The notes under the pieces were generated by a model. It was given only the letters and a program-made list of their open reading frames with translations. It had not been told where the DNA came from and made no database searches. Positions 1 to 64,000 of a stretch of DNA of 64,000 nucleotides are shown one piece after another. This DNA comes from Corallococcus coralloides DSM 2259 (lineage in GTDB: Bacteria; Myxococcota; Myxococcia; Myxococcales; Myxococcaceae), in the NCBI RefSeq assembly GCF_000255295.1, contig NC_017030.1, forward strand, positions 2,914,001-2,978,000. Direction: 5' to 3'. The first letter of the stretch is position 1; each line of letters opens with the position of its first letter. A program made the position numbers and the translations under genes.

Positions 1-188
1 GTGAGCCCGGGCATCTGCACGTCCAGCACCACCAGGTCCGGCCGCAGCGCTTCGATGCGCGCGAGCGCCTCCGTCCCGTCCGAGGCCTCGCCCACGCAGG
101 TGAAGCGCGCGTCTGCCGTCAGCAGGCGCTTCACCTTCGCGCGAGCCGGCGCCTCGTCGTCCACCACCAGCACGCGGAACACCGTCAT
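1..188 (-). CDS. LytR/AlgR-type response regulator, N-terminal receiver part (cut by window edge)
   Basis: The reading frame starts at ATG 188 and runs off the left edge, so only about 62 residues are visible. They form the start of a receiver domain: a hydrophobic strand followed by the acidic pocket VVDDEAPAR, then LVVLDVQMPGL, whose Asp is the expected phospho-acceptor. The ATG overlaps the stop of the upstream histidine kinase by 4 bp (ATGA), so the two are almost certainly translated together. DDEAPAR is typical of regulators that carry a C-terminal LytTR DNA-binding domain and pair with LytS-type kinases, but that domain lies outside the window and is inferred only. Confidence 0.9.
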   Translation of the reverse strand, partial: MTVFRVLVVDDEAPARAKVKRLLTADARFTCVGEASDGTEALARIEALRPDLVVLDVQMPGL

Positions 189-1300
189 GCGACCTCCACC
201 CGGGGCAGCCACACCGTCACGCGCGCGCCGCCCTCGGGCCCCGCGCCTCGCTCCAGTTGGGCCCGGTCGCCGTGCAGCAGCGTGAGCACGCGCGCAAGCT
301 GCGTCAGCCCCACTCCAGGCCCGGAGGCAGGGGAGGGTGCCCCGAAGCCGCGTCCGGTGTCCTCCACCTCCAGCGCCCAGCGGTCGGCTTCAGCTCGCGC
401 GCGGATGCGCACCTCCAGCGCGCCGCGCAGGTCCTGGTTGTGCTTCACCGCGTTCTCCACCAGCGTCTGCAGCGCGAAGCTGGGCACGCGCTGGGCCTCC
501 AGCCCCGGCGCCACGTCCCAGCGCACCTCCAGCCGGTCGCCGAAGCGCGCCGCGAGCAGCGCGACGAAGCGCTCGGTGTGCCCGCGCTCCTCGGCCAGCG
601 TCCAGGTGGGCTCGGTGCGCTCCAGGCTCGCGCGCAGCAGCTGGCCCAGGTCGCTCAGCAGCCGGTCCGTGCGCGGCAGGTCCTCGTACATCACCGACCC
701 GATGGTGTGCAGCGCGTTGAAGAGGAAGTGCGGGTGCAACTGGCCCGTGAGCGACTGGAGCTGCGCGGCCCTCAGCTCGCCCTCCAGCTCCGCCGAGCGC
801 AGCGCGCGGGCCTGCCGCTCCCGCCACTCGTGCAGGAGCGAGATGACCGCGCAGCCCAGGCCGTAGGTGATCAGGTCCTTCTGCGCCTCCATGGGGAGCG
901 CGTACACGGGCGGCCCCAGGTCGTAGTCCCCCAGCTCCATCAGCGCGTAGACGCCATGCCGCAGCCCCGCCATCAGCGCGATGTGCAGCGACGTGAAGAC
1001 CATGAACGCCGCCGCGTGGATGCCCAGGAAGCGCGCCCAGCCCACCCGCGGCGACGGCGCGTTGAGCACCGCCGTCATCAGGACGGGGAGCAGCAGCGTG
1101 ACGGCGATCGCGCTGGTCATCTCCCAGATGAACGCGGGTGCCCAATGGCCCGGATGCGGCCGCATGAGCTGCATCAGCCGCACCGCGCTGCCCTGCCACA
1201 CGCCCAGGACCAGCCCGAACGCCAGGACCTTCAGCGCCGGGCGCATGCGCACCCGGGGCCAGCGCCACCGCGTGGATGCAACGTCGTCCCAGGCGCTCAC
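185..1300 (-). CDS. LytS/YehU-type sensor histidine kinase
   Basis: A 371-residue membrane sensor kinase. Several hydrophobic segments lie in roughly the first 150 residues. A His_kinase (PF06580) box follows, QLHPHFLFNAL, whose first His is the expected phosphorylation site, and then a HATPase with TLVENAVKHN (N box), DTGRGF (G1) and GPGVGLTQL (G2). I choose GTG 1300 because it overlaps the stop of the upstream acyltransferase as GTGA; the open frame further upstream runs inside that gene and is a shadow. Its own stop overlaps the start of the response regulator (ATGA). The three genes therefore form a tightly coupled operon, and the kinase most likely phosphorylates the adjacent regulator. 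The signal sensed cannot be told from sequence. Confidence 0.93.
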   Translation of the reverse strand: MSAWDDVASTRWRWPRVRMRPALKVLAFGLVLGVWQGSAVRLMQLMRPHPGHWAPAFIWEMTSAIAVTLLLPVLMTAVLNAPSPRVGWARFLGIHAAAFMVFTSLHIALMAGLRHGVYALMELGDYDLGPPVYALPMEAQKDLITYGLGCAVISLLHEWRERQARALRSAELEGELRAAQLQSLTGQLHPHFLFNALHTIGSVMYEDLPRTDRLLSDLGQLLRASLERTEPTWTLAEERGHTERFVALLAARFGDRLEVRWDVAPGLEAQRVPSFALQTLVENAVKHNQDLRGALEVRIRARAEADRWALEVEDTGRGFGAPSPASGPGVGLTQLARVLTLLHGDRAQLERGAGPEGGARVTVWLPRVEVA

Positions 1301-2454
1301 CCCACGGCCTCCGGGGTGAGGACGGCCGGACACGCGGCCCGGGGCTTCATGCCGAAGAGCGGCCGGAGCCACGACACGCGGGACACGCCCTCGCACAGCG
1401 CCAGCGTGACGGCGAAGGACAGCGTGAGCACCGCGAAGAGCATGGCCCAGGGACCTACTGGCAGCCGCAGACACAGGTAGCCCACGCAGAGGATGACCGT
1501 CTGGTGGAAGATGTAGAACGGATACGACAGCGCCTGCGCGTGCGAAAGCCACGCGGGGGCCGTGCGCACGTGGTGCCGCGCGAAGGCCATCGCCGTCAGC
1601 AGCCCGCTCCAGATGAGCACCGTGCCCCCCACGATGGCGGGCACCACCGGCATCACCGGCCACGGCCACACCAGCTCCACGATGAGTGCCGCCACCGTCA
1701 CGGCCAGGAGCCCGTGGCGCAGCGCCACCAGCCGGCCCCACACGCCCGGGCAGCGGCCCAGCAGGTGCCCGTAGAGGAACAGCAGGCCGTAGTGCACGAA
1801 CGTGCGCGGATCATCCAGCAGTGCGTGCGTCTCTGGGAAGTCGCGCAAGAGCACCCGGTTGAGCGCCAGCGGCACGACAAGCCACAGCACGTTCACCCCT
1901 CGCGACAGCCACGCGTCCGCCCACGCGAGGAACCGTCCCCCGGCCTGCGTGCGCAGCGCCGCGAAGAGGGGCAGGGCCAGGAGGCAGTAGACGAACAGGT
2001 AGGCCACGAACCACAGATGGTGCCAGCTGAAGCTGCCCGCGGGGTAGGGCACGAAGTCGAACACCGTCGGGTAGAACGCGGCGTAGCTTCCCTGGATGCG
2101 GCCCTGGAACAGCCGCTCCACGTAGATCTGCGGCGGCACCACCACGAACATGCCGAACACCAGCGGCAACAACAGCCGCTTCGCCCGGTCCTTCGTGAAC
2201 GCCCTCAAGGAGCGCCGCCGGAGCGCGAACGCGGTGCCCGCGCCGGAGATGACCATCAACAGCGGCATGCGCACCAGGTGCAGCACTCCCATCACGGGCT
2301 CCAGCACCGGCAGCGCCTGGGGGCTCTTGATGTGCCACTCCCAGGTGTTGAACATCATCCCGGTGTGGAACAGGTGCAGCACCACGATGGCCAGCACGCG
2401 GAGCCAGTCCAGGTCGGGGTGGTGCGCGGCGGCGGGGCGGGGTGGGGCGCTCAT
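1297..2454 (-). CDS. Acyltransferase family 3 integral membrane protein
   Basis: A 385-residue polytopic membrane protein. Near the N-terminus it has the family signature LDWLRVLAIVVLHLFHTGMMF (Asp, Arg and a conserved His in the first membrane helix), then about ten hydrophobic segments. This matches the acyltransferase-3 family (OafA/OpgC/NodX type), which transfers acyl groups to extracytoplasmic carbohydrates or lipids. The start at ATG 2454 is preceded by GGAGG at suitable spacing. It is the first gene of an operon with a LytS-type kinase and a response regulator and lies just past the rplI terminator. The acceptor is unknown; in this position it may modify a cell-surface glycan whose state the kinase monitors, which is inference. 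Confidence 0.88.
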   Translation of the reverse strand: MSAPPRPAAAHHPDLDWLRVLAIVVLHLFHTGMMFNTWEWHIKSPQALPVLEPVMGVLHLVRMPLLMVISGAGTAFALRRRSLRAFTKDRAKRLLLPLVFGMFVVVPPQIYVERLFQGRIQGSYAAFYPTVFDFVPYPAGSFSWHHLWFVAYLFVYCLLALPLFAALRTQAGGRFLAWADAWLSRGVNVLWLVVPLALNRVLLRDFPETHALLDDPRTFVHYGLLFLYGHLLGRCPGVWGRLVALRHGLLAVTVAALIVELVWPWPVMPVVPAIVGGTVLIWSGLLTAMAFARHHVRTAPAWLSHAQALSYPFYIFHQTVILCVGYLCLRLPVGPWAMLFAVLTLSFAVTLALCEGVSRVSWLRPLFGMKPRAACPAVLTPEAVG

Positions 2455-2581
2455 GCGGTGGGGACCTCCTGACGGTGTCCGCCGCTGAAGTACCCACGCC
2501 CGCGCTCCTGGCACCACGCGGATGCCGTGAAACGGACCGCCCGCGGCGCGAGCCGGACAGGCCAGGAGCCCGCCAGACGCG

Positions 2582-2613
2582 AAAAGGGCCGCCCGGTTGC
2601 CCGGACGGCCCTT
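2582..2613 (-). terminator. Rho-independent terminator after rplI
   Basis: On the minus strand a 13-bp stem (AAGGGCCG.CCGG arm with one G-U pair) and a short GCAA loop are followed by TTTTC. It sits about 40 bp beyond the rplI stop and ends the rpsF-rpsR-rplI transcript before the acyltransferase operon. Confidence 0.85.
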
Positions 2614-2652
2614 CCCGTTGAAGCGATGGAGCGCTTCAGGTGAAGCGGTGGA

Positions 2653-3096
2653 CTACTCGGCCACCACGTCGACCTTGATCTTCGCCGTCACCTCGCGGTG
2701 CAGGCGCAGCTCCACGTCGTAGCTGCCCAGCGACTTGATGGGCTCGGCCAGGTGCAGCTGGCGGCGATCCACCTGCTGGCCCTGGGCCGCGAGCGCCTCG
2801 GCGATGTCCAGCACCGTGACGGAGCCGAACAGCTTGTCCTGCTCGCCCACCTTGCGCTTGATGGTGACCTTGACGGCGCCCAGCTTCTTGGCCTGCTCGT
2901 CGGCAGCGCCCTTCAGCTTGGCGTTGCGCGCCGTCTGCACGGACTTCTCGTGCTCCAGCTGACGCAGGTTCTGCTCGCTCGCCAGGACCGCCTTCTTGCG
3001 CGGCAGCAGGAAGTTACGGCCGAAGCCGTCCTTCACCGTGACGAGCTCGCCGGACTTGCCGAGGTTGTCGATGTCCTCACGCAGAATGACCTTCAT
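2653..3096 (-). CDS. rplI: 50S ribosomal protein L9
   Basis: A 147-residue protein of normal L9 length. It begins [19 protein letters not shown] and continues with [17 protein letters not shown], the conserved N-terminal rRNA-binding domain. A charged connecting helix (about residues 40-75) leads to a C-terminal domain. L9 binds 23S rRNA near the L1 stalk. It is the last gene of the rpsF-rpsR-rplI set, 30 bp after rpsR, and is followed by a strong terminator. A purine-rich ribosome-binding site (GGAGACAGG) precedes the ATG. Confidence 0.98.
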
Positions 3097-3126
3097 GTTC
3101 CTGTCTCCTGTGTTGCGGACCGGCGA

Positions 3127-3531
3127 CTAGCCGACCACCGCGTTGTAGGGGAGGAGCGCGATGCCGCGGGCGCGCTTGATGGCCACCGCCACCTCACGCT
3201 GGTGCTTCGCGCAGTTGCCGGAGATGCGGCGGGGGATGATCTTGCCGCGCTCGGTGACGAAGTACTTCAGCGTCGCCTGGTCCTTGAAGTCCACCGACGC
3301 GTTCTTCTCCGCGCAGAACCGGCAGACCTTCTTGCGGCCGAAGCCGCGGCCACCGCGCTTGTCGTCGTCGCCGCCCATACCGCCGCGGTCGCCACGATCA
3401 CCACCACGGTCGCGGTCACCGCCGCGATCACCACCACGGTCGCCACCGCGCGAACCGCCGCCGTAGCCGCCACCGCCACCGGGGCCGCGGGAAGCGCCCG
3501 CGCCCTGCTTGCTATCCATGCCGTTGCTCAT
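3127..3531 (-). CDS. rpsR: 30S ribosomal protein S18 with long glycine/arginine-rich N-terminal extension
   Basis: A 134-residue S18. The conserved core is confined to about residues 65-134 ([29 protein letters not shown], ending ALLPYN). It is the cysteine-rich C+ form: C70, C73, C107 and H110 make a plausible zinc site. Residues about 15-63 are a low-complexity extension built of GGDR and RGG-like units plus a short DDDK stretch, absent from ordinary S18 (usually 75-90 residues). The core and the rpsF-rpsR-rplI order leave no doubt about identity. The extension resembles RGG RNA-binding tails; its role is unknown. The gap to rpsF is 48 bp. Confidence 0.97.
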
Positions 3532-3579
3532 GAACGTTCTCGTTTCCTGGAAGGTTGGGTGAAGGTCCCGTCAGAGGCG

Positions 3580-4056
3580 TTACGCCTCCTCCGCGGACTC
3601 CTCTTCCGAATCGCCACCCGCGAACTCGGCCGTCTCGCCGCGGAAGCCACCCTCGCGCTCGGCGGGAGCGCCCGGACGGGTCTCCTCGACGTCGCCGGCC
3701 AGCTTGAGGTCCTCGAGCACCGGACGCGACTCGGGATCCACCTCGTCCGCGATCTTCACGGAGATGTAGCGCGTCACGTCGTCGATGTTGCGCAGGTTGC
3801 GCTCGATCTCCGCCACCAGCTTGCCGTCACCCAGGAAGCTCGTGTGGACGTAGATGGCGCGGGGCTGCTTGGCCACGGGGAACAGGGTCTTCTTCTTCCC
3901 CCACACCGTGAAGCGGAGGACCTTGCCGCCCTCACGCGAAACGATGCCGCGGACGCGCTCCTTGAGCTTGTCCACGTTGTCGTCGGTCACGTCCGGCTTG
4001 ACCAGGAAGATGGTCTCGTACTCACGAAGCCGCTTGGCGGCCTGCGTCTCTGCCAT
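3580..4056 (-). CDS. rpsF: 30S ribosomal protein S6
   Basis: A 158-residue S6. The core LREYETIFLVKPDV through YISVKIADEVD is the usual ferredoxin-like S6 fold, which pairs with S18 on the small-subunit platform. Beyond about residue 115 there is an added, strongly acidic C-terminal tail ending in EEESAEEA. The start at ATG 4056 follows GGGGAGAG at good spacing; a longer open frame upstream is not needed and runs through the leader. It is the first gene of the rpsF-rpsR-rplI operon, preceded by a 275-bp gap with a candidate promoter and leader hairpin. Confidence 0.97.
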   Translation of the reverse strand: MAETQAAKRLREYETIFLVKPDVTDDNVDKLKERVRGIVSREGGKVLRFTVWGKKKTLFPVAKQPRAIYVHTSFLGDGKLVAEIERNLRNIDDVTRYISVKIADEVDPESRPVLEDLKLAGDVEETRPGAPAEREGGFRGETAEFAGGDSEEESAEEA

Positions 4057-4083
4057 GTTTCTCTCCCCTTGGGGTCGAGTGCC

Positions 4084-4100
4084 CCCCGGACCATCCGGGG
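4084..4100 (-). promoter_or_regulatory. Leader hairpin upstream of rpsF
   Basis: A perfect 7-bp stem (CCCCGGA/TCCGGGG) with a 3-nt loop lies about 30 nt upstream of the rpsF start. In many bacteria an S6:S18 complex binds a hairpin with a CCG bulge in this leader to repress its own operon. The location fits, but I cannot confirm the bulge geometry by eye. Confidence 0.3.
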
Positions 4101-4255
4101 AGCGGGGAAACGGCCGGAGGCCCTCGAAGGCCACCACCGGGGACGGGAAATCCTCTCGCGCGCCCGTCACCGTCGCGCCTTGGCCCGTGCGTGAACACGG
4201 GAAGCTTTGAAAGAACATCCACCGGACCGCGCGGGACGCACTCCGGGGGAAGGGG

Positions 4256-4285
4256 CTTCTAAGAGGACCCCTCCCGGAAAGTCAA
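4256..4285 (-). promoter_or_regulatory. Candidate sigma-70-type promoter for rpsF-rpsR-rplI
   Basis: On the minus strand TTGACT (4285-4280) and TAGAAG (4261-4256) are separated by 18 bp, in the gap between pth and rpsF. The -35 matches consensus at five of six bases and the -10 at four of six. Confidence 0.4.
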
Positions 4286-4286
4286 G

Positions 4287-4304
4287 CTCAGCCAGGAGGC
4301 TGAG
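4287..4304 (-). terminator. Weak terminator-like hairpin after pth
   Basis: A 7-bp stem CTCAGCC/GGCTGAG with a 4-nt loop lies 27 bp beyond the pth stop. On the minus strand it is followed by CTTGACTTT, only a partial T tract. It overlaps the -35 of the candidate rpsF promoter by nothing but is directly upstream of it. Confidence 0.35.
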
Positions 4305-4331
4305 GGGACGGCAGGCGGCCGGCCCGGCGCT

Positions 4332-4907
4332 TCAGGCCCGGCGGTTGTGGCGGTTCATCGCCGTGGCCAGCCCGTCGCGCACCCAGCTCTCCGCCATGTC
4401 CGCCGCCTTGCCGATGAGCTCCTCCAACTGGCGGCGCTCGCCGTCATCGAAGTTGGACAGGACATAGCCCGCCACGCGCTCCTTGGCGTTGGGGCCTTCT
4501 GGCTTGCCAATGCCCACCCGCACGCGGATGAAGGCGTCCTCGCCCAGGCACTGCACCATGCTCTTCAGGCCGTTGTGCCCGCCCGCGCCGCCGCCCGCCT
4601 TGAGCTGCAGCCGCCCGAAGGGCAGGTCCAATTCGTCGTGCACCACGAGCACGTCCTGCACCGCGACCTTGTAGAAGCGCGCGGCCTCCGCCACGGAGCG
4701 GCCGGACAGGTTCATGTACGTCTGCGGCTCCACGAAGAGGATGCGCTCGCCGCCCAGGCTTCCCTGGCCCACCCGCGCCTGGAACTTGTCCTGGGTGAGC
4801 TCCGCGCGGGCGCGCGACAGGAGCGCGTCCACCACCATGAACCCGACGTTGTGGCGGTGGCGCTCGTATTCGCGCCCGGGGTTGCCCAGCCCGCAGATGA
4901 GCTTCAT
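4332..4907 (-). CDS. pth: Peptidyl-tRNA hydrolase
   Basis: A 191-residue Pth of standard length. The N-terminus [20 protein letters not shown] carries the active-site Asn (N9) and catalytic His (H19). LSGRSV and the [11 protein letters not shown] segment with its conserved Asp follow, then [11 protein letters not shown]. The enzyme releases tRNA from prematurely ended peptidyl-tRNA. I start at ATG 4907, where similarity begins; an in-frame ATG 13 codons upstream would add a tail outside the fold. It lies 114 bp after rplY, in the spoVG-prs-rplY-pth order also known from Firmicutes. A terminator in that gap should lower its expression relative to rplY. Confidence 0.97.
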
Positions 4908-4952
4908 GGACGGCTCCCAAGGAGGGTGGGACTGGAAGAGGCCCACACCCTG

Positions 4953-4995
4953 AAAAAAGACAGCGGGGCAGGCCCTGGAAGAGGCCCGCCCCGCG
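4953..4995 (-). terminator. Rho-independent terminator between rplY and pth
   Basis: On the minus strand a stem of about 12 bp (GCGGGGC.GGCC / GGCC.GCCCCGC) is followed by TGTCTTTTTT. It lies directly after the rplY stop and only 46 bp before the pth start, so it probably works as a partial terminator. Confidence 0.75.
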
Positions 4996-5021
4996 AAGAG
5001 ACACCGAACGGCGGAAGAGGA

Positions 5022-5711
5022 CTACTTCTTCGCCGGGGCCTTGGCCGCGGCCGCCGCGGGGGCCTTCGCGTCGCCCGCCTTCGCGTCCGCCGCCTTGCCC
5101 GCCGCCGGGGCCGCAGCCGCCGCGGCCGCCGCCGGAGCCGCCTCCGCCGCTTCCGGCGCGGAGAGGACCGCGATGGTGTAGTTGACGTGCGTCTTCACGG
5201 ACACGCCCTCGGGGAGCTTCACGTCGTTCACGTGGAGGGCTTCCGCGATCTTCAGGTTGGTGACGTCCACTTCAATCTGGAGCGGGATGTTGCCGGGGAG
5301 CGCCCAGACCTCCAGGTTGCGGCGAACCTGGGTGAGCAGACCGCCGTCCGCCACGCCCGCGGCCTTGCCGGTCAGCACGACGGGGAGGTTCACCTTGACC
5401 TGCTCCTTCTCCGTCACGGCGATGAAGTCCGCGTGCAGGATGTCGCGGGTCAGCGGATCCATCTGGTAGTCCTTCAGGAGGACCTGCTGATCATTGCCCG
5501 CCAGCTTCAGCTGGATGAGCGTGTTCAGCTTGTGCGGGGTGTTGATGGCCGTGCGGATGGCCTTCGGGTCCACGGAGATGTGCAGCGGCGCCTTCAGGTG
5601 CTTGCCGTAGACGACGGCGGGAACCTGGCCGGCGGCGCGCAGGCGGCGGGCAATGCCCTTGCCGGAACCTTCACGGGCCTGCGCTTCGAGGGTGCTCTTG
5701 TCGGTGGCCAT
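5022..5711 (-). CDS. rplY: 50S ribosomal protein L25/TL5 (general stress protein CTC family)
   Basis: A 229-residue two-domain L25 of the CTC/TL5 type. The N-terminal 5S-rRNA-binding domain spans about residues 1-92 (EGSGKGIARRLRAAGQVPAVVYG, then DILHADFIAV). A C-terminal beta domain follows to about residue 190. The last 40 residues are a low-complexity Ala/Pro/Lys tail. It binds 5S rRNA in the large subunit central protuberance. The start at ATG 5711 has a purine-rich AAGAGAGAT upstream. It is located between prs and pth, the conserved order. Confidence 0.96.
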   Translation of the reverse strand: MATDKSTLEAQAREGSGKGIARRLRAAGQVPAVVYGKHLKAPLHISVDPKAIRTAINTPHKLNTLIQLKLAGNDQQVLLKDYQMDPLTRDILHADFIAVTEKEQVKVNLPVVLTGKAAGVADGGLLTQVRRNLEVWALPGNIPLQIEVDVTNLKIAEALHVNDVKLPEGVSVKTHVNYTIAVLSAPEAAEAAPAAAAAAAAPAAGKAADAKAGDAKAPAAAAAKAPAKK

Positions 5712-5915
5712 GGAAATCTCTCTTTTCGGTGGGTACCGCGGTGTTCACCGGCGTCTGGGCGCCCTCGGCATCCCACCCCCATGGTGGGCCCCGAAGACGG
5801 CGCCCGGGCCGTTTTGAAGGCCCATGCAACCGGTGGAGGGGGCCGGACATGCCAGCCCCCGGGGTCCTTCGTCAAGCCGCCCGGCTTCCAGGCGGCCCTC
5901 AAGCCCGGACGGACT

Positions 5916-6869
5916 TCAGACGAACAGCGAGCTCAGCGAGTCCGCGCGGTGGATGCGCGCGATGGCCTCCCCGAAGAGGGCGTCCGTCTGCAGGGCGCGG
6001 ATCTTCGGGCACGCCTTGGCGTTGGCCGCGAGCGGCACCGTGTCCGTGAAGACGACCTCTTCCAGGACGGAGTCGGTGATGCGCTGGATGGCGGGGCCGG
6101 ACAGGATGGGGTGCACCGCGTACGCGAGCACCCGGCGCGCGCCCTTGTCCTTCAGCGCGAGGGCCGCCTGGGCGAGCGTGCCCGCGGTGTCCACCATGTC
6201 GTCCACCAGGATGGCGTCCTTGCCCTTCACGTCGCCAATGAGGTTCATCACCTCAGAGGCGTTGGGGCGCGGGCGGCGCTTGTCGATGATGGCCAGCCCC
6301 GTGTTCAGCCGCTTGGAGTAGGCGCGCGCGCGCTCCACGCCGCCGGCGTCCGGGCTGACGATGACCAGCTCGCTCGACTCCGGGAAGCGCTTGCGGATGT
6401 CCTCGAGGAACACCGGCGAGCCGTAGAGGTGATCCGAGGGCATGTTGAAGAAGCCCTGGATCTGCCCGGCGTGCATGTCCATGGACACCACCCGGTTGAC
6501 GCCGGCGACCTCCAGCATGTCCGCCACCAGCTTGGCGGTGATGGGCGTGCGGGCCGCCACCTTCCGGTCCTGCCGCGCGTAGCCGTAGTACGGCATCACG
6601 GCGGTGATGGAGCCGGCGCTCGCCCGCTTGAGGGCGTCGCACATGATCAGCAGCTCCATCAGGTGATGGTTCGTCGGCGGGCACGTGGACTGGACGATGA
6701 ACACGTCCTGTCCGCGTACGTTCTCGCCGATCTCGACGTGGATCTCCCCGTCGGAAAACGTGTCCACCGTCGCCTTGCCCAGGGGACGCTGGAGGTATTC
6801 GCAGATGCGATGCGCCAACGCCGGGTTGGAGTTCCCGGCGAACACCTTGAAGTCACGCGACGGCTGCAT
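5916..6869 (-). CDS. prs: Ribose-phosphate pyrophosphokinase (PRPP synthetase)
   Basis: A 317-residue class I enzyme making PRPP from ribose 5-phosphate and ATP. Visible features: [17 protein letters not shown] near the start, [20 protein letters not shown], the metal/ATP segment [13 protein letters not shown], and the PRPP-binding loop [13 protein letters not shown]. Its length equals the family norm. It supplies PRPP for nucleotide, histidine and tryptophan synthesis and for the salvage transferases encoded at 8536-9900. It is transcribed after spoVG (42-bp gap) and before rplY. Confidence 0.98.
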
Positions 6870-6911
6870 GGGGGCGCTGACTAACCCGTGAGCGCCCCGA
6901 ATGGAAGTTCG

Positions 6912-7211
6912 TTAGTCGAGTTCAGCCGCCACGGGACCGAGCGTCCCGTTCTGCGCCTGGTGAAGGTGTTTCTCGTACTCGATGAGGATGACCCGCTCCA
7001 TCTGGCTTCGTGTGTCCGCGTTCAACGGATGGGCAATGTCCTTGTAGGTCCCGTCCTTCCGTTTTTTCGCGGGCATCGCGATGAAGAGCCCGGTGGAGCC
7101 GTGGATCACCTTCAGGTCGCGCACGACGAAGCAGTGATCCAGGGTGATGGTGACGTACGCCTTGAGCTTGTCCTCTTCGACCGGAAACACCCGGACGTCG
7201 GTGATGTTCAT
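6912..7211 (-). CDS. spoVG: SpoVG family regulator
   Basis: A 99-residue protein beginning MNITDVRVFPVEEDKLKAYV and containing FVVRDLKVIHGSTGLFIAMP and DIAHPLNADTR, the SpoVG signatures. SpoVG proteins bind nucleic acid and act as global regulators (septation and sporulation in Bacillus, virulence in other Gram-positives); myxobacteria also carry them. I start at ATG 7211, with a G-rich site just upstream; an in-frame TTG-type extension upstream has no family support. It is the first gene of the spoVG-prs-rplY-pth set. Confidence 0.96.
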   Translation of the reverse strand: MNITDVRVFPVEEDKLKAYVTITLDHCFVVRDLKVIHGSTGLFIAMPAKKRKDGTYKDIAHPLNADTRSQMERVILIEYEKHLHQAQNGTLGPVAAELD

Positions 7212-7327
7212 GGTCCCCCCCCGAACCTGGAAGGCCGGAGCTACAGGGAAGCCTGGGACAGACTGAAGGTGAAAAGCAAGCACCCCCTACCTGTCGCGCT
7301 GGGGACCGTTCACTGCTCCCCTAGCCG

Positions 7328-7699
7328 TCATGCCCCGAAGGGCCAATGACTCACCAGGTGGGTGAGGAAGGCCAGGTGGTAGACCACGATGATGGCGTAG
7401 ACGACGGCGCCCGCGCGGATGGCGATGCGGCTGGCCTTGAGCCGGCGGTGCAGGCACAGGAGGCACAGGCCCGCGTTCACGATGAGCAGCTTGGAGAACA
7501 TGAAGAGCAGCGGTGACTGCTCGTACGCCACGCGCATCACCGGGTTGAGCTCCTCCGCCACCCCCAGCTGCAGGAAGAGCAGGGTGAACAGCCCGTCCAG
7601 CAGGTTCAGCATGAGCAGCGCCACCGAAGCCGGTGACAAGTAGAAAGAAGCCTGCTGCGCCCAACTCCCCGCCTGCACCTCATTCGCCGTCGCCGCCAC
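7328..7699 (-). CDS. Small DUF5658-like membrane protein
   Basis: A 123-residue protein with three predicted membrane helices, at about residues 22-45, 65-82 and 92-112. The segment NLLDGLFTLLFLQLGVAEELNPVM resembles the DUF5658 family (small membrane proteins with an Asp and an LNP motif). No function is established for that family. It diverges from the thymidine kinase gene across a 195-bp gap and lies 116 bp upstream of spoVG, on the same strand. Confidence 0.75.
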   Translation of the reverse strand: MAATANEVQAGSWAQQASFYLSPASVALLMLNLLDGLFTLLFLQLGVAEELNPVMRVAYEQSPLLFMFSKLLIVNAGLCLLCLHRRLKASRIAIRAGAVVYAIIVVYHLAFLTHLVSHWPFGA

Positions 7700-7832
7700 G
7701 CCCCACCCCCACGGTTCCCGTCCTGCTACCTGGGGCCAGGGCTATTCAAATCCCTTGCCAGGGCTTCCAGGACTTCATGGGAAGCAGCCGGCCAGGCAGC
7801 GCAGCGGGGGGCTTACCGGGCTGGAAACGAAA

Positions 7833-7861
7833 TTGACGGGAAGGGGTGGGTCGCGGAGATT
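7833..7861 (+). promoter_or_regulatory. Candidate promoter for the tdk operon
   Basis: TTGACG (7833-7838) and GAGATT (7856-7861) are separated by 17 bp, about 34 bp before the tdk start. The -35 is good but the -10 matches at only three of six bases. Confidence 0.3.
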
Positions 7862-7894
7862 GGCCCCGCCCAGCCACACCCCGACGAGCGTCCA

Positions 7895-8494
7895 TTGCAT
7901 CAATTCCCCAAAGATATCGGGTGGATAGAGGTCATCTGCGGATCCATGTTCTCCGGCAAGACGGAGGAGTTGATCCGCCGCGTCAAGCGCGCGCTGTACG
8001 GCCGGCAGAAGGTGCGCGTGTTCAAGCCGCGCATCGACACGCGCTACGACGACACGCAGGTGGTCAGCCACAGCCAGTTGAAATTGACGTCCCTGCCCAT
8101 CGAAAGGGCTGAAGAAATTTTCCGGCACCTGTCTCCCGACACGCAGGTGGTGGGCATCGACGAGGTGCAGTTCCTGGGCGGAGAGGTGGTGCAGGTGTGC
8201 GAGGCGCTCGCCCAGCGGGGCATGCGCGTCATCTGCGCGGGCCTGGACCAGGACTACCAGGGGCGGCCCTTCGAGCCGATGCCGCAGCTGATGGCGGTGG
8301 CGGAGTACGTGACGAAGGAGCTGGCCATCTGCGCGGTGTGCGGGAACCCGGCCAACCGTTCGCAGCGCATCATTGGCAGCGAGGAGCGGGTGGTGGTGGG
8401 CGCGGCGGGTGCCTACGAGCCGCGCTGCCGCAAGTGTCACGTGGCGGAACCCGCGGAGGCGAGCCCTCCGCAGACGCTGAAGCTGTTCGACTGA
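7895..8494 (+). CDS. tdk: Thymidine kinase (type II)
   Basis: A 199-residue cytosolic thymidine kinase. The Walker A loop is GSMFSGKTEEL and the Walker B/lasso part is VVGIDEVQFL. A C-terminal zinc site uses CAVC and CRKCH. It phosphorylates thymidine in pyrimidine salvage. Start is the TTG at 7895 (TTG CAT CAA), after which family similarity begins at once; no ATG is available nearby in frame. It is the first gene of a three-gene salvage operon with the uracil and hypoxanthine phosphoribosyltransferases. Confidence 0.95.
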   Translation: MHQFPKDIGWIEVICGSMFSGKTEELIRRVKRALYGRQKVRVFKPRIDTRYDDTQVVSHSQLKLTSLPIERAEEIFRHLSPDTQVVGIDEVQFLGGEVVQVCEALAQRGMRVICAGLDQDYQGRPFEPMPQLMAVAEYVTKELAICAVCGNPANRSQRIIGSEERVVVGAAGAYEPRCRKCHVAEPAEASPPQTLKLFD

Positions 8495-8535
8495 AAGCCG
8501 AAAGCCGCCTCTCACCGGCGCGGGAGCCCCATCCG

Positions 8536-9351
8536 ATGCGCGACACTCTCTACGCGAACGTGCCCTTCAAGTTGAACGAGCTGGCCCACCACTATGGGCC
8601 CAACGTCCACCTGGTGGGAAATCCGTTTCTCCTCTCCCAGCTGGCCACGCTGTGCGCCAAGGGCACGCTGCAGCCGCAGATCAACCGGCTGGTGGAGCAG
8701 CTCTACGCGGACCTGGTGAAGACGGTCATCAACGCGGAGTTCCCGCGCAAGATGGTGACCCTCCCCACCCGCATGATCGACTCCACGCCCCTGGGCATCT
8801 ACCAGGGCGAGGTGGTGGACCCGCAGCTGCGCGTGGTGACGGTGAACATCGCGCGCGCGGGCACGCTGCCGTCGCAGGTGACGTACGACCTGCTCAACTT
8901 CACGGTGGATCCGTCCCTGGTGCGCCAGGACCACATCATCATGAGCCGGATGATCGACGCGGCCCAGGCGGTGGTGGGTTCGGAGATTGGCGGCGCGAAG
9001 ATTGGCGGGGACGTGGATGACGCGTTCGTGCTGTTCCCGGACCCCATGGGGGCCACGGGCGGCAGCCTGTCCACGGCCATCACCCTGTACAAGACGAAGG
9101 TGCCCGGGCGGGCCCGGCGCATCATCACGCTCAACCTCATCGTCACGCCGGAGTACCTGCGCCGGATGACGACGGAGCACCCGGACGTCATCATCTACGC
9201 GCTCCGTCTGGACCGCGGCCTGTCCCCGCCGGAGGTGTTCGGCACCGCGCCGGGCCTGCTCTGGGAGAAGGAGCGGGGGCTGGATGACCGGCAATACATC
9301 GTCCCCGGCGGCGGCGGCTTCGGGGAGATCATGAACAACGCCTACGTGTAG
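8536..9351 (+). CDS. upp: Uracil phosphoribosyltransferase-family protein
   Basis: A 271-residue phosphoribosyltransferase, longer than typical Upp (about 208). The diagnostic PRPP loop is FPDPMGATGGSLSTA, close to the DPMLATGGS of uracil phosphoribosyltransferases, and NIARAGTLPS resembles the uracil enzyme's RAG segment. The extra length is spread over an N-terminal region (about residues 1-70) and the region before the PRPP loop. It most likely converts uracil plus PRPP to UMP, in keeping with its neighbours tdk (41-bp gap) and hpt (12-bp gap). The divergence in length makes strict orthology uncertain. Confidence 0.85.
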   Translation: MRDTLYANVPFKLNELAHHYGPNVHLVGNPFLLSQLATLCAKGTLQPQINRLVEQLYADLVKTVINAEFPRKMVTLPTRMIDSTPLGIYQGEVVDPQLRVVTVNIARAGTLPSQVTYDLLNFTVDPSLVRQDHIIMSRMIDAAQAVVGSEIGGAKIGGDVDDAFVLFPDPMGATGGSLSTAITLYKTKVPGRARRIITLNLIVTPEYLRRMTTEHPDVIIYALRLDRGLSPPEVFGTAPGLLWEKERGLDDRQYIVPGGGGFGEIMNNAYV

Positions 9352-9363
9352 AGGGAGCACCCG

Positions 9364-9900
9364 GTGACGACGTTCCACGAGAAGGATGTCGGCGTCCTCA
9401 TCTCCGAGGAGGCCGTGCAGGCGCGCGTGAAGGAGCTGGGCGCGCAGATTACCCGCGACTACCAGGGCAAGGAGCTGACGCTCATCTGCGTGCTCAAGGG
9501 CTCCGCGTTCTTCGCCATCGACCTGGCGCGGGCCATTGATTTGCCGCTGACGCTCGAGTTCCTGGGCGTGTCCAGCTACCACGGCGGCACGGAGTCCACG
9601 GGCGAGGTGCGCATCACCACGGACGTGTCCAAGCCGATGGCGGGCAAGCACCTGCTCATCATCGAGGACATCATCGACACGGGGCTCACCATGAGCTTCC
9701 TGCTGGAGAACCTCCGCGCGCGCCACCCGGCGTCGGTGAAGATCTGCTCGCTCCTGGAGAAGCCCGCGCGGGCCAAGGCGAAGGTGGACATCGACTACAA
9801 GGGCTTCGTCATCGAGGACAAGTTCGTCGTCGGGTACGGCCTGGACTACGGCGAGAAGTACCGGAACCTGCCGTTCATCGGCATCTGGAAGCACGTCTGA
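9364..9900 (+). CDS. hpt: Hypoxanthine phosphoribosyltransferase
   Basis: A 178-residue type I phosphoribosyltransferase. The PRPP-binding motif is LLIIEDIIDTGLTMSFL, preceded by VLKGSAFFAIDLARAI. The flexible loop SSYHGG and the purine-contacting segment FVVGYGLDYGEKYRNL follow. It converts hypoxanthine or guanine and PRPP to IMP or GMP. The GTG start at 9364 has AGGGAG upstream. Last gene of the tdk-upp-hpt salvage operon. Confidence 0.97.
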   Translation: MTTFHEKDVGVLISEEAVQARVKELGAQITRDYQGKELTLICVLKGSAFFAIDLARAIDLPLTLEFLGVSSYHGGTESTGEVRITTDVSKPMAGKHLLIIEDIIDTGLTMSFLLENLRARHPASVKICSLLEKPARAKAKVDIDYKGFVIEDKFVVGYGLDYGEKYRNLPFIGIWKHV

Positions 9901-10062
9901 GAAACGCCTGATGGGCTCGGGTGCCCCTCCCTTCGGGGTGGGAGCCTCGGGACTGCGAGGGCCCTGTCCATGCGCCGCACTGCGGCCGTGTGCAGGGCCT
10001 TCGTGCGTCGAGGGGTGCACGCATGCACAGCCTCTCCTCTGGACACCTGAGGAGGCTTGAAC

Positions 10063-10887
10063 ATGCGAGACGGGAACGTGAGGGCCGCCCGGGCGGCCTC
10101 CGTGAACGGCGATGCGATGCAGAAGTACCTGGCGGAAGCGGTGGGCACCTTCGTGCTGGTGCTCGGCGGCGTCGGGGCGGCGGTGCTGGCGGGCGACCGC
10201 ATCGGCTTCCTGGGCGTGGCCTTCGCCTTCGGGCTGTCGCTCCTGGCCATGGTCTACACGATTGGTCCCATCTCCGGCTGCCACGTGAACCCGGCCGTGA
10301 CGGTGGGCCTGCTGATGGCGGGCAAGTTCGACAAGCGTCACCTGGCTGGCTACGTCGTCGCGCAGTGCCTGGGCGCCATCGTCGCGGCGGGCGTGGTGCT
10401 GCTCATCGCGAAGGGCGCTCCGGGCGGTTACTCCGCGGGCGCGGAGGGGCTGGGCAGCAACGGGTACGGGGCGGCGTCGCCGGAGGGCTATGGCGGCGGG
10501 GCGGCCTTCATCGCGGAGGTGATGCTCACCTTCCTGCTGGTGCTGACGGTGCTGGGGGCCACGGACTCAAGGGCGCCGGTGGGCTTCGCGGGCGTGGCCA
10601 TTGGCCTGGTGCTGACGCTCATCCACCTGGTGGGCATCCCCATCACCAATACGTCGGTGAACCCGGCGCGCAGCCTGGGCCCGGCGCTCTTCGCCGGAGG
10701 GGACGCCCTGCGCCAGTTGTGGCTGTTCATCATCGCGCCGCTGTTGGGGGCGGCCTTCGCGTCCGCGGTGTACCGGCTGGTGAACCGCCCGGCGGTGCAG
10801 ATCACCGCCGCCCGCGCGGAGCAGGCCCTGGACGAGGAGCGCCGGGAGCGCGTGGTGGGCCAGCGCGACGTGGAGCGCCCCGTCTGA
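10063..10887 (+). CDS. aqpZ: Aquaporin (AqpZ-like)
   Basis: A 274-residue major intrinsic protein with six membrane helices. Both half-helix signatures are present: SGCHVNPAVTVG and NTSVNPARSLGPAL, whose second form with Arg is typical of water-selective channels. A loop of about 30 residues rich in Gly, Ala and Tyr follows helix 3, and an unusual charged tail of about 40 residues ends the protein. I choose ATG 10063 because GGAGG ends 7 bp upstream; a TTG at 10057 would be too close. An upstream inverted repeat GTGCA-4-TGCAC lies at 10015-10028. Confidence 0.95.
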   Translation: MRDGNVRAARAASVNGDAMQKYLAEAVGTFVLVLGGVGAAVLAGDRIGFLGVAFAFGLSLLAMVYTIGPISGCHVNPAVTVGLLMAGKFDKRHLAGYVVAQCLGAIVAAGVVLLIAKGAPGGYSAGAEGLGSNGYGAASPEGYGGGAAFIAEVMLTFLLVLTVLGATDSRAPVGFAGVAIGLVLTLIHLVGIPITNTSVNPARSLGPALFAGGDALRQLWLFIIAPLLGAAFASAVYRLVNRPAVQITAARAEQALDEERRERVVGQRDVERPV

Positions 10888-10904
10888 AGCGTGTTGAAAG
10901 CACG

Positions 10905-10941
10905 AAGGCCGTGCCTCGCTTCTGTCGCGGGGCACGGCCTT
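10905..10941. terminator. Bidirectional terminator between aqpZ and nrdB
   Basis: A perfect 11-bp stem AAGGCCGTGCC/GGCACGGCCTT with a 15-nt loop sits between the convergent aqpZ and nrdB genes. T-rich stretches are short on both sides, so strength is uncertain, but position and symmetry fit a shared terminator. Confidence 0.7.
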
Positions 10942-10965
10942 GGTGTGTGAAGCAGGGGAGGGGGC

Positions 10966-11976
10966 CTAGAAGGCGGCGTCGAAGACGACGTCGTTGGCGG
11001 CGCCCACGCCCACGCCCACCTGGTAGGACGACACGCGGCGCTCGAAGAAGTTGGTGAGCTCCTGCACGTCCTGCAGGTCCATGAAGTGCAGCGGGTTCTT
11101 GGTGTGGAAGATGGGGGCCATGCCCAGCATCTGCAGGCGCTGGTCGGCCACGTACTCCAGGTAGCCGCGCATCTCCTGCACCGACAGGCCCATCACGCCG
11201 CCGCTCAAGAGGTCCTGGGCGAACTGCGTCTCGCACTCCACCGCGTCGCGCATCATCTGCACGACGTCCTTCTCCAGGCCCGCGTCGAAGAGGTCCGGCT
11301 CCTCCTTGCGAGCGGTCTTGATGGCCTCGAAGGCGAAGGCCATGTGGGCGGACTCGTCGCGGAACACCCAGTTGGTGCCCGCGGCCAGGCCGTTCAGCAG
11401 CCCCTTGCTGCGCAGGAAGTACACGTACGCGAAGGCCGCGAAGAAGAAGAGGCCTTCGATGCAGCCCGCGAAGCAGATGAGGTTGAGCAGGAACTGACGG
11501 CGGTCCGACTTGGAGCGGACCTGATCCAGCGCCTGGATGCTGTCCATCCACTTCATGCAGAAGCGCGCCTTGCGCTGGATGGACGGGATGTTGTCCACCG
11601 CCGCGAAGGCCTTGGCGCGCTCCGCCGGGTCCGGCACGTAGGTGTCCAACAGCGTCAGGTAGAACTGGACGTGCAGGGCCTCTTCGTACAGCTGGCGCGA
11701 CAGGTACATGCGCGCTTCGGGCGCGTTCAGGTGCTTGTAGAGGTTGAGCACCAGGTTGTTGCCGACGATGGAGTCGCCCGTGGCGAAGAAGGCCACCAGC
11801 CGGTGGATGAGGTGACGCTCCGCGTCCGTCATCTTCGAGCGCAGGTCCACCAGGTCCGTGGAGAAGTCGACCTCCTCCACCGTCCAGGTGTTCTTGATGG
11901 CGTTGCGGTACATCTCGAAGAAGACGGGATACGCCATGGGGCGCAGCGTCAGGTTCATTCCCGGATCGAGCAGCAT
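10966..11976 (-). CDS. nrdB: Ribonucleotide reductase class I beta subunit
   Basis: A 336-residue R2 subunit that houses the diiron centre and radical for ribonucleotide reduction. Candidate ligands are D68, E99 and H102, a Glu in CIEGLFFF, and the Glu and His of DESAHM. The spacing E99-x2-H102-x3-Y106 places a Tyr where the E. coli enzyme has its radical Tyr122, so the ordinary tyrosyl-radical type is expected. It lies 55 bp after nrdA and works with it to supply dNTPs. Confidence 0.97.
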   Translation of the reverse strand: MLLDPGMNLTLRPMAYPVFFEMYRNAIKNTWTVEEVDFSTDLVDLRSKMTDAERHLIHRLVAFFATGDSIVGNNLVLNLYKHLNAPEARMYLSRQLYEEALHVQFYLTLLDTYVPDPAERAKAFAAVDNIPSIQRKARFCMKWMDSIQALDQVRSKSDRRQFLLNLICFAGCIEGLFFFAAFAYVYFLRSKGLLNGLAAGTNWVFRDESAHMAFAFEAIKTARKEEPDLFDAGLEKDVVQMMRDAVECETQFAQDLLSGGVMGLSVQEMRGYLEYVADQRLQMLGMAPIFHTKNPLHFMDLQDVQELTNFFERRVSSYQVGVGVGAANDVVFDAAF

Positions 11977-12031
11977 TGCTTCGGCACTCCCTTACGAAAC
12001 GAAGGACGGGTGGGGTGGGGACGGCCAGGGA

Positions 12032-14503
12032 CTACTGGCACGCCTCGCACGCCTCGGGGTTTTCCAGCGAGCACGCCACCGCTTCCGCCTCCGCGGTCAC
12101 CGTCTGCGGCGCGGGCGTGGGGGCGGCCGTAATCGTCGGGCCGCCCTGGCCCACGGTGGCCTTGGCGATGCGGGTCGCCGGGCGCGAGCGCAGGTAGTAC
12201 GTCGTCTTGAGCCCCTTCTGCCACGCGTAGAAGTACATCGAGGACAGCTTCCCGATGTTGGGCGTCTCCACGAAGAGGTTGAGCGACTGGCTCTGGTCGA
12301 TGAAGGCGCCGCGGTCCGCGCCCATGTCCAAGAGCGAGCGCATGGGGATCTCCCACGCGGTGCGGTAGATGGCGCGCAGCTCCTCCGGCAGCTCCGTGAG
12401 GTCCTGCACGCTGCCTTCGGCCAGCTTGATGCGGTTGCGGGTGTTCTCGTTCCAGAGGCCCAGCTGCTGCAGGTCGCGCACCAGGTAGCGGTTCACCTGG
12501 AGGAAGTCACCGGACAGCGTCTCGCGCTTGAAGAGGTTGGACACCTGCGGCTCGATGCACTCGTAGCAGCCGGCGATGGACGCGATGGTGGCCGTGGGCG
12601 CGATGGCGATCATCAGCGAGTTGCGCAGGCCCACCTTCATGATGCGCGAGCGCAGCGCGTCCCAGCGCAGCGTGTCCTCCGGGACGATGCCCCAGCTGTC
12701 GAACTGGAGCTCGCCCTTGGCCGCGCGCGTCTCCGGGAAGGAGGGGTGCGCGCCGAACTGCTCCGCCAGGTCGGAGGAGGTGACCAGCGCCGCGTAGTAG
12801 ATCTCCTCGGAGATCTTCTTGGACAGGTTGCGCGCCTCCACGGAGTCGAAGGGCAGGCGCAGCTGGAAGAAGACGTCCTGGAGGCCCATCAGGCCCAGGC
12901 CCACCGGGCGCCAGCGGCGGTTGGAGTCCGCGGCGGTGGGGATGGGGTAGTAGTTGAGGTCGATGACGCGGTCCAACTGCTTGAGCGCGAGCATCGCGTT
13001 GGAGCGCAGGAGGTCGAAGTCGAACTTCCCGTCCTTCACCATGCGGCCCAGGTTGAGCGAACCCAGGTTGCACACCGCCGTCTCACCCTGGCTCGTGACC
13101 TCCAGGATCTCGGTGCACAGGTTGGACAGGTGGATGACGTTGCCGGGCTGGCCCGTCTGGTTGCTCTTGCGGTTGGAGATGTCCTTGAAGGTCATCCAGC
13201 CGTTGCCCGTCTGGGCCAGCACCTTCATCATCCGCGCGTACAGGTCGCGCGCCTTCACCTTGCGCACGGCCTGGCCCTGCGCTTCCGCCGCCACGTAGGC
13301 CTTGTCGAAGGCGTCACCGAAGAGGTCGGTGAGGTGGGGCGTCGTCTTCGGGTCGAAGAGGCTCCACTCCTGGTCGGCCTCCACGCGGCGCATGAAGAGG
13401 TCCGGCACCCAGTTGGCCAGGTTCAGGTTGTGCGCGCGGCGGGCCTCGTCACCGGTGTTGTCGCGCAGCTCGAGGAAGTCCTCGATGTCCGCGTGCCACG
13501 TCTCCAGGTACACGCAGCACGCGCCCTTGCGCTTGCCGCCCTGGTTCACCGCCGCCACGGACGCGTCCAGCGTCTTGAGCCACGGGACGATGCCGTTGGA
13601 GTGGCCGTTGGTGGACTTGATCAGCGAGCCGCGCGCGCGCACGCGGTGGTACCCCACGCCGATGCCGCCGCTGAACTTCGACAGCATCGCGATGTCCGAG
13701 TACTTCTTGTAGATGGCGTCCAGTTCGTCCGCCGGCGAGTCCAGGAGGAAGCAGCTGGAGAGCTGCTCGTGGCGCGTGCCGGAGTTGAAGAGGGTGGGGG
13801 AGGAAGGCAGGTACTCCAGCGAGCTGAACAGGCGGTAGAGCTCGATGGCCTCGCGCGCGTTGTCGCCGGACAGGGCGCACGCCACGCGCAGGAAGAAGTC
13901 CTGCGGCGTCTCAATGACTTCGCGCGTCTGCGGGTTCTTGAGCAGGTAGCGGTCGTAGACGGTGCGCAGGCCGAAGTACTCGAACAGGTCGTTGCGGACC
14001 GGGTCGATGGCGGCGTTGAGCTTGCGCGCGTTGGCCTGGACGAAGGTGAGCAGGCGGTCCGCGATGAGGCCGTGCTTGTGGCCGGCGGCGACGGACTGGC
14101 TGAAGGACTGGATGTCCTGGTTGCTGACCTCCTTCTGGATGAAGGTGGACAGCAGGCGCGCGGAGAGCCGGGCGTACTCGGGCTCCTCCACGATGAGCGC
14201 CGCGGCGGTCTGGATGGACAGGCTGTCCAGCTCCCGCGTGGTGGCGCCGTCATACAGGCCGCTGATGGTCTTGGTGGCCACGCGCATCACGTCCACGCGC
14301 GACAGGCCCACGCACGACTTGCCCACCGCGCGGACGATCTTGTTCAGGTCCACCGGCTCCGCCGTGCCGTTGCGCTTCTTCACCCGCATGGTGGTGGTGA
14401 AGTCGCCGGGGGCCGACGAGGCCTGCGTGGCGGGCGCCACGGTGGCGGAGTCGGGGGGCGGCGAAGCGACGGCGTTCGGCTTGAAGGGCGTCTGGACGGT
14501 CAC
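12032..14503 (-). CDS. nrdA: Ribonucleotide reductase class I alpha subunit
   Basis: An 823-residue catalytic subunit. After about 35 low-complexity residues an ATP-cone starts (MRVKKRNGTAEPVDLNKIVR), the allosteric activity site. The barrel carries SSCFLL and CNLGS (the redox cysteine pair) and NLCTEI, with the thiyl-radical Cys between Asn and Glu. The tail ends ENPEACEACQ, the CxxC used for re-reduction. I choose GTG 14503, preceded by GGAAG about 10 nt upstream; a TTG at 14530 is an alternative. It is transcribed with nrdB from a promoter near 14745-14773. Confidence 0.95.
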   Translation of the reverse strand: MTVQTPFKPNAVASPPPDSATVAPATQASSAPGDFTTTMRVKKRNGTAEPVDLNKIVRAVGKSCVGLSRVDVMRVATKTISGLYDGATTRELDSLSIQTAAALIVEEPEYARLSARLLSTFIQKEVSNQDIQSFSQSVAAGHKHGLIADRLLTFVQANARKLNAAIDPVRNDLFEYFGLRTVYDRYLLKNPQTREVIETPQDFFLRVACALSGDNAREAIELYRLFSSLEYLPSSPTLFNSGTRHEQLSSCFLLDSPADELDAIYKKYSDIAMLSKFSGGIGVGYHRVRARGSLIKSTNGHSNGIVPWLKTLDASVAAVNQGGKRKGACCVYLETWHADIEDFLELRDNTGDEARRAHNLNLANWVPDLFMRRVEADQEWSLFDPKTTPHLTDLFGDAFDKAYVAAEAQGQAVRKVKARDLYARMMKVLAQTGNGWMTFKDISNRKSNQTGQPGNVIHLSNLCTEILEVTSQGETAVCNLGSLNLGRMVKDGKFDFDLLRSNAMLALKQLDRVIDLNYYPIPTAADSNRRWRPVGLGLMGLQDVFFQLRLPFDSVEARNLSKKISEEIYYAALVTSSDLAEQFGAHPSFPETRAAKGELQFDSWGIVPEDTLRWDALRSRIMKVGLRNSLMIAIAPTATIASIAGCYECIEPQVSNLFKRETLSGDFLQVNRYLVRDLQQLGLWNENTRNRIKLAEGSVQDLTELPEELRAIYRTAWEIPMRSLLDMGADRGAFIDQSQSLNLFVETPNIGKLSSMYFYAWQKGLKTTYYLRSRPATRIAKATVGQGGPTITAAPTPAPQTVTAEAEAVACSLENPEACEACQ

Positions 14504-14932
14504 GGGCGTCTCACTTCCAGGACAAGGCAAAGCGGAGCCACCAGGGCGGACTGACCCCGTGGGTGAAGGCTCCGGTGATGGCAGGGAGGAACTGACTTCC
14601 GATCAGGACCCGGGGGCTTGGCGACAACGGCCCGACATGTAGCGAATTGTGGGGCAGGTGTGTGTGTCGATCAAGAAAACCACACCAGCCTCCGGGTTCC
14701 GGGAGCGAGCCCCCGGACTTGGGGGCAACCGCTCGGACAAACCCAAGCTATGGGGGGTCCCCCGGTGTGTCAACGCTAGATCCTGTGTAAACCTGCCGCT
14801 CGGGTCGGATCGATCATTGCAATCTATGATCACTCACCAACACGGTTCCGGCCGTCTTCCGCACGACATTTACAGGGCCGGAAAAGCCCGTCTGGGACCG
14901 TCTTTTTCATGGGGTCACCCAACCCCTGGAGA
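14504..14932. other. Non-coding region between nrdA and the anchored hypothetical protein
   Basis: This 429-bp stretch holds no convincing gene. It contains the nrdAB leader, the promoter and NrdR-like boxes at 14741-14788, and an inverted repeat GATCAT-8-ATGATC at 14812-14831 of unknown role. Locally the stretch from 14810 to 14920 is richer in A and T than its surroundings. Confidence 0.6.
14741..14788 (-). promoter_or_regulatory. nrdAB promoter with two NrdR-box-like sites
   Basis: On the minus strand TTGACA (14773-14768) and TAGCTT (14750-14745) are spaced 17 bp. Two 16-bp elements resembling the NrdR box consensus overlap them: 14773-14788 (reads ACACAGGATCTAGCGT on the minus strand, 12 of 16 matches) and 14741-14756 (weaker, about 10 of 16). 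They are separated by exactly 16 bp, the spacing known for paired NrdR sites. One box abuts the -35 and the other covers the -10, which suits repression when dATP is plentiful. The leader to nrdA would be about 240 nt. Confidence 0.6.
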
Positions 14933-15718
14933 TCAGGGCTGCGCGCCCGCGTCGGAGGTTGGGGCGGCTGACGGAGGCGTTCCAGACGCGTCACCGGCGG
15001 GTGACGGGGCGGGCTGCCGGGGCGCCGGTGCTACAGGGGTGTTGTTCGGGGCGCTCTCGCTGTGGACGGCGCGGCGCAGGGCCTCCTCCAGGTCGCGGGC
15101 GGTGGGGCCCACGGTGGTCAGCATCTGGTTGGCGGCGCGGGCGTGGCGGTTCTCCGTCTCCGCGGCGAGCTTGAGCTGGGCCAGGCCTTCCGACACGAGG
15201 CGGCGGGCGTCCTCCAGCTTCTGACGCGCCTGGTAGAAGGCGACGTCGGTGAGCATGGACTGGAGGCTCCTGCGCTGCTCCTCGGTGATGCCGGAGAGCT
15301 TCTCCGCGCGGCGCAGATAATAGAGGCCGCGCTCCACCTTGGCGGGCTCGCCGGACGCGATGCGCGGGCGGGCCAGGGTCTCCAGGAGGGGGAAGAGGGC
15401 GCGGTCCAGGTCGTCCCGGTCGGTGAACTTCTGCTGCGTCAGCAGGGTGACGTCCTGGCCCTCCAGGGGGAGGGGGGCGTAGGCGTCCGCGAGGCGCGGG
15501 TCTCCCGGGCGGTAGGCGGCGGCGCCGGTGGGCAGGGCGCGGCCCTTCATCACCACCAACTCGCCGTTCTCCTGCACGACGGTGAAGGTGCGGGCGTTGA
15601 GCTGGCCCAGGAGGAAGACGACGCCGCCACCCAGGCCCAGGATGACGAGGAAGACGACGAGCCGGGTGAAGGTGCGGCGGGCCCGGTAGCCGAATCCCTG
15701 CGGTGAATGGGTGGTCAT
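14933..15718 (-). CDS. Membrane-anchored protein of unknown function
   Basis: A 261-residue protein I do not recognise. It has a short basic N-terminus, one membrane helix at about residues 20-42 (LVVFLVILGLGGGVVFLLG), then an extracytoplasmic region of mainly charged helices (about 95-215). The tail, from about 220, is rich in Pro, Ala and Ser. The helical part could form a TPR-like or coiled-coil bundle. ATG 15718 has GGAGAG upstream. It diverges from the giant methyltransferase-like/coiled-coil gene across 128 bp, so the two may share control, but no functional link is shown. Confidence 0.75.
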   Translation of the reverse strand: MTTHSPQGFGYRARRTFTRLVVFLVILGLGGGVVFLLGQLNARTFTVVQENGELVVMKGRALPTGAAAYRPGDPRLADAYAPLPLEGQDVTLLTQQKFTDRDDLDRALFPLLETLARPRIASGEPAKVERGLYYLRRAEKLSGITEEQRRSLQSMLTDVAFYQARQKLEDARRLVSEGLAQLKLAAETENRHARAANQMLTTVGPTARDLEEALRRAVHSESAPNNTPVAPAPRQPAPSPAGDASGTPPSAAPTSDAGAQP

Positions 15719-15772
15719 GTCGCCTGCTCTCCGGTCGGACGGGCGTGGGCCCGTGAGGGTCGAAACCTGAAA

Positions 15773-15802
15773 TTGGGTCTTCTGAGACTCCAACGCTACG
15801 AT
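15773..15802 (+). promoter_or_regulatory. Possible promoter for the giant coiled-coil gene
   Basis: TTGGGT (15773-15778) and TACGAT (15797-15802) are spaced 18 bp, 45 bp before the ATG. The -10 matches four of six bases but the -35 only three or four, so this is tentative. Confidence 0.25.
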
Positions 15803-15846
15803 TACCGCCCCGTCGGGATCATCATTTGCAATCCACCTTTCGTCGC

Positions 15847-18800
15847 ATGGGGCCCAGCGAGCTGCTGCCCCGCTACATCTTCGCGGAGAGCCTGTTCGCG
15901 CGCCGGCGCGTGCTCGAGGTCGACGCCGTGGCGTCCACGGGCGGCGAGAGCGCGCGCTTCCTGGTGGAGCGCGGCGCGCGCACCGTGGTGGCGTGCGACG
16001 CGGACGTGGCCGCGGTGGAGGCGGCGCAGAAGGCCCATGCGCACCCGCAGGTTCGCTACCGCGCCAACGTCTATGACGACCTGGAGGCGGGAAGCTTCGA
16101 CCTGGTGCTGGTGACGGACCTGGCGCCCTACGTGCGGGCGCCGGAGCTGTTGGCGGAGCTGGCGCGGCTGGTGGCGCGGCAGGGCTTCCTGGTGGGCGGC
16201 CTGCGCAACATCGCGGGGCTGGCGCTGCCTCAGCTGCTGGAGCCGGAAGAGACGGTGCCGCCCACGTACGGGCAGCTCCTGGACGCGCTCACGGCGCACT
16301 TCCCCCATGTGGAGGTGGCCACGCAGTCGCCGGTGCTGGGCTACCAGCTCGCGTTCGAGCGGGGCGAAGGGCTGCAGGTGGACGGCTCGCTCGTGCGGCA
16401 CAGCGAGGCGGCGTACTTCGTGGTGATGGCGGGCCTGGAGCCGGCGCGAGTGGTGGACCCCACGTGGGTGCAGCTGCCGCCGGAGCCGCTGGCCTTCACG
16501 CGCGGCAAGCTGGACGAGGTCGCGGCCCGGGCGAAGACGTGGGAGGAGCGGGCCGGGCGGCTGAAGGAGGCGGTGTCGAAGCTCCGCGCGGAGATTGGCG
16601 ACCGCGAGGCGGAGGTCGTGGCGCTCAAGCCGGCGCTGGAGGGTGCCCGTCACGACATGGCGCGGCTGACCGCGCAGCTGGAGCAGGCTCGGGGCACGGT
16701 GGAGTCCGCGCGTGAGCGGGACGACCTGAGCAGTCGGCTGCGGCGCCGTGAGCTGGAGTTGCAGGTCGCGACGGAGCGGATCGCGGATGCGGACCGGCGG
16801 CTGACGGCGCAGCGCCTGGAGGTGGAGGCGGCGCAGCGTGCGCAGGCGGACGCGGGCGTGCAGGTGCTGGCCGCGCAGGAGACGCTGCGGCTGGAGCGGG
16901 CGCGGCGCGAGGAGACGGCGGCGACGCTGGACGAGGCTCGCGAGCGGCTGACGCAGGCGTACACGGAGGTGCGCGCGCTGCAGGATGAGCTGGGCTCGCT
17001 GCGCATCGACCGGGAGCGGGACCGGCTGGCGGCGGAGCGCGCGCAGGACTCGGCCGAGGACAGGCGGCGTCAGGCGGAGGCGGCTCGCGAGCGGGAGCTG
17101 CGCATCGCGGAGCAGTACTCGACGGCGCTCGCGGCGGTGGAGCACCTGAAGGCGGATCTGGCGCGCGCGCAGGAGTCGGCGCGGACGGCGGGCGACGCGG
17201 TTCCGGTGAAGGACGCGGAGCTGGCGCGGGCGCGCCGGGAGCTCGCCGAGGCCCAGCAGCGGATGCACTCCGCCGAAGGGGCGCGCAAGGACGCGGAGGC
17301 GCGGCTCGCGGAGCGCGAGGCGTTGCAGCGCGGCCTGGAGACGGAGCTTGCCAGCGCGCGTGCGGCGGAAGAGCGGCTGCGGCAGGAGCTGGAGGGCCGC
17401 GCGCAGTCGGAGTCGGCGGCCCGGGCGCTGGCGGCGCGGTTGGAGGAGGAGCTTCACGCGGCCGGGCTGCGCCTGGAGTCGCTGGAGGCGGAGCAGAAGC
17501 GGGTTGAGTCCGCGCAGCACGTAGCGGGGCAGCGGCTGGCGGCGGCGGAGACGGAGCGCGTCCGCGTGGAGGCCGCGCTCGTTCAGGCCATCGACGCGGA
17601 GCGGGGCCAGGCGCAGGCGCGGCTGGACGAGGCGCTGGCCCAGGCTCGGGCCGAGGCCGATGAGCGGGTGACGAACGCGCTGGCCGCCGCGCACGCGGAC
17701 GCGGATTCGCGGCAGGAGCGCGCGCTGGCGGAGGCCCGCGAGCAGGAGGAGGCGCGGCTCGCGAAGGCGCTGGAGGATGAACGGGCTTACGCGGAACTCG
17801 CGCTGACGGAGGCTCGTGAGCAGGCGGAGGCCCGGCTCGCGCAGGCGTTGGAGGAGGCCCGGTCCGACGCGGCGGCGCGGCTCGCTCAGTCGCTGGAGGA
17901 GGCCCGGTCCGATGCGGATGCCCGTGTCGAGCGTGCGTTGGCGGATGCGCGCGAGGCGGCTCAGGCGCTGGAGGCGAACCGGTCCGACGCGGATACCCGT
18001 GTCGAGCGTGCGCTGGCGGAGGCGCGTGAGGCGGCTCGGGCCGATGCGGATGCCCGTGTCGAACGCGCGGTCGCGGACGCGGCTCAGGCGTTGGAGGCGG
18101 CTCGGGCCGATGCGGATGCCCGTGTCGAACGCGCCGTCGCGGACGCGGCTCAGGCGCTGGAGGCGGCGCGGGCCGATGCGGATGCTCGTGTCGAGCGGGC
18201 TCTGGCCGAAGCTCGGGCCGACGCGGATGCTCGGATGGCGAAGGCGCTCGCGGACGCCGCTGCTGAACGGGCAGCGGCCCTGGCGGAGGCGGAGCACCGA
18301 CGCGAGCAGGCGCTCACCGAGGTCCGTGCCACGGCCTCGGCTCAGCGGAGCCGGCAACTGGCGGATGTCGAGGCTCGGACCGAGCAGGCTCTCGCGGAAG
18401 CGCGTGCCGAGGCGGAAGCCGAACGGGCCCAGGCGCTGGCCGAAGCCCGCGCCGAGTCCGAGGCCGAGCGGGTCCGGCAGTTGGAGGAAGCCGAGGTCCG
18501 CGCGGCGCGGATGCTCGCGGAGGTGCGTGCCGAAGTCGAAGCCCGCGCGGCCACCGCGCTCGCCGACGCCCGCGCCGAGTCGAGCGGCCAGACGGAGCAG
18601 GTGCTCGCCAACGTGCGTGCAGAGGCGGAGGCCCGGCTCGCGGCGGCGGAGGCTCGTGCCGCGGAGGCACTCGAGGCCGCGGTCGAACAGACCCGTTCCG
18701 AAGCCCGGGACACCCTGGCCCGTGAAGTGTGGGAACACGGGGCCCGGCTCGCGGAGTCGAACCAGGCGCGCGAAGCCGCCGAGGCGAGGAACACGGAGCT

Positions 18801-21800
18801 GGAGGCAACGCTCCGCTCGCTGCGGCAGGAGTTGACCGACTCGGAAGCCCTGGCGGCGCTCATCCAGGAGGACCTGGCTCGGGAGCAGAAGGCCCGGGCC
18901 TCGGTGCAGGCGGAGCTCGACGCGGCTCGCGAAGCGCTGAGCAACGAGCAGGAGCGCGCGGCTCGCTGGGAGGCGTTGCTCGCCGATACGCAGGCGCAGC
19001 TGTTGTCGGAGCGTGAGCAACAGGCCCGTGCACAGGTCGCGCTCGCGAACCTCCAGGAGTCGCTCGACGCGGAGCGGGCCCTGCGCTCCAAGCTGGAGGG
19101 TTCGGAGTCTTCGTGGAACGAGGCGCAGAGCGCACTGGAAGCGGACCGGCTGCGGCTGGATGCCGCGCTGGGCGTGGCGCGCACGGTCCTTGAGGAAGAG
19201 CGCTCGCAGCGGGCCCGGTTGGAGGCGTCGCTCGCCCAGCTCCAGCAGGACTCCGCTTCGGCGCTGGAAGAGGAGCGTGCCCGGGCTGAAGCCTCGCGGG
19301 TTTCGGCTCAGGAGGCCCGGGCGCAGCTCGAGACGGACCTGTCGGCGGCGCGTGCCGCGCGGCTGTCCACCGAGGCCGCCTTCGAGCAGACGCGCCAGAC
19401 CCTTTCGGAGGTCCAGGCTTCCTTCGCCGAAGCGCAGCGGACGAACGAAGCCGCGCTGCTGGAGCTGCGGCAGTCGCACGCGGCGTCGGCGGACGAGGTG
19501 CGTGGTTACGTCCGGGAGCTGGAAGAGGCTCGCACCGCGCTGGCGGAGGCGAAGCAGTCTCAGTCGGCCCTGGATGCGACGGTGCGCGAGCTGCGCGCGG
19601 AGCTCACCGAGGCGCGGCGGTCCGAGGTCGAGGCGTTGTCCTCGCTCGATGATGCGCGTACTCAGGAGGCTCGCGATCGCGAGTCGCGCGCGAAGGATGA
19701 GACTGCGCTCCGCTCGGAGCTGGAGACGCTGCGCGCGGAGTCCGCGGCTCAGCGCGAGCGCCTGACCGAAGCGGAGCAGGCGCGGGCCGCTGTCCAGGCC
19801 CGGCTCGCGGAGGTCGAAGCCCGCCTCGCGACCGAGACCACGCGTGGGACCACGCTGGAGCAGGCCCTGGCGGAGGCGGAGTCTCGGCTTGCCGCCGTGT
19901 CCTCGCAGAGGGCCGAGCTGGAGCAGGCGCTCGCGGACGCGAAGGCCCGTCATGCAGCGGATGCCGCACGCCTGACTTCGCTGGAGCAGTCCCTGGCGGA
20001 TGCGGAGTCCCAGCAGACCACGGAGACCGAGCGCCATGCATCGCTGGCGCGGACGCTCGCGGAGGCCGAGGCCCGGCTTGCCGCGGAGTCCACGCGCCGT
20101 GCTGAACTGGAAGCGGCGCTCGCGGAGGCTGAGGCCCGGCAGGCTGCCGAATCCACGCGCCGTGCTGAACTCGAAGCGGCGCTCGCGGAGGCGGAGGCCC
20201 GGCAGACCGCTGAGTCCACGCGTCGTGCTGAACTCGAAGCGGCGCTCGCGGAGGCTGAGGCCCGGCAGATCGCTGAATCCACTCGCCGTGCCGAACTGGA
20301 AGCATCGCTCTCGGAGGTCGATGTCCGGCAGGCCGCGGAGTCCACCCGCCGCTCCGAACTGGAAGCGACCATCGCCTCGGCGGAGTCCACGATCGCCGCC
20401 GAGTCCGCTCGCCGTTCCGAGCTGGAAGCTTCGTTGAAGGACGCGGAGGCCCGCCTCTCCACCCTGGAGCAGGCACTGGCGGACGCGGAGACGCGCGCCG
20501 CCTCCGAGACTTCGCGCCGGGTCGGACTGGAAGCCTCCCTGACGGAGGTCGAGTTCCGGCTCGCCGCGGAAACTTCGAACCTCAGCGCGCTGGAGGATTC
20601 GCTCGCGCAGGCGGAGGCCCGGCTCGCGGAGGGCTCGCAGTCGCAGGACGCGGCACGCGAGTCCGAAGCCCGGGCCGCGCGTCTCACGGAGTCCCTGACC
20701 GCGCGCGAACAGGAGCTGCGCGAGGCCAGCGCCCTGCGGGTCTCCATGGAAGCGCAACTGGAAGGCGCGCTCTCGCGGACCGAGCGACAGCAGCAGGACC
20801 TGGACGAGCTGCGCGCGCAGCTGGGGCTGAAGGAGCAGGAATTGACGGCCCTGCGCGCCGAGACGGCTCGCTTGGGCGCTGCTCACCAGGAGTTGATGCG
20901 CCTGGGCTCCGAGCTGCAACGGGCGCACGCCGCGCTGCATGAGCGGAGCCAGCAGGTCGGCCGGCTGGAAGCGGAGTTGGTGGACGCCAGCGACCGGCTC
21001 GCCGCGACGCGCGAGCACGCGGAAGTGCTCGTGGTGCAGCTCGAAACCGCACGCCGCTTCGCGGGCAAGGCCACGAACCTGGAGTCCGCGCTGGAAGGCC
21101 TGCGCGCGGAACTGGAAACCGCGCGCGCGGAAGCAGCCCGTCTCACGGAGACCGTCCAGACCGGGAACGAGCGCACCGCCACCCTGGAAGCACAGCTCGC
21201 GGACCTCACCACTCGCGCGGAGCGGGAACGGACCGACCTGGAAGCCCGGCTCGCGGAAGCCTCCGCCCAGGCCGGCACGGAGCAGGCCGAGCTGGAGCTG
21301 CGCCTGACCGAAGCGCTCACCAGCGCCGGCACGGACAAGGCCACCCTGGAGCTTCGCCTCAACGAAGCGCTCGCGCGAGCCAGCATGGAGAAGTCCGAGC
21401 TGGAGACGCGCTTCAACGAGCGCCTCGCAAGCACCGAGGCCGAGAAGGCCGAGCTGGAGACGCGCCTCAACGAGCTCCTCGCGAACGCCGGGACCGAGAA
21501 GTCCGAGCTGGAGACGCGCCTCAACGAACTCCTCGCGAACGCCGGGACCGAGAAGGCTGAGCTGGAGACGCGCCTCAACGAGCTCCTCGCGAACGCCGGG
21601 ACGGAGAAGGCGGAACTCGAGACGCGCCTCGCCGAAACGCTCGCCCAGGCCGGCACGGAGCGGGCGGAACTCGAAGCCCGTCTCGCCGAACTCACCGAAC
21701 AGGCCCGCGAGGAGAAGTCCTCCATCGAGGCCCAGCTCGCGGACGCCACCGCCCGCGCCGCGGCGGAGCGCGCCGAACTCGAGGCCCGCATCGCGGACCT

Positions 21801-22518
21801 CACCGCTCAAGCCGACTCCGCGAACGCGGAGCGCGACGCCCGTCTCTCGGAAGCCCAGGCGCGCGCCTCGACGGAACAGGCCGAACTCGAAGCCCGCCTC
21901 GCCCGGTCCGCCGAACAGACCCGCGAAGCCCTCGCCGCCATGGAGGCCCGGCTCGCCACGGCGCTCGAGGACGCGCGGACCGAACAGGCCGCGCTGGAGT
22001 CCCGCGTCGCCGCCCTGACCCAGGCCGCCGCCGACGCCGAGGCCCATGCCCGCCGCGCGGACTCCGAGCGCGAGCGCCTCCAGTCGGACCTGACGGTCGC
22101 CCGCGCCGCCCGCGTCCGCCTGGAGGGCCGGACCAACTCCCTGGAGACCGCCGCCGCGGATGCCGCGCGCCTCCTGGACACCGAGCGCGCTGAACGCGAC
22201 CAGCTCTCCGCACGGATCCGCGAGCAGCAGGCCCGGCTGGAAGCGTTGGAGACCGAACGCGAAACCCTGGTCCAGGCCCTGGAGGAGGCGAAGTCCGCCA
22301 CCCCGGCGCCCCCGGAGGACGTGCTGGAGATGGCCGCGGAGATGGAGGTCCTCCAGGCCCACGTGGAGAAGATGCAGGACCAGCTCGCCGCCCGGGAGGC
22401 CGAACTGGCCGAGCTGCGCCGCGCCAGCAGTGCCCCCGCTGCCCCTGGCTCCGCGCGCCGGGCCATGCCTGCCCTGGACGTTCCCGCCTCACCCAAGAAG
22501 GTCGGCGAGCGCGAATAA
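15847..22518 (+). CDS. Giant protein: degenerate SAM-methyltransferase-like domain fused to about 1,950 residues of coiled coil
   Basis: A 2223-residue protein. Residues about 1-215 look like a class I methyltransferase fold: RRVLEVDAVASTGGESARFL (motif I region), VVACDAD (acidic end of strand 2) and FDLVLVTDLAPYV (strand 4). The glycine pattern of motif I is unusual, so SAM binding is doubtful. From about residue 225 to 2180 it is nearly continuous heptad-like helix rich in Ala, Glu, Arg, Leu and Gln, with three blocks of tandem repeats. The end is a short Pro/Ala/Ser/Lys tail. No signal or membrane segment is seen. Long coiled-coil proteins of myxobacteria serve in motility and as cell scaffolds, but no role is established here. 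Start ATG 15847 is chosen at the domain boundary; an in-frame TTG lies 7 codons upstream. dapF follows after 24 bp. Confidence 0.85.
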   Translation: MGPSELLPRYIFAESLFARRRVLEVDAVASTGGESARFLVERGARTVVACDADVAAVEAAQKAHAHPQVRYRANVYDDLEAGSFDLVLVTDLAPYVRAPELLAELARLVARQGFLVGGLRNIAGLALPQLLEPEETVPPTYGQLLDALTAHFPHVEVATQSPVLGYQLAFERGEGLQVDGSLVRHSEAAYFVVMAGLEPARVVDPTWVQLPPEPLAFTRGKLDEVAARAKTWEERAGRLKEAVSKLRAEIGDREAEVVALKPALEGARHDMARLTAQLEQARGTVESARERDDLSSRLRRRELELQVATERIADADRRLTAQRLEVEAAQRAQADAGVQVLAAQETLRLERARREETAATLDEARERLTQAYTEVRALQDELGSLRIDRERDRLAAERAQDSAEDRRRQAEAARERELRIAEQYSTALAAVEHLKADLARAQESARTAGDAVPVKDAELARARRELAEAQQRMHSAEGARKDAEARLAEREALQRGLETELASARAAEERLRQELEGRAQSESAARALAARLEEELHAAGLRLESLEAEQKRVESAQHVAGQRLAAAETERVRVEAALVQAIDAERGQAQARLDEALAQARAEADERVTNALAAAHADADSRQERALAEAREQEEARLAKALEDERAYAELALTEAREQAEARLAQALEEARSDAAARLAQSLEEARSDADARVERALADAREAAQALEANRSDADTRVERALAEAREAARADADARVERAVADAAQALEAARADADARVERAVADAAQALEAARADADARVERALAEARADADARMAKALADAAAERAAALAEAEHRREQALTEVRATASAQRSRQLADVEARTEQALAEARAEAEAERAQALAEARAESEAERVRQLEEAEVRAARMLAEVRAEVEARAATALADARAESSGQTEQVLANVRAEAEARLAAAEARAAEALEAAVEQTRSEARDTLAREVWEHGARLAESNQAREAAEARNTELEATLRSLRQELTDSEALAALIQEDLAREQKARASVQAELDAAREALSNEQERAARWEALLADTQAQLLSEREQQARAQVALANLQESLDAERALRSKLEGSESSWNEAQSALEADRLRLDAALGVARTVLEEERSQRARLEASLAQLQQDSASALEEERARAEASRVSAQEARAQLETDLSAARAARLSTEAAFEQTRQTLSEVQASFAEAQRTNEAALLELRQSHAASADEVRGYVRELEEARTALAEAKQSQSALDATVRELRAELTEARRSEVEALSSLDDARTQEARDRESRAKDETALRSELETLRAESAAQRERLTEAEQARAAVQARLAEVEARLATETTRGTTLEQALAEAESRLAAVSSQRAELEQALADAKARHAADAARLTSLEQSLADAESQQTTETERHASLARTLAEAEARLAAESTRRAELEAALAEAEARQAAESTRRAELEAALAEAEARQTAESTRRAELEAALAEAEARQIAESTRRAELEASLSEVDVRQAAESTRRSELEATIASAESTIAAESARRSELEASLKDAEARLSTLEQALADAETRAASETSRRVGLEASLTEVEFRLAAETSNLSALEDSLAQAEARLAEGSQSQDAARESEARAARLTESLTAREQELREASALRVSMEAQLEGALSRTERQQQDLDELRAQLGLKEQELTALRAETARLGAAHQELMRLGSELQRAHAALHERSQQVGRLEAELVDASDRLAATREHAEVLVVQLETARRFAGKATNLESALEGLRAELETARAEAARLTETVQTGNERTATLEAQLADLTTRAERERTDLEARLAEASAQAGTEQAELELRLTEALTSAGTDKATLELRLNEALARASMEKSELETRFNERLASTEAEKAELETRLNELLANAGTEKSELETRLNELLANAGTEKAELETRLNELLANAGTEKAELETRLAETLAQAGTERAELEARLAELTEQAREEKSSIEAQLADATARAAAERAELEARIADLTAQADSANAERDARLSEAQARASTEQAELEARLARSAEQTREALAAMEARLATALEDARTEQAALESRVAALTQAAADAEAHARRADSERERLQSDLTVARAARVRLEGRTNSLETAAADAARLLDTERAERDQLSARIREQQARLEALETERETLVQALEEAKSATPAPPEDVLEMAAEMEVLQAHVEKMQDQLAAREAELAELRRASSAPAAPGSARRAMPALDVPASPKKVGERE
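18031..18230 (+). repeat. 66-bp tandem repeats inside the giant coiled-coil gene
   Basis: Three head-to-tail copies of a 66-bp (22-residue) unit begin at 18031, 18097 and 18163. The encoded unit reads ARADADARVERAVADAAQAL plus two residues. Looser copies of the same theme extend upstream to about 17820. Unit length is a multiple of three, so copy changes keep the frame. Confidence 0.85.
20086..20420 (+). repeat. 63-bp tandem repeats inside the giant coiled-coil gene
   Basis: About five copies of a 63-bp (21-residue) unit start at 20086 and 20149 and continue at the same period. The encoded unit is ESTRRAELEAALAEAEARQ plus two residues, i.e. three heptads. Later copies diverge. Confidence 0.85.
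21442..21645 (+). repeat. 54-bp tandem repeats inside the giant coiled-coil gene
   Basis: Copies of a 54-bp (18-residue) unit begin at 21442, 21496, 21550 and 21604. The encoded unit is EKAELETRLNELLANAGT. Eighteen residues is not a whole number of heptads, so the coil phase must shift here or adopt another periodicity. Confidence 0.85.
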
Positions 22519-22542
22519 ACGCGGGCGTCTACACTTCCCCCC

Positions 22543-23394
22543 GTGGACGCAAGCGAACGCATCTTCAAGTACCACGGCCTGGGCAACGACTTCGTCGTCC
22601 TGGACCGGCGCCGCACCGGCGTGGACATCGACGCGGAGCAGTCCCGCTGGCTGTGCGACCGGCGCCGGGGCATCGGCGCGGACGGGGTGCTCGCCATCCT
22701 CCCGTCGTCCCGCGGCCTTGCCCGCATGGTCGTCCACAACGCCGACGGCAGCATCGCGGAGATGTGCGGCAACGGCCTGCGCTGTGCGGTGAAGTATCTG
22801 GTGGACCACTCCGGCCAGCACCCCGCGCTCATCGACGTGGAGACCGGGGCCGGCGTCCTCACCTGCGAGCCCGGCTACGGCGATGGCGGCGTCGTCGGCG
22901 TGGACATCTCCATGGGCCCGGCCCGGCTGGTGGCCGCGAACCTGCCCTCCGGGACGACCGGCCAGCCCTTCGTGGGCGCCCCCGTGCCCGGCCATGAGGG
23001 TCTGCTCGGCACCGCGGTGAACATGGGCAACCCGCACCTGGTGCTCCTGGACCAGCCCCTGGAGGCCGCCGAGCGCCTGGGCCCCGGCCTGGAGCGGCAC
23101 CCCGCCTTCCCGGACCGCACCAACGTGGAGTTCGTCCGCGTGGACGAGGACGGCCTCACCGTCGTCGTCTGGGAGCGCGGCTGCGGCCTCACCCAGGCCT
23201 GTGGGACGGGCGCGTGTGCGTCCGCCGTGGCGGCCGTGCTGGCGAAGCGCCTGCCCTCGAATGCCTGGCTGCGCGTCACGCTGCCGGGCGGCGACCTGAG
23301 AATCCGCGTTCCGGACGACCTGTCCGACATCCGGCTCCGAGGCCCCGTGGCCTTCGTCTTCGAAGGCGTTGTCGCGCTTCCAAGGGCCCGATAG
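22543..23394 (+). CDS. dapF: Diaminopimelate epimerase
   Basis: A 283-residue enzyme converting LL- to meso-diaminopimelate for peptidoglycan and lysine synthesis. The two catalytic cysteines are in NADGSIAEMCGNGLRC and in GLTQACGTGACA. The N-terminus FKYHGLGNDFVVLD is also typical. The GTG start at 22543 lies 24 bp after the giant coiled-coil gene. The following receiver-domain gene starts 34 bp beyond the stop. Confidence 0.97.
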   Translation: MDASERIFKYHGLGNDFVVLDRRRTGVDIDAEQSRWLCDRRRGIGADGVLAILPSSRGLARMVVHNADGSIAEMCGNGLRCAVKYLVDHSGQHPALIDVETGAGVLTCEPGYGDGGVVGVDISMGPARLVAANLPSGTTGQPFVGAPVPGHEGLLGTAVNMGNPHLVLLDQPLEAAERLGPGLERHPAFPDRTNVEFVRVDEDGLTVVVWERGCGLTQACGTGACASAVAAVLAKRLPSNAWLRVTLPGGDLRIRVPDDLSDIRLRGPVAFVFEGVVALPRAR

Positions 23395-23428
23395 CCTTCG
23401 GTTTTCCTCCCTTCGCCCCCCGAGCGCC

Positions 23429-25279
23429 GTGGCCGGTCCCATCCTCGTCGTCGACGACGACCTGTTCTTCCGACAACTCGCCACGGACCTGCTGTCGCGC
23501 CGGGGGCACCGCGTGGTGGCGGTGGAGAACGCCACCCTGGCCCTGGAAGAGGTGGGCCGGGCGACGTTCGACCTGGTGCTCACCGACGTGGTGATGCCCG
23601 GCGTGGACGGCTTCTCGCTCACCGCGCGCCTGCGCGAACGCGACCCCGAGCAGGAGGTCATCCTCGTCAGCACGCGCGACGACGTGCAGGGCTCGGAGGT
23701 CGCGCTGCGCCTGGGCGTGGCGGACTGCCTCGTCAAGCCCGTGGAGGAGTCCGACCTGCTGCTCGCGGTGGACCGCGCCATGGAGCGCGCCCAGCTGCGC
23801 CACGAGCGCGCCCGGCTCCAGGACGAGAACCTGGAGTTCGCCCGCTTCCACAACCTCCAGCAGCGCTGCCTGGAGCTGCTCTCCCATCCGGACTTGGAGT
23901 GGCTCCAGGAGCGCGTCATCGCGGACCTGGGCGCGGTGTGTGACGCGCAGAGCGCCGCGCTGTGGGTGGTGGACGACCGGGGAGACCTGGCGCTGCGCTC
24001 CTACCGGGGGCTGCTCGACAAGCAGTTCCTGCCAGAGAAGATGAGCCCGGAGGGGCCGCTGTCCCTGCGCCTGCGCGAAGCCGCTCCGTGGCTCGCGCGC
24101 GATGAGCGCTCGCCGGTGCTGTACGTGCCGCTGGTGGCCGCCGGGGAAGTGATGGGCCTGGCGCAGCTGTCGGATCCGCTCACCGGCGACTTCCGCCTGG
24201 AGCACACGCGCGACGCGAAGGTGCTGGCGGACTTCGCCGCGGTGGGCGTGAAGAACGGCCGCAAGTTGATGGCGCTCCAGCGCCTGGGCCTGCGCGACCG
24301 CGACACCGCCGCGTACAACCTCAGCTACTTCACCGACTACGCGTCCAAGGAGATCTACAAGGCGCGCAGGTACGGGCGCACGTTCTCGCTCCTGACCTTC
24401 AGCATCGACAACCTGCCGCTGGTGCGCGTGCGGCTGGGGGCGCAGGACGCGAAGAAGGCGGTGCGCGGCATCATCAAGGCGCTCAGTAAAATCATCCGCG
24501 ACTCGGACGTCATCGCGAAGGCGAGCGACCAGGAGTTCTACCTCCTGCTGCCGGAGACGGACTTCTTCGGCGCGATGATGTTCGTGCGCCGCGCGGTCGC
24601 CGCCGTGCGCGACGAGCCGGACGTGCAGGACGTGGAGCAGCGCCTGCCGCTCGCGCTCGTGGGCGGTGCCAGCACGTTCCCCAAGGACGGCGAGGACTTC
24701 GACGAGCTGGTGCACCGCTGCCGCCGCCGCATGGACGAGCGCCGCGCGTCGCTCCAGCGCCGGCTGATGCTGGACGGGCTGCCGTTCTGGGACGAGGTGG
24801 ACCTGCTGCTGGGCACGCCCAACAGCCCGCGCCTGCCCACGGACGACCGCGCGGAGCCCAGCCGCCGGGGCAAGGTGGCGGACGTGCTCTTCGACGAGCT
24901 CCAGGTGGAGATCGCCCGGGAGCTGGTGCGCGACCCGGGCTCGCGCGGGTTGCTCTACGTGGGCGGCCCGGAGATCCGCGCGGACCTGCCGCTCGCGGTG
25001 GGCCTGGAGCAGGCGCCGCCGGACCTGTCGTCCCGCATCTACCTGTTGGGCCGCCGCGTGGACCTGGAGTCGCACGCGGCGCTCACGCCGGTGTTCCTGG
25101 AAGGGGATGAGCGGGTGGCGCGCCACGAGTTCATCCTCTGGCTGTCGGAGAGTGCGTCGTACGCGCTCATCCAGCGGCGGGGGCGGGGCGCGACGTGGGG
25201 GTTCCACACCTCGGACACCGCGGTGGTGGACGGGCTCATCTCCAAGCTGCAGGCCGAATACGACCTGCAGCCCTACTGA
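23429..25279 (+). CDS. Receiver-GAF-degenerate GGDEF signalling protein
   Basis: A 616-residue cytoplasmic response regulator. The receiver spans about residues 1-125 (ILVVDDD, LVLTDVVMPGVDG with the phospho-Asp, LVKPVEE with the Lys). A GAF-like domain covers about 145-285, followed by a GGDEF-type fold at about 300-450. The signature is SDQEF instead of GGDEF (in KASDQEFYLLLPETD), so cyclase activity is not expected; it may bind c-di-GMP or GTP, or act only structurally. About 170 further residues form a domain I do not recognise. I choose GTG 23429, right before the receiver; a TTG at 23369 would overlap dapF. It is 24 bp upstream of another receiver protein. Confidence 0.87.
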   Translation: MAGPILVVDDDLFFRQLATDLLSRRGHRVVAVENATLALEEVGRATFDLVLTDVVMPGVDGFSLTARLRERDPEQEVILVSTRDDVQGSEVALRLGVADCLVKPVEESDLLLAVDRAMERAQLRHERARLQDENLEFARFHNLQQRCLELLSHPDLEWLQERVIADLGAVCDAQSAALWVVDDRGDLALRSYRGLLDKQFLPEKMSPEGPLSLRLREAAPWLARDERSPVLYVPLVAAGEVMGLAQLSDPLTGDFRLEHTRDAKVLADFAAVGVKNGRKLMALQRLGLRDRDTAAYNLSYFTDYASKEIYKARRYGRTFSLLTFSIDNLPLVRVRLGAQDAKKAVRGIIKALSKIIRDSDVIAKASDQEFYLLLPETDFFGAMMFVRRAVAAVRDEPDVQDVEQRLPLALVGGASTFPKDGEDFDELVHRCRRRMDERRASLQRRLMLDGLPFWDEVDLLLGTPNSPRLPTDDRAEPSRRGKVADVLFDELQVEIARELVRDPGSRGLLYVGGPEIRADLPLAVGLEQAPPDLSSRIYLLGRRVDLESHAALTPVFLEGDERVARHEFILWLSESASYALIQRRGRGATWGFHTSDTAVVDGLISKLQAEYDLQPY

Positions 25280-25303
25280 CGTCACGAAGCGGAGCAAGCG
25301 ACC

Positions 25304-26803
25304 TTGGCCCAGGTGCGGAAGATCCTCATCGCCGACCCCGACCTCGACTCGGTGCGCGCCCTGTCGCGTGCGCTGCGCACGAAGGGCTATCAGGTGCACT
25401 ACGCGCCGGATGGCTCGCGGGCGCTGGAGGTCGCGGTGCTCCGGCACCCGGACCTGACGCTCTTCGACGAGGCGTGCCGGCTCTTGGACGCGCGCACGTT
25501 CGTGCAGATTCTCCGCACCAACCCGCGCACGGAAGACATCCCGGTGGTGCTCACCACGTCCAGCCTGGACTCGGACCGGGCGCGGGGCATGCGGGACGGC
25601 ACGCTGCGCAAGCCCTTCAACCTGGATGAAGTGCTCAGCCGCATCGAGCACATCTTCCGGCGCAACGAAGCGGCCAAGGACCTCAAGAGCGAGCAGCAGG
25701 AAATCGAAGGTTCGCTCAGCCAGCTCAGCATCCCGGACCTCATGCAGATATTGGGCATGAACAAGCGCAACGGGCGCCTGTCGCTGGAGCGCGGTTCGGA
25801 GCGCGGGGAGATCACCGTCTCGGATGGGCGCACGGTGAACGCGCGGCTGGGGAGGGTGGAAGGGGAGAAGGCGCTGTTCCGGCTGTTGGCGTGGACGGAG
25901 GGCAACTTCACCTTCACGCCCGGCACCAGCGCCGCGCGTCCGCGCATCAACCGCGCCATGGACGACGCGCTGTTGGAAGGCATGCGCCAGTCGGACGAGG
26001 TGAACCGCCTGTTGCCGGGCCTGCCGCCGCGCCACACGCGGCTGATGCTGGCGCCGGAGGTGGACCTGTCCGAGGAGCAGCACCCGGTGACAGCGCAGGT
26101 GATGGAGCTGCTGCGCCAGCCACGCGCGCTGGGCGAGGTGCTGGACCTGGCGCCCGCCACGGACATGGAAGTGCTGGGCGTGCTGTCCACGCTGCTCCAG
26201 AAGGGCGTGGCGCGCCCCACGGAGAGCGAAGGCCAGAACCTGGGCGCGGGAGACCTCATCGGCGCGGCGGAGGTGCACGCGCTGCGCGGGCGCCTGCTCC
26301 GCACACGCACGCTGGCGAAGGTGGCGACGGCGAAGGTCTTCGTGTGTGGCAGCGGTTCGTCCGCGGCGCGCCGCATCCTGGCGCGGGTGCCGGGGCTGGA
26401 GGCGATGTCGGCGGACCCGACCGCGGTGAAGAGCGGCTTCGGGACGCTGGGACGCCTGGAGCTGAGCGACGTGCTGAACGTGGACTTCTGCGTGCTGCCG
26501 CCCGCGGAGGCCGCGCGTCCGCTGTGGCGTCCGTTCAGCGCGGGGGCCATTGGCGCGCTGTTGATGGACAACTCGGAGCCGGCGGTGCGGCTGGCGCACT
26601 ACCTTGCCTGGGAGGTCCGCATCCCCATCGTGGTGGTGGGCACGGAGGTGCCGGCGCCGTTGCAGGGCGCTCCGGCCGGAGTGATTGCTCCAGGGGAGGA
26701 CCTCACGGAGGCCCTGCGCGCCATGCTGGTCCAGGCGCTCAACCCCGCGCCCACGCTGCCCGGTGTCACGCAGGTGCAGCGTGCTTCCGTGACGCCCCCG
26801 TGA
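25304..26803 (+). CDS. Receiver-like, PATAN (DUF4388) and P-loop-like three-part regulator
   Basis: A 499-residue protein. Residues about 1-120 form a receiver-like domain (ILIADPDLD, LFDEACRLLDA, LRKPFNLDE). About 135-250 match the PATAN/DUF4388 module (GSLSQLSIPDLMQILGMN, GEITVSDGRTVNARLG), found in bacterial regulators. The C-terminal third begins AKVFVCGSGSSAARRIL, which looks like a G-protein-type strand and degenerate P-loop lacking the usual GKT/S end. Nucleotide binding is therefore uncertain. The TTG start at 25304 has GCGGAGC upstream. It probably forms an operon with the receiver-GAF-GGDEF gene 24 bp upstream. Confidence 0.83.
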   Translation: MAQVRKILIADPDLDSVRALSRALRTKGYQVHYAPDGSRALEVAVLRHPDLTLFDEACRLLDARTFVQILRTNPRTEDIPVVLTTSSLDSDRARGMRDGTLRKPFNLDEVLSRIEHIFRRNEAAKDLKSEQQEIEGSLSQLSIPDLMQILGMNKRNGRLSLERGSERGEITVSDGRTVNARLGRVEGEKALFRLLAWTEGNFTFTPGTSAARPRINRAMDDALLEGMRQSDEVNRLLPGLPPRHTRLMLAPEVDLSEEQHPVTAQVMELLRQPRALGEVLDLAPATDMEVLGVLSTLLQKGVARPTESEGQNLGAGDLIGAAEVHALRGRLLRTRTLAKVATAKVFVCGSGSSAARRILARVPGLEAMSADPTAVKSGFGTLGRLELSDVLNVDFCVLPPAEAARPLWRPFSAGAIGALLMDNSEPAVRLAHYLAWEVRIPIVVVGTEVPAPLQGAPAGVIAPGEDLTEALRAMLVQALNPAPTLPGVTQVQRASVTPP

Positions 26804-26817
26804 AGCGGCGGGTTCCG

Positions 26818-26841
26818 GCGCTCCCGGTGTAGCGGGAGCGC
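26818..26841. terminator. Hairpin between convergent genes
   Basis: A perfect 9-bp stem GCGCTCCCG/CGGGAGCGC with a 6-nt loop lies in the 58-bp gap between the receiver/PATAN gene and the first P450. It has no T tract on either side, so it may work only as part of a factor-dependent terminator. Confidence 0.45.
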
Positions 26842-26861
26842 ACCCCGGCACCGCGGCGAGC

Positions 26862-28232
26862 TCAGCTCCTGCGCTCCAGGTACATGGGGAGCTCGCCCTT
26901 GGGCCACAGCGTCAGGTTCGCGTTCGGCTCCAGCGTGAAGCCGGGCGCTTCGCGCAGTCGGTAACGCTGGGCCACGGTGGCCACGATGAGCTGCGCCTCC
27001 ATCATCGTGAAGCCGCTGCCGATGCACATCCTGGGTCCGCCGCTGAAGGGGAAGTACGCGAAGCGGTGCCGCTTCGCCGCGGCCTCGGGGGCGAAGCGCT
27101 CCGGACGGAAGGCGTCCGGCTCCTCCCAGAAGTCCGGATGGCGCTGCGTGACGTAGGGGCACAAGTTCACCGACGTCCCCTTCGGGATGTGGAAGCCTCC
27201 GATGACGTCGTCCTCGTCCACGGTGCGGCTGAAGATGGGCACCGACGGGTACAGCCGCATCGTCTCCTCCAGCACCTGCTTCGTGTACGTGAGCCTCGGC
27301 ATGTCCTCCACCGTGGGCGCGCGTCCTCCCAGCACCGCGTCCAGCTCCGCGTGCAGCCGGGCCTCGGCCTCCGGGTACTTCGACAGCAGGCCCCATGTCC
27401 AGCTCAACGCCGTGGCGGTCGTCTCATGGCCGGCGAGGAGCATCGTCATCACCTCGGCCCCCAACTGCTCGTCCGTCATGCCCTCGCCCGTGTCCTCGTC
27501 ACGCGCGAGCATCAACATGGAGAGCAGGTCACCCGAGTCGTCGCCGCGCTCGCGCCGCGTGGCGATGATGCCCCGCACGGTTTCCTGCAGCGAGGCGCGC
27601 GCAGCGCGGAAGGCGCGGTCGTAGGGGGTGGGCAGCACGGGCGGCAGCATGCGGAAGGTGCGGAAGCGCTCGGCGATCTGCTTGCCCAGCTCGGTGAAGG
27701 CCACGCCTACCCGTTCGGTCTGGTCCTCCACGGAGGTGCCGAAGAGGGCCTCCCCGACGATGGTCAGCGTCAGCCGCTTCATCTCCTCGCTGATGCTCAG
27801 GGGCGTCCCGCTCGCGGCGGCCGGCTCCCAGCGCTGGAGCATCGCCTCCGTGCGACGGACCATGCCCGCGGCCATGCCCGCGATGCGCTGCCGGTGGAAG
27901 GCGGGCTGCGCGAGCCGCCGCTGACGGAGCCAGAAGTCCCCCGTGCTCACGAGCAGTCCGTTGCCGGTGAGCCACCGGACCATGCGGTACGTGAGGTGGT
28001 CCTTCGTGTAGTTCTTCACGTGGTCCTGCAACACGTGCTTCACGCCGTCCGGATGCGCGATCAGGTGTGCGCGCTGGGGGCCCAGCCGGTAGCCCACCAC
28101 GTCGCCGTACTGGCGATGAAGCGTGCTCATGCAGCCCAGGAGGTCGCGGCGCACGTCGGGCAGGATGCCCATGAGCAGGTGGCCCCGGTGACCCGGAGCC
28201 CGACGGGTGACGGCGGCGGTGGCGGTGGTCAT
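26862..28232 (-). CDS. Cytochrome P450 (copy 1)
   Basis: A 456-residue bacterial class P450 monooxygenase. The oxygen-binding I helix is LLAGHETTATALSW, the K-helix ExxR is in EETMRLYPSVPI, and the heme ligand is C403 in FSGGPRMCIGSGF. There is no membrane anchor. The nearly identical gene at 28366-29742 shows this is a tandem duplicate; the differences are scattered. The start ATG 28232 is upstream of a palindrome and direct repeats that also occur before copy 2. Redox partners are not encoded nearby and the substrate is unknown (fatty acid-like or secondary metabolite are both possible). Confidence 0.95.
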   Translation of the reverse strand: MTTATAAVTRRAPGHRGHLLMGILPDVRRDLLGCMSTLHRQYGDVVGYRLGPQRAHLIAHPDGVKHVLQDHVKNYTKDHLTYRMVRWLTGNGLLVSTGDFWLRQRRLAQPAFHRQRIAGMAAGMVRRTEAMLQRWEPAAASGTPLSISEEMKRLTLTIVGEALFGTSVEDQTERVGVAFTELGKQIAERFRTFRMLPPVLPTPYDRAFRAARASLQETVRGIIATRRERGDDSGDLLSMLMLARDEDTGEGMTDEQLGAEVMTMLLAGHETTATALSWTWGLLSKYPEAEARLHAELDAVLGGRAPTVEDMPRLTYTKQVLEETMRLYPSVPIFSRTVDEDDVIGGFHIPKGTSVNLCPYVTQRHPDFWEEPDAFRPERFAPEAAAKRHRFAYFPFSGGPRMCIGSGFTMMEAQLIVATVAQRYRLREAPGFTLEPNANLTLWPKGELPMYLERRS

Positions 28233-28255
28233 CGGGCGCAAAGGTAGCACGCCGA

Positions 28256-28312
28256 CATGCCCCGCGTGCATGGGCCGCGGACGCCAACGCAGGGGGCCGC
28301 GGGCGCCAACGC
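28256..28312 (-). promoter_or_regulatory. Upstream control region of P450 copy 1
   Basis: Two element types lie in the gap to copy 2. A palindrome CATGC-7-GCATG is at 28256-28272, 24 bp before the start codon. Two direct repeats GCGGrCGCCAACGC are at 28277-28290 and 28299-28312, 22 bp apart. The same elements stand in the same order upstream of copy 2. Direct repeats about two helical turns apart suit an AraC-type activator. Confidence 0.5.
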
Positions 28313-28365
28313 GCACTGCGAGTCGGTGTATCCGGAGCGCGCGTCCGTGCCGTCCCAATGAGTGC

Positions 28366-29742
28366 TCAGCTCCGACGCTCCAGGTACATGGGGAGCGCGC
28401 CCTTGGGCCGCAGCGTCAGGTGCGAATCCGGATCCAGCGTGAAGCCGGGCGCTTCGCGCAATCGGTAGCGCTGGGCCACGGTGGCCAGCACGAGCTGCGC
28501 CTCCATCATCGCGAAGCTGTTGCCGATGCACTGCCTGGGCCCGCCGCTGAAAGGGAAGTACGCGAAGCGGTGGCGCTTCGCGGCGGCCTCGGGGGCGAAG
28601 CGCTCCGGACGGAAGGCCTCCGGCTCTTCCCAGAAGTCCGGATGGCGCTGCGTGACGTAGGGGCTCACGTCCACCGACGTCCCCTTCGGAATGCGGAAGC
28701 CTCCGATGACGTCGTCCTCCTGCACGCTGCGGCTGAAGATGACCGCGGCGGGGTACAGCCGCATCGCTTCCTCCACCACCTGCTTCGTGTACGTGAGCCT
28801 CGGCACGTCCTCCACCGTGGGCGCGTGTCCCCCCAGCACCGCGTCCAGCTCCGCGTGCAGCCGGGCCTCCACCTCCGGGTGCTTCGACAGCAGGCCCCAC
28901 ACCCAGCTCAGCGACGTGGCCGTCGTTTCGTGGCCGGCGAGGAGCATCGTCATCACCTCGGCCCCCAGTTGTTCGTCCGTCATGCCCTCGCCCGTGTCCT
29001 CGTCGCGCGCGAGCATCAGCATGGAGAGCAGGTCGCCCGTGTCGTCGCCGCGCTCTCGCCGTGTGGTGATGATGCCCCGCACGGTTCTCAGCAGCGTGGC
29101 GCGCGCGTCGCGGAAGGCGCGGTCGTAGCGGGTGGGCAGCACGGGCGGCAGCATGCGGAAGGTGCGGAAGCGCTCGGCGATCTGCTGGCTCAGCTCGGTG
29201 AAGGCCGCGCCCACCTGTCCGGCCTGGGCTTCCACGGACGTGCCGAAGAGGGCCTCTCCGACGATGGCCAACGTCAGCCGCATCATCTCCTCGTTGATGC
29301 CCACGGGCGTGCCGTTCGCGGCGGCCGTCTCCCAGCGCTGGAGCAGTCCCTGCGTCTGCCGCACCATCCCCGCGGCCATGCCCGCGATGCGCTGCCGGTG
29401 GAAGGCGGGCTGCGCGAGCCGCCGCTGACGGAGCCAGAAGTCCCCCGTGCTCGTGAGCAGGCCATTGCCGGTGATCCACCGGCCCATGCGGTACGTGAGG
29501 TGGTCCTTCGTGTAGTTCTTCACGTGGTCCTGCAACACGTGCTTCACGGCATCCGGATGCGCGACCAGGTGCGAGCGCATGGGGCCTAGCCGGTAGCGCA
29601 CCACGTCGCCGTACTCGCGATGGAGGGTGCCCAGGCAGCCCAGGATGTCGCGGCGCACGTCGGGCAGGATGCCCATGAGCAGATGGCCCCGGGGGCCTGG
29701 GGGCTGACGGGTGACAGTGGCGGTGGCGGCGGCGGTGGTCAT
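28366..29742 (-). CDS. Cytochrome P450 (copy 2)
   Basis: A 458-residue P450 very similar to copy 1 over its whole length. It has LLAGHETTATSLSW (I helix), EEAMRLYPAAVI (ExxR) and C405 in FSGGPRQCIGNSF. Substitutions near the ExxR and heme loops may alter substrate range. ATG 29742 is preceded by AGGAGGAAG, a much better ribosome-binding site than that of copy 1. It ends 133 bp before copy 1 and is divergent from the AraC-family gene. The much longer open frame that continues upstream to about 31125 is a shadow of other genes. Confidence 0.95.
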   Translation of the reverse strand: MTTAAATATVTRQPPGPRGHLLMGILPDVRRDILGCLGTLHREYGDVVRYRLGPMRSHLVAHPDAVKHVLQDHVKNYTKDHLTYRMGRWITGNGLLTSTGDFWLRQRRLAQPAFHRQRIAGMAAGMVRQTQGLLQRWETAAANGTPVGINEEMMRLTLAIVGEALFGTSVEAQAGQVGAAFTELSQQIAERFRTFRMLPPVLPTRYDRAFRDARATLLRTVRGIITTRRERGDDTGDLLSMLMLARDEDTGEGMTDEQLGAEVMTMLLAGHETTATSLSWVWGLLSKHPEVEARLHAELDAVLGGHAPTVEDVPRLTYTKQVVEEAMRLYPAAVIFSRSVQEDDVIGGFRIPKGTSVDVSPYVTQRHPDFWEEPEAFRPERFAPEAAAKRHRFAYFPFSGGPRQCIGNSFAMMEAQLVLATVAQRYRLREAPGFTLDPDSHLTLRPKGALPMYLERRS

Positions 29743-29776
29743 CGGGCGCTTCCTCCTGGAGGGAGGTATCGCGCCG

Positions 29777-29833
29777 CCATGCCCCGCGTGCATGGTCCCG
29801 GGGCGCCAACGCATTGTCCGCGGGCGCCACCGC
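29777..29833. promoter_or_regulatory. Control region shared by P450 copy 2 and the AraC gene
   Basis: The palindrome CCATGC-7-GCATGG is at 29777-29795. Two direct repeats of the motif sGGGGCGCCAaCGC type lie at 29799-29812 and 29820-29833, 21 bp apart. The region lies between the divergent P450 copy 2 and AraC-family genes and is a duplicate of the element array before copy 1. It is the likely binding site of the AraC-type protein encoded next to it, which is inference. Confidence 0.5.
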
Positions 29834-29874
29834 GCATTGCGAGGCGAGGCGGCGTCAGGCCATGCTGTCCCGTG

Positions 29875-30903
29875 ATGCGTCCCCAGACGCTCCAATCCTC
29901 GCTGTTCCGCCCCCTGTTCCAGGTGGGCCTGTCGCTGGGCATCGCCCGGGAGCGGCTGCTCGAAGCGGTAGGCGTGGACGAAGCCCTGCTCGCGCGGCCG
30001 GACGTGCGGGTTCCCTACGCGGCGCTCCAGCGCGTGTGGACCCTGCTCGTCGAGGTGGGCGGCTCCGAGCCGCTGGCCGTGCGGCTCGCGCAGGCGCTGG
30101 AGCCCACCCACGTGGGGCTCGTGGGCTACGTGCTGGTCAACAGCCCCGACCTGCGCACGTCCCTCCAGCGCTATTGCCGCATCCACGCGCTGTTGGATCC
30201 GCGCACGACATGGCGAGTCCTCCAGCTGCCCGGGATGATGCGCGTGGAGCTGGAGCTGGATCCGCAGGATGCCTGGGCCTCGCGCCTGAAGCACCCCGTG
30301 GAGGGGCTGCTCGTGGCGATGGTGGCCAGCGGCCGCGAGCTCAGCGGCGAGGACTGGCGCCCCACGCGCGTGTGCGTCACGCATCCGCGCCATGCTGCGT
30401 CCTCGGACGTGGAGGAGTTCCTCGGCGTCGGCATCGAATACGGCGCGAGCGCCAACCTCGTGCAGGGCGACGAGGCCGCCGCGAACCTCCCCATCCGCCA
30501 CGCGGACATCGAGCTGGGCAACCTGCTCCACGCCCGCGCCGAAGCGGAGCTGGCGCGGGTGGAGGCCCACGAGGTCCGCTCCTGGCGCGAGCGCGTGGAG
30601 GAGGTGCTCGCGGCCCAGCCCCGCACGGGGGACCTCATCCCCTCGGACGTGGCGACGCGGCTCGCGGTGAGTGAGCGCACGCTCCAGCGCCGCCTGCGGG
30701 AGGAGGGCGTCACGTTCGCGGGCCTGGAGGACGCCGTGCGCCGCGACCGCGCCTTCCAGCTCCTGCGCGACGGACAGCTGCCCCACTTCGAGATCGCCTT
30801 CCTCCTGGGCTTCAGCGACCCCAGCGCCTTCACCCGCGCCTTCCGCCGCTGGAGCGGAATGACGCCGGGACAGTGGCAGGTGTCCCAGGCCGCGAAGCCC
30901 TGA
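29875..30903 (+). CDS. AraC-family transcriptional regulator (Arabinose_bd-type N-terminus)
   Basis: A 342-residue regulator. Residues about 15-200 resemble the AraC arabinose-binding-like ligand domain (PF12625; seen in OruR/ArgR-like proteins). The last 100 residues are an AraC helix-turn-helix pair: VATRLAVSERTLQRRLREEG and IAFLLGFSDPSAFTRAFRRW. It starts at ATG 29875; a GTG one codon upstream is possible. It diverges from P450 copy 2, with direct repeats between them, so it is the obvious candidate regulator of both P450 genes. The effector is unknown. Confidence 0.92.
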   Translation: MRPQTLQSSLFRPLFQVGLSLGIARERLLEAVGVDEALLARPDVRVPYAALQRVWTLLVEVGGSEPLAVRLAQALEPTHVGLVGYVLVNSPDLRTSLQRYCRIHALLDPRTTWRVLQLPGMMRVELELDPQDAWASRLKHPVEGLLVAMVASGRELSGEDWRPTRVCVTHPRHAASSDVEEFLGVGIEYGASANLVQGDEAAANLPIRHADIELGNLLHARAEAELARVEAHEVRSWRERVEEVLAAQPRTGDLIPSDVATRLAVSERTLQRRLREEGVTFAGLEDAVRRDRAFQLLRDGQLPHFEIAFLLGFSDPSAFTRAFRRWSGMTPGQWQVSQAAKP

Positions 30904-30990
30904 AGGAGGCAGGCGACGGAATCCGTCCCTCGCGCGGAATGTTTTCCCCATGGGCGTCCGCACACGGCCGCACCGGAGAGGGGAACACGG

Positions 30991-31590
30991 ATGATCAAGA
31001 CGCTGAGGGACGCGGAAGAGCTGGTGCGCACGCGCCACGTCATCACCGAGGTGCCCACCCATGGGCCCACGTCCCTCGTCGAACAGGTCATGGGCGGCAG
31101 GCCCACCGGCAGCTGGCGCGACCACGCGAAGGGGCGCCTCGCGTACCGGCTGGGGCGCATGCTGCGCGCGTCGAAGGACGTGCTCGCGGTGCGGCTGGTG
31201 GAGGGCAAGGTCGCCTTCGTGGACCCCACGCTCTGGCCCGCCGTCTACCGCGTCGCCATGGAGCCCGCGCGCCGCCGCCCGTCACTCCAGGGCCTGTCCC
31301 CGGACGCCCGCGCGCTGCTCTCCACCGTGGAGCGGGACAAGCGCGTCCCCCTGGACAAGGAAGGCCCGTGGACCAAGGCGCGCGAGGCGCTGGAGGAGCG
31401 GCTGCTGGTCCACTTCTCCGAGGCGCAGGATGACGACGGCCGCCACGTCGCGGTGCTGCGCTCGTGGCGGGACTGGGCGTCACCTTCGCTCAAGGCGGAC
31501 GCGGCCCGGCTCTCCTACGAGGACGCCCAGGCGCGGCTGCGGGCGGCATGCGACGGGGCACCCACGGGACTGGGGCCCTGGGTCTTCTAG
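30991..31590 (+). CDS. Hypothetical protein, 199 residues
   Basis: I do not recognise this protein. It begins MIKTLRDAEELVRTRHVITE after GGAGAGGGGAA, a good ribosome-binding site. It is soluble, mixed alpha/beta by composition, with many Arg, and ends GLGPWVF. No cofactor motif, signal or membrane segment is visible. It follows the AraC-family gene by 87 bp on the same strand and converges with a small unknown gene 13 bp away. Codon use is like the neighbours, so it is very likely real. Confidence 0.7.
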   Translation: MIKTLRDAEELVRTRHVITEVPTHGPTSLVEQVMGGRPTGSWRDHAKGRLAYRLGRMLRASKDVLAVRLVEGKVAFVDPTLWPAVYRVAMEPARRRPSLQGLSPDARALLSTVERDKRVPLDKEGPWTKAREALEERLLVHFSEAQDDDGRHVAVLRSWRDWASPSLKADAARLSYEDAQARLRAACDGAPTGLGPWVF

Positions 31591-31603
31591 TGGCGCCGGG
31601 GCT

Positions 31604-31948
31604 TCAGGCCGCCTCGTCCAGAATCTCCAGCGCGTCCCGGACACCCGGCAGCCGGGCGAGCAGCTCGTACTCCGCGGGCTGGAGCATGGACACGCGGCGG
31701 CCCGCGACGCGCTCCATCCACAGCTCGATGCGGTGGTCGCCATCCGGGTTGACCTGGCGGGAGATGCGGGCGCGGCGGCCCTCCTTGTGACAGGCCAGGA
31801 TGTCCTGCTGGAGGCTGCGCAGACGGCGGAACACCTTCAGCGCCATTCGACCCTCGGGGGTGTCGAACGTGTGGAAATGCCGGTTCCGCGACAGCGGCCG
31901 GCTGGGATCATGAAGCCTCTCCACGAGGCGGCGCACGAAAGGGTCCAT
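31604..31948 (-). CDS. Hypothetical protein, 114 residues
   Basis: A small basic soluble protein beginning MDPFVRRLVERLHDPSRPL, with a central segment rich in Arg (ALKVFRRLRSLQQDIL) and ending ALEILDEAA. I recognise no family. The start at ATG 31948 lies 40 bp from the divergent TPR lipoprotein start, and the gene ends 13 bp from the convergent hypothetical gene. An open frame continues upstream on this strand but runs antisense to the TPR gene. Confidence 0.6.
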   Translation of the reverse strand: MDPFVRRLVERLHDPSRPLSRNRHFHTFDTPEGRMALKVFRRLRSLQQDILACHKEGRRARISRQVNPDGDHRIELWMERVAGRRVSMLQPAEYELLARLPGVRDALEILDEAA

Positions 31949-31988
31949 CGACGGAGAAGGATAACATCCGCTACCCTGTCCCTCAGCG

Positions 31989-33314
31989 ATGCCCCCTCGA
32001 TTTTTCCCCCGCCCCTGGACGCTCGTCCTGCTCCTGCCGCTTGCCTGCAAGGACCCAGAGACAGCGGCCGCGCAGAAACAGGCCGTCCAGGTCCAGAACT
32101 CCCTGTCCCAGGGTCGTGAAGCGCTCACGAAGGGACAGTACGTCCGCGCCATCTCCGAGCTGCAGAAGGCCGCCAACGCCGCGCCAGAGAGCGTGGAGCC
32201 GCTCCTCCTCCTGGCCAAGGCCCACCAGGGCGCCGGCAACCCGGGCGCGGCCATCCTCACGCTCAAGCAGGCGGAGGGCCTCATCCCGGGCACGGACCCC
32301 GTCATCCAGAAGCAGCTCTCCGACCTGTACATGGGGGAGGGGCAGATTCCCCAGGCCATCTCCACGCTCGTGGCGCTGAGGAACGAGGGCAAGCTGTCCA
32401 ACGAGGACATCCTCTCGCTGGCCCGCCTCCAGGCGCGGCAGGGGCAGCCGGACGAGGCCTTCACCACGCTGGAGCGCATCCTCCGGGAGAACCCGGACGA
32501 CGCCCCGACGAAGACGGTGGAGGCCGAAATCCTGCTCATGAAGGGCGAGGAGCTGCTCGCGGCGAACCTGATGGACCGCGTGCTCCAGGGCACGCCCAGC
32601 TTCACGCCCGCGCGGCTCCTGCGCGCACGCTACTTCCTGATGAGCGGCGTCAGCGACATGGCGGAAGCGGACCTCCAGTCCGTGCCGCCCGAGGACGCGG
32701 ACACCACGGATGTGGTGGCGATGAAGGCCCGCGTGCTCATGGCGCTCGGGCGCCCGGCCGAGGCGGAAGGCGCGCTCCGCAAGCTGTTGGAGGACGACGC
32801 GGAGAACGCGGAGGCCGTCGCGTGGCTGGCGGAGATCGTCTGCGCCCAGGGCCGCGCGTCGGAGGCCCAGCAGTTGGTGGACCGCGCGCTGCACCTTCGC
32901 CCGCGCTTCGCCCGCGCGCTGTACGTGCGCGGCCGCGTGCTGGAGGAGCAGAGCGACGCGCGCGGGGCGGAGGACAGCTACCGCTTCGCCCTCAAGGCGG
33001 AGCCCGCCTTCCCGCCCGCGCTGTCACGCCTGTGGCGGCTGCACCTGAAGGCCGGCCGCAAGCCGGAGGCGCAGGAGGTGCTCGAGCGGCTGGCGAGCCT
33101 GAACGAGGCGACCGTGGAGGAGAAGGCCGCGCTCGCGAACCTCTACGCCCAGTTCGAGACGCAGCTGCCGCGCGGCAAGAAGCTCATCGAAGAGGCCCTG
33201 AAGCGCGAGCCGCAGAACCCCGAGTACCTGCGCATCCAGAAGGCCATCGACAAGGCGACGCCCAAGAAGAAGAAGGCCCCGACGGGGCCCGTCATCATCC
33301 GCGGGCGGCGCTGA
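31989..33314 (+). CDS. TPR-repeat lipoprotein
   Basis: A 441-residue envelope protein. It has a lipoprotein signal ending LLLPLAC (Cys at about residue 20), then tandem tetratricopeptide-like helix pairs from about residue 40 to 420 (for example ISELQKAANAAPESVEPLLLLAK and AEGALRKLLEDDAENAEAVAWLA). The tail is basic (KKKKAP). It probably acts as a protein-interaction scaffold in the periplasm or at a membrane. Its last 20 bp overlap the end of the convergent M16 peptidase gene, so the two messages are partly antisense. Confidence 0.88.
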   Translation: MPPRFFPRPWTLVLLLPLACKDPETAAAQKQAVQVQNSLSQGREALTKGQYVRAISELQKAANAAPESVEPLLLLAKAHQGAGNPGAAILTLKQAEGLIPGTDPVIQKQLSDLYMGEGQIPQAISTLVALRNEGKLSNEDILSLARLQARQGQPDEAFTTLERILRENPDDAPTKTVEAEILLMKGEELLAANLMDRVLQGTPSFTPARLLRARYFLMSGVSDMAEADLQSVPPEDADTTDVVAMKARVLMALGRPAEAEGALRKLLEDDAENAEAVAWLAEIVCAQGRASEAQQLVDRALHLRPRFARALYVRGRVLEEQSDARGAEDSYRFALKAEPAFPPALSRLWRLHLKAGRKPEAQEVLERLASLNEATVEEKAALANLYAQFETQLPRGKKLIEEALKREPQNPEYLRIQKAIDKATPKKKKAPTGPVIIRGRR

Positions 33315-34614
33315 CAGCGGGCGCGGAGGAGGGCAGCCCCTCCGCGTCCATGACGACCTTCTCCAGCGCCTTGAGCCCCTTGCGCTGGCCCACCGCCACC
33401 ACGAGCAGGTTCTCACGCGTGAAGTAGCGCCGGGCCACCTCCCGCACGCGCGCGGCCGTCTGGCGGTCCACCTGATCCGCGCGGTGGCCGAACGTCTCCG
33501 GCCGGCGGAACAGCTCCACGCCGCCGAACCACCCGGCCAGCTCCCCCGGCGAGTCCTGGGAGAACTCCAGCAGCATCCGGTGGCGGCGCTTGGCGCGGTT
33601 CAGCTCCTCCTCGCCCGCCTCCTTCTCGCAGAGCTCGGAGAGCACGCGCAGCGACTCCGCCACCACGAGCGACGCCTTCTCCGGCGCGCTGGCCGCTTCA
33701 ATCTCGAAGAGGCTGAGGTCGTGGTACGTGTCCAGCCCGGCCTGCACCGAGTACGCGAGGCCGCGCTTCTCCACGATTTCGAACGGCAGCCGCGACGACA
33801 GCCCGTCGTCCAGGAGGCGCCGGAGGATTTGCAGCGCGGGGAAGTCCTCGTGCTGCTCCGGCACGGCGCGGAAGGTGAGCTTGAACTCCGTCTGCGACTC
33901 GTCGTGGGAGACGAAGTGGAAGTGCGGCCCGGGGCCCAGCGGCGGCGGCGCGCTCTCCGTGGTGGCGCTGCCCTTGGGCAGGTGGGCGAAGGCGCGCTCG
34001 GCCAGGGCCAGCACCTCCGAGTGCTTCACGCTGCCCGCGGCGGACACCACCAGGTTGCCGGCCACGTAGTGCCGGGCGAAGTGCTCCAGCACCTGGGCGT
34101 GGGTGAGGGCCTTCACGGACTCGCGGGTGCCGGCGATCTTCAGGGACAGCGGGTGGCCGGGGAACAGCAGGCGCTTGGACAGGTTGTCCAGGTCGATGTC
34201 GCGCCCCTTTTCGTCCACCTCGTCGAGCATCTCCTCCAGGATGATCTGCCGCTCCACCTCCATGTCGGTGAGGCGGGGGCGGGTGAGCATGTCGCCGATG
34301 ACGTCCAGGCCCACGCTCAGGTGCGACGGGTGCAGCGGGGTGTAGTAGTAGCCGTGGTCGCGGGTGGTGGCGCCGTTGAGGTTTCCGCCCACCTCCTCCA
34401 CGGCCGCGTTCATCTTCACCGTGTCCGGCCAGGCCTCGCTTCCCCGGAAGAAGAGGTGCTCCAGGAAGTGGCTGACGCCGTTGTTCTCCACCGTCTCATG
34501 ACGGCTGCCGGTCCTGACGTAGACGGCCAGGAGGGCGGTGTGCAGGTGGGGCGTTTCGACGGTGACGACGCGCAGCCCGGAGGGCAGCACGTCCCGGTAC
34601 GGTGTAAAGCTCAT
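33295..34614 (-). CDS. M16-family zinc metallopeptidase
   Basis: A 439-residue peptidase of the pitrilysin/processing-peptidase class. The inverted zinc motif is HFLEH (H49, E52, H53), and a Glu ligand is expected in the VERQIILEEMLDEVDE segment near residues 125-136. The C-terminal half has the usual inactive M16_C repeat (KRGLAYSVQAGLDTY). No signal peptide is visible, so a cytoplasmic location is likely. Its ATG overlaps the stop of the upstream histidine kinase (ATGA), which couples their translation. The substrate is unknown. Confidence 0.93.
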   Translation of the reverse strand: MSFTPYRDVLPSGLRVVTVETPHLHTALLAVYVRTGSRHETVENNGVSHFLEHLFFRGSEAWPDTVKMNAAVEEVGGNLNGATTRDHGYYYTPLHPSHLSVGLDVIGDMLTRPRLTDMEVERQIILEEMLDEVDEKGRDIDLDNLSKRLLFPGHPLSLKIAGTRESVKALTHAQVLEHFARHYVAGNLVVSAAGSVKHSEVLALAERAFAHLPKGSATTESAPPPLGPGPHFHFVSHDESQTEFKLTFRAVPEQHEDFPALQILRRLLDDGLSSRLPFEIVEKRGLAYSVQAGLDTYHDLSLFEIEAASAPEKASLVVAESLRVLSELCEKEAGEEELNRAKRRHRMLLEFSQDSPGELAGWFGGVELFRRPETFGHRADQVDRQTAARVREVARRYFTRENLLVVAVGQRKGLKALEKVVMDAEGLPSSAPAVSAARG

Positions 34615-36152
34615 GCGCGAGGAAGCCTTAACACGAAGGTCGTTCCCTGGCCGGGAATACTCTGGCAGGAGAGCGAGCCCCCGTGGGCCTGGAGGATCTG
34701 TTGGCTCACCGCGAGCCCCAGGCCCGTGCCGCCCTCCTTGGTGGTGAAGAAGGGCTCGAAGAGGTGGCGGCGGACCTCCTCCGTCATGCCGTTGCCGGTG
34801 TCGCGCACGGTGACCTCCACGTCGCCTTCCTGCGGAATGGTGGCCACGGTGAGCCGTCCTCCCGTGGGCATGGCCTCGCGGCTGTTGCGGAGCAGGTTGA
34901 GGAACACCTGCCGCAGCTGGCCCTGGTCCGCGAGCACGCGGGGCGTGCCGGGCGCGAAGTCGCGCACCACCTCCACGCCCGCGCGCACCAGCTCCTCGCG
35001 GGTGAAGTCGAGCACGCCGTCCAGCACCGCGGTGATGTCCTCCGGCTCCAGGTCCGGCCGGGCGGGGCGGGCCATGCGCAGGTACTGCTCGGTGACGTCG
35101 GTGAGGCGGTCCACCTCATGGGTGACGGCGGAGAGCAGCTCGCGCGCCTCCGTGGCGGTGTCCTGCGAATCGAATTGCGCGCTGTCCACCGCGTCCTGGA
35201 GCAGCTCCACGTTGAGGCCGATGGAGGACAGGGGGTTTCTCACCTCGTGCACGATTTGAGCGGAGATGCGGCCGACCGCGGCCAGCTGCTCCGCGCGCAT
35301 CAGCGCCTCCGCCTGTGACTTGAGCTGCGCCTCGCGCGCCTGGAGCGAGCGGGCCATCTGGTCGAACTCGCGCGCGAGCAGGGCGACCTCGTCCTCGCCG
35401 CGCACGCCCAGCTGGGCGGAGTAGTCGCCTCGGCCGATGCGGGACACGCCTTCAATCAGCGTGCGCACCGGGCGCAGCGTGCGAGCGGACCACGCGGTGA
35501 CGCCCACGCCCACGCCAATGGCCATGATGGACAGCGCGATGATGGTGAGGCCCGTCCTGCGCTCGCGCTCCTCCGCGCCGTCCACGCGCTCGCGGATGCG
35601 GTTGGTGAGCGTCGCGCGCAGCACGCGCAGCTCACGGCCGATGGCGCTCTCCAACTGGCGCAGCTCGTTGGTGGCGCGCGCCACCTCCTGGCTTTCGGGG
35701 GACTCGGACGCGAGCGCGGTGAACACGGCCTCCACCGCGTGGCCGTAGGCCTGGGAGTTGCGCGCCAGCTCCGCGAAGCGCGAGTCCAGCTCCATCACGA
35801 AGGGCACCTCGCCTTCCGGGGCGAAGGTGAGCACCTCGCGGGCCTTGGCGCGTGCGGCCTCCAGGCGCTGGGCCATCTGGGGGGCGTAGTACAGGCTCGC
35901 CAGCCGGATGAGTGCGCGGCGTGTCTCCACGCTGTTCTGCTCCAGCACGCGCTCGGTGTCCTTCTCCTGGCTGGTCTGGAAGGTCTCCAGCGCGGCGGCG
36001 TCCTGGGACAGCTGGAGGTAGCCCTGGCTGACGAGCCGGATCTCCAGCCGGTTGCGGTGCAGCTCCGCCACGCTGAAGAGGGACACCGCCCCGAACGTCA
36101 GCAGCACCAGCGCGTAGCCCAGGAAGATGCGGGTGGCGAGCGAGAGCTTCAT
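34611..36152 (-). CDS. Sensor histidine kinase with HAMP domain
   Basis: A 513-residue inner-membrane kinase. Two membrane helices, at about 9-31 and 190-212, flank a helical periplasmic sensor of about 160 residues. A HAMP domain follows (SARTLRPVRTLIEGVSRIG), then HisKA with QIVHEVRNPLSSIG (His phosphorylated) and HATPase with NLLRNSREAM, DTGNGM and GGTGLGLAV. It belongs to the NtrB-like group by its H-box and G motifs. No response regulator is adjacent. Instead its stop overlaps the start of an M16 peptidase gene by 4 bp. Confidence 0.93.
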   Translation of the reverse strand: MKLSLATRIFLGYALVLLTFGAVSLFSVAELHRNRLEIRLVSQGYLQLSQDAAALETFQTSQEKDTERVLEQNSVETRRALIRLASLYYAPQMAQRLEAARAKAREVLTFAPEGEVPFVMELDSRFAELARNSQAYGHAVEAVFTALASESPESQEVARATNELRQLESAIGRELRVLRATLTNRIRERVDGAEERERRTGLTIIALSIMAIGVGVGVTAWSARTLRPVRTLIEGVSRIGRGDYSAQLGVRGEDEVALLAREFDQMARSLQAREAQLKSQAEALMRAEQLAAVGRISAQIVHEVRNPLSSIGLNVELLQDAVDSAQFDSQDTATEARELLSAVTHEVDRLTDVTEQYLRMARPARPDLEPEDITAVLDGVLDFTREELVRAGVEVVRDFAPGTPRVLADQGQLRQVFLNLLRNSREAMPTGGRLTVATIPQEGDVEVTVRDTGNGMTEEVRRHLFEPFFTTKEGGTGLGLAVSQQILQAHGGSLSCQSIPGQGTTFVLRLPRA

Positions 36153-36275
36153 GGAGGAGGGGACAGGACATACGTCCTGGAGCGGGCGCATTACAGCGCA
36201 ATCCCCTCCGCGCCGCCTGCTTCCGGCCGCCTGGACTCCACCCCTCCGGGGAAGGGGGCTGGTAGCGTCCACCAC

Positions 36276-37790
36276 ATGGCTCCGCGCTTCGTCCGCTCCA
36301 CGCTCCTCGCCGCCGCCCTGGTGGCCCTCACCCCCGCCTGCGGAGAGAAGGAGGTCCGGCCCGGCCTGACCCTCCTCTCCGCATCCTGTGCCGGCACCCA
36401 GCCCCTGGCCGGGGTGACGCACCTGCGCTTCCGCGTGACGGGCCCGGGTCTCGACACGCCCCGTGAGCGGGTGTCGACGGTGGAGTGGGCGGAAGAGGAC
36501 GTGCCGGCCCTGCCGCCCGGCAGCGCGCGGGTGCTGGAGGTGCGGGCCTACGTGGGAGCCCCGGACCAGGGCGGACAGCTGGTGTCGCTGGGGCGCACCC
36601 CGCCGTTCGACGTGGCGGAGGGACAGGCGCCCAAGGTGAGGCTGTTCCTGCGGCGGCTGGGGGAGTTCGTGCCGGTGAACCTGGCGTCGGATCCGGGGAC
36701 GTGCTCGTTGCCGGCCGAAGCGCGCGCGGCGCACACGGCCACGACACTGCCGGATGGGCGGGTGTTGATCACCGGAGGCTACCTTCCCCAGGCGAATGGC
36801 ACGCGCCCTGTGTCGGGAACGACGGAGGTGTTCAATCCGGCGGACGGCACGTTCAGCCCCGGGCCGGACGTGGGCGCGAGGGCCTTCCACACGGCGTCGC
36901 TCTTGCCGGATGGCCGCGTGTTCCTGGCGGGCGGCGCGGAGTCCTTCGCTCCGGTGTCATTGCAGTCCACTGCGCGCCTCGTGGAAGTGACGGCAGGCGC
37001 GGTGAGTGAACTCACGCCCAAGGCGGCGCGCTACCAGCATGCGGCGGCGGTGAATTCGGCGGGCCAGGTGCTGCTGGTCAGCGGACGCGCGGCGGACGGC
37101 AGCACGGTGGACACGATGGAAGGCTTCGACGCGGCCACAGGGCGCTTTGTCTATTACGCCGCCCCGTATGCCTTCGTGGACGCGGCGCTGACGGTGGAGC
37201 GGAGCGGAAAGATCTTCCAGGTCGTGGGCGGAGCGACTGTCGTAGGGGCCAGGAGAGACGTGGATGCCTTTTCGTTCGGCGACGACGACATCCACTCACT
37301 GGCCGCGGGGGCTGACCTTCGTGTCCCTCGGGTGGGCGCCGCCGTGGCGCTGCTGGGCAGGGCGGACGAGGAGCCACTGCCCCTGGTCATGGGCGGCTTC
37401 GACGGCGTGGATCCGGCGCAGGGCGCGCGCCCGGTGGGCGCCTCCGAGCTCCTGAATGGCGTGATCCACGTGGAGGACGGTCCCGCGTTGATGCCCCGGA
37501 GCAACCTGTGCGCGGTGACGCTGACGGACGGCCGCATCGTGGCGCTAGGTGGGCGGGGCACCGGTATCGGCACGACGTACGCGGTCCCGTGGGCGGAGTT
37601 GATCACCCCCCATGCGGGCGCGCAGCCCACCGTGCTGGGCCTGACGTTGATGCCGCAGCCGCGCGTGTGGCACACGTGCTCCGCGCTTCCGGATGGCTCC
37701 GTGCTCGTGGTGGGCGGCGTGGATGACAGCACCGGGGAGACTCGCGCCAACACCGAAGCCCTGGTTGTGATGCCGCCCCCGCGCGACTGA
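36276..37790 (+). CDS. Kelch-repeat-like lipoprotein
   Basis: A 504-residue secreted protein. The N-terminus is a lipoprotein signal with a Cys after TPA (ALTPACGEKE). About 110 residues of beta-type sequence follow, then a beta-propeller from about residue 145 with repeated TATTLPDGRVLITGGY, TASLLPDGRVFLAGG and CSALPDGSVLVVGGV segments typical of bacterial kelch-like proteins. It is probably surface-exposed or periplasmic and binds partners or glycans; no catalytic residues are evident. It diverges from the histidine kinase gene and precedes a DUF2381 gene by 21 bp. Confidence 0.88.
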   Translation: MAPRFVRSTLLAAALVALTPACGEKEVRPGLTLLSASCAGTQPLAGVTHLRFRVTGPGLDTPRERVSTVEWAEEDVPALPPGSARVLEVRAYVGAPDQGGQLVSLGRTPPFDVAEGQAPKVRLFLRRLGEFVPVNLASDPGTCSLPAEARAAHTATTLPDGRVLITGGYLPQANGTRPVSGTTEVFNPADGTFSPGPDVGARAFHTASLLPDGRVFLAGGAESFAPVSLQSTARLVEVTAGAVSELTPKAARYQHAAAVNSAGQVLLVSGRAADGSTVDTMEGFDAATGRFVYYAAPYAFVDAALTVERSGKIFQVVGGATVVGARRDVDAFSFGDDDIHSLAAGADLRVPRVGAAVALLGRADEEPLPLVMGGFDGVDPAQGARPVGASELLNGVIHVEDGPALMPRSNLCAVTLTDGRIVALGGRGTGIGTTYAVPWAELITPHAGAQPTVLGLTLMPQPRVWHTCSALPDGSVLVVGGVDDSTGETRANTEALVVMPPPRD

Positions 37791-37811
37791 AGCTGCTACG
37801 CTCCAGGTCCC

Positions 37812-38747
37812 ATGAGGGACTGTCTACCTGCCCGGTTTGCTCTGGCCCTGGCGTTGCTCCTGACGACCGCGGAGGCCATCGCGCGTGCGCAGGAGGAACT
37901 CGCGATCCGCACGGTGCTGCTGTCGGAGCACCCGTCGGATTCTGCGCCCACCCTCTACGTGAAGGGGAAGGTGGCCACCGTCCTCCGGTTCGAGACGTCC
38001 GTGGACCCCGCGCGGACCCGCATGCTGGCATGGGAGGGCCGGTTCGAGCCGCTGCTCGCGGGCGGACGCAAGGTGGTCGTGGAGCCTCTCCGGGACCTGG
38101 GGGAGGACGAAGGTGTTCCCTTGTTGGTGACGCTCGCGAACGGCAAGCAGGTGCCGTTCCTGCTCAAGCCCGCGGAGGAGGGAGGGCGGAACGCGGTGGA
38201 TCAACAGGTGAACGTGTTCGAGGACCCGCGCGGCTATGACGCCATGTACTCGACGCTGATGGACTCGCTCAAACAGCGTCGCGCCCTGGAGGACGAGAAC
38301 CATCGCCTGCGGGAGGAAGAGCACTCCGCGGATCACGCGCTCGCGACGCTCCTGGCCCAGGGAAACCTCAAGCACACGCCCTTCACCCGTCGCCAGGGTT
38401 GGCGCCTCAAGGAAGAAGGGGCGGACATCCTGGTGGAGGTGCTCTCCAGCAAGACGCTTCCGAAGATGGCGGTGTTGTTCACCCTGACCAACCGCGATGC
38501 GAAGAAGCCCTGGCGGATGATGGAGGCCCGGCTGTCCACGGTCTCCGGCGGGAACTCACGTGCGTTCGCGCTGCGCATGCAGCAGGAGGAGATTGCTCCG
38601 GGCGCCATGGGCCGCATCGCCGTGGTCGCTGACGACAGCGCCTTCCAGTCACCGCAGGGTCTGGAGCAACTGGCGCTGGAGTTGTTCCGGTCCGACGGCC
38701 TGTCCCAGGCCTACCTCGTCCTGGAACAGCGTTTCATCCGAGAGTAG
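37812..38747 (+). CDS. DUF2381 family protein
   Basis: A 311-residue secreted protein. A signal peptide of about 26 residues ends near AIARAQE. The body matches the DUF2381 family (paralogous in Myxococcus relatives) in features such as LYVKGKVATVLRFE, a mid-protein charged helix (about 150-180) and AFALRMQQEEIAPG. Members often sit next to small lipoproteins or serine/threonine kinases, and function is not known. A lipoprotein gene follows 11 bp downstream, so the pair is probably co-transcribed. Confidence 0.85.
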   Translation: MRDCLPARFALALALLLTTAEAIARAQEELAIRTVLLSEHPSDSAPTLYVKGKVATVLRFETSVDPARTRMLAWEGRFEPLLAGGRKVVVEPLRDLGEDEGVPLLVTLANGKQVPFLLKPAEEGGRNAVDQQVNVFEDPRGYDAMYSTLMDSLKQRRALEDENHRLREEEHSADHALATLLAQGNLKHTPFTRRQGWRLKEEGADILVEVLSSKTLPKMAVLFTLTNRDAKKPWRMMEARLSTVSGGNSRAFALRMQQEEIAPGAMGRIAVVADDSAFQSPQGLEQLALELFRSDGLSQAYLVLEQRFIRE

Positions 38748-38758
38748 ATCGACGCGAC

Positions 38759-39250
38759 ATGAACGCACCGCGCAAGTGGTCCCCGGTTGCCCTCGTGCTG
38801 GCCCTGTCGCTGGGCTGCACCACGACCCGAGGGGGCGTGGGGCTTCATTCGGACGGGACGCCCAAGCCGGAGGACTGCCCCGAGGATGCGCTGAAGACGA
38901 TGCGCATCCTCCGCCTGCGCGTGGGTGACGGAGCGAATGTCACGCTCGACATCAATCAGGACGACGTCAGCCCCATCACGCTCTACGAGGGGCCCGTGGA
39001 GAGCATGCTCATCTCCAGCCTCGGGCCTCTTGAAACGACCACCCGTCTCTACGGGCGCGTGTGGACCGGAGGACCCCAGGTGGTGGTCCGGTACTACGAG
39101 GCGCATCCACCCGACGGCGACAAGATCCCCATCTGTGCCGTGGCGAGGCTCTCCAAGGGGCAGTTGCGGAAGCGGCCTGACTCCAAGCCCGGAACGGCCA
39201 TCCTGGAGTTCTCCTCGGCGGGCGTCGACATCGTCGAGTCCTACCGCTGA
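38759..39250 (+). CDS. Small lipoprotein paired with DUF2381
   Basis: A 163-residue protein with a lipoprotein signal (LALSLGC, Cys at about 20) and then a beta-rich domain. I do not recognise a named family. It begins 11 bp after the DUF2381 stop and ends just before a strong terminator. In this arrangement it is likely a partner of the DUF2381 protein in the envelope, an inference from adjacency only. Confidence 0.8.
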   Translation: MNAPRKWSPVALVLALSLGCTTTRGGVGLHSDGTPKPEDCPEDALKTMRILRLRVGDGANVTLDINQDDVSPITLYEGPVESMLISSLGPLETTTRLYGRVWTGGPQVVVRYYEAHPPDGDKIPICAVARLSKGQLRKRPDSKPGTAILEFSSAGVDIVESYR

Positions 39251-39256
39251 AACACG

Positions 39257-39293
39257 AAGGCCCCGCGTCCCGGTGAGGGGACGGCGGGGCCTT
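39257..39293. terminator. Bidirectional terminator
   Basis: Stem AAGGCCCCGC/GCGGGGCCTT continues, past a single bulged G, into GTCCC/GGGAC around a short loop, about 15 bp in all. It stands between the small lipoprotein gene (plus) and the anchored coiled-coil gene (minus). Confidence 0.75.
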
Positions 39294-39316
39294 CCTGCTT
39301 CAATCCGGGAGTCGGA

Positions 39317-40402
39317 TCAGGCGTTGGACGGCGGGGCTTCGGAAGGCTTCGCCTCGCCCTCGGTGGACGCCGTCGGCTCGGTGGCGGCCGGGGCTTCCGT
39401 GGGCGTGGCCGCGGCGGCGGCGCGGGCCTCTGCTTCGGCGCGGGCGCGGGCCTGCTCGTCGCTGCGCTGGTCGCTGGCGGCGACCTCGTCCGGCGTCAGC
39501 TCCGTGCGGTCCGCGAGCATGCCCGTCTTCTTCTCCAGGTCCTTGATGGCCCGGCGAAGCAGGTCGCGCTCCAGGAGCGTGCGGTTGAGGCGCTTCTCCA
39601 GCGCCTTGTACTTGTCCTTGCCCAGGTCGGCCTCGGACTTCGTCACCGCCAGGATGCGCGCGTGCGTGTCGGCGCGGCCCTTGAGGCGGCGGACTTCCTT
39701 CTCCAGCTCCGCGGCGCGAGCGCGGTCCTTGTTCGCCGCCTGCTCCAGCCGGTTCATCTTCTCGCGGTCCGCGTCGTTCAGCTCGCGGTAGCGGCGCACG
39801 GGCTCCGCCGGGGCGACGGGCGCGGGCGTCACGGCCACCGCCGCGTTCACCACGGGCTCGCTCGCGGGCGCGGCGATCTGATCCGCGGGCGCCGCGGCCG
39901 GAGCAGCGGCGGCGGGAGCCGTGACAGGCGCGGGGACGGCTGCGGCAGGGGCCTCACGGCGGCGGGGGCCATTGCGCGACTCGGTCTCCGCGCGCAGCCG
40001 GGCGTTCTCCGTCAGGGCCTGCGCCAGCTCCGCGCGGGTCTGCTCCAGCTGGATGCTGGCGTTGCGCTCCACCTCGGCGCGAGCCTTCACCAGGTCGTTC
40101 GAGCCCTTCTCGCCTTCCTTCTGCTCGAAGAGCTTCCGCTTGGTCTGCTTGAGCTGCTCCTTGACCTCCTGGAGCTGCGCGCGCTGCTCGTCCAGCTCCT
40201 TCTGCTTGCGCTGGACCTCCGATTCCGCCTTCGCGCGCGCCTTGCTCTCGGACTCCAGCTCGCCCCGGAACGACGGCGCGGAAGAGGAAGAAGAGAGCGA
40301 GGGACGGCCCGCGTTGGCACCAGCGCCGCTCTTGTCTCCGAAGAGCAGCAGACCGAGCGTCACGGCGAACCCGATCGATACGAGGATGAGTGCAACCAGC
40401 AA
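39317..40402 (-). CDS. Membrane-anchored coiled-coil protein with Ala/Pro-rich linker
   Basis: A protein of 361 residues from the start I choose. One N-terminal membrane helix (VALILVSIGFAVTLGLLLF) is followed by coiled coil at about 45-150, an Ala/Pro-rich linker at about 150-200, a second coiled coil at about 200-300 and a low-complexity Ala/Glu/Thr tail. The overall plan recalls TolA-like spanning proteins, but no TolA domain is visible. TTG 40402 has GGAGG 8 nt upstream, while a TTG at 40429 and a GTG at 40417 have no site, so I prefer 40402. It stands alone between a terminator and a divergent acyltransferase gene. Confidence 0.75.
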   Translation of the reverse strand: MLVALILVSIGFAVTLGLLLFGDKSGAGANAGRPSLSSSSSAPSFRGELESESKARAKAESEVQRKQKELDEQRAQLQEVKEQLKQTKRKLFEQKEGEKGSNDLVKARAEVERNASIQLEQTRAELAQALTENARLRAETESRNGPRRREAPAAAVPAPVTAPAAAAPAAAPADQIAAPASEPVVNAAVAVTPAPVAPAEPVRRYRELNDADREKMNRLEQAANKDRARAAELEKEVRRLKGRADTHARILAVTKSEADLGKDKYKALEKRLNRTLLERDLLRRAIKDLEKKTGMLADRTELTPDEVAASDQRSDEQARARAEAEARAAAAATPTEAPAATEPTASTEGEAKPSEAPPSNA

Positions 40403-40580
40403 GGGAACGACCTCCACAGAAGGATGCAAAAAGCGGGGCAGCCTACCGCTGGGACATGGCGCGTCAAGGCTTCACTGGCAGGCAACCCGGCGGGCCCCAC
40501 CCGCCGCGCTGGCCGGGTCGTGGCGTCCGCCTGCATTCCGGCTCCCCCATCAGCGCCGTCCTGGGGCACGCTCGCGTCCC

Positions 40581-41420
40581 ATGGCGCACCTGGAGCTGAA
40601 GCCGAAGCGGGACGTGTCGAGCTTCCGCAAGCTCGCCATCGGCAGCTGGGCGACCGCGTATGACCCCACGGTCTACGGCACACTGACGGTGCGCATGGAC
40701 GCCGCGCTCGCCTGGCTGGACGCCTTCCACCAGCGCACCGGCGTGCGGCTCACCGCGACCCACCTGGTCCTCAAGGCCATGGGTGAAGCGCTGCGCCGCT
40801 GTCCGGACGCCAATGCGCTGCTGCGCTACCAGCGCATCTATCTGCGTCAGCGGATCACCGTGTGCGCGGCGCTCCCCGGTGCGGATCAGCGCGGCCTCAC
40901 GCCCGTGCGCATCGAGGACGTGGACCAGAAGTCCGTGCACGCGCTGGCGCTGGAGGTGGAGTCCACCGCAGCGCGCGTGCGCGAGGGCCGGGACGCCCAG
41001 GTGGAGCAGGGCCGGAGCCTGCTCACGCGCGTGCCACACCTGCTCCTGCACCGCTTCACCGGGCTCGTGTCGTTCCTCACGTACACGCTGAACCTGGATC
41101 CGTCATGGCTCGGCCTGCCCAGGGATCCGTTCGGTGCCGCGGTGGTGGTGGACGTGGGCGAGCTGGGACTGGAGACGGCGTACCTGCCACTCGCGCCCTT
41201 CACCCGCGTGCCCATCTTCCTCGCGCCCGGCGCGGTGCGCGAGGTGGCGGTGGTGGAGGAGGGGAGGGTGGTGCCCGGACACGTGATGAACATCAACGCG
41301 TCCTTCGACCACCGCTTCCTCGACGGCTACCACGCGGGCGTCATCGCCAGCACGCTGCGCGAGATGCTGGAGCATCCGGAGGAGGCCTTCGGTCCGCTCC
41401 CGGCTCCATCGGCGGAATAG
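40581..41420 (+). CDS. Stand-alone 2-oxoacid dehydrogenase acyltransferase (E2) catalytic domain protein
   Basis: A 279-residue protein equal to the catalytic core of E2 acyltransferases. The C-terminal active-site motif is present as NASFDHRFLDGYHAG (His and Asp of HxxxD-G). RKLAIGSWATAYDPTVYG and THLVLKAMGEAL resemble the start of the core. There is no lipoyl domain and no E1/E3-binding domain, and no E1 or E3 gene is nearby. It may therefore act on a free acyl-CoA or another carrier rather than in a dehydrogenase complex. It diverges from the coiled-coil gene across 178 bp. Confidence 0.85.
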   Translation: MAHLELKPKRDVSSFRKLAIGSWATAYDPTVYGTLTVRMDAALAWLDAFHQRTGVRLTATHLVLKAMGEALRRCPDANALLRYQRIYLRQRITVCAALPGADQRGLTPVRIEDVDQKSVHALALEVESTAARVREGRDAQVEQGRSLLTRVPHLLLHRFTGLVSFLTYTLNLDPSWLGLPRDPFGAAVVVDVGELGLETAYLPLAPFTRVPIFLAPGAVREVAVVEEGRVVPGHVMNINASFDHRFLDGYHAGVIASTLREMLEHPEEAFGPLPAPSAE

Positions 41421-41427
41421 CCCGCCG

Positions 41428-42333
41428 TCAACGCTGTCCGTTCCCACGCGCGAAGCGTCCGGGAGGCTGGCCCACGCGCTTGCTGAACGCCGCGGTGAAG
41501 GTGCTCGCCGAGCTGTAGCCCACGCGCTCGGCCACCTCCGTGATGGAGAGCTCCTGGCCGCGAAGCAGTCCCCTCGCGACCGCCATCCGCCAGTCCAGCA
41601 GGTACTCCATGGGGGGCAGGCCCACGGTGCGCGTGAAGCGCTCGAAGAACACCGAACGTGAGAGCGCCGCGCTCTTCGCGAGCTGCGCCACGGTCCAGGG
41701 TCGCGTGAGGTGGCGGTGCATCTGCCGGATGGCGGGTGCGAGCCGCGCGTCCGCCAGTCCGCGCAGGAGCCCCGGAGGTGTGTCGCCGCTCGGCGTGGAC
41801 CGCAGCGCCTCGATGAGCAGCAACTCCACGAGCCGCGTCAGCACGAGCTCGCGCCCCGAGCGCTGTTCGCTCGTTTCATCCCTGACGAGCTGGACCAGCG
41901 TGGAGAGCCGCTCCACGCCGCGCACGTGCACCAGGACCGGGAGCAACGACACCATCAGGGCCGCGTCAGGCGAGTCGAAGACGAAGTAACCCCCAAGCAG
42001 TCGCACGTCCGGGCGGCCACCACGCCGGCCGTGACGCACCTCCCCGGTGGGGGACGGGGCCACCTTGGGGTCGACACGTTCGGGCGTCACCGGCTCGAAG
42101 CCGGAAATGGTGAAGCCCGGCGTCGCCGGCAGCAGCACGAAATCGCCCCCCTCGATCGTGAGGGCCGGCTGTCCGTCGACGGCGAGTCGGCAGCGCCCTT
42201 CGAGCACCGCACAGAAGCTGGGCTGACCGAAGTCCGAGTAGCGAACACCCCATGCGCCAGCGCCGCTGATGCCCTTCGAGAAGATGGCCCTGGGCTGAAG
42301 CAGCGCGATGACTTCCGAAAGAGGGTCGGTCAT
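41428..42333 (-). CDS. AraC-family transcriptional regulator (cupin_6 type)
   Basis: A 301-residue regulator. Residues about 15-190 form a cupin-like sensor (AVLEGRCRLAVDGQPALTI, GDFVLLPATPGFTISG), and the last 100 residues are an AraC DNA-binding domain (VAQLAKSAALSRSVFFERF, VAERVGYSSASTFTAAFSKRVG). It diverges from an SDR gene across 109 bp, the usual arrangement for a regulator and its target. Effector unknown. Confidence 0.93.
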   Translation of the reverse strand: MTDPLSEVIALLQPRAIFSKGISGAGAWGVRYSDFGQPSFCAVLEGRCRLAVDGQPALTIEGGDFVLLPATPGFTISGFEPVTPERVDPKVAPSPTGEVRHGRRGGRPDVRLLGGYFVFDSPDAALMVSLLPVLVHVRGVERLSTLVQLVRDETSEQRSGRELVLTRLVELLLIEALRSTPSGDTPPGLLRGLADARLAPAIRQMHRHLTRPWTVAQLAKSAALSRSVFFERFTRTVGLPPMEYLLDWRMAVARGLLRGQELSITEVAERVGYSSASTFTAAFSKRVGQPPGRFARGNGQR

Positions 42334-42442
42334 GTCCGGACGCTAGCAAAAGAAACACGGACTCTCCGTAGTGGAGCGTCCTGAATGCCGCCGGTACCTT
42401 CAGAACATCAACGCCGCGCGAATCGCGGCCAAAGGAGACGGC

Positions 42443-43186
42443 ATGAAGACGGTGCTCATCACGGGGTGCTCTTCTGGATATGGACTCGAGACGGCACGCC
42501 AGTTTCACGCGCAGGGCTGGAACGTGGTCGCCACCATGCGAACGCCGCGTGAGGGTGTCCTTCCTTCCTCGGACCGCCTGCGCGTGGTGCCGCTCGACGT
42601 GACGAAGCCGGAGAGCATCGCCGCCGCGCTGGAGGCGAGCGGGCCCATCGACGTGCTCGTCAACAACGCGGGCATCGGACTCATGGGCGCCTTCGAGGCC
42701 ACGCCGATGGCCACGGTGCGCGAGGTGTTCGAGACCAACGTCTTCGGCGTCATGGCGATGACGCAGGCGGTGTTGCCACAGCTTCGTGCACGCAAGTCGG
42801 GCGTGATCGTGAACGTGACCTCCAGCGCGACCCTGGCCCCCATGCCGCTGGTGGCCGTCTACACCGCGAGCAAGGTGGCCATCGAAGGGTTCACGGAGTC
42901 GCTCGCCTTCGAGCTCGAGGACTTCCACCTGCGCGTGAAGCTCGTCGAGCCGGGCTATTGCCCGAGCACCCGCTTCACGAGCAACGGCACCCCCCGCATG
43001 GAGGGGCTGTTCCCCGAGGCGTACGCGCCCTTCGCCCAGCGCATCTTCGCCTCGCTCGGACAGCCCTCCGCGGTGACGCGCGAGTCCGACGTGGCCGAGG
43101 CCATCTGGCGAGCCGCGAACGACACGTCGAAGACGCTCCGCTTCCCCGCCGGGCCAGACGCGGTGGCGCTGGCCCGGTCGGCGTGA
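42443..43186 (+). CDS. Short-chain dehydrogenase/reductase
   Basis: A 247-residue classical SDR. The cofactor motif is TGCSSGYG, with NNAG, and the catalytic set is the Ser near SSATLA plus Tyr and Lys in YTASK. An Arg at the end of the second strand (ATMRTP) points to NADP(H). The start MKTVLITG at 42443 follows GGAGACGGC. It is divergent from the AraC-family gene, which probably controls it. Substrate cannot be inferred. Confidence 0.94.
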   Translation: MKTVLITGCSSGYGLETARQFHAQGWNVVATMRTPREGVLPSSDRLRVVPLDVTKPESIAAALEASGPIDVLVNNAGIGLMGAFEATPMATVREVFETNVFGVMAMTQAVLPQLRARKSGVIVNVTSSATLAPMPLVAVYTASKVAIEGFTESLAFELEDFHLRVKLVEPGYCPSTRFTSNGTPRMEGLFPEAYAPFAQRIFASLGQPSAVTRESDVAEAIWRAANDTSKTLRFPAGPDAVALARSA

Positions 43187-43201
43187 CCCTCCGGGAGCCT
43201 G

Positions 43202-44179
43202 TCAGTACGCGTACTCCCAGCCGCCACGGCCGCGGGTGCGCTGGCCCATCCGCGCGCTCATCTCGCGCAGCCGGCGCACGCGCTCGGGGATGGGCGGGTG
43301 CGTGGAGAACAGCGACATCACTCCGCCGTGGTGCAGCGGGTTGACGATGAACAGGTGCGACGTCGCGGGGGCCCGGTCATACGGCATGGCCTCCGCGCCG
43401 CGCTCCATCTTCAGGAGCGCGCTCGCCAGCGCATCCGGGTCGCCGCACAGCTCCGCGCCTGTGGCGTCCGCGCCGTACTCGCGCGAGCGGCTCACCGCCA
43501 GCTGCAGCAGCGTGGCCGCGATGGGCGCCAGCAGCAGCAGGCCCAGGTTGGACAGCGCCCCGGCCACGCCGCCGCCCTCGTCATCATCGCTCCGGCTGAG
43601 CATGCTGCCGCCGAACCAGAAGAGCATCTGCGCCGCGTAGCTGATGATGCCCGCGAGCGTCGCCGCCACCGTGCCGATGAGCGTGTCCCGGTTGCGCACG
43701 TGGCCAATCTCGTGCGCCAGCACGCCCTCCAGTTCGCGCCGGTCCAGGATGTCCATGATGCCCGCCGTCACCGCGACGGCCGCGTGGCTCGGGTTGCGTC
43801 CCGTGGCGAACGCGTTCGGCTGCGCGGTGGGCAGGATGTAGACCTTCGGCTTCGGCATGCCCGCTCTCGCGGCCAGCCGCTCCACCATCTCGTGCAGCCA
43901 CGGCGCCTGCTCGTAGGACAGCGGCTGCGCGCCGTGGATGGCCAGCGCGATGCGGTCGCTGAACCAGTACGAGCCGAAGTTCATCACCACCGCGAAGAGG
44001 CCCGCCATCATCAGCCCCTGCGCGCCGCCCAGCCGCTGGCCGATGACGAGCACCAGGCCCGTCAAGCCCGCCAGCAGCACGGTCGTCTTCAATGCATTGC
44101 CCAGCCGGTGCCACCCGCCGCCCTTGAGCGCCGGTGCGGCCGGTCCTCGGGTTGTCATGTGGGGGTCACGCTGCGCCAT
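43202..44179 (-). CDS. htpX: M48 family membrane zinc metalloprotease HtpX
   Basis: A 325-residue inner-membrane protease. Two N-terminal membrane helices (about 25-60) precede the zinc motif VLAHEIGHVRNRD. Two more hydrophobic stretches follow (ISYAAQMLFWF, LGLLLLAPIAATLLQ), and the third ligand Glu is in SREYGADATGAEL. HtpX degrades misfolded membrane proteins together with FtsH. I choose ATG 44179; ATG 44158 (7 codons later) is the alternative. The C-terminus ends with a Gly/Arg-rich tail. Confidence 0.93.
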   Translation of the reverse strand: MAQRDPHMTTRGPAAPALKGGGWHRLGNALKTTVLLAGLTGLVLVIGQRLGGAQGLMMAGLFAVVMNFGSYWFSDRIALAIHGAQPLSYEQAPWLHEMVERLAARAGMPKPKVYILPTAQPNAFATGRNPSHAAVAVTAGIMDILDRRELEGVLAHEIGHVRNRDTLIGTVAATLAGIISYAAQMLFWFGGSMLSRSDDDEGGGVAGALSNLGLLLLAPIAATLLQLAVSRSREYGADATGAELCGDPDALASALLKMERGAEAMPYDRAPATSHLFIVNPLHHGGVMSLFSTHPPIPERVRRLREMSARMGQRTRGRGGWEYAY

Positions 44180-44223
44180 GTTCCTCGTTCCGTGCCTTTC
44201 GCCCCGCCATGGGGGCCACACGA

Positions 44224-44251
44224 AACGTAAGCAGGAGCAGGGGGGCGTCAA
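44224..44251 (-). promoter_or_regulatory. Candidate promoter for htpX
   Basis: On the minus strand TTGACG (44251-44246) and TACGTT (44229-44224) are spaced 16 bp, about 45 bp before the htpX start. The -35 is good, and the -10 has three of six consensus bases. Confidence 0.35.
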
Positions 44252-44321
44252 TGTAACGGGTCCAGGCTACCCCGGAGGCCCATGGCCCCGGCTGCCGCCC
44301 GTCCCAAAGGTAGTGCCGGTC

Positions 44322-44741
44322 TTAAAGATAGAAACGATCCGCCACGCCCGCCGTACGCTGAAGGATGGCGCTCCACCCGAGCCAGACGTCAATGCCACTG
44401 TCGCCCGCCTTCGACTCGCTCCCCAGGGCACCGAGCGAGCCCGTGCAGCCCGCCACCGTGCCCAGCCCGGAGTCGCGCACGTGCTCGAGCAGTGCTCGCA
44501 CGGTGGGCATGCCCCGCGCCTCGAAGCGGTCCGCCACGTCCTCACGGCCGGCGAAGTCCGGTTCGTCCAACCTGTCCAGGAGGAAGCGCTCCAGGGCCCA
44601 CCAGAACAGGTACACCTCCACACGCCGTCCGGCCGCTGTCGCCGCCGCCGCGATGGAGAGCCCCTGGTGCACCCGGTCGTATTCGCCACTGTGCAGGAAG
44701 ACGACGACCCTGTTGTCCGGCGTGCTCACGCGGTCGCTCAT
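44322..44741 (-). CDS. DsrE-like small protein
   Basis: A 139-residue protein with VVVFLHSGEYDRVHQGLSIAAAATAAG, then VEVYLFWWALERFL, which fits the DsrE/DsrF-like fold. A single Cys in VAGCTGSLGAL sits where such proteins may carry an active Cys. DsrE proteins move sulfur in some systems, but many members have no known role, and no sulfur-oxidation genes are near. The start at ATG 44741 is divergent from fni (151 bp). It ends 142 bp upstream of htpX. Confidence 0.75.
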   Translation of the reverse strand: MSDRVSTPDNRVVVFLHSGEYDRVHQGLSIAAAATAAGRRVEVYLFWWALERFLLDRLDEPDFAGREDVADRFEARGMPTVRALLEHVRDSGLGTVAGCTGSLGALGSESKAGDSGIDVWLGWSAILQRTAGVADRFYL

Positions 44742-44892
44742 ACCGTCCAGAAGCCACCGCGTCCATTCACACCCGGGGGGCGACCGGTGGGGCCCTTTGG
44801 CTTGCACCTCGGCCCTGGCGCTTGGTAGGAACCTAACGACCTTCCAGGCTTACAGGTTTTTTGCAGCGACAGCGCGGGTGGCTTTCAGCGAC

Positions 44893-45951
44893 ATGGGCGA
44901 CGAGACGACAGCCAGGCGGAAGGATGCCCACCTCGACCTGTGCGCGACCGGCGATGTGGAACCGGCACAGAACTCCACGTTGCTGGAGAACGTGCACCTC
45001 ATCCACTGCGCCATGCCGGAGATGGCGGTGGAGGACGTGGACCTGTCCACGCCGTTCCTGGGCAAGCGCCTCCAGGCGCCGCTGCTCGTCACCGGCATGA
45101 CGGGTGGCACGGACCGCGCGGGCGCGGTGAACCGGGACCTGGCGCTGCTCGCGGAGCGGCACGGCCTGGCCTTCGGCGTGGGCAGCCAGCGCGCCATGGC
45201 GGAACACCCCTCGCGCGCGGCGTCGTACGCGGTGCGCGACGTGGCGCCCACGGTGGCGCTCCTGGGCAACATCGGGCTGTACCAGGCCATTGGCCTGGGC
45301 GTGGACGGCGTGCGGCGGTTGATGGACGCCATTGGCGCGGACGGCATGGCGCTGCACCTCAACGCGGGCCAGGAGCTGACGCAGCCGGAAGGCGACCGCG
45401 ACTTCCGCGGCGGCTACCGCGTGGTGGAGGAGCTGGCGCGCGCGATGGGCGACCGGCTGCTGGTGAAGGAGACCGGGTGCGGCATCGGTCCGGACGTGGC
45501 GCGGCGCCTGGTGGAGCTGGGCGTGCGCAACGTGGACGTCTCCGGGCTGGGCGGCACGTCGTGGGTGCGCGTGGAGCAGCTTCGCGCGGTGGGCTCGCAG
45601 GCGCAGGTGGGTGAGGAGTTCAGCGGCTGGGGCATCCCCACCGCGGCGGCCATCGCCAGCGTGCGCAAGGCGGTGGGGCCGGAGGTCCGGCTCGTGGCCA
45701 GCGGCGGGGTTCGCGGCGGGCTGGAGTCCGCGAAGGTGCTCGCGCTGGGCGCGGACCTGGCGGGCATGGCGCTGCCGCTGTTCCGGGCCCAGCAGCAGGG
45801 CGGGCTGCCGGCCGCGGAGGAGGCGCTGAAGGTCATCCTCACGGGCCTGCGCCAGGCGCTGGTGCTGACGGGCAGCCGCACCGTCGCGCAGCTGCGGCAG
45901 CGGCCTCGCGTGGTGACCGGCGCGTTGAAGGATTGGTTGGCGGCGTTGTGA
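44893..45951 (+). CDS. fni: Isopentenyl-diphosphate delta-isomerase, type 2
   Basis: A 352-residue FMN- and NADPH-dependent isomerase interconverting IPP and DMAPP. Signature segments are RRKDAHLDLC at the start, TGMTGGTDRAGAVN, LLGNIGLYQ, LHLNAGQELTQPEGDRDF and KETGCGIGPDVARRL, then LVASGGVRGGLE in the phosphate-binding part. It belongs to the type 2 family rather than the Nudix type 1. It is the first gene of the mevalonate cluster; HMG-CoA reductase begins 33 bp downstream. Confidence 0.97.
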   Translation: MGDETTARRKDAHLDLCATGDVEPAQNSTLLENVHLIHCAMPEMAVEDVDLSTPFLGKRLQAPLLVTGMTGGTDRAGAVNRDLALLAERHGLAFGVGSQRAMAEHPSRAASYAVRDVAPTVALLGNIGLYQAIGLGVDGVRRLMDAIGADGMALHLNAGQELTQPEGDRDFRGGYRVVEELARAMGDRLLVKETGCGIGPDVARRLVELGVRNVDVSGLGGTSWVRVEQLRAVGSQAQVGEEFSGWGIPTAAAIASVRKAVGPEVRLVASGGVRGGLESAKVLALGADLAGMALPLFRAQQQGGLPAAEEALKVILTGLRQALVLTGSRTVAQLRQRPRVVTGALKDWLAAL

Positions 45952-45984
45952 TGCAGGGTGGATCCCAGGTTGGGAAGGAAGAAC

Positions 45985-47313
45985 ATGTCTGACACCGTGA
46001 CGTCCCGGCTCGCCGGATTCCACAAGCTGCCCTTGGAGGAGCGCCTGGCGCGCATTGGCCAGATGTTCCGGCTGACCGAGGCGGAGTTGGATCAGCTGCG
46101 CGGCGAGAACGGCCTGGACCTGTCCATCGCCAACCAGATGATCGAAAACGCGGTGGGCACGTTCTCCCTGCCGCTGGGCCTGGGCCTGAACCTCAACGTC
46201 AACGGGCGCGACTACCTGGTGCCCATGGCGGTGGAGGAGCCCTCCGTCGTGGCGGCGGTGTCGTTCGCGTCGAAGATCGTCCGCGAGTCGGGCGGCTTCT
46301 ACGCGGAGGCCGACGAGTCGATGATGATCGGCCAGGTGCAGGTCTCCAACTACGGAGACCCCGGCCGCGCGTCCGAGAAGATCCTGGATGCGAAGGATGA
46401 GATCCTCGCCCTGGCGAACAGCTTCCACCCGGCCATGGTGGCCCGCGGCGGTGGCGCGAAGGACGTGGAGGTGCGCCTGCTGCCCGCGCCGGAGGGGCCG
46501 CGCGGCGAGCCGCTGCTCATCGTCCACCTGCTCATCGACGCGCAGGAGGCGATGGGGGCGAACCTCATCAACACCATGGCGGAGGGCGTGGCGCCGCTGA
46601 TTGAACAGCTGACCGGCGGCCGCGTGTACCTGCGCATCCTGTCGAACCTGGCGGACAAGCGGCTCGCGCGCGCCACGTGCCGCATCCCGCTGCCGCTGCT
46701 GGCGGACTTCGGCCTGCCGGGCGAGGTCATCGCCGAGGGCATTGCCCAGGCGAGCCGCTTCGCGGAAGCCGACCCGTACCGCGCCGCCACGCACAACAAG
46801 GGCGTGATGAACGGCATCGACGCGGTGGCCATCGCCACGGGGCAGGACTGGCGCTCCATCGAGGCCGGTGCCCACGCGTTCGCGTGCCGCAAGGGGCAGT
46901 ACCGCCCGCTGTCCACCTGGTACCTGGAGGAAGGGCACCTGGTGGGCCGCATCGAGCTGCCGCTGGCGCTGGGCCTGGTGGGCGGTCCCATCAAGATCCA
47001 CCCGGGCGCGCAGGTGGCGCTCAAGCTGATGCGCGCCACCAGCGTGCGCGAGCTGTCCATGGTGTTCGCGGCGGTGGGCCTGGCGCAGAACTTCGCGGCG
47101 CTCCGCGCCCTGGGCTCCGTAGGCATCCAGAAGGGCCACATGGCCATGCACGCGCGCAGCGTCGCCGTCACGGCGGGCGCGCGCGGCGGGGACGTGGAGA
47201 AGGTGGCCAACCTGCTGGTGAAGGCCGGGCACGTGAAGGTGGAGAAGGCGCGGGAGATCCTCGCGAACCTGCCGCCGGAGCCGCCCGCCGTCGCCACCCT
47301 CACCAACGGCTGA
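45985..47313 (+). CDS. mvaA: Hydroxymethylglutaryl-CoA reductase, class II
   Basis: A 442-residue class II enzyme reducing HMG-CoA to mevalonate. Catalytic residues are seen in ENAVGTFSLPLGLG (Glu), NKGVMNGIDAVAIATGQD (Lys and Asp) and GHMAMHARS (His). The nucleotide site is DAQEAMGANLINTMAEG. Lacking a membrane domain, it is the soluble bacterial form. ATG 45985 has GGAAG upstream. It lies between fni and mevalonate kinase. Its presence means isoprenoids are made through mevalonate; HMG-CoA synthase is not in the window. Confidence 0.97.
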   Translation: MSDTVTSRLAGFHKLPLEERLARIGQMFRLTEAELDQLRGENGLDLSIANQMIENAVGTFSLPLGLGLNLNVNGRDYLVPMAVEEPSVVAAVSFASKIVRESGGFYAEADESMMIGQVQVSNYGDPGRASEKILDAKDEILALANSFHPAMVARGGGAKDVEVRLLPAPEGPRGEPLLIVHLLIDAQEAMGANLINTMAEGVAPLIEQLTGGRVYLRILSNLADKRLARATCRIPLPLLADFGLPGEVIAEGIAQASRFAEADPYRAATHNKGVMNGIDAVAIATGQDWRSIEAGAHAFACRKGQYRPLSTWYLEEGHLVGRIELPLALGLVGGPIKIHPGAQVALKLMRATSVRELSMVFAAVGLAQNFAALRALGSVGIQKGHMAMHARSVAVTAGARGGDVEKVANLLVKAGHVKVEKAREILANLPPEPPAVATLTNG

Positions 47314-47410
47314 CGTCCGCCCCCGGGCGCTCCCCTGACACAGGGAGCGCTTGACGGGGCGGGGCGGTGCGCGGAATGAAGGCGCCCGCCCCCTTCGCGT
47401 GCCTGGTGCC

Positions 47411-48361
47411 ATGACTTCCGCAATGAAACCCCTGGTCGCCTTCGGTGCCGGCAAGGTCATCCTGCTGGGCGAGCACAGCGTGGTGTACGGCTACCCCGCC
47501 ATCGCCGGTCCCCTGAGCATCGGCGTGGTGGCGCGCGGTGGGCCTTCGCGCTCGTGCGTGCTGGACGTGCCGGTGACGGCGGACGCGGCGCAGAAGCGGA
47601 TGATGCGCAAGGCCTTCGCGCGGGCGGCGAAGCTCGTGGGCGAGCCGAAGGTGAAGGTCACGCTGGAGCCGCAATTGCCCCTGTCCGCGGGGCTGGGCAG
47701 CTCCGCGGCGCTGGCGGTGGCCACGTCGCGCGTGCTGCTGCAGGCGGCGGGGCAGGAGCCCACGGCGAAGGCGACGGCGCGGCTGGCGTGGGAGATGGAG
47801 CAGGAGTTCCACGGCACGCCGTCCGGCGTGGACCACACCACCAGCGCGGAGGAGAAGCTCATCCTCTACCGCCGGGTGCAGGCCCCGGCGGGTGTCACGG
47901 GCCGCGCGCGCGAATTGAAGAGTCCGCGGCCGGTGTCCGTGGTGGTGGCGCTGGCGGGCGCGCGCAGTCCCACGAAGCTGACGGTGGGGGCGCTGCGCGA
48001 GCGGCAGGCGCGGTGGCCGGAGCGCTACAAGCGGCTCTTCGGCCAGGTGGGAAGGCTCGTCACCGAGGCGGCGAAGACGGTGGAGGCGGGCGACCTGGAG
48101 GGGCTGGGGGACGCGATGAACGTCAACCAGGGCCTCCTGAACGCGCTGGGGCTGTCGTCACCAGCGCTGGAGGACATGGTGTTCCGGCTGCGCTCGCTGG
48201 GCGCGCTGGGGGCCAAATTCACCGGGGCGGGAGGTGACGGTGGCGCGGTCATCGGCCTCTTCCCCGAACCGGAGCCCGTGGTCGCGCAACTGACGCGTGA
48301 CGGCGTGCGCTGCTTCGCGAGTCAGCTCGCGGGGCCTCGGGTCCAGGGAGACATTCCATGA
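47411..48361 (+). CDS. mvk: Mevalonate kinase
   Basis: A 316-residue GHMP kinase phosphorylating mevalonate. The three motifs are present: AGKVILLGEHSVVYGYPAIA, LPLSAGLGSSAALAVA (ATP loop) and FTGAGGDGGAVIG, plus HGTPSGVDHTTS, which carries the catalytic Asp. It starts 97 bp after mvaA and overlaps the decarboxylase start by 4 bp (ATGA). Confidence 0.95.
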   Translation: MTSAMKPLVAFGAGKVILLGEHSVVYGYPAIAGPLSIGVVARGGPSRSCVLDVPVTADAAQKRMMRKAFARAAKLVGEPKVKVTLEPQLPLSAGLGSSAALAVATSRVLLQAAGQEPTAKATARLAWEMEQEFHGTPSGVDHTTSAEEKLILYRRVQAPAGVTGRARELKSPRPVSVVVALAGARSPTKLTVGALRERQARWPERYKRLFGQVGRLVTEAAKTVEAGDLEGLGDAMNVNQGLLNALGLSSPALEDMVFRLRSLGALGAKFTGAGGDGGAVIGLFPEPEPVVAQLTRDGVRCFASQLAGPRVQGDIP

Positions 48362-49344
48362 AGGCAACGGTCCGGGCGCATCCCAACATCGCGCTCGTGA
48401 AGTACTGGGGAAAGCGCGACGAGGCGCTCATCCTCCCGCACCAGTCCAGCCTGTCGCTGACGCTGGCTCCCATCCACGTGACGACGACGGTGGAGTTCGG
48501 CGCGCCGTCGGACACGGTGGAACTGCACGGCCACGCGGCCAGGGGCAGCGAGCGCGACCGCGTGCTGCGCCTCTTGGACGCGGTTCGCGTGCAGGCGGGG
48601 CGCGACCTGGGCCCCGCGAAGGTGGTGTCGCGCGGGGACTTCCCCATGGCGGCGGGCCTGGCCAGCAGCGCGGCGGGCTTCGCGGCGCTGGCGGTGGCGG
48701 GGCGCGCGGCGGCGGGGCTGCCCCAGGACACGCGGGCGTCCAGCATCCTGGCGAGGCGGGGCAGCGGCTCCGCGTGCCGCAGCGTGCAGGGCGGCTTCTG
48801 CGAGTGGATGCGCGGCGAGCGCGAGGACGGCGAGGACAGCTACGCCGTGCAGCGCTTCGACGCGGGCCACTGGGCGGACCTGCGCATGGTGGTGGCCATC
48901 CTCGACCGCGGCGAGAAGGAGGTGAAGTCGCGGGACGGGATGAAGAACACGGTGGAGACGAGCCCCTACTATCCTGCGTGGGTGAAGGACGCGGAGGCGG
49001 AAGTCCCCCGCGCCCGGGAGCTCATCGCGAAGAAGGACCTGGAGGCGCTGGGCGAGCTGTGCGAGCGCAACGCGTGGCGCATGCACTCCACCTCGCTCGC
49101 GGCGGATCCGCCGCTCTGCTACCTGAACTCGGCGACGCTGGGGCTCATCCAGCACCTGCGCGAGCAGCGCAAGAAGGGCGTGCCGGTGTGGTTCACGCTC
49201 GACGCGGGGCCGAACCCGGTGCTGCTGACGGACGCGGCCCACGAGGTCGCGGCGGAAGCCCTGGCCCGCGCCTGCGGAGCCGTGGACGTGGTGCGCTGCG
49301 TGCCCGGTGGTGACGCGACGCTGCTCACCGAACACCTGTTCTGA
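48358..49344 (+). CDS. mvaD: Diphosphomevalonate decarboxylase
   Basis: A 328-residue GHMP-fold decarboxylase producing IPP. It begins with the family signature HPNIALVKYWGKRDEALILP. The ATP loop is MAAGLASSAAGFAAL, and the catalytic Asp is in FTLDAGPNPVLLT. Its ATG overlaps the mevalonate kinase stop, so the two are translationally coupled. The next gene, phosphomevalonate kinase, is 307 bp away. Confidence 0.96.
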   Translation: MKATVRAHPNIALVKYWGKRDEALILPHQSSLSLTLAPIHVTTTVEFGAPSDTVELHGHAARGSERDRVLRLLDAVRVQAGRDLGPAKVVSRGDFPMAAGLASSAAGFAALAVAGRAAAGLPQDTRASSILARRGSGSACRSVQGGFCEWMRGEREDGEDSYAVQRFDAGHWADLRMVVAILDRGEKEVKSRDGMKNTVETSPYYPAWVKDAEAEVPRARELIAKKDLEALGELCERNAWRMHSTSLAADPPLCYLNSATLGLIQHLREQRKKGVPVWFTLDAGPNPVLLTDAAHEVAAEALARACGAVDVVRCVPGGDATLLTEHLF

Positions 49345-49651
49345 CGAACGGCGCATGACGCTGGAGCAGCCCTGATGCTCCAGCGGATGCACGGCGAGAG
49401 TCCCGCTGGGACTGGCCGGCCGCGGCGCACCGCTCGAACCTGTCCGACTGTCGGACAGGTTTGGCAACCACAGCCCCGCCGCATGGTCCGCTGTGGCATC
49501 GATTGACACGTCCCACGCTTGCTGGGACTTGCCTCGCAAGGCCGCTGCCGCTGTGCGACGGTACGGCGCACGGCCCGGGACGCGGGTCGGATCCCCATGA
49601 ACGCGCTGTGCCTGCGCACGGCGTGCCGCGCGTGGACGAGGTGACACACGG
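49345..49651. other. Intergenic control region before phosphomevalonate kinase
   Basis: This 307-bp gap holds no gene I can support. It has several inverted repeats: CTGGAGC-9-GCTCCAG at 49361-49383, AGTCCC-3-GGGACT at 49399-49413, the large palindrome at 49437-49461, and GTCCCA-7-TGGGAC at 49510-49528. A TTGACA -35 lies at 49503-49508, but no convincing -10 follows. The density of symmetry suggests regulation separate from the upstream four genes. Confidence 0.5.
49437..49461. promoter_or_regulatory. Perfect 12-bp-arm palindrome (candidate operator)
   Basis: The arms AACCTGTCCGAC and GTCGGACAGGTT are exact reverse complements around a single T. A one-base centre is too small for an RNA hairpin loop at full length, so a dimeric DNA-binding protein is more likely than a terminator. 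It lies 190 bp before the phosphomevalonate kinase start. Confidence 0.55.
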
Positions 49652-50731
49652 ATGGACCGAGCGCTCTCCGCCCCAGGCAAGCTGTTCATCTCCGGTGAGT
49701 ACGCCGTGCTGTGGGGCGGCGTGTCGCGTCTCGCGGCGGTGGCGCCACGCACGGCCGCCTATGTGCGCAGGCGTCAGGACTCGCGTGTGCACATCTGCCT
49801 GGAGGAGGGGACGCTCCAGGGCCTCACCACGCCTCGCGGCGTGAAGTGGGACCGCGAAGTGCCCGCCGGCTTCTCCTTCGTCGCCCGCACGCTGGATGAA
49901 GCCCTGCGCGCGCACGGCCGCGCGAGCGTGGGCTTCGACGTGGCGGTCGCTCCGGGCGCTCTTGGGCCCGGCGGCCACAAGCTGGGCATCGGCGGCAGCG
50001 CGTCCGCGACGGTGCTCGCCGCGGAGGCCGCGCGCTTCGTGCTGGAAGAGAAGTTCGACGTCCTCAAGCTCGCCCTCACCGCGCACACGCTGGGGCAGGG
50101 CGGCAAGGGCAGCGGCGGCGACGTGGCCACGAGCTTCGCTGGGGGGGCCGTGCGCTACCGGCGCTACGACGTCACCGCGCTCGCGGACGCCGCCAACACC
50201 GGTCGCTTCAACGCCGCGCTCGCGGAGTCCCCGCCAGTGGACCTCTGGCGCATGCCCGTGCCGCGCGTGTCCATGCTCTACGCCTTCACCGGAGAGAGCG
50301 CGTCCACGAAGCTCCTCATCGGTCAGGTGGAGGCCCGCCTCGCGGAGGCTGGCCGCAAGGCCTACGTGGAGCGCTCCGACGCGTTGGGCCATGCGATTGA
50401 GAACGGCCTGGGCGGCGGTGACTTCCGCGCCTTCGCCGAAGCCGTGAAGGCCCAGCACGCGCTGCTCCTGGAACTGGGCCCGCTGGAGACCGAAGGCATG
50501 CGCCGCGTGCTGGCCATCGCCGCGTCCTACCACTGCGCGGGCAAGCTCTCCGGCGCGGGCGGTGGTGACGGCTGCATCCTCTTCGCCCCGAACGCCCAGG
50601 CGCGCGAAGCGCTGCGAGAAGGCCTGGAGTCGCGTGGCTTCCTCACGCTGACACTGGACGTGGAGCAGGGCGTGCGCGGCGAGGCGCAGGTGGATGCGCG
50701 GCTTCGCGGCTGGGTGGACGCGCTCACGTGA
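49652..50731 (+). CDS. Phosphomevalonate kinase (GHMP family)
   Basis: A 359-residue GHMP kinase. Motifs are SAPGKLFISGEYAVLWGG at the N-terminus, KLGIGGSASATVLAAE (ATP loop), GQGGKGSGGDVATSFAGG and LSGAGGGDGCI. Position after fni, HMG-CoA reductase, mevalonate kinase and decarboxylase, plus similarity to bacterial phosphomevalonate kinases, identifies it as the missing step to mevalonate diphosphate. It starts at ATG 49652, with GAGGTGA upstream. It converges with an Omp85-like gene 31 bp away. Confidence 0.9.
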   Translation: MDRALSAPGKLFISGEYAVLWGGVSRLAAVAPRTAAYVRRRQDSRVHICLEEGTLQGLTTPRGVKWDREVPAGFSFVARTLDEALRAHGRASVGFDVAVAPGALGPGGHKLGIGGSASATVLAAEAARFVLEEKFDVLKLALTAHTLGQGGKGSGGDVATSFAGGAVRYRRYDVTALADAANTGRFNAALAESPPVDLWRMPVPRVSMLYAFTGESASTKLLIGQVEARLAEAGRKAYVERSDALGHAIENGLGGGDFRAFAEAVKAQHALLLELGPLETEGMRRVLAIAASYHCAGKLSGAGGGDGCILFAPNAQAREALREGLESRGFLTLTLDVEQGVRGEAQVDARLRGWVDALT

Positions 50732-50762
50732 AATTCCGCGCGGCGCGCGCCCGGGCCCGCCG

Positions 50763-51941
50763 TTAGAACATGTGACCGAACGTGATGTAGAAGCGCTGAC
50801 GGCCCGTCTCGGTGGAGCGCGCGTAGTCCATGCGCACCACGGCCGCGCGGCGCGAGAAGCGCAGGCCGCCGCCGATGCCCGGGTGCCACTCATGCCACTT
50901 GCCGTCCGTCACACCCGGATGCCACACGCGGCCCAGGTCCAGGAACACCACCGCGCCCAGCGCCAGCGGCTGCCCGAAGAAGGCCATCCGAGCCGCCTGG
51001 AAGCGCAGCTCGGAGTTGCTGAACGCCTTCACGTTGCCGGCGAAGCGGTTGCGCTCGATGCCGCGCACGCTGCTCATGCCGCCAATGCCCTCGGACACGT
51101 TGACGCCGCCCGTGGTCATCCACTCGAAGAACGGCACCTCCCCGAAGAGCATGTCCAGCGTGAGCCGCTGCGCGAAGATGAGCCGCGGGGTGATGCGGAT
51201 GTAGCGGCGCTCGCTCAGCGTCACGCCCGCGTACTGGTAGCGGCTGAAGGTGGCCAGGCCCGACACGCGCAGCGCGATCTCCTCCACGCCGCCGGTCGTG
51301 GGGTCGGACTCGTCGTCGCGCGTGTCCCAGAGCGCGCCCGCGAGCAGCTGCCCGCTGGGCCCGCCCTCGATGCCGATGGGCTTCTCCTGCGCCAGGATGG
51401 ACGTCGCGTAGGGTGACACGCTCGTGTAGCGCCAGCCGTAGCCCACGTACGACTGGAACGGGTGCTTCTCACCGAAGGGCCGCCCGCGCAGACGCACCCA
51501 GAGGCCCGGCGAGCCCTTGTCGTAGTTGTAGCGCTCGTCATCCACGTCACCCCGGAAGTCCGGGGCGGACAGGTTGCCCGCGCCGAAGAAGGGGCTGCTC
51601 TTCTCCTGCCGGTACTCCAGCCGTCCCTCCAAACGCAGGGGCCCCAGCAACTGCGGCCCGTCGTAACGGAGGTAATGATTCATGGCGCCGCGCGCGGTGA
51701 AGAACACCTGCGCGGACAGGGCATGCGCGTAGGGCGTCTTGCTGCCGTCGCCATAGAGGTACATGCCGCCGACAGCGCCGTAGCCGAAGCCCTGATCCGA
51801 GCTGAAGGACAACAGCGGCAGCGCGATGCCGTCCATCGTCGGCGTCCGCTTCACCGGAGCGAGGCCGGACGCCGAGCGGCCTGCCGCCACGGCGCTCAGC
51901 GACATCAGCATGAAGAAGAGGAAGACGACTGGAGCCAGCAT
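50763..51941 (-). CDS. Omp85/BamA-superfamily outer-membrane barrel protein without POTRA domains
   Basis: A 392-residue outer-membrane protein. A signal peptide (MLAPVVFLFFMLMSLSAVAA) leads directly to alternating beta strands. The conserved Omp85 loop motif is GGMSSVRGIERNRFAG, and the protein ends FYITFGHMF with a C-terminal Phe, the usual BAM recognition feature. There is no POTRA region, so it is a barrel-only member (Bac_surface_Ag-like). Its job may be transport, lipid export or catalysis. It diverges across 153 bp from a phosphatase-superfamily gene. ATG 51941 is chosen at the signal peptide. Confidence 0.87.
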   Translation of the reverse strand: MLAPVVFLFFMLMSLSAVAAGRSASGLAPVKRTPTMDGIALPLLSFSSDQGFGYGAVGGMYLYGDGSKTPYAHALSAQVFFTARGAMNHYLRYDGPQLLGPLRLEGRLEYRQEKSSPFFGAGNLSAPDFRGDVDDERYNYDKGSPGLWVRLRGRPFGEKHPFQSYVGYGWRYTSVSPYATSILAQEKPIGIEGGPSGQLLAGALWDTRDDESDPTTGGVEEIALRVSGLATFSRYQYAGVTLSERRYIRITPRLIFAQRLTLDMLFGEVPFFEWMTTGGVNVSEGIGGMSSVRGIERNRFAGNVKAFSNSELRFQAARMAFFGQPLALGAVVFLDLGRVWHPGVTDGKWHEWHPGIGGGLRFSRRAAVVRMDYARSTETGRQRFYITFGHMF

Positions 51942-52094
51942 CGAAACCCCGTGAAGCCCCGAGGGGGCGCATCGATTCCAGCCCGGGACAGGTGGCTCAT
52001 CCGCCCGCCTGCTCTCCAAGAGAGCAGCACGGCCCCGGAAGCTCCTGTCCCCCTGAATGCCCATTTTGCCTTGGGGGATGGGGGAGCCGTCAAC

Positions 52095-53687
52095 GTGCGC
52101 GAAAGTCTCAACGAGCTCGTCAGCGAGAATTCACGAAACTGGGCGAATACCCTCGTCCGGAGGATTGGTTCGAAAGTTCCGCCCGTGGCGGCGCGTCGGC
52201 CTCGGAACGCTCTGCTCGTCCACCTGGACGGTGTGCCCAAGGCGCTCCTCGACGAGGCCATTGTCACAGGGCGCATGCCCTTTGTTTCACAGCTGGTCCG
52301 CTCTGGCGCGTATCACCTGGAGAACGCATTCTGGGGAGCGCCCACGTCCACGCCGTTCTTCCAGGCGGGGCTGCTCTACGGGCTGCAACACCCGAACCTG
52401 CCGGGCTACAGCTGGTACGACCGGGCGCTCGGCCGCAAGGTGCAGATGAACAGCCCGGGCGACGCGATGGCCATCGACGCGCGCCTGCGCGGCCACGGCC
52501 GCACGAGCCTCCTGGATCACGGCGGCCACACGTACTTCTCGCTCTTCCACGCGGGCGCCATGAACCGCATGTGCATGAGCACGCTGTCGAGCTTCAAGCT
52601 GATGGCGCGCTCGTTCGCGTACGAGATTGAAGGCCTGGGGTCGGCGCGCACGAAGAGCGCGTGGAACTTCCTGCGTTCCTTCGGCATGGAGTCCTGGCAG
52701 GCCATGCGCGAGGTGCGCCAGTGGGCGCGCTCGCTCAATGACTGGCGCCACGAGCAGGGCTTCCTCGTGAGCCGCATCCTCCTCCAGCGGTTGGGCTGGA
52801 GCTTCGCGTACACCAAGTCCCTGGTGGACATGGTGCGCGGCGTGCCGCTCATCTACCTGGTGTACGGCAACTACGACGAGGTGGCCCACCGCCGCGGCCC
52901 GCGCTCGGAGCTGGCGATGCAGGAGCTGCACCGGGTGGACGCGTCGCTGGCGGAGCTGTTCGCCGTGGCCCGCGCCGCGCCGGAGCCCTACGACGTCATC
53001 CTCCTGTCGGACCATGGCCACGTGGACAGCCTGCCGCTGGAGCAGCGCCAGGGCCGCCGCCTGGAGGCCGTCCTCTTCGAGGGCGAGGTGCCGCCGCTGA
53101 AGGACGACGTGCGCCGAGGCCTGCTGGATGGGCGCCAGCCTCCGGCGCCGGACACCGCCGCGCGCGAGCCCTTCATCCCGGTGGTGGTGGAGGCCGGCAA
53201 CTTCGCCCACATCTACCTGAGCGGCCGTCCCGCTCCGCTGGAGGCACGCGAGCTGCTGGCGCGGCATCCGGAGGTGCTGGCGCGGGCCACGAGCAACCCG
53301 GACATCGGCATGGTGGCGATGCGCCGGGGCGCGGAGGCGGTGGTGGTGATGGGCGGGGGCGTCTACGGCCCGGAGGAGCTGGACCGCGCGCCGCTCACCA
53401 CCGAGTACAGCAAGCGCGCCGTGGCGGACTTCCTCCACGGGCTGCCGCGCATGGACACCGCGGGGGACCTGGTCCTCTTCGGTGAAGCCGTCCAGAAGGG
53501 CGGCACGGTGGGCTTCGCGTGGGAGTTTGGCTCGCACGGCGGCCTGACGCGCGTGGAGTCCGACAGCCTGGTGATGTGGCCCGCGAACGGCCCGGTGGAC
53601 CTGTCCGGCCTGAGCCACTGCGCGCGGCTGCACGAGCGCCTGGCGGAGGCCTACCTGGACACCGGCTCACCGCGGATTCTCCATTGA
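52095..53687 (+). CDS. Alkaline-phosphatase-superfamily protein (type I phosphodiesterase-like)
   Basis: A 530-residue protein. The metal-binding pattern of the nucleotide pyrophosphatase/phosphodiesterase branch is visible: VHLDGVPKALLDEA, GAPTSTPFFQ (candidate Thr nucleophile), YGNYDEVAHRRGP, LLSDHGHVDSL and FGSHGGL. It could hydrolyse or transfer a phosphoester group. The N-terminus has no signal peptide, although nearby genes suggest an envelope role. The GTG start at 52095 has a GGGGGAG site upstream. A lysylphosphatidylglycerol synthase-like membrane protein follows 20 bp later. The substrate is unknown. Confidence 0.83.
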   Translation: MRESLNELVSENSRNWANTLVRRIGSKVPPVAARRPRNALLVHLDGVPKALLDEAIVTGRMPFVSQLVRSGAYHLENAFWGAPTSTPFFQAGLLYGLQHPNLPGYSWYDRALGRKVQMNSPGDAMAIDARLRGHGRTSLLDHGGHTYFSLFHAGAMNRMCMSTLSSFKLMARSFAYEIEGLGSARTKSAWNFLRSFGMESWQAMREVRQWARSLNDWRHEQGFLVSRILLQRLGWSFAYTKSLVDMVRGVPLIYLVYGNYDEVAHRRGPRSELAMQELHRVDASLAELFAVARAAPEPYDVILLSDHGHVDSLPLEQRQGRRLEAVLFEGEVPPLKDDVRRGLLDGRQPPAPDTAAREPFIPVVVEAGNFAHIYLSGRPAPLEARELLARHPEVLARATSNPDIGMVAMRRGAEAVVVMGGGVYGPEELDRAPLTTEYSKRAVADFLHGLPRMDTAGDLVLFGEAVQKGGTVGFAWEFGSHGGLTRVESDSLVMWPANGPVDLSGLSHCARLHERLAEAYLDTGSPRILH

Positions 53688-53707
53688 AACCGAGGAAGGG
53701 GAGGACC

Positions 53708-54790
53708 ATGCGGCTTCCCAACGCCGGTGGACGCACGTGGCTCAAGGTGCTGGGCGGGGTGGTGGGACTCGTCCTGTCCCTGCTCCTGCTCTCCACCGCG
53801 TTCTTCAAGTGGAACCTGAGCGGATCCGGGGACCTGCTGACGCCGCGCTTCCCCCTGGACAAGTTCGTCCGCGACCTGCCGGGGCACCTGGTGTGGCTGG
53901 TGCCGTTCATGCTCTTGCAGGCGTCGCTCGTGCCGCTGCGGGCGGTGCAGTGGCAGGCCACGCTGCGCAAGCACATCCCATTCAAGGACCGCTTCCAGAT
54001 GGTGGGCATTGGCGTGTTCGTCCACAACGCGCTGCCGGGGAAGCTGGGCGAGGTGACGCGCTCCTTCCTCCTGTCGCGCACGCACAACATCCCCTTCATC
54101 CGGAGCCTGGGCTCCGTGGGCGTGTGCAAGCTGATGGAGTTCGCCTGCCTGATGCTGCTGGTGGCCCTGTCCTTCCTGGGCCCCTTCGGCGAGACCATGG
54201 CCCACTTCCGGACGGAGCTGCACGTGGCGCTGTCGCTGTGCATCGGCCTCGTCGCCCTGGTGGTGCTGCTGGCCCACTGGGCGGCGCCCCTGGGCCGCTG
54301 GCTGCACCAGCGTCACACCATGCCCCGCGTGGACAGCTTCCTGAACCACGTGGGCGAGGGCCTGGGCACCGCGCGCTCCTTCAAGGGCATGGCGAAGGTG
54401 TTCTTCTTCTCCATCTTCCCGGTGTTCGCCTCCGCGCTGGCGTACGGCCTGGCGCTGCACGGCGTCCACATCCCCGGGGGCCTCTTCGCGGGTGCCGTGG
54501 TGCTGGGCGCCATCTCCCTGGGGCAGTCGCTGCCGGGCGTCCCGGCGGGCATGGGCATCTACTACTTCGTCACCAGCTGGGCGGCGCGCGCGCTGGGCTC
54601 CCACCCGGAGGACGCGGCGGCCTTCGCCACGCTCACCCACCTGGGCACCGTCATCAGCCAGGTGGCCGTGGGCGCCTGGTGCGTGCACCGCTCCAAGCTG
54701 CGGATCCGCGACCTGCGCAAGGGCGGCCGGCTGGCCAACGCCGCCGCGCACCACGTGGCGCATGAAGCCGTGGAGCCCGCGCCGCCCTGA
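53708..54790 (+). CDS. Lysylphosphatidylglycerol-synthase-type integral membrane protein (UPF0104, flippase-like)
   Basis: A 360-residue polytopic protein with about eight membrane helices. It shows family segments such as LVPLRAVQWQATL, HNALPGKLGEVTRSFLLSR and SLGQSLPGVPAGMGIYYF. The family corresponds to the membrane part of MprF (lipid flippase) and includes stand-alone members of unknown substrate. ATG 53708 has GGGGAGG upstream. The preceding phosphatase-superfamily gene is 20 bp away and is probably in the same operon. A strong terminator follows. Confidence 0.88.
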   Translation: MRLPNAGGRTWLKVLGGVVGLVLSLLLLSTAFFKWNLSGSGDLLTPRFPLDKFVRDLPGHLVWLVPFMLLQASLVPLRAVQWQATLRKHIPFKDRFQMVGIGVFVHNALPGKLGEVTRSFLLSRTHNIPFIRSLGSVGVCKLMEFACLMLLVALSFLGPFGETMAHFRTELHVALSLCIGLVALVVLLAHWAAPLGRWLHQRHTMPRVDSFLNHVGEGLGTARSFKGMAKVFFFSIFPVFASALAYGLALHGVHIPGGLFAGAVVLGAISLGQSLPGVPAGMGIYYFVTSWAARALGSHPEDAAAFATLTHLGTVISQVAVGAWCVHRSKLRIRDLRKGGRLANAAAHHVAHEAVEPAPP

Positions 54791-54826
54791 GCCACCCGAG
54801 CGAAGAGGGCAGGGCCGGAAAACAAA

Positions 54827-54855
54827 AAGGGCCCCGACTTGTGGTCGGGGCCCTT
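54827..54855. terminator. Bidirectional Rho-independent terminator
   Basis: A perfect 12-bp stem AAGGGCCCCGAC/GTCGGGGCCCTT has a 5-nt loop. On the minus strand TTTTTG follows, a strong end for the tRNA-Leu transcript; on the plus strand CTTTA follows, serving the flippase-like gene. Confidence 0.9.
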
Positions 54856-54866
54856 CTTTACTGCAG

Positions 54867-54950
54867 TGCCCAGGAGAGGACTCGAACCTCCATGCCCTTG
54901 CAGGCGCTAGACCCTGAATCTAGTGTGTCTACCAATTCCACCACCTGGGC
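54867..54950 (-). tRNA. tRNA-Leu (anticodon CAG)
   Basis: An 84-nt class II tRNA on the minus strand. The acceptor stem is GCCCAGG/CCTGGGC, the D region contains TGGTAGACAC, the anticodon stem is CTAGA/TCTAG and the loop TTCAGGG puts CAG at positions 34-36. It has a long variable arm (CGCCTGCAAGGGCATGG), a T loop TTCGAGTC, and A as discriminator. CCA is not encoded. Confidence 0.97.
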
Positions 54951-54990
54951 AGGTGGCTCGCGGTGCCTCGCGGCGCCGTGATGAGCGAGA

Positions 54991-55019
54991 CGTATAGAGA
55001 ACCTCCCCCGCCCGGTCAA
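54991..55019 (-). promoter_or_regulatory. Promoter of tRNA-Leu
   Basis: On the minus strand TTGACC (55019-55014) and TATACG (54996-54991) are spaced 17 bp, about 41 bp before the tRNA 5 prime end. This is a good housekeeping-sigma promoter in the gap after the ferredoxin gene. Confidence 0.65.
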
Positions 55020-55033
55020 CACCCTTTTTCGGC

Positions 55034-55411
55034 CTACTTCTTCAGCGGCCAGCGGCCTTCGGACTCGAGCTTCCGGCGGATGGCCGGGTTCTCATCCATG
55101 AAGGCGACCAGGGACTCCTCGGTGATCTCCACCGTGACGTCCTCGCCGCCGACCTCCGTCTGGCAGGACAGGCGGGAGTACGGCCGGACGTCGAAGCCCA
55201 TGTCCAGGCGGTCCATCTCGTCGTCCCGCTGCTCGCTCAGCGAGTCCAGGCCCTTGCGGACCCAGACATGGCAGGTGGAGCACCCGCACACGCCGCCGCA
55301 GCTGTGGCCCACCTGGGCCTCGCCCTTCTCGGCGGCGTCCAGCAGGGTGGTGCCCGGGGGCACGTCCACGGCGACCTCGGCCAGGGGGCTCTTGAAGGTG
55401 ACCTTGGGCAC
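55034..55411 (-). CDS. fdx: ISC-type [2Fe-2S] ferredoxin
   Basis: A 125-residue adrenodoxin-type ferredoxin. The cluster ligands follow the C-x5-C-x2-C-x(about 35)-C pattern in HSCGGVCGCSTCHV and LSCQT. It donates electrons in iron-sulfur cluster assembly. It is the last gene of the isc operon, 3 bp after hscA. Confidence 0.93.
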   Translation of the reverse strand: MPKVTFKSPLAEVAVDVPPGTTLLDAAEKGEAQVGHSCGGVCGCSTCHVWVRKGLDSLSEQRDDEMDRLDMGFDVRPYSRLSCQTEVGGEDVTVEITEESLVAFMDENPAIRRKLESEGRWPLKK

Positions 55412-55414
55412 GGC

Positions 55415-57259
55415 TCAGTACTCCTCCACGGAATGGCCGGACACCACCTGGGTGATGGCGCGGTTCATGACCCGTTCGATGAACGCCCGGGACGCCTCGT
55501 CCAGCGCGTGCAGGGCCTCCTTCACGGCCAGGTAGTCCTTGCCCTGCGCCGCTTCGCGCACGCGGGCCATGGCGGCCTGGATGGCCTCCGGCTCGCCGGC
55601 CTCCAGCAGGGCCGCGTTCTCGCGAAGCTGCCGGTCGGCCTCGGAGAGGACGCGCTCGGCCTCCACCTGCTGCTCGCGCAGCTGGCGGGCCTGGATGTCG
55701 TCCTCCGCGAAGTCGATGGAGTCGAGGAGCATCTTCTCGATCTCCTCCTCCGTCAGGCCGTGGCTGGGCTTCACGGTGATGGCCTGCGCCACGCCGGTGC
55801 TCTGCTCCTTGGCGGTGACGGACAGGATGCCGTCCGCGTCCACCTGGAAGCGCACCTCCACGCGGGCCATGCCGGCCGCCATGGAGGGGATGCCGGAGAG
55901 GGTGAAGCGCGCGAGGCTGCGGTTGTCCTGTACCAGCTCGCGCTCGCCCTGCACCACGTGCACGTCCAGGCCCGTCTGGCCGTCCTTGAACGTGGTGAAC
56001 ACCTGCGCCGCCGCCGTGGGGATGGTGGAGTTGCGCGGAATGAGCTTCTCCGTGATGCCGCCCATCGTCTCCAGGCCCAGCGACAGGGGGATGACGTCCA
56101 GCAGCAGCACCTCGTCCTCACGGCCGGTGTCGGTGAGGAGGCTCGCCTGGACCGCGGCGCCCAGCGCCACGACCTGATCCGGATCGATGTCGCCCAGGGG
56201 CTCGCGGCCGAACAGCTCCGCCACGAAGCGGCGCACCGCGGGCACTCGCGTGGAGCCGCCCACCAGGATGACGCCGTCCAACTCGCCCGCCGCCACGCCC
56301 GCGTCCTTCAGGGCCCGCCGGCACACCGCGCCCGTCTTCGCCACGAGCGGCTGGATCCACGCCTCGAAGTCCGCGCGGGACACCGGCTGGGAGTGGCCCT
56401 CCACGCTGAGCGTGACCTCCGCCGCGTCGGTGAGCGCCTCCTTCGCCTTGCGAGCGGCGACCATCAGCTCCGCCACTTGCGCCGGAGTGGGGGCCTGGAC
56501 GCCCCGCTTCTGGAGCACGTGCTGCGCGATGGCGCGGTCGAAGTCGTCGCCGCCGAGGGCCGAATCGCCGCCGGTGGACTTCACCTCGAAGACGCCGTCC
56601 TCCAGCTTGAGGATGGAGATGTCGAACGTGCCGCCGCCCAGGTCGTAGACGGCGAACATCCCCTGGCTGCCCTTGTCCAGGCCGTACGCCAGCGCGGCGG
56701 CGGTGGGCTCGTTGAGCAGGCGCAGGACTTCCAGGCCCGCGAGCTTCCCCGCGTCGCGGGTGGCCTGGCGCTGGGCGTCGTCAAAGTAGGCGGGCACGGT
56801 GATGACGGCCTGCTCCACCTTGCCGGAGAAGTGCGCCTCCGCGCGGCGCTTCAGGGAGCGCAGGATTTCGCCCGACACCTCGATGGGCGTCACCGGCTGG
56901 CCACCGGCCACGTTGAAGCGCACCACATTGGCGCCGGGGGCGAAGTCGTAGTGGCCCAGCTTGCGCGTCTCCGGGTCGTCCGGGCTGCGGCCCATGAAGC
57001 GCTTCACCGACACGATGGTGTCCGTGGGGGCCTCGGCCGCGAGCTTCCGAGCGCGAACGCCCACCACCACGCCGCCGTCCCTACCGTAGTGCACGACCGA
57101 CGGGAGCAAGAGCGAGTCGCCCTCGTCCACCGGAACGCACCGGGGCTTGCCCTGGGACACGGACGCCACCAGCGAGTGGGTCGTGCCCAGGTCGATGCCC
57201 ACCACGTGGCCCTTCGGCTTGAGCGGGTCGTGGATCTGCAGATAGCCGTTGTTGCTCAC
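55415..57259 (-). CDS. hscA: Fe-S assembly chaperone HscA (Hsp70 family)
   Basis: A 614-residue Hsp70 protein. The nucleotide-binding part starts [14 protein letters not shown], then [26 protein letters not shown] and [11 protein letters not shown] substrate-binding domain follows ([12 protein letters not shown]), then a helical lid. HscA uses ATP with HscB to release clusters from IscU. The GTG at 57259 overlaps the hscB stop (GTGA). HscA rather than DnaK is supported by length and by the isc context. Confidence 0.95.
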
Positions 57260-57804
57260 GCGAGCACCTCCTCCTCGAACGCGTCCACCTGCTCGAGGAA
57301 GCGCGTGAAGTAGCGCACCCGCCCCAGCGCGTGCGATGCCTTTCTCACCCCATCCGGAGAATCCCCGGCGGCCTCCAGCGTACCGAGCGACGCCACGGCC
57401 TCCTGGAGCGCCGCCGCCTTGCGGCCCGCCACGTCCTTCGCCATGACCTGGGCCCTGGGCAGATCCTTCGCCGCGATGGCTTCATCCAGGGCCTCGCGCA
57501 GCTCCATGACCTCCTCCAGGAACTCCAGGGGCATGTCCTTCTGGGCGCCCGCGTCCTCGCGGTCCAGGTCCACACCGTGGAGCTTGAGCAGGTAGAAGGC
57601 GCGGCGCACCGGGTCCTTCAGCGTCTTGAAGGCCTCGTTGAGGGCGGTGGTGCCCTCCACGGCGGCCAGGCGCGCCTTCGCGTCACCAGGGCCGACGCGG
57701 TCCGGGTGCAGCTGGAGCGACAGCTCCCGGTACTGCTTCTCCAGGGCCGGCACGTCCACGGCGTGGGAGCGGGGCAGCCCGAACACGTCGAAGTGGGTCC
57801 TCAC
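57256..57804 (-). CDS. hscB: Fe-S assembly co-chaperone HscB (J-domain protein)
   Basis: A 182-residue J-domain protein. The J domain is near the N-terminus ([25 protein letters not shown] with the HPD tripeptide), and the C-terminal helical bundle follows ([15 protein letters not shown]), the IscU-binding part. It stimulates HscA. I choose GTG 57804, with GAGGAT about 9 nt upstream; a GTG three codons upstream is a second option. It overlaps hscA by 4 bp. A terminator stands between it and iscA. Confidence 0.93.
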
Positions 57805-57831
57805 GGTGCGCACATCCTCACGGGGGAAACG

Positions 57832-57861
57832 AAAAAGGGGCCCGGCACCGGGCCGGACCCC
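57832..57861 (-). terminator. Rho-independent terminator inside the isc operon
   Basis: On the minus strand an 11-bp stem AGGGG.CCGGC / GCCGG.CCCCT (one G-U pair) with a CCGGT loop is followed by TTTTCG. It lies after iscA, with only 27 bp left to the hscB start, too little for a new promoter. Partial read-through is therefore expected. Confidence 0.8.
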
Positions 57862-57908
57862 TGCTGCCCGCTCCCTGACCGACGGGGCGGGCGGGAAGGC
57901 CGCTGCGT

Positions 57909-58292
57909 TCAGACGGAGAAGCTCTCTCCGCAGCCGCAGGCGGCCTTGACGTTGGGGTTGTTCAGCTTGAAGCCGGACGCCATCAGCGTCTGCTCGAACA
58001 CCAGCTCCGTGCCGATGAGGTACAGGTAGCTCTTCGGGTCCACGAAGACGCGGACGCCGTCGCGCTCGAACACCTTGTCGCGCTCGCGGGACTTCTCCGA
58101 CCACTCCATGGAGTACTGGAGGCCGGAGCACCCGCCGCCCTTCACGGCGATGCGCAGGCCGGCGTCCGGCGTCTGCCGTTCCGCCAGCAACTGCTTGAGG
58201 CGCGCCACCGCGCTGTCCGCCAGGCCAATGCCCTTGGGGGCCGGCTTGGGGGGCGCCTGAGGGGCCTGGGTCGTCTGGGCCTGCTCGTTCAT
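57909..58292 (-). CDS. iscA: Iron-sulfur cluster assembly protein IscA (A-type)
   Basis: A 127-residue A-type scaffold or carrier. The three conserved Cys are in GGGCSGLQY and AACGCGESFSV. An extra Pro/Ala-rich segment of about 20 residues precedes the core. It transfers clusters to target proteins. It is downstream of iscU (40-bp gap) and upstream of the internal terminator. Confidence 0.95.
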   Translation of the reverse strand: MNEQAQTTQAPQAPPKPAPKGIGLADSAVARLKQLLAERQTPDAGLRIAVKGGGCSGLQYSMEWSEKSRERDKVFERDGVRVFVDPKSYLYLIGTELVFEQTLMASGFKLNNPNVKAACGCGESFSV

Positions 58293-58332
58293 GGGGTCGT
58301 CCTCAATCCTGGAAGAGGTGCGGTGCGGAGCT

Positions 58333-58725
58333 TCAGGCCTGCCGCGACGCGCGCTTCTTCTTGAAGTCTTCGATGGCCGCCTTGATGGCGTCCTCGGCCA
58401 GCACGGAGCAGTGGATCTTCACCGGGGGCAGCGCCAGCTCCCGGGCCACGTCCTTGTTGGAGATGGTCATGGCCTGATCCACCGTCTTGCCCTTTACCCA
58501 CTCGGTGACGAGCGAGCTGGACGCGATGGCGGAGCCGCAGCCGAAGGTCTTGAACCGCGCGTCTTCAATCACGCCCGTATCGCTGATCTTCAGCTGGAGG
58601 CGCATCACGTCGCCGCAGGCGGGGGCGCCCACGAGGCCGGTGCCGACGTTCGGGTCGTTCTTGTCGAGCGTCCCCACGTTGCGGGGGTTCTCGTAGTGCT
58701 CGATGACCTTCTCGCTGTAAGCCAT
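58333..58725 (-). CDS. iscU: Iron-sulfur cluster scaffold IscU
   Basis: A 130-residue scaffold. Cluster ligands are Cys in APACGDV, TFGCGSA and KIHCSVL, with the Asp after the first Cys. The LPPVK motif bound by HscA is intact. It receives sulfur from IscS, encoded 120 bp upstream. The length is normal. Confidence 0.97.
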   Translation of the reverse strand: MAYSEKVIEHYENPRNVGTLDKNDPNVGTGLVGAPACGDVMRLQLKISDTGVIEDARFKTFGCGSAIASSSLVTEWVKGKTVDQAMTISNKDVARELALPPVKIHCSVLAEDAIKAAIEDFKKKRASRQA

Positions 58726-58845
58726 GCGTCTAACGCTCCTTCATCCACCAACGCTTGAACTGATGCGCCATCCGGGCAACCGATGCGCGGCCGGGCGGGC
58801 GGGGGGTTCCGTGCCCGGCGGGAAGTCTTGAGGGGAGGGGAGCGC

Positions 58846-60210
58846 CTAGTGGGCGGTCCACTCGATGCTCTTGAGGTCGATGCCTTCCTTGGCCATCTCG
58901 TACAGGGGGCTCATGTCTCGCAACTTGCGGACTTTGTCCACCACGAGGCGGATGACGAAGTCGACCTCCTCCTCCGTGTTGAAGCGGCCCAGGCCGAAGC
59001 GGATGGAGCTGTGCGCCATGTCCTCTTCGACCCCCAGCGCGCGCAGCACATAGGAGGGCTCCAGCGACGCGGACGTGCACGCGGAGCCAGAGGACACCGC
59101 GACGTCCTTGATGGACATCATCAGGGCCTCGCCCTCCACGTAGGAGAAGGAGATGTTGAGGCTGCCCGGCATGCGGTGCTCCAGGCTGCCGTTCACCGTC
59201 ACCATGTCCAACTGCTCCATGATGCCGGTGCGCAGGCGCTCGCGCAGGCGGAACAGGCGCGCGGATTCCTCCGGCAGGTCCAGCTTCGCGACCTCCGCCG
59301 CCGCGCCGAAGCCGACGATGGACGCCACGTTCAGCGTGCCGCTGCGCATGCCGCGCTCGTGGCCGCCGCCGTCCACCATGGGCGCGATGCGCACGCGCGG
59401 CTTGCGGCGCACGTAGAGGGCGCCCACGCCCTTGGGGCCGTACATCTTGTGCGCGCTGATGGAGGCCAGGTCGACGTTCATCTTCTCCACATCGAAGGGC
59501 ACCTTGCCCACGCCCTGCACCGCGTCGCAGTGGAAGAGGATGCCGCGCTCACGGCACAGCTTGCCAATCTCCGCCACCGGCTGGACCACGCCGATCTCGT
59601 TGTTGGCGAACATGATGGAGACGAGCACCGTCTTGGGCGTCATCGCCGCGGCCAGCTTCTCCAGGCTCACGCGGCCGTCGCGCTCCACGTCCAGGTAGGT
59701 GACGCGCGCGCCACCCGTGGGCATTTCCGCCCACTTCTTGTACGTGTCGTCCGCGTCCAGGTTGAACTTCGCCGCCAGCTCCGGGACTTCTTCCGGCGTG
59801 ACGTCGCGCTCGGCCAGCTGGCCCAGGCGCAGGAGCTTGAGCTCGTCCAGGCGCTCCTGGCGCACGCGCTCCAGGCGCTTGCAGGTGTCCAGGACGGCCT
59901 TGTGCTCGGTCTTCAGGGTGATGATGTGGTCGCCCTTGGACTTGTAGAACTCGATGACGCCCTTGATGGCCAGGTTGTCGGACTCGGTGGCGCCGGAGGT
60001 GAAGACGATCTCCTTCTCCGACGCGCCGATGAGGTCCGCCACCTGCCGGCGCGCCTTCTCCACCGCGGCCTCGGCCTTCCAGCCGAACGCGTGATTGCGG
60101 CTGGCCGCGTTGCCGAAGTCCTCGCGGAGGTAGGGCAACATCGCCTCCAGCACCCGCGGGTCGAGCGGGGTGGTCGCGTGGTTGTCCATGTAGATGGGCA
60201 GGTTCAGCAT
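58846..60210 (-). CDS. iscS: Cysteine desulfurase IscS with an extra mid-protein segment
   Basis: A 454-residue PLP enzyme (typical IscS about 404). Start [17 protein letters not shown] at ATG 60210. The PLP Lys is K255 in [10 protein letters not shown], with H103 in TEHKAVLD, and the active-site Cys is C378 in SSGSACTSA. Between residues about 115 and 167 lies an insertion of roughly 50 residues rich in Leu, Arg, Glu, ending [14 protein letters not shown]. It is the first gene of the isc operon and has a good promoter. No iscR-like gene is present next to it in the window. Confidence 0.95.
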
Positions 60211-60576
60211 GAAGTCCTCAGGAAGAAGTGACGCAGGAGGGTGGAACACCCCTCCGCTCCCCGGCGACGCGGTGGGTCCGCGCGCAGCGGCAGGGTCTAC
60301 ATGGGCCCACACGAATGTGGACCGGACTGGTCAATTATAAAATCGACCCCCCTCGGGTCAAGGGAACATGGGGTCCGAGGGCCCTGTCCGCGACGCACCC
60401 GGTCGAGGAGTGTGTCGGGATGGTTCAACGCTCCTCCAGAGTGGAGCACTCCGGCTGTGCCAGGTTGGAGCGGGGTGATCCGAAACGGTGCTTCGCGCGC
60501 CCATAAGTGCCCGTTTCGAGGCCCCGCCGGGCATGGCCGGGCGCCTGCACTGGAGACAGCGCGGAGGGTGCCAAAC
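60211..60576. other. Intergenic region between iscS and the SPFH gene
   Basis: This 366-bp divergent region contains the isc promoter at 60334-60361. I see no clear promoter for the plus-strand SPFH gene and no gene in the gap. A GC-poor island at 60330-60345 marks the -10 element. Confidence 0.6.
60334..60361 (-). promoter_or_regulatory. Promoter of the isc operon
   Basis: On the minus strand TTGACC (60361-60356) and a perfect TATAAT (60339-60334) are spaced 16 bp. The start point would be near 60326, giving a leader of about 115 nt. A GACC-5-GGTC inverted repeat overlaps the start region. Confidence 0.7.
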
Positions 60577-62190
60577 ATGAGCGCCAACGCGAAGTCGCAG
60601 GCCCGGAGCAACGCCCAGGACACGCAGCAGGAGGGGATGGGGCGGCCGTCGCTGATCCGCCTGGAGGGAGGGCTGGAGCGCTCGCGCTACGCGGACGGCT
60701 GGCGGGCGGGCAAGCCCGCGGAGGACCCGGACAAGGTGAAGAAGTGGGGCCTGATTACGGCGCGGCCCAGCGAGTTCCTCATCCACATGCGCCGGGGGCG
60801 CGTGCGCGAGGTGAGCGGCCAGGGGGCGAGCTGCTTCAAGCTGCCGGGAGACTCGGTGGCCATCGTGCCCACCAGCATCCAGCGCTTCCAGTTCACCGCG
60901 GATCAGGTGACGAGCGAGAAGGTGGGCGTGGCGGTGACGGGCCTGGCGGTGTACCGCATCGCGGATCCGCTGGTGGCCTTCCGGATGCTCAACTTCAGCT
61001 ACCCGGAGCGCGCGCAGGAGAAGCTGGCGGAGCTGCTCGGGGAGATGTTCGTGGGCGCGGCGCGCCGGCTGGTGGCGAACCTCACCGTGGAGGAGTGCCT
61101 CACCCGGCGCAAGGAGGGCATCGCGGAGGAGCTGATGCGCGAAATCGCGCCCGTGCTCTCCGGGCGGGGCCGGCTGGAGGACCGCACCGACACGGGCTGG
61201 GGCGTGCTGCTGGACACGATTGAAATCCAGGACGTGCGCGTCCTGTCCTCCTCCGTCTTCGAGCACATGCAGGCCCGCTTCCGACGGGAGCAGGAGCGGC
61301 AGGCACGCGAGGCGGAGCTGGCCAAGGAGCGCTTCGTGCGGCGCGAGGAGACGGAGGCCGAGCGCGTGCTCAACCTCCAGAAGCTCGCCGCGCGCGAGGA
61401 GGTCCGCCAGCGCACCCAAGCCACGGAGGAACAGGCGCAGATGGAGCAGCTCGCGCAGGAAGCACGGCTGGCCCAGGCGAAGATGGAGCAGGCGCGCCAG
61501 CAGCAGCAGGAGCGCACCTCCGTGGAGCGCGAAGTGGCGCTCGCGAAGCTGACCGCGCAGGAGGAGGTCCGCACGCGCACGGAGGCGCTGAAGGAGCAGG
61601 CCCGGCTGGAGGCGCTGGCCACGGACGCGCGCCTGGAGGAGGCGCGGCTCACGAGCGAACGGCAGCTCGCCTACAACCGAGCGCAGGGAGAATTGGAGGA
61701 GCTGCGCTGGGAGCAGGAGGCGGAGGCCGCCAAGGCGCAAGTGGAGTTGGAGCGGATGCGCCGCCAGCAGGAGGCGGAGGCCGCGCGTCACGACATCCAG
61801 CTGGCCGAGGCCCGGCAGGAGGCCGAGCAGCTGTCCGCCCGGCTCCAGGTGCTGCTGGCGAAGCAGTCCATCGCGGAGGCGGAGGCCGGCATCGCGGAGC
61901 TGGAGCTGCGGCGTACCCGCGCGCAGCAGGGACTGGAGATGGAGCGCGCGAAGACGCTGCGCGACATCGAGAACTCGGTGAGTCCGGAGGTCATCCAGCT
62001 GACGTTGGCGCGGCAGCTGCCGCAGGTGGCGGCGGCCTTCCAGCAGCAGATGGGCGAGGTGCACGTGACGGCGGTGGATGGAGCGAACCCCTTTGGCTAC
62101 ATCGCCGCCGCCGTGGAGGGGGTGATGGGGCTGGCGCGCTCCGCGGGGCTGAAGGTGCCTGCCTCCCCGGCGCAGCCGCCTGCGGGGTAG
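60577..62190 (+). CDS. SPFH/band-7 domain protein without membrane anchor
   Basis: A 537-residue protein. The SPFH (band 7) domain is at about residues 60-230 (VAVTGLAVYRIADP, ERAQEKLAELLGEM, LLDTIEIQDVRVLSS), followed by about 230 residues of coiled coil rich in Glu, Gln, Ala and Arg to about 460. The tail has NPFGYIAAAVEGVMGLA. No N-terminal hydrophobic segment or signal is seen, unlike flotillins or HflK/C, so membrane association could only be peripheral. ATG 60577 has GGAGG 9 nt upstream. It is divergent from the isc operon. Confidence 0.87.
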   Translation: MSANAKSQARSNAQDTQQEGMGRPSLIRLEGGLERSRYADGWRAGKPAEDPDKVKKWGLITARPSEFLIHMRRGRVREVSGQGASCFKLPGDSVAIVPTSIQRFQFTADQVTSEKVGVAVTGLAVYRIADPLVAFRMLNFSYPERAQEKLAELLGEMFVGAARRLVANLTVEECLTRRKEGIAEELMREIAPVLSGRGRLEDRTDTGWGVLLDTIEIQDVRVLSSSVFEHMQARFRREQERQAREAELAKERFVRREETEAERVLNLQKLAAREEVRQRTQATEEQAQMEQLAQEARLAQAKMEQARQQQQERTSVEREVALAKLTAQEEVRTRTEALKEQARLEALATDARLEEARLTSERQLAYNRAQGELEELRWEQEAEAAKAQVELERMRRQQEAEAARHDIQLAEARQEAEQLSARLQVLLAKQSIAEAEAGIAELELRRTRAQQGLEMERAKTLRDIENSVSPEVIQLTLARQLPQVAAAFQQQMGEVHVTAVDGANPFGYIAAAVEGVMGLARSAGLKVPASPAQPPAG

Positions 62191-62260
62191 CCGCGTCCCC
62201 GGCCTCCGCATATAGAAGGGAGCCTCCGAAGGTCCGGACGCGCGGAGGCGTAAGGCACGC

Positions 62261-63688
62261 ATGGACACGAAGAAGCTGATGCTGGCGGCGGTGGTGGCGG
62301 GGGTGGCGGTGGCGGTGGTGCCGTGGCTGTTGCCCACGGGGCCGAGCGCCGGGCTGGACGCGGCCCGGTTCCTGGAGTCCGGGAACCTCGCGTGGGGCGC
62401 GCTGGTGGTGTTCGCCGGTGGCCTGCTCACCGCGATGACGCCGTGTGTGTACCCGCTCATCCCCATCACCGTGTCGGTGTTCGGCGCGAGGAAGGCGGAG
62501 GCGCGGGGCCGCTCGCTGGCGCTGACGACGGCGTACATCGTGGGCATGGGCGTGGTGTTCAGCGCGCTGGGCATCCTGGCGGCGAAGACGGGCCAGGCCT
62601 TCGGCTCCATGCTGGGCAGCCCCGTGGTGGTGGTGGGGCTGGCGGTGTTCCTGCTGCTGCTGGCCTCGTCGATGTTCGGCGCGTTCGAGCTGGCGCTGCC
62701 GTCGTCCATGCAGACGAAGCTGAGCAACGTGGGCGGCACGGGCATCGCGGGCGCGTTCGTGATGGGCAGCGTGTCCGGGTTCCTGGCGGCGCCGTGCACG
62801 GGGCCGGTGCTCACGGGCCTGCTGGCCTTCGTGGCCAAGTCCGCCAACACGACGCTGGGCGCGACGCTGCTGTTCATCTACGCGCTGGGCATCGGCGTGC
62901 CGTTCTTCCTCATTGGCGTCTTCACCGTGCGCCTGCCGCGCGGTGGCGTGTGGATGGAGTGGGTGAAGAGCGTGCTGGGCATCATGCTGGTGGCGCTCGC
63001 GTTCTCGTACCTGAAGGACGCCTTCCCCTGGGCGCGCGACACCGTGAAGGCGCTGGGCGCCGAGGTGGGCCAGGTGCCCGGCGCGGTGCTGGCCGCGGTG
63101 CTGGTGGTGGTGGGCGTGGGGGTGGGCGCGGTGCACCGTTCGTTCAAGGAGGGCGCGCGCGACTTCGGCTTCAAGGCGCTGGGGGTGGCGCTGGTGGTGG
63201 GCGCGCTGGTGGTGCGCGGCGGCGCGCTGGACGCGCGGCCCGCGGGTGAGCTGTGGGTGCGCATGGGGCTCCAGGAGCGCCCGGTGGCGCCGTCCTGGCA
63301 GTGGCACCACGTGATGCCGCAGAAGGCGGCGACGTTCGACGCGAGCCAGTTCGAGCAGGTGCTCGCGGCGGCGAAGAAGGAGGGCCGCCCGGTGCTCATC
63401 GACTTCTTCGCGGACTGGTGCGCGGCCTGCAAGGAGCTGGACCGGCTGACGTATCCGTCCACGGAGGTCATCTCCCAGGCGCAGGACAGCCGCTTCCTCA
63501 CCATCAAGATCGACGCGACCCACAGCGAGGACCATCTGGACGCGCTGATGGAGCAACTGGGCGTGGAGGGCCTGCCCACGGTGGCCTTCGTGAACCCGGA
63601 CGGCACCGTGCTGACGAAGCCGCGAGTGACGGGCTTCCTGGAGCCCGTGCCCTTCGCGGCGGAGATGCAGAAGGTCGTCCTCCAGTAG
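62261..63688 (+). CDS. DsbD-type thiol:disulfide interchange protein (beta and gamma domains)
   Basis: A 475-residue inner-membrane protein. After a first helix the transmembrane beta domain carries the two Cys of TAMTPCVYPLIPI and LAAPCTGPV and about eight helices (to about residue 325). A C-terminal thioredoxin-like gamma domain has FFADWCAACKELDRLTYP. The N-terminal alpha domain of full DsbD is absent. It passes reducing power from the cytoplasm to periplasmic partners such as cytochrome c maturation factors. It converges with the last gene of the window, 7 bp apart. Confidence 0.93.
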   Translation: MDTKKLMLAAVVAGVAVAVVPWLLPTGPSAGLDAARFLESGNLAWGALVVFAGGLLTAMTPCVYPLIPITVSVFGARKAEARGRSLALTTAYIVGMGVVFSALGILAAKTGQAFGSMLGSPVVVVGLAVFLLLLASSMFGAFELALPSSMQTKLSNVGGTGIAGAFVMGSVSGFLAAPCTGPVLTGLLAFVAKSANTTLGATLLFIYALGIGVPFFLIGVFTVRLPRGGVWMEWVKSVLGIMLVALAFSYLKDAFPWARDTVKALGAEVGQVPGAVLAAVLVVVGVGVGAVHRSFKEGARDFGFKALGVALVVGALVVRGGALDARPAGELWVRMGLQERPVAPSWQWHHVMPQKAATFDASQFEQVLAAAKKEGRPVLIDFFADWCAACKELDRLTYPSTEVISQAQDSRFLTIKIDATHSEDHLDALMEQLGVEGLPTVAFVNPDGTVLTKPRVTGFLEPVPFAAEMQKVVLQ

Positions 63689-63695
63689 GTCGTCG

Positions 63696-64000
63696 CTAGA
63701 GGTAGTTCTCCCAGCCCAGCCGGCCGCGGCTCGCGAGCACGCGCTCGATCATCAGCTCGTGCAGCGTGAGCAGCGGCTTCGCGAGCTCCTCGCCCTCCAG
63801 CCGCGCGAGCGCGCCGGCCATGGCCTCCAGCGTGGACATCCCGTCCGGGTGCGGCGGCTTGCGCAGGCGGCGCGTGTCCGGCGCGGGCGGCGGCAGCCTC
63901 AGGCCTGGCAGCCGGCGCAGGGCGGGGACTCGCTGCACCATGCGCCGCGCCTGCGCCCAGCTCCCGTCGATGATGACGAGCCGCTTCGGCGGCGGCCCCT
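63696..64000 (-). CDS. DTW-domain protein (tRNA-uridine aminocarboxypropyltransferase-like), 5 prime end outside window
   Basis: The frame is open to the right edge, so about 101 residues of the C-terminal part are seen and an ATG at 63941 need not be the start. The segment LVIIDGSWAQARRM matches the DTW signature (D-G-T/S-W with an Arg pair downstream), followed by LRLPPPAPDTRRLRKPPH and STLEAMAGAL. Proteins of this family install acp3U in tRNA. The signature has Ser where DTW is commonest, which is common in related members. The start and N-terminal zinc region lie outside the window. Confidence 0.8.
   Translation of the reverse strand, partial: GPPPKRLVIIDGSWAQARRMVQRVPALRRLPGLRLPPPAPDTRRLRKPPHPDGMSTLEAMAGALARLEGEELAKPLLTLHELMIERVLASRGRLGWENYL

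Follow-up and report, generated by a model that had tools for sequence, protein, structure and literature searches.

A long rod protein with a probable pseudo-methyltransferase head in Corallococcus coralloides and its relatives

Introduction

FrzS and AglZ of Myxococcus xanthus, which belongs to the same bacterial group as the organism considered here, combine a degenerate signalling-type N-terminal domain with a coiled coil, and these pseudo-receiver coiled coils organise motility. According to the available part of the report on FrzS, its pseudo-receiver supports polar targeting without aspartate phosphorylation (PMC1974792). An N-terminal methyltransferase (MTase) domain followed by a C-terminal coiled coil is known from WbdD, which limits O-antigen length, as stated in the accessible text on this protein (PMC3482155). 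WbdD is an active enzyme of 708 residues and contains a kinase domain.

Here, a gene from a stretch of 64,000 nucleotides of C. coralloides DSM 2259 (NC_017030.1, positions 2,914,001 to 2,978,000; hereafter, the window) is described. Its product, the head-rod protein, carries a predicted MTase head on a rod of about 1,920 residues, compared with 258 in FrzS, and is considered with moderate confidence to be a cytoplasmic scaffold or tether headed by a pseudo-MTase. FrzS and AglZ are its nearest working parallel, but, judging by the modelled fold of the head, it is not one of them: no Response_reg match was found in Pfam, the head is predicted to be an MTase fold and not a receiver, and no link to motility was found. 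Unlike WbdD, the protein gave no match to a kinase domain in Pfam. It would add to this known type of protein a new class of head, unrelated to the pseudo-receiver heads, on a much longer molecule, and this second head class occurs in most of the sampled genomes of the phylum. A literature search for the head-rod architecture returned no study among the titles and abstract openings listed.

Results

An earlier note, made from the DNA letters, had described a protein of 2,223 residues encoded at 15847-22518. The frame lies on the forward strand, is open and gave 2,223 aa on translation from ATG 15847. The start is probably TTG 15826, which would give a gene at 15826..22518 (+) and a product of 2,230 aa. 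This start is favoured because the seven added residues are partly conserved in relatives with an ATG there; in the alignment, the ATG-starting relatives have M-H-x-T-F-R-R-(L/M)-G, and the window has L-Q-S-T-F-R-R-M-G at the same site. The unit under consideration was extended to include the TTG 15826 start, the divergent neighbour MemPro, dapF and both receiver (Rec) proteins. The head-rod gene is single-copy in the genome, and its open frames in 16 genomes of the genus range from 2,087 to 2,339 aa. Comparison with eight Corallococcus relatives gave dN/dS values of 0.05-0.19 for the head, so the coding is real, and of 0.10-0.52 for zones of the distal rod; L034 was an exception, since its head value was not below those of the neck or of two rod zones. 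An assembly artefact, which the earlier note had named as a possible objection, was ruled out because many independent genomes share the architecture. An antisense open frame of 2,186 aa (15802-22362, reverse strand) mirrors the gene and is probably a by-product of its codon bias.

The head (15847..16497, +; residues 1-217 from ATG 15847) had been read as a class I MTase fold, and profile, model and structure comparisons all agreed with this. Pfam Methyltransf_11 matched residues 29-116 with 34.9 bits (cut-off, 21.2), and 25 of the 31 aligned heads matched at E<=0.001. The AlphaFold2 model based on the 31-row alignment had a class I MTase fold with a mean pLDDT of 81.7 and a pTM of 0.81; pLDDT fell below 50 at residues 166-185 and 213-224. 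When the model was compared with known structures, a Rossmann-type MTase fold was returned: Foldseek against the PDB gave 676 matches at E<=0.001 (best, 3l8d, E 2e-10), the best 50 of which were all MTases or MTase-fold enzymes, and VIA-align gave a Z of 17.3 and an rmsd of 3.6 over 176 residues. A sequence search of the PDB with the head profile gave 15 matches at E<=0.01, the strongest at 1.1e-6; apart from one shikimate dehydrogenase, these were nearly all MTases. The fold is a confident prediction.

The motif I region (15907..15945, +; residues 21-33) was found to be degenerate. It reads VLEVDAVASTGG in the window, which bears out the earlier description of this motif as odd, and it does not contain the glycine-rich E/D-x-G-x-G of an active MTase. 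When 48 family rows were aligned with two outgroup rows from MTase-glycosyltransferase proteins (L075 and L076), all 29 rows of the window's class (families f1, f3 and f6-f10) were without E-x-G-x-G and had a SAM loop three residues longer; the first glycine was replaced by aspartate in 10 of the 13 f1 rows. The motif was not kept in the rows of f14, f17, f24, f25, f27 and f31, and in the f13 row G-x-G was present and the glutamate was gone. The deep lineage f11 kept E-x-G-x-G in four of seven rows. Because the window's class has lost the motif and lengthened the loop while f11 partly keeps it, the head is probably a pseudo-enzyme that descended from an active MTase, and its methylation activity would have been lost.

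The outgroup heads are related to that of the window (N-terminal E-H-(L/I)-(S/A)-R-Y-L-F-A versus E-L-L-P-R-Y-I-F-A), but L075 and L076 have D-(L/V)-G-(A/C)-G as motif I and carry glycosyltransferase domains, and their Methyltransf_11 scores are higher (79.7 and 65.1 bits). In an IQ-TREE phylogeny of 50 head rows, grouping was mostly by family and largely tracked taxonomy; a second copy in genome G139 (L059) grouped with f3, and f11 joined the two canonical outgroup MTases with support of 97/88. The simplest reading would be an MTase-active ancestor that later lost the loop, with the root of the tree placed by two long branches.

Other features of the fold were retained. The acidic residue that terminates beta-2 in active MTases was D in all 13 f1 rows, and an acidic residue stood there in just four of seven f3 rows. 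In the 31-row head alignment, R9, R21, L23, E24, A36, A44, V47, F84, D85, G113 and P211 were invariant, and Y10 was conserved in at least 90% of rows. Since R9, Y10, E24, D85 and the beta-2 acidic residue are retained, ligand binding is possible, and the cleft need not have been fully erased. These residues also bear on the alternative that survives best, although it is unlikely: that the head is a still-active MTase whose variant loop binds SAM, with the rod holding or measuring the substrate, a role that the WbdD coiled coil may also have, according to the text available (PMC3482155). The retained R9, Y10, E24 and D85, the Methyltransf_11 scores above the cut-off, the combination of MTase and glycosyltransferases in both outgroup proteins and the WbdD precedent all fit this alternative. 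It is opposed by the absence of E-x-G-x-G throughout the window's class, the frequent aspartate in f1 and the three-residue insertion; moreover, no kinase or glycosyltransferase match was obtained in the protein or among the six neighbours scanned. A pseudo-MTase head is the preferred reading.

The head-rod architecture was found in other myxobacteria and also beyond the order within the phylum. In a phylum sample of 195 genomes, the head profile had matches in 151 at E<=1e-10 and in 136 at E<=1e-24, mostly in long open frames; the 15 genomes with matches weaker than 1e-24 are a mixture of true relatives (L106, L115) and ordinary MTases (L075). Within the order, 122 of 145 genomes had a match at E<=1e-3, and outside it 26 of 50 had one at E<=1e-10. 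Among the matches listed, open frames with a head were 268-2,455 aa long. Some short frames are truncated at the edge of a contig (L058, L060, L070), and the shortest complete proteins, both of f9, comprise 356 (L073) and 411 (L072) residues from the head start. Second, shorter head-bearing frames of 517 and 672 aa occur in two f1 genomes, G084 and G092, respectively (L069 5640-7193 and G092:C899:14579). A pattern scan of genome contigs beyond the phylum, of a kind that reaches close relatives, gave 26 loci, the titles of which were Myxococcaceae genera or MAGs, except for one Comamonas record.

MemPro is encoded on the opposite strand (14936..15718, -), as expected from the earlier statement that the head-rod gene diverges from a gene for a membrane-anchored protein. 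It has an N-terminal hydrophobic helix, a hairpin, a helical bundle and a Pro-rich tail; in the predicted model (pLDDT 87.6), the long N-terminal helix spans residues 9-42 and the hairpin and bundle follow. Read by eye, the helix is a putative membrane anchor, with the topology assigned in the same way, and the bulk of MemPro would lie outside the cytoplasm. No match was found in Pfam or NCBIfam, and Foldseek with the model gave none at E<=0.001 (best, 0.95), which is not proof of a new fold. Of the 195 phylum genomes, 157 had a match to the MemPro profile at E<=1e-8, which makes MemPro a phylum-wide family without a match in either profile database.

Among the matches listed, head and MemPro lay near each other, i.e., within 4.5 kb, in 107 genomes (with another gene in between in G052). 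In 85 of these, all f1, the two genes were on opposite strands, and in the other 22, from f3, f6, f8, f9, f27 and f31, they were on the same strand. They were on different contigs in 16 genomes, including all nine of f11, the contigs of which are drafts; the head alone was listed in 16 genomes and MemPro alone in 26, so neither requires the other. This count omits seven weak head places (those in G002, G006, G024, G159 and G170, and the second ones of G082 and G136); the equally weak place in G141, which adjoins MemPro, was kept. When the omitted places were added, the number of near pairs remained 107, and G024 then had both genes far apart on one contig. In the f3 genera g33 and g34, the head-rod gene is missing and MemPro remains; in L110 the gap has been closed by the following gene, and two small genes lie between in L112.

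Downstream of the head-rod gene, dapF (22543..23394, +), a Rec-GAF-GGDEF gene with a weak GAF match (Rec-GGDEF; 23369..25279, +) and a Rec-DUF4388 gene (25304..26803, +) were confirmed in the order previously reported, i.e., dapF followed by two receiver proteins. This order is more than local, because it is shared by f1 and by L088, a locus of f10. In the window, 24 bp separate the head-rod gene from dapF, dapF overlaps the Rec-GGDEF gene, and a further 24 bp precede the Rec-DUF4388 gene, which makes a four-gene operon likely. The candidate view of dapF as an f1-only neighbour was dropped, since dapF occupies the same place in L088 and is found close to MemPro in three f2 loci from which the head-rod gene is absent (L107 3852-4601, L108 4090-4869 and L109 5871-6632). 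No dapF was found in the fetched stretches of f3, f6, f8, f9, f11, f27 and f31. Relatives of Rec-DUF4388 occur in f9 and f10; in two f9 loci, the head-rod gene is succeeded by relatives of the GGDEF and Rec-DUF4388 genes, with no dapF, and in one of these, L072, another gene comes first and the GGDEF neighbour gave no receiver match in Pfam. In L103 and L104, a GAF-GGDEF gene lies upstream of the head-rod gene, and the motifs of the two, read by eye, are GADEL with RxxD and GGGTF without RxxD. A PilZ gene follows the head-rod gene in six of eight f3 loci (L064, at 9143-9670, L061, L063, L065, L066 and L067; Pfam was run on one of them). In L110-L112, which do not have the head-rod gene, no PilZ match was found. 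A tandem pair of P450-like genes (26862-31125, -) was recognised by eye.

The Rec-GGDEF protein of the window has SDQEF at the A-site and RDSD at the I-site; across the family, RxxD was present in 27 of 27 aligned rows, 25 of them f1, and GGDEF in none. Degenerate GGDEF domains with RxxD can act as c-di-GMP receptors, and SgmT and ActA of M. xanthus likewise have a dead A-site and an intact I-site, according to the part of the source available (PMC3509222). This likeness concerns the neighbour only, and SgmT differs in being a hybrid kinase. MXAN_5053 is probably the M. xanthus orthologue, given its listed length of 617 (616 codons from GTG in L045) and the presence of both a receiver and a GGDEF domain. 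Among 24 M. xanthus genes encoding GGDEF, EAL or HD-GYP domains, single mutation altered motility for dmxA, sgmT and tmoK only, and 20 had no developmental effect; in the accessible text, the MXAN_5053 deletion is not named among those affecting growth, motility or development (PMC4877007). Cells with an insertion in MXAN_5053 are not EPS-negative, as far as the available part of another report goes (PMC4671073). These findings speak against a role in motility. In a literature search by locus tag, MXAN_5053 was matched, and MXAN_5051, 5052, 5054, 5055 and 5056 gave no match. A link to type IV pili by co-occurrence was rejected as uninformative, since the PilT family is present in 183 of 195 genomes and occurs also in genomes without the head-rod gene.

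A UPRTase-family gene (8530..9351, +) and an hpt-like phosphoribosyltransferase gene (9364..9900, +) belong to an old neighbourhood. Relatives of the UPRTase-family gene are found near MemPro in many families, and UPRTase- and hpt-like genes are close at hand in many of the loci with head and MemPro. This neighbourhood of nucleotide-salvage genes, the receiver and dead-GGDEF neighbours and some conserved residues of the fold are what could be expected if the head were a ligand sensor that binds a nucleotide or SAM-like metabolite, not for methylation, and transmits its state along the rod or to neighbouring proteins. Such a sensor is distinctly unlikely; the salvage genes are still found with MemPro in loci lacking the head-rod gene, so their link to the head may be passive.

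The rod begins with a conserved neck (16501..17526, +; about residues 219-560), continues as the distal rod (17527..22266, +; about residues 561-2140) and is followed by a proline-containing C-terminal tail (22267..22515, +; residues 2141-2223). It consists of 25% Ala, 17% Glu, 13% Arg and 12% Leu, and within residues 222-2140 it has only two prolines (262 and 453), with none in the 1,700 residues past 453. Coiled coil was judged from the hydrophobic period: 26 windows of 140 residues were each compared with 60 shuffles over periods of 3.3-3.9. In 14 of these windows the period signal exceeded all 60 shuffles, and in 12 it did not. The earlier description of the rod as heptad-like nearly throughout holds for about residues 356-565 and, with gaps, 1126-1825; it does not hold for about 566-915, with a period of approximately 3.7, for about 1756-2035, with a period of 3.6 and an 18-residue repeat, or for the 12 windows that did not exceed their shuffles. 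The periods of the distal rod are thus approximately 3.7, 3.5 and 3.6 in succession. A 21-residue lag was strongest at residues 1400-1640, and tandem DNA repeats of 45, 54, 63 and 66 bp were found. Among 36 rows analysed without a shuffle control, at least one heptad window was found in 35, and the class with a period of approximately 3.7 in four (the window, L031, L034 and L036). The length, previously put at several hundred nanometres, was corrected to approximately 285 nm (0.1485 nm per residue, by arithmetic), if the rod is one continuous coil; this would be roughly half a cell width.

Identity to five rows of other genera was 84-87% in the head, 66-75% with few gaps in the neck and 32-54% with many gaps and indels in the distal rod. 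The head is conserved about as strongly as the alpha subunit of RNR (83-87% versus 81-88% in the six relatives with both values; RNR beta, 89-92%). This pattern, a conserved head and neck up to about residue 560 and a distal rod variable in sequence and length, is that of a spacer bearing a head and neck with specific roles. It also weighs on the improbable alternative that the protein is a filament- or body-forming coiled coil of the cytoskeletal type, in which assembly would be the function and the head would only cap or place it. The length, composition and repeats of the rod would suit a filament, but filament lattices usually constrain rod length, and here conservation is lowest in the distal rod and highest in the head. 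It is scarcely credible that the protein is a distant SMC/Rad50-like chromosome protein: NCBIfam SMC_prok_B matched inside the rod (best stretch, 241-520) with 62.5 bits against a cut-off of 567, the ABC ATPase head by which such proteins are defined gave no match in Pfam, and the head is predicted to be an MTase fold.

Discussion

The preferred reading remains that of a cytoplasmic pseudo-MTase-headed scaffold or tether. What the earlier note had observed was borne out, and its interpretation was supported in part. The earlier idea of a pseudo-enzyme on a scaffold is upheld by the lost loop, the long rod and the conserved head and neck, and the docking role proposed with it would be a further step. 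The N-terminal MTase fold, with its SAM-binding glycine loop lost, would most likely be a docking module; the head and conserved neck would hold specific interactions, and the distal rod would be a long helical spacer, the length of which drifts by in-frame gain and loss of repeats. The head-rod protein probably shares one job with the adjacent membrane-anchored MemPro. Within the window's family, co-transcription with dapF, Rec-GGDEF and Rec-DUF4388 is probable; the receiver protein with the dead GGDEF domain may sense c-di-GMP, and both Rec proteins may gate or place the head-rod protein.

Having dapF and MemPro as neighbours makes a possible link to the envelope reasonable; for this part of the earlier suggestion of an envelope or polarity link, the evidence consists of gene order, and no evidence was found for polarity. 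The absence of the dapF, PilZ, GGDEF and DUF4388 neighbours in some families counts against the preferred reading. So do the retained residues of the fold, the L034 exception in dN/dS, the genomes listed with only one of head and MemPro, the separation of the two in f11, the f9 GGDEF neighbour that gave no receiver match, and the fact that the MXAN_5053 deletion is not named among those with an effect. A complete tethering system would have a docking MTase head, a length-tunable rod of up to approximately 285 nm, MemPro as the partner and a switch made of a phosphorylatable c-di-GMP receptor and Rec-DUF4388, and it would measure or bridge the distance between the envelope and the interior. In this full form the proposal is doubtful and is offered as speculation.

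Since some f11 rows still have a near-canonical loop, the path that would have led from an enzyme to a docking module could be traced directly. Along that path, the rods range from under 200 residues in f9 to about 2,000.
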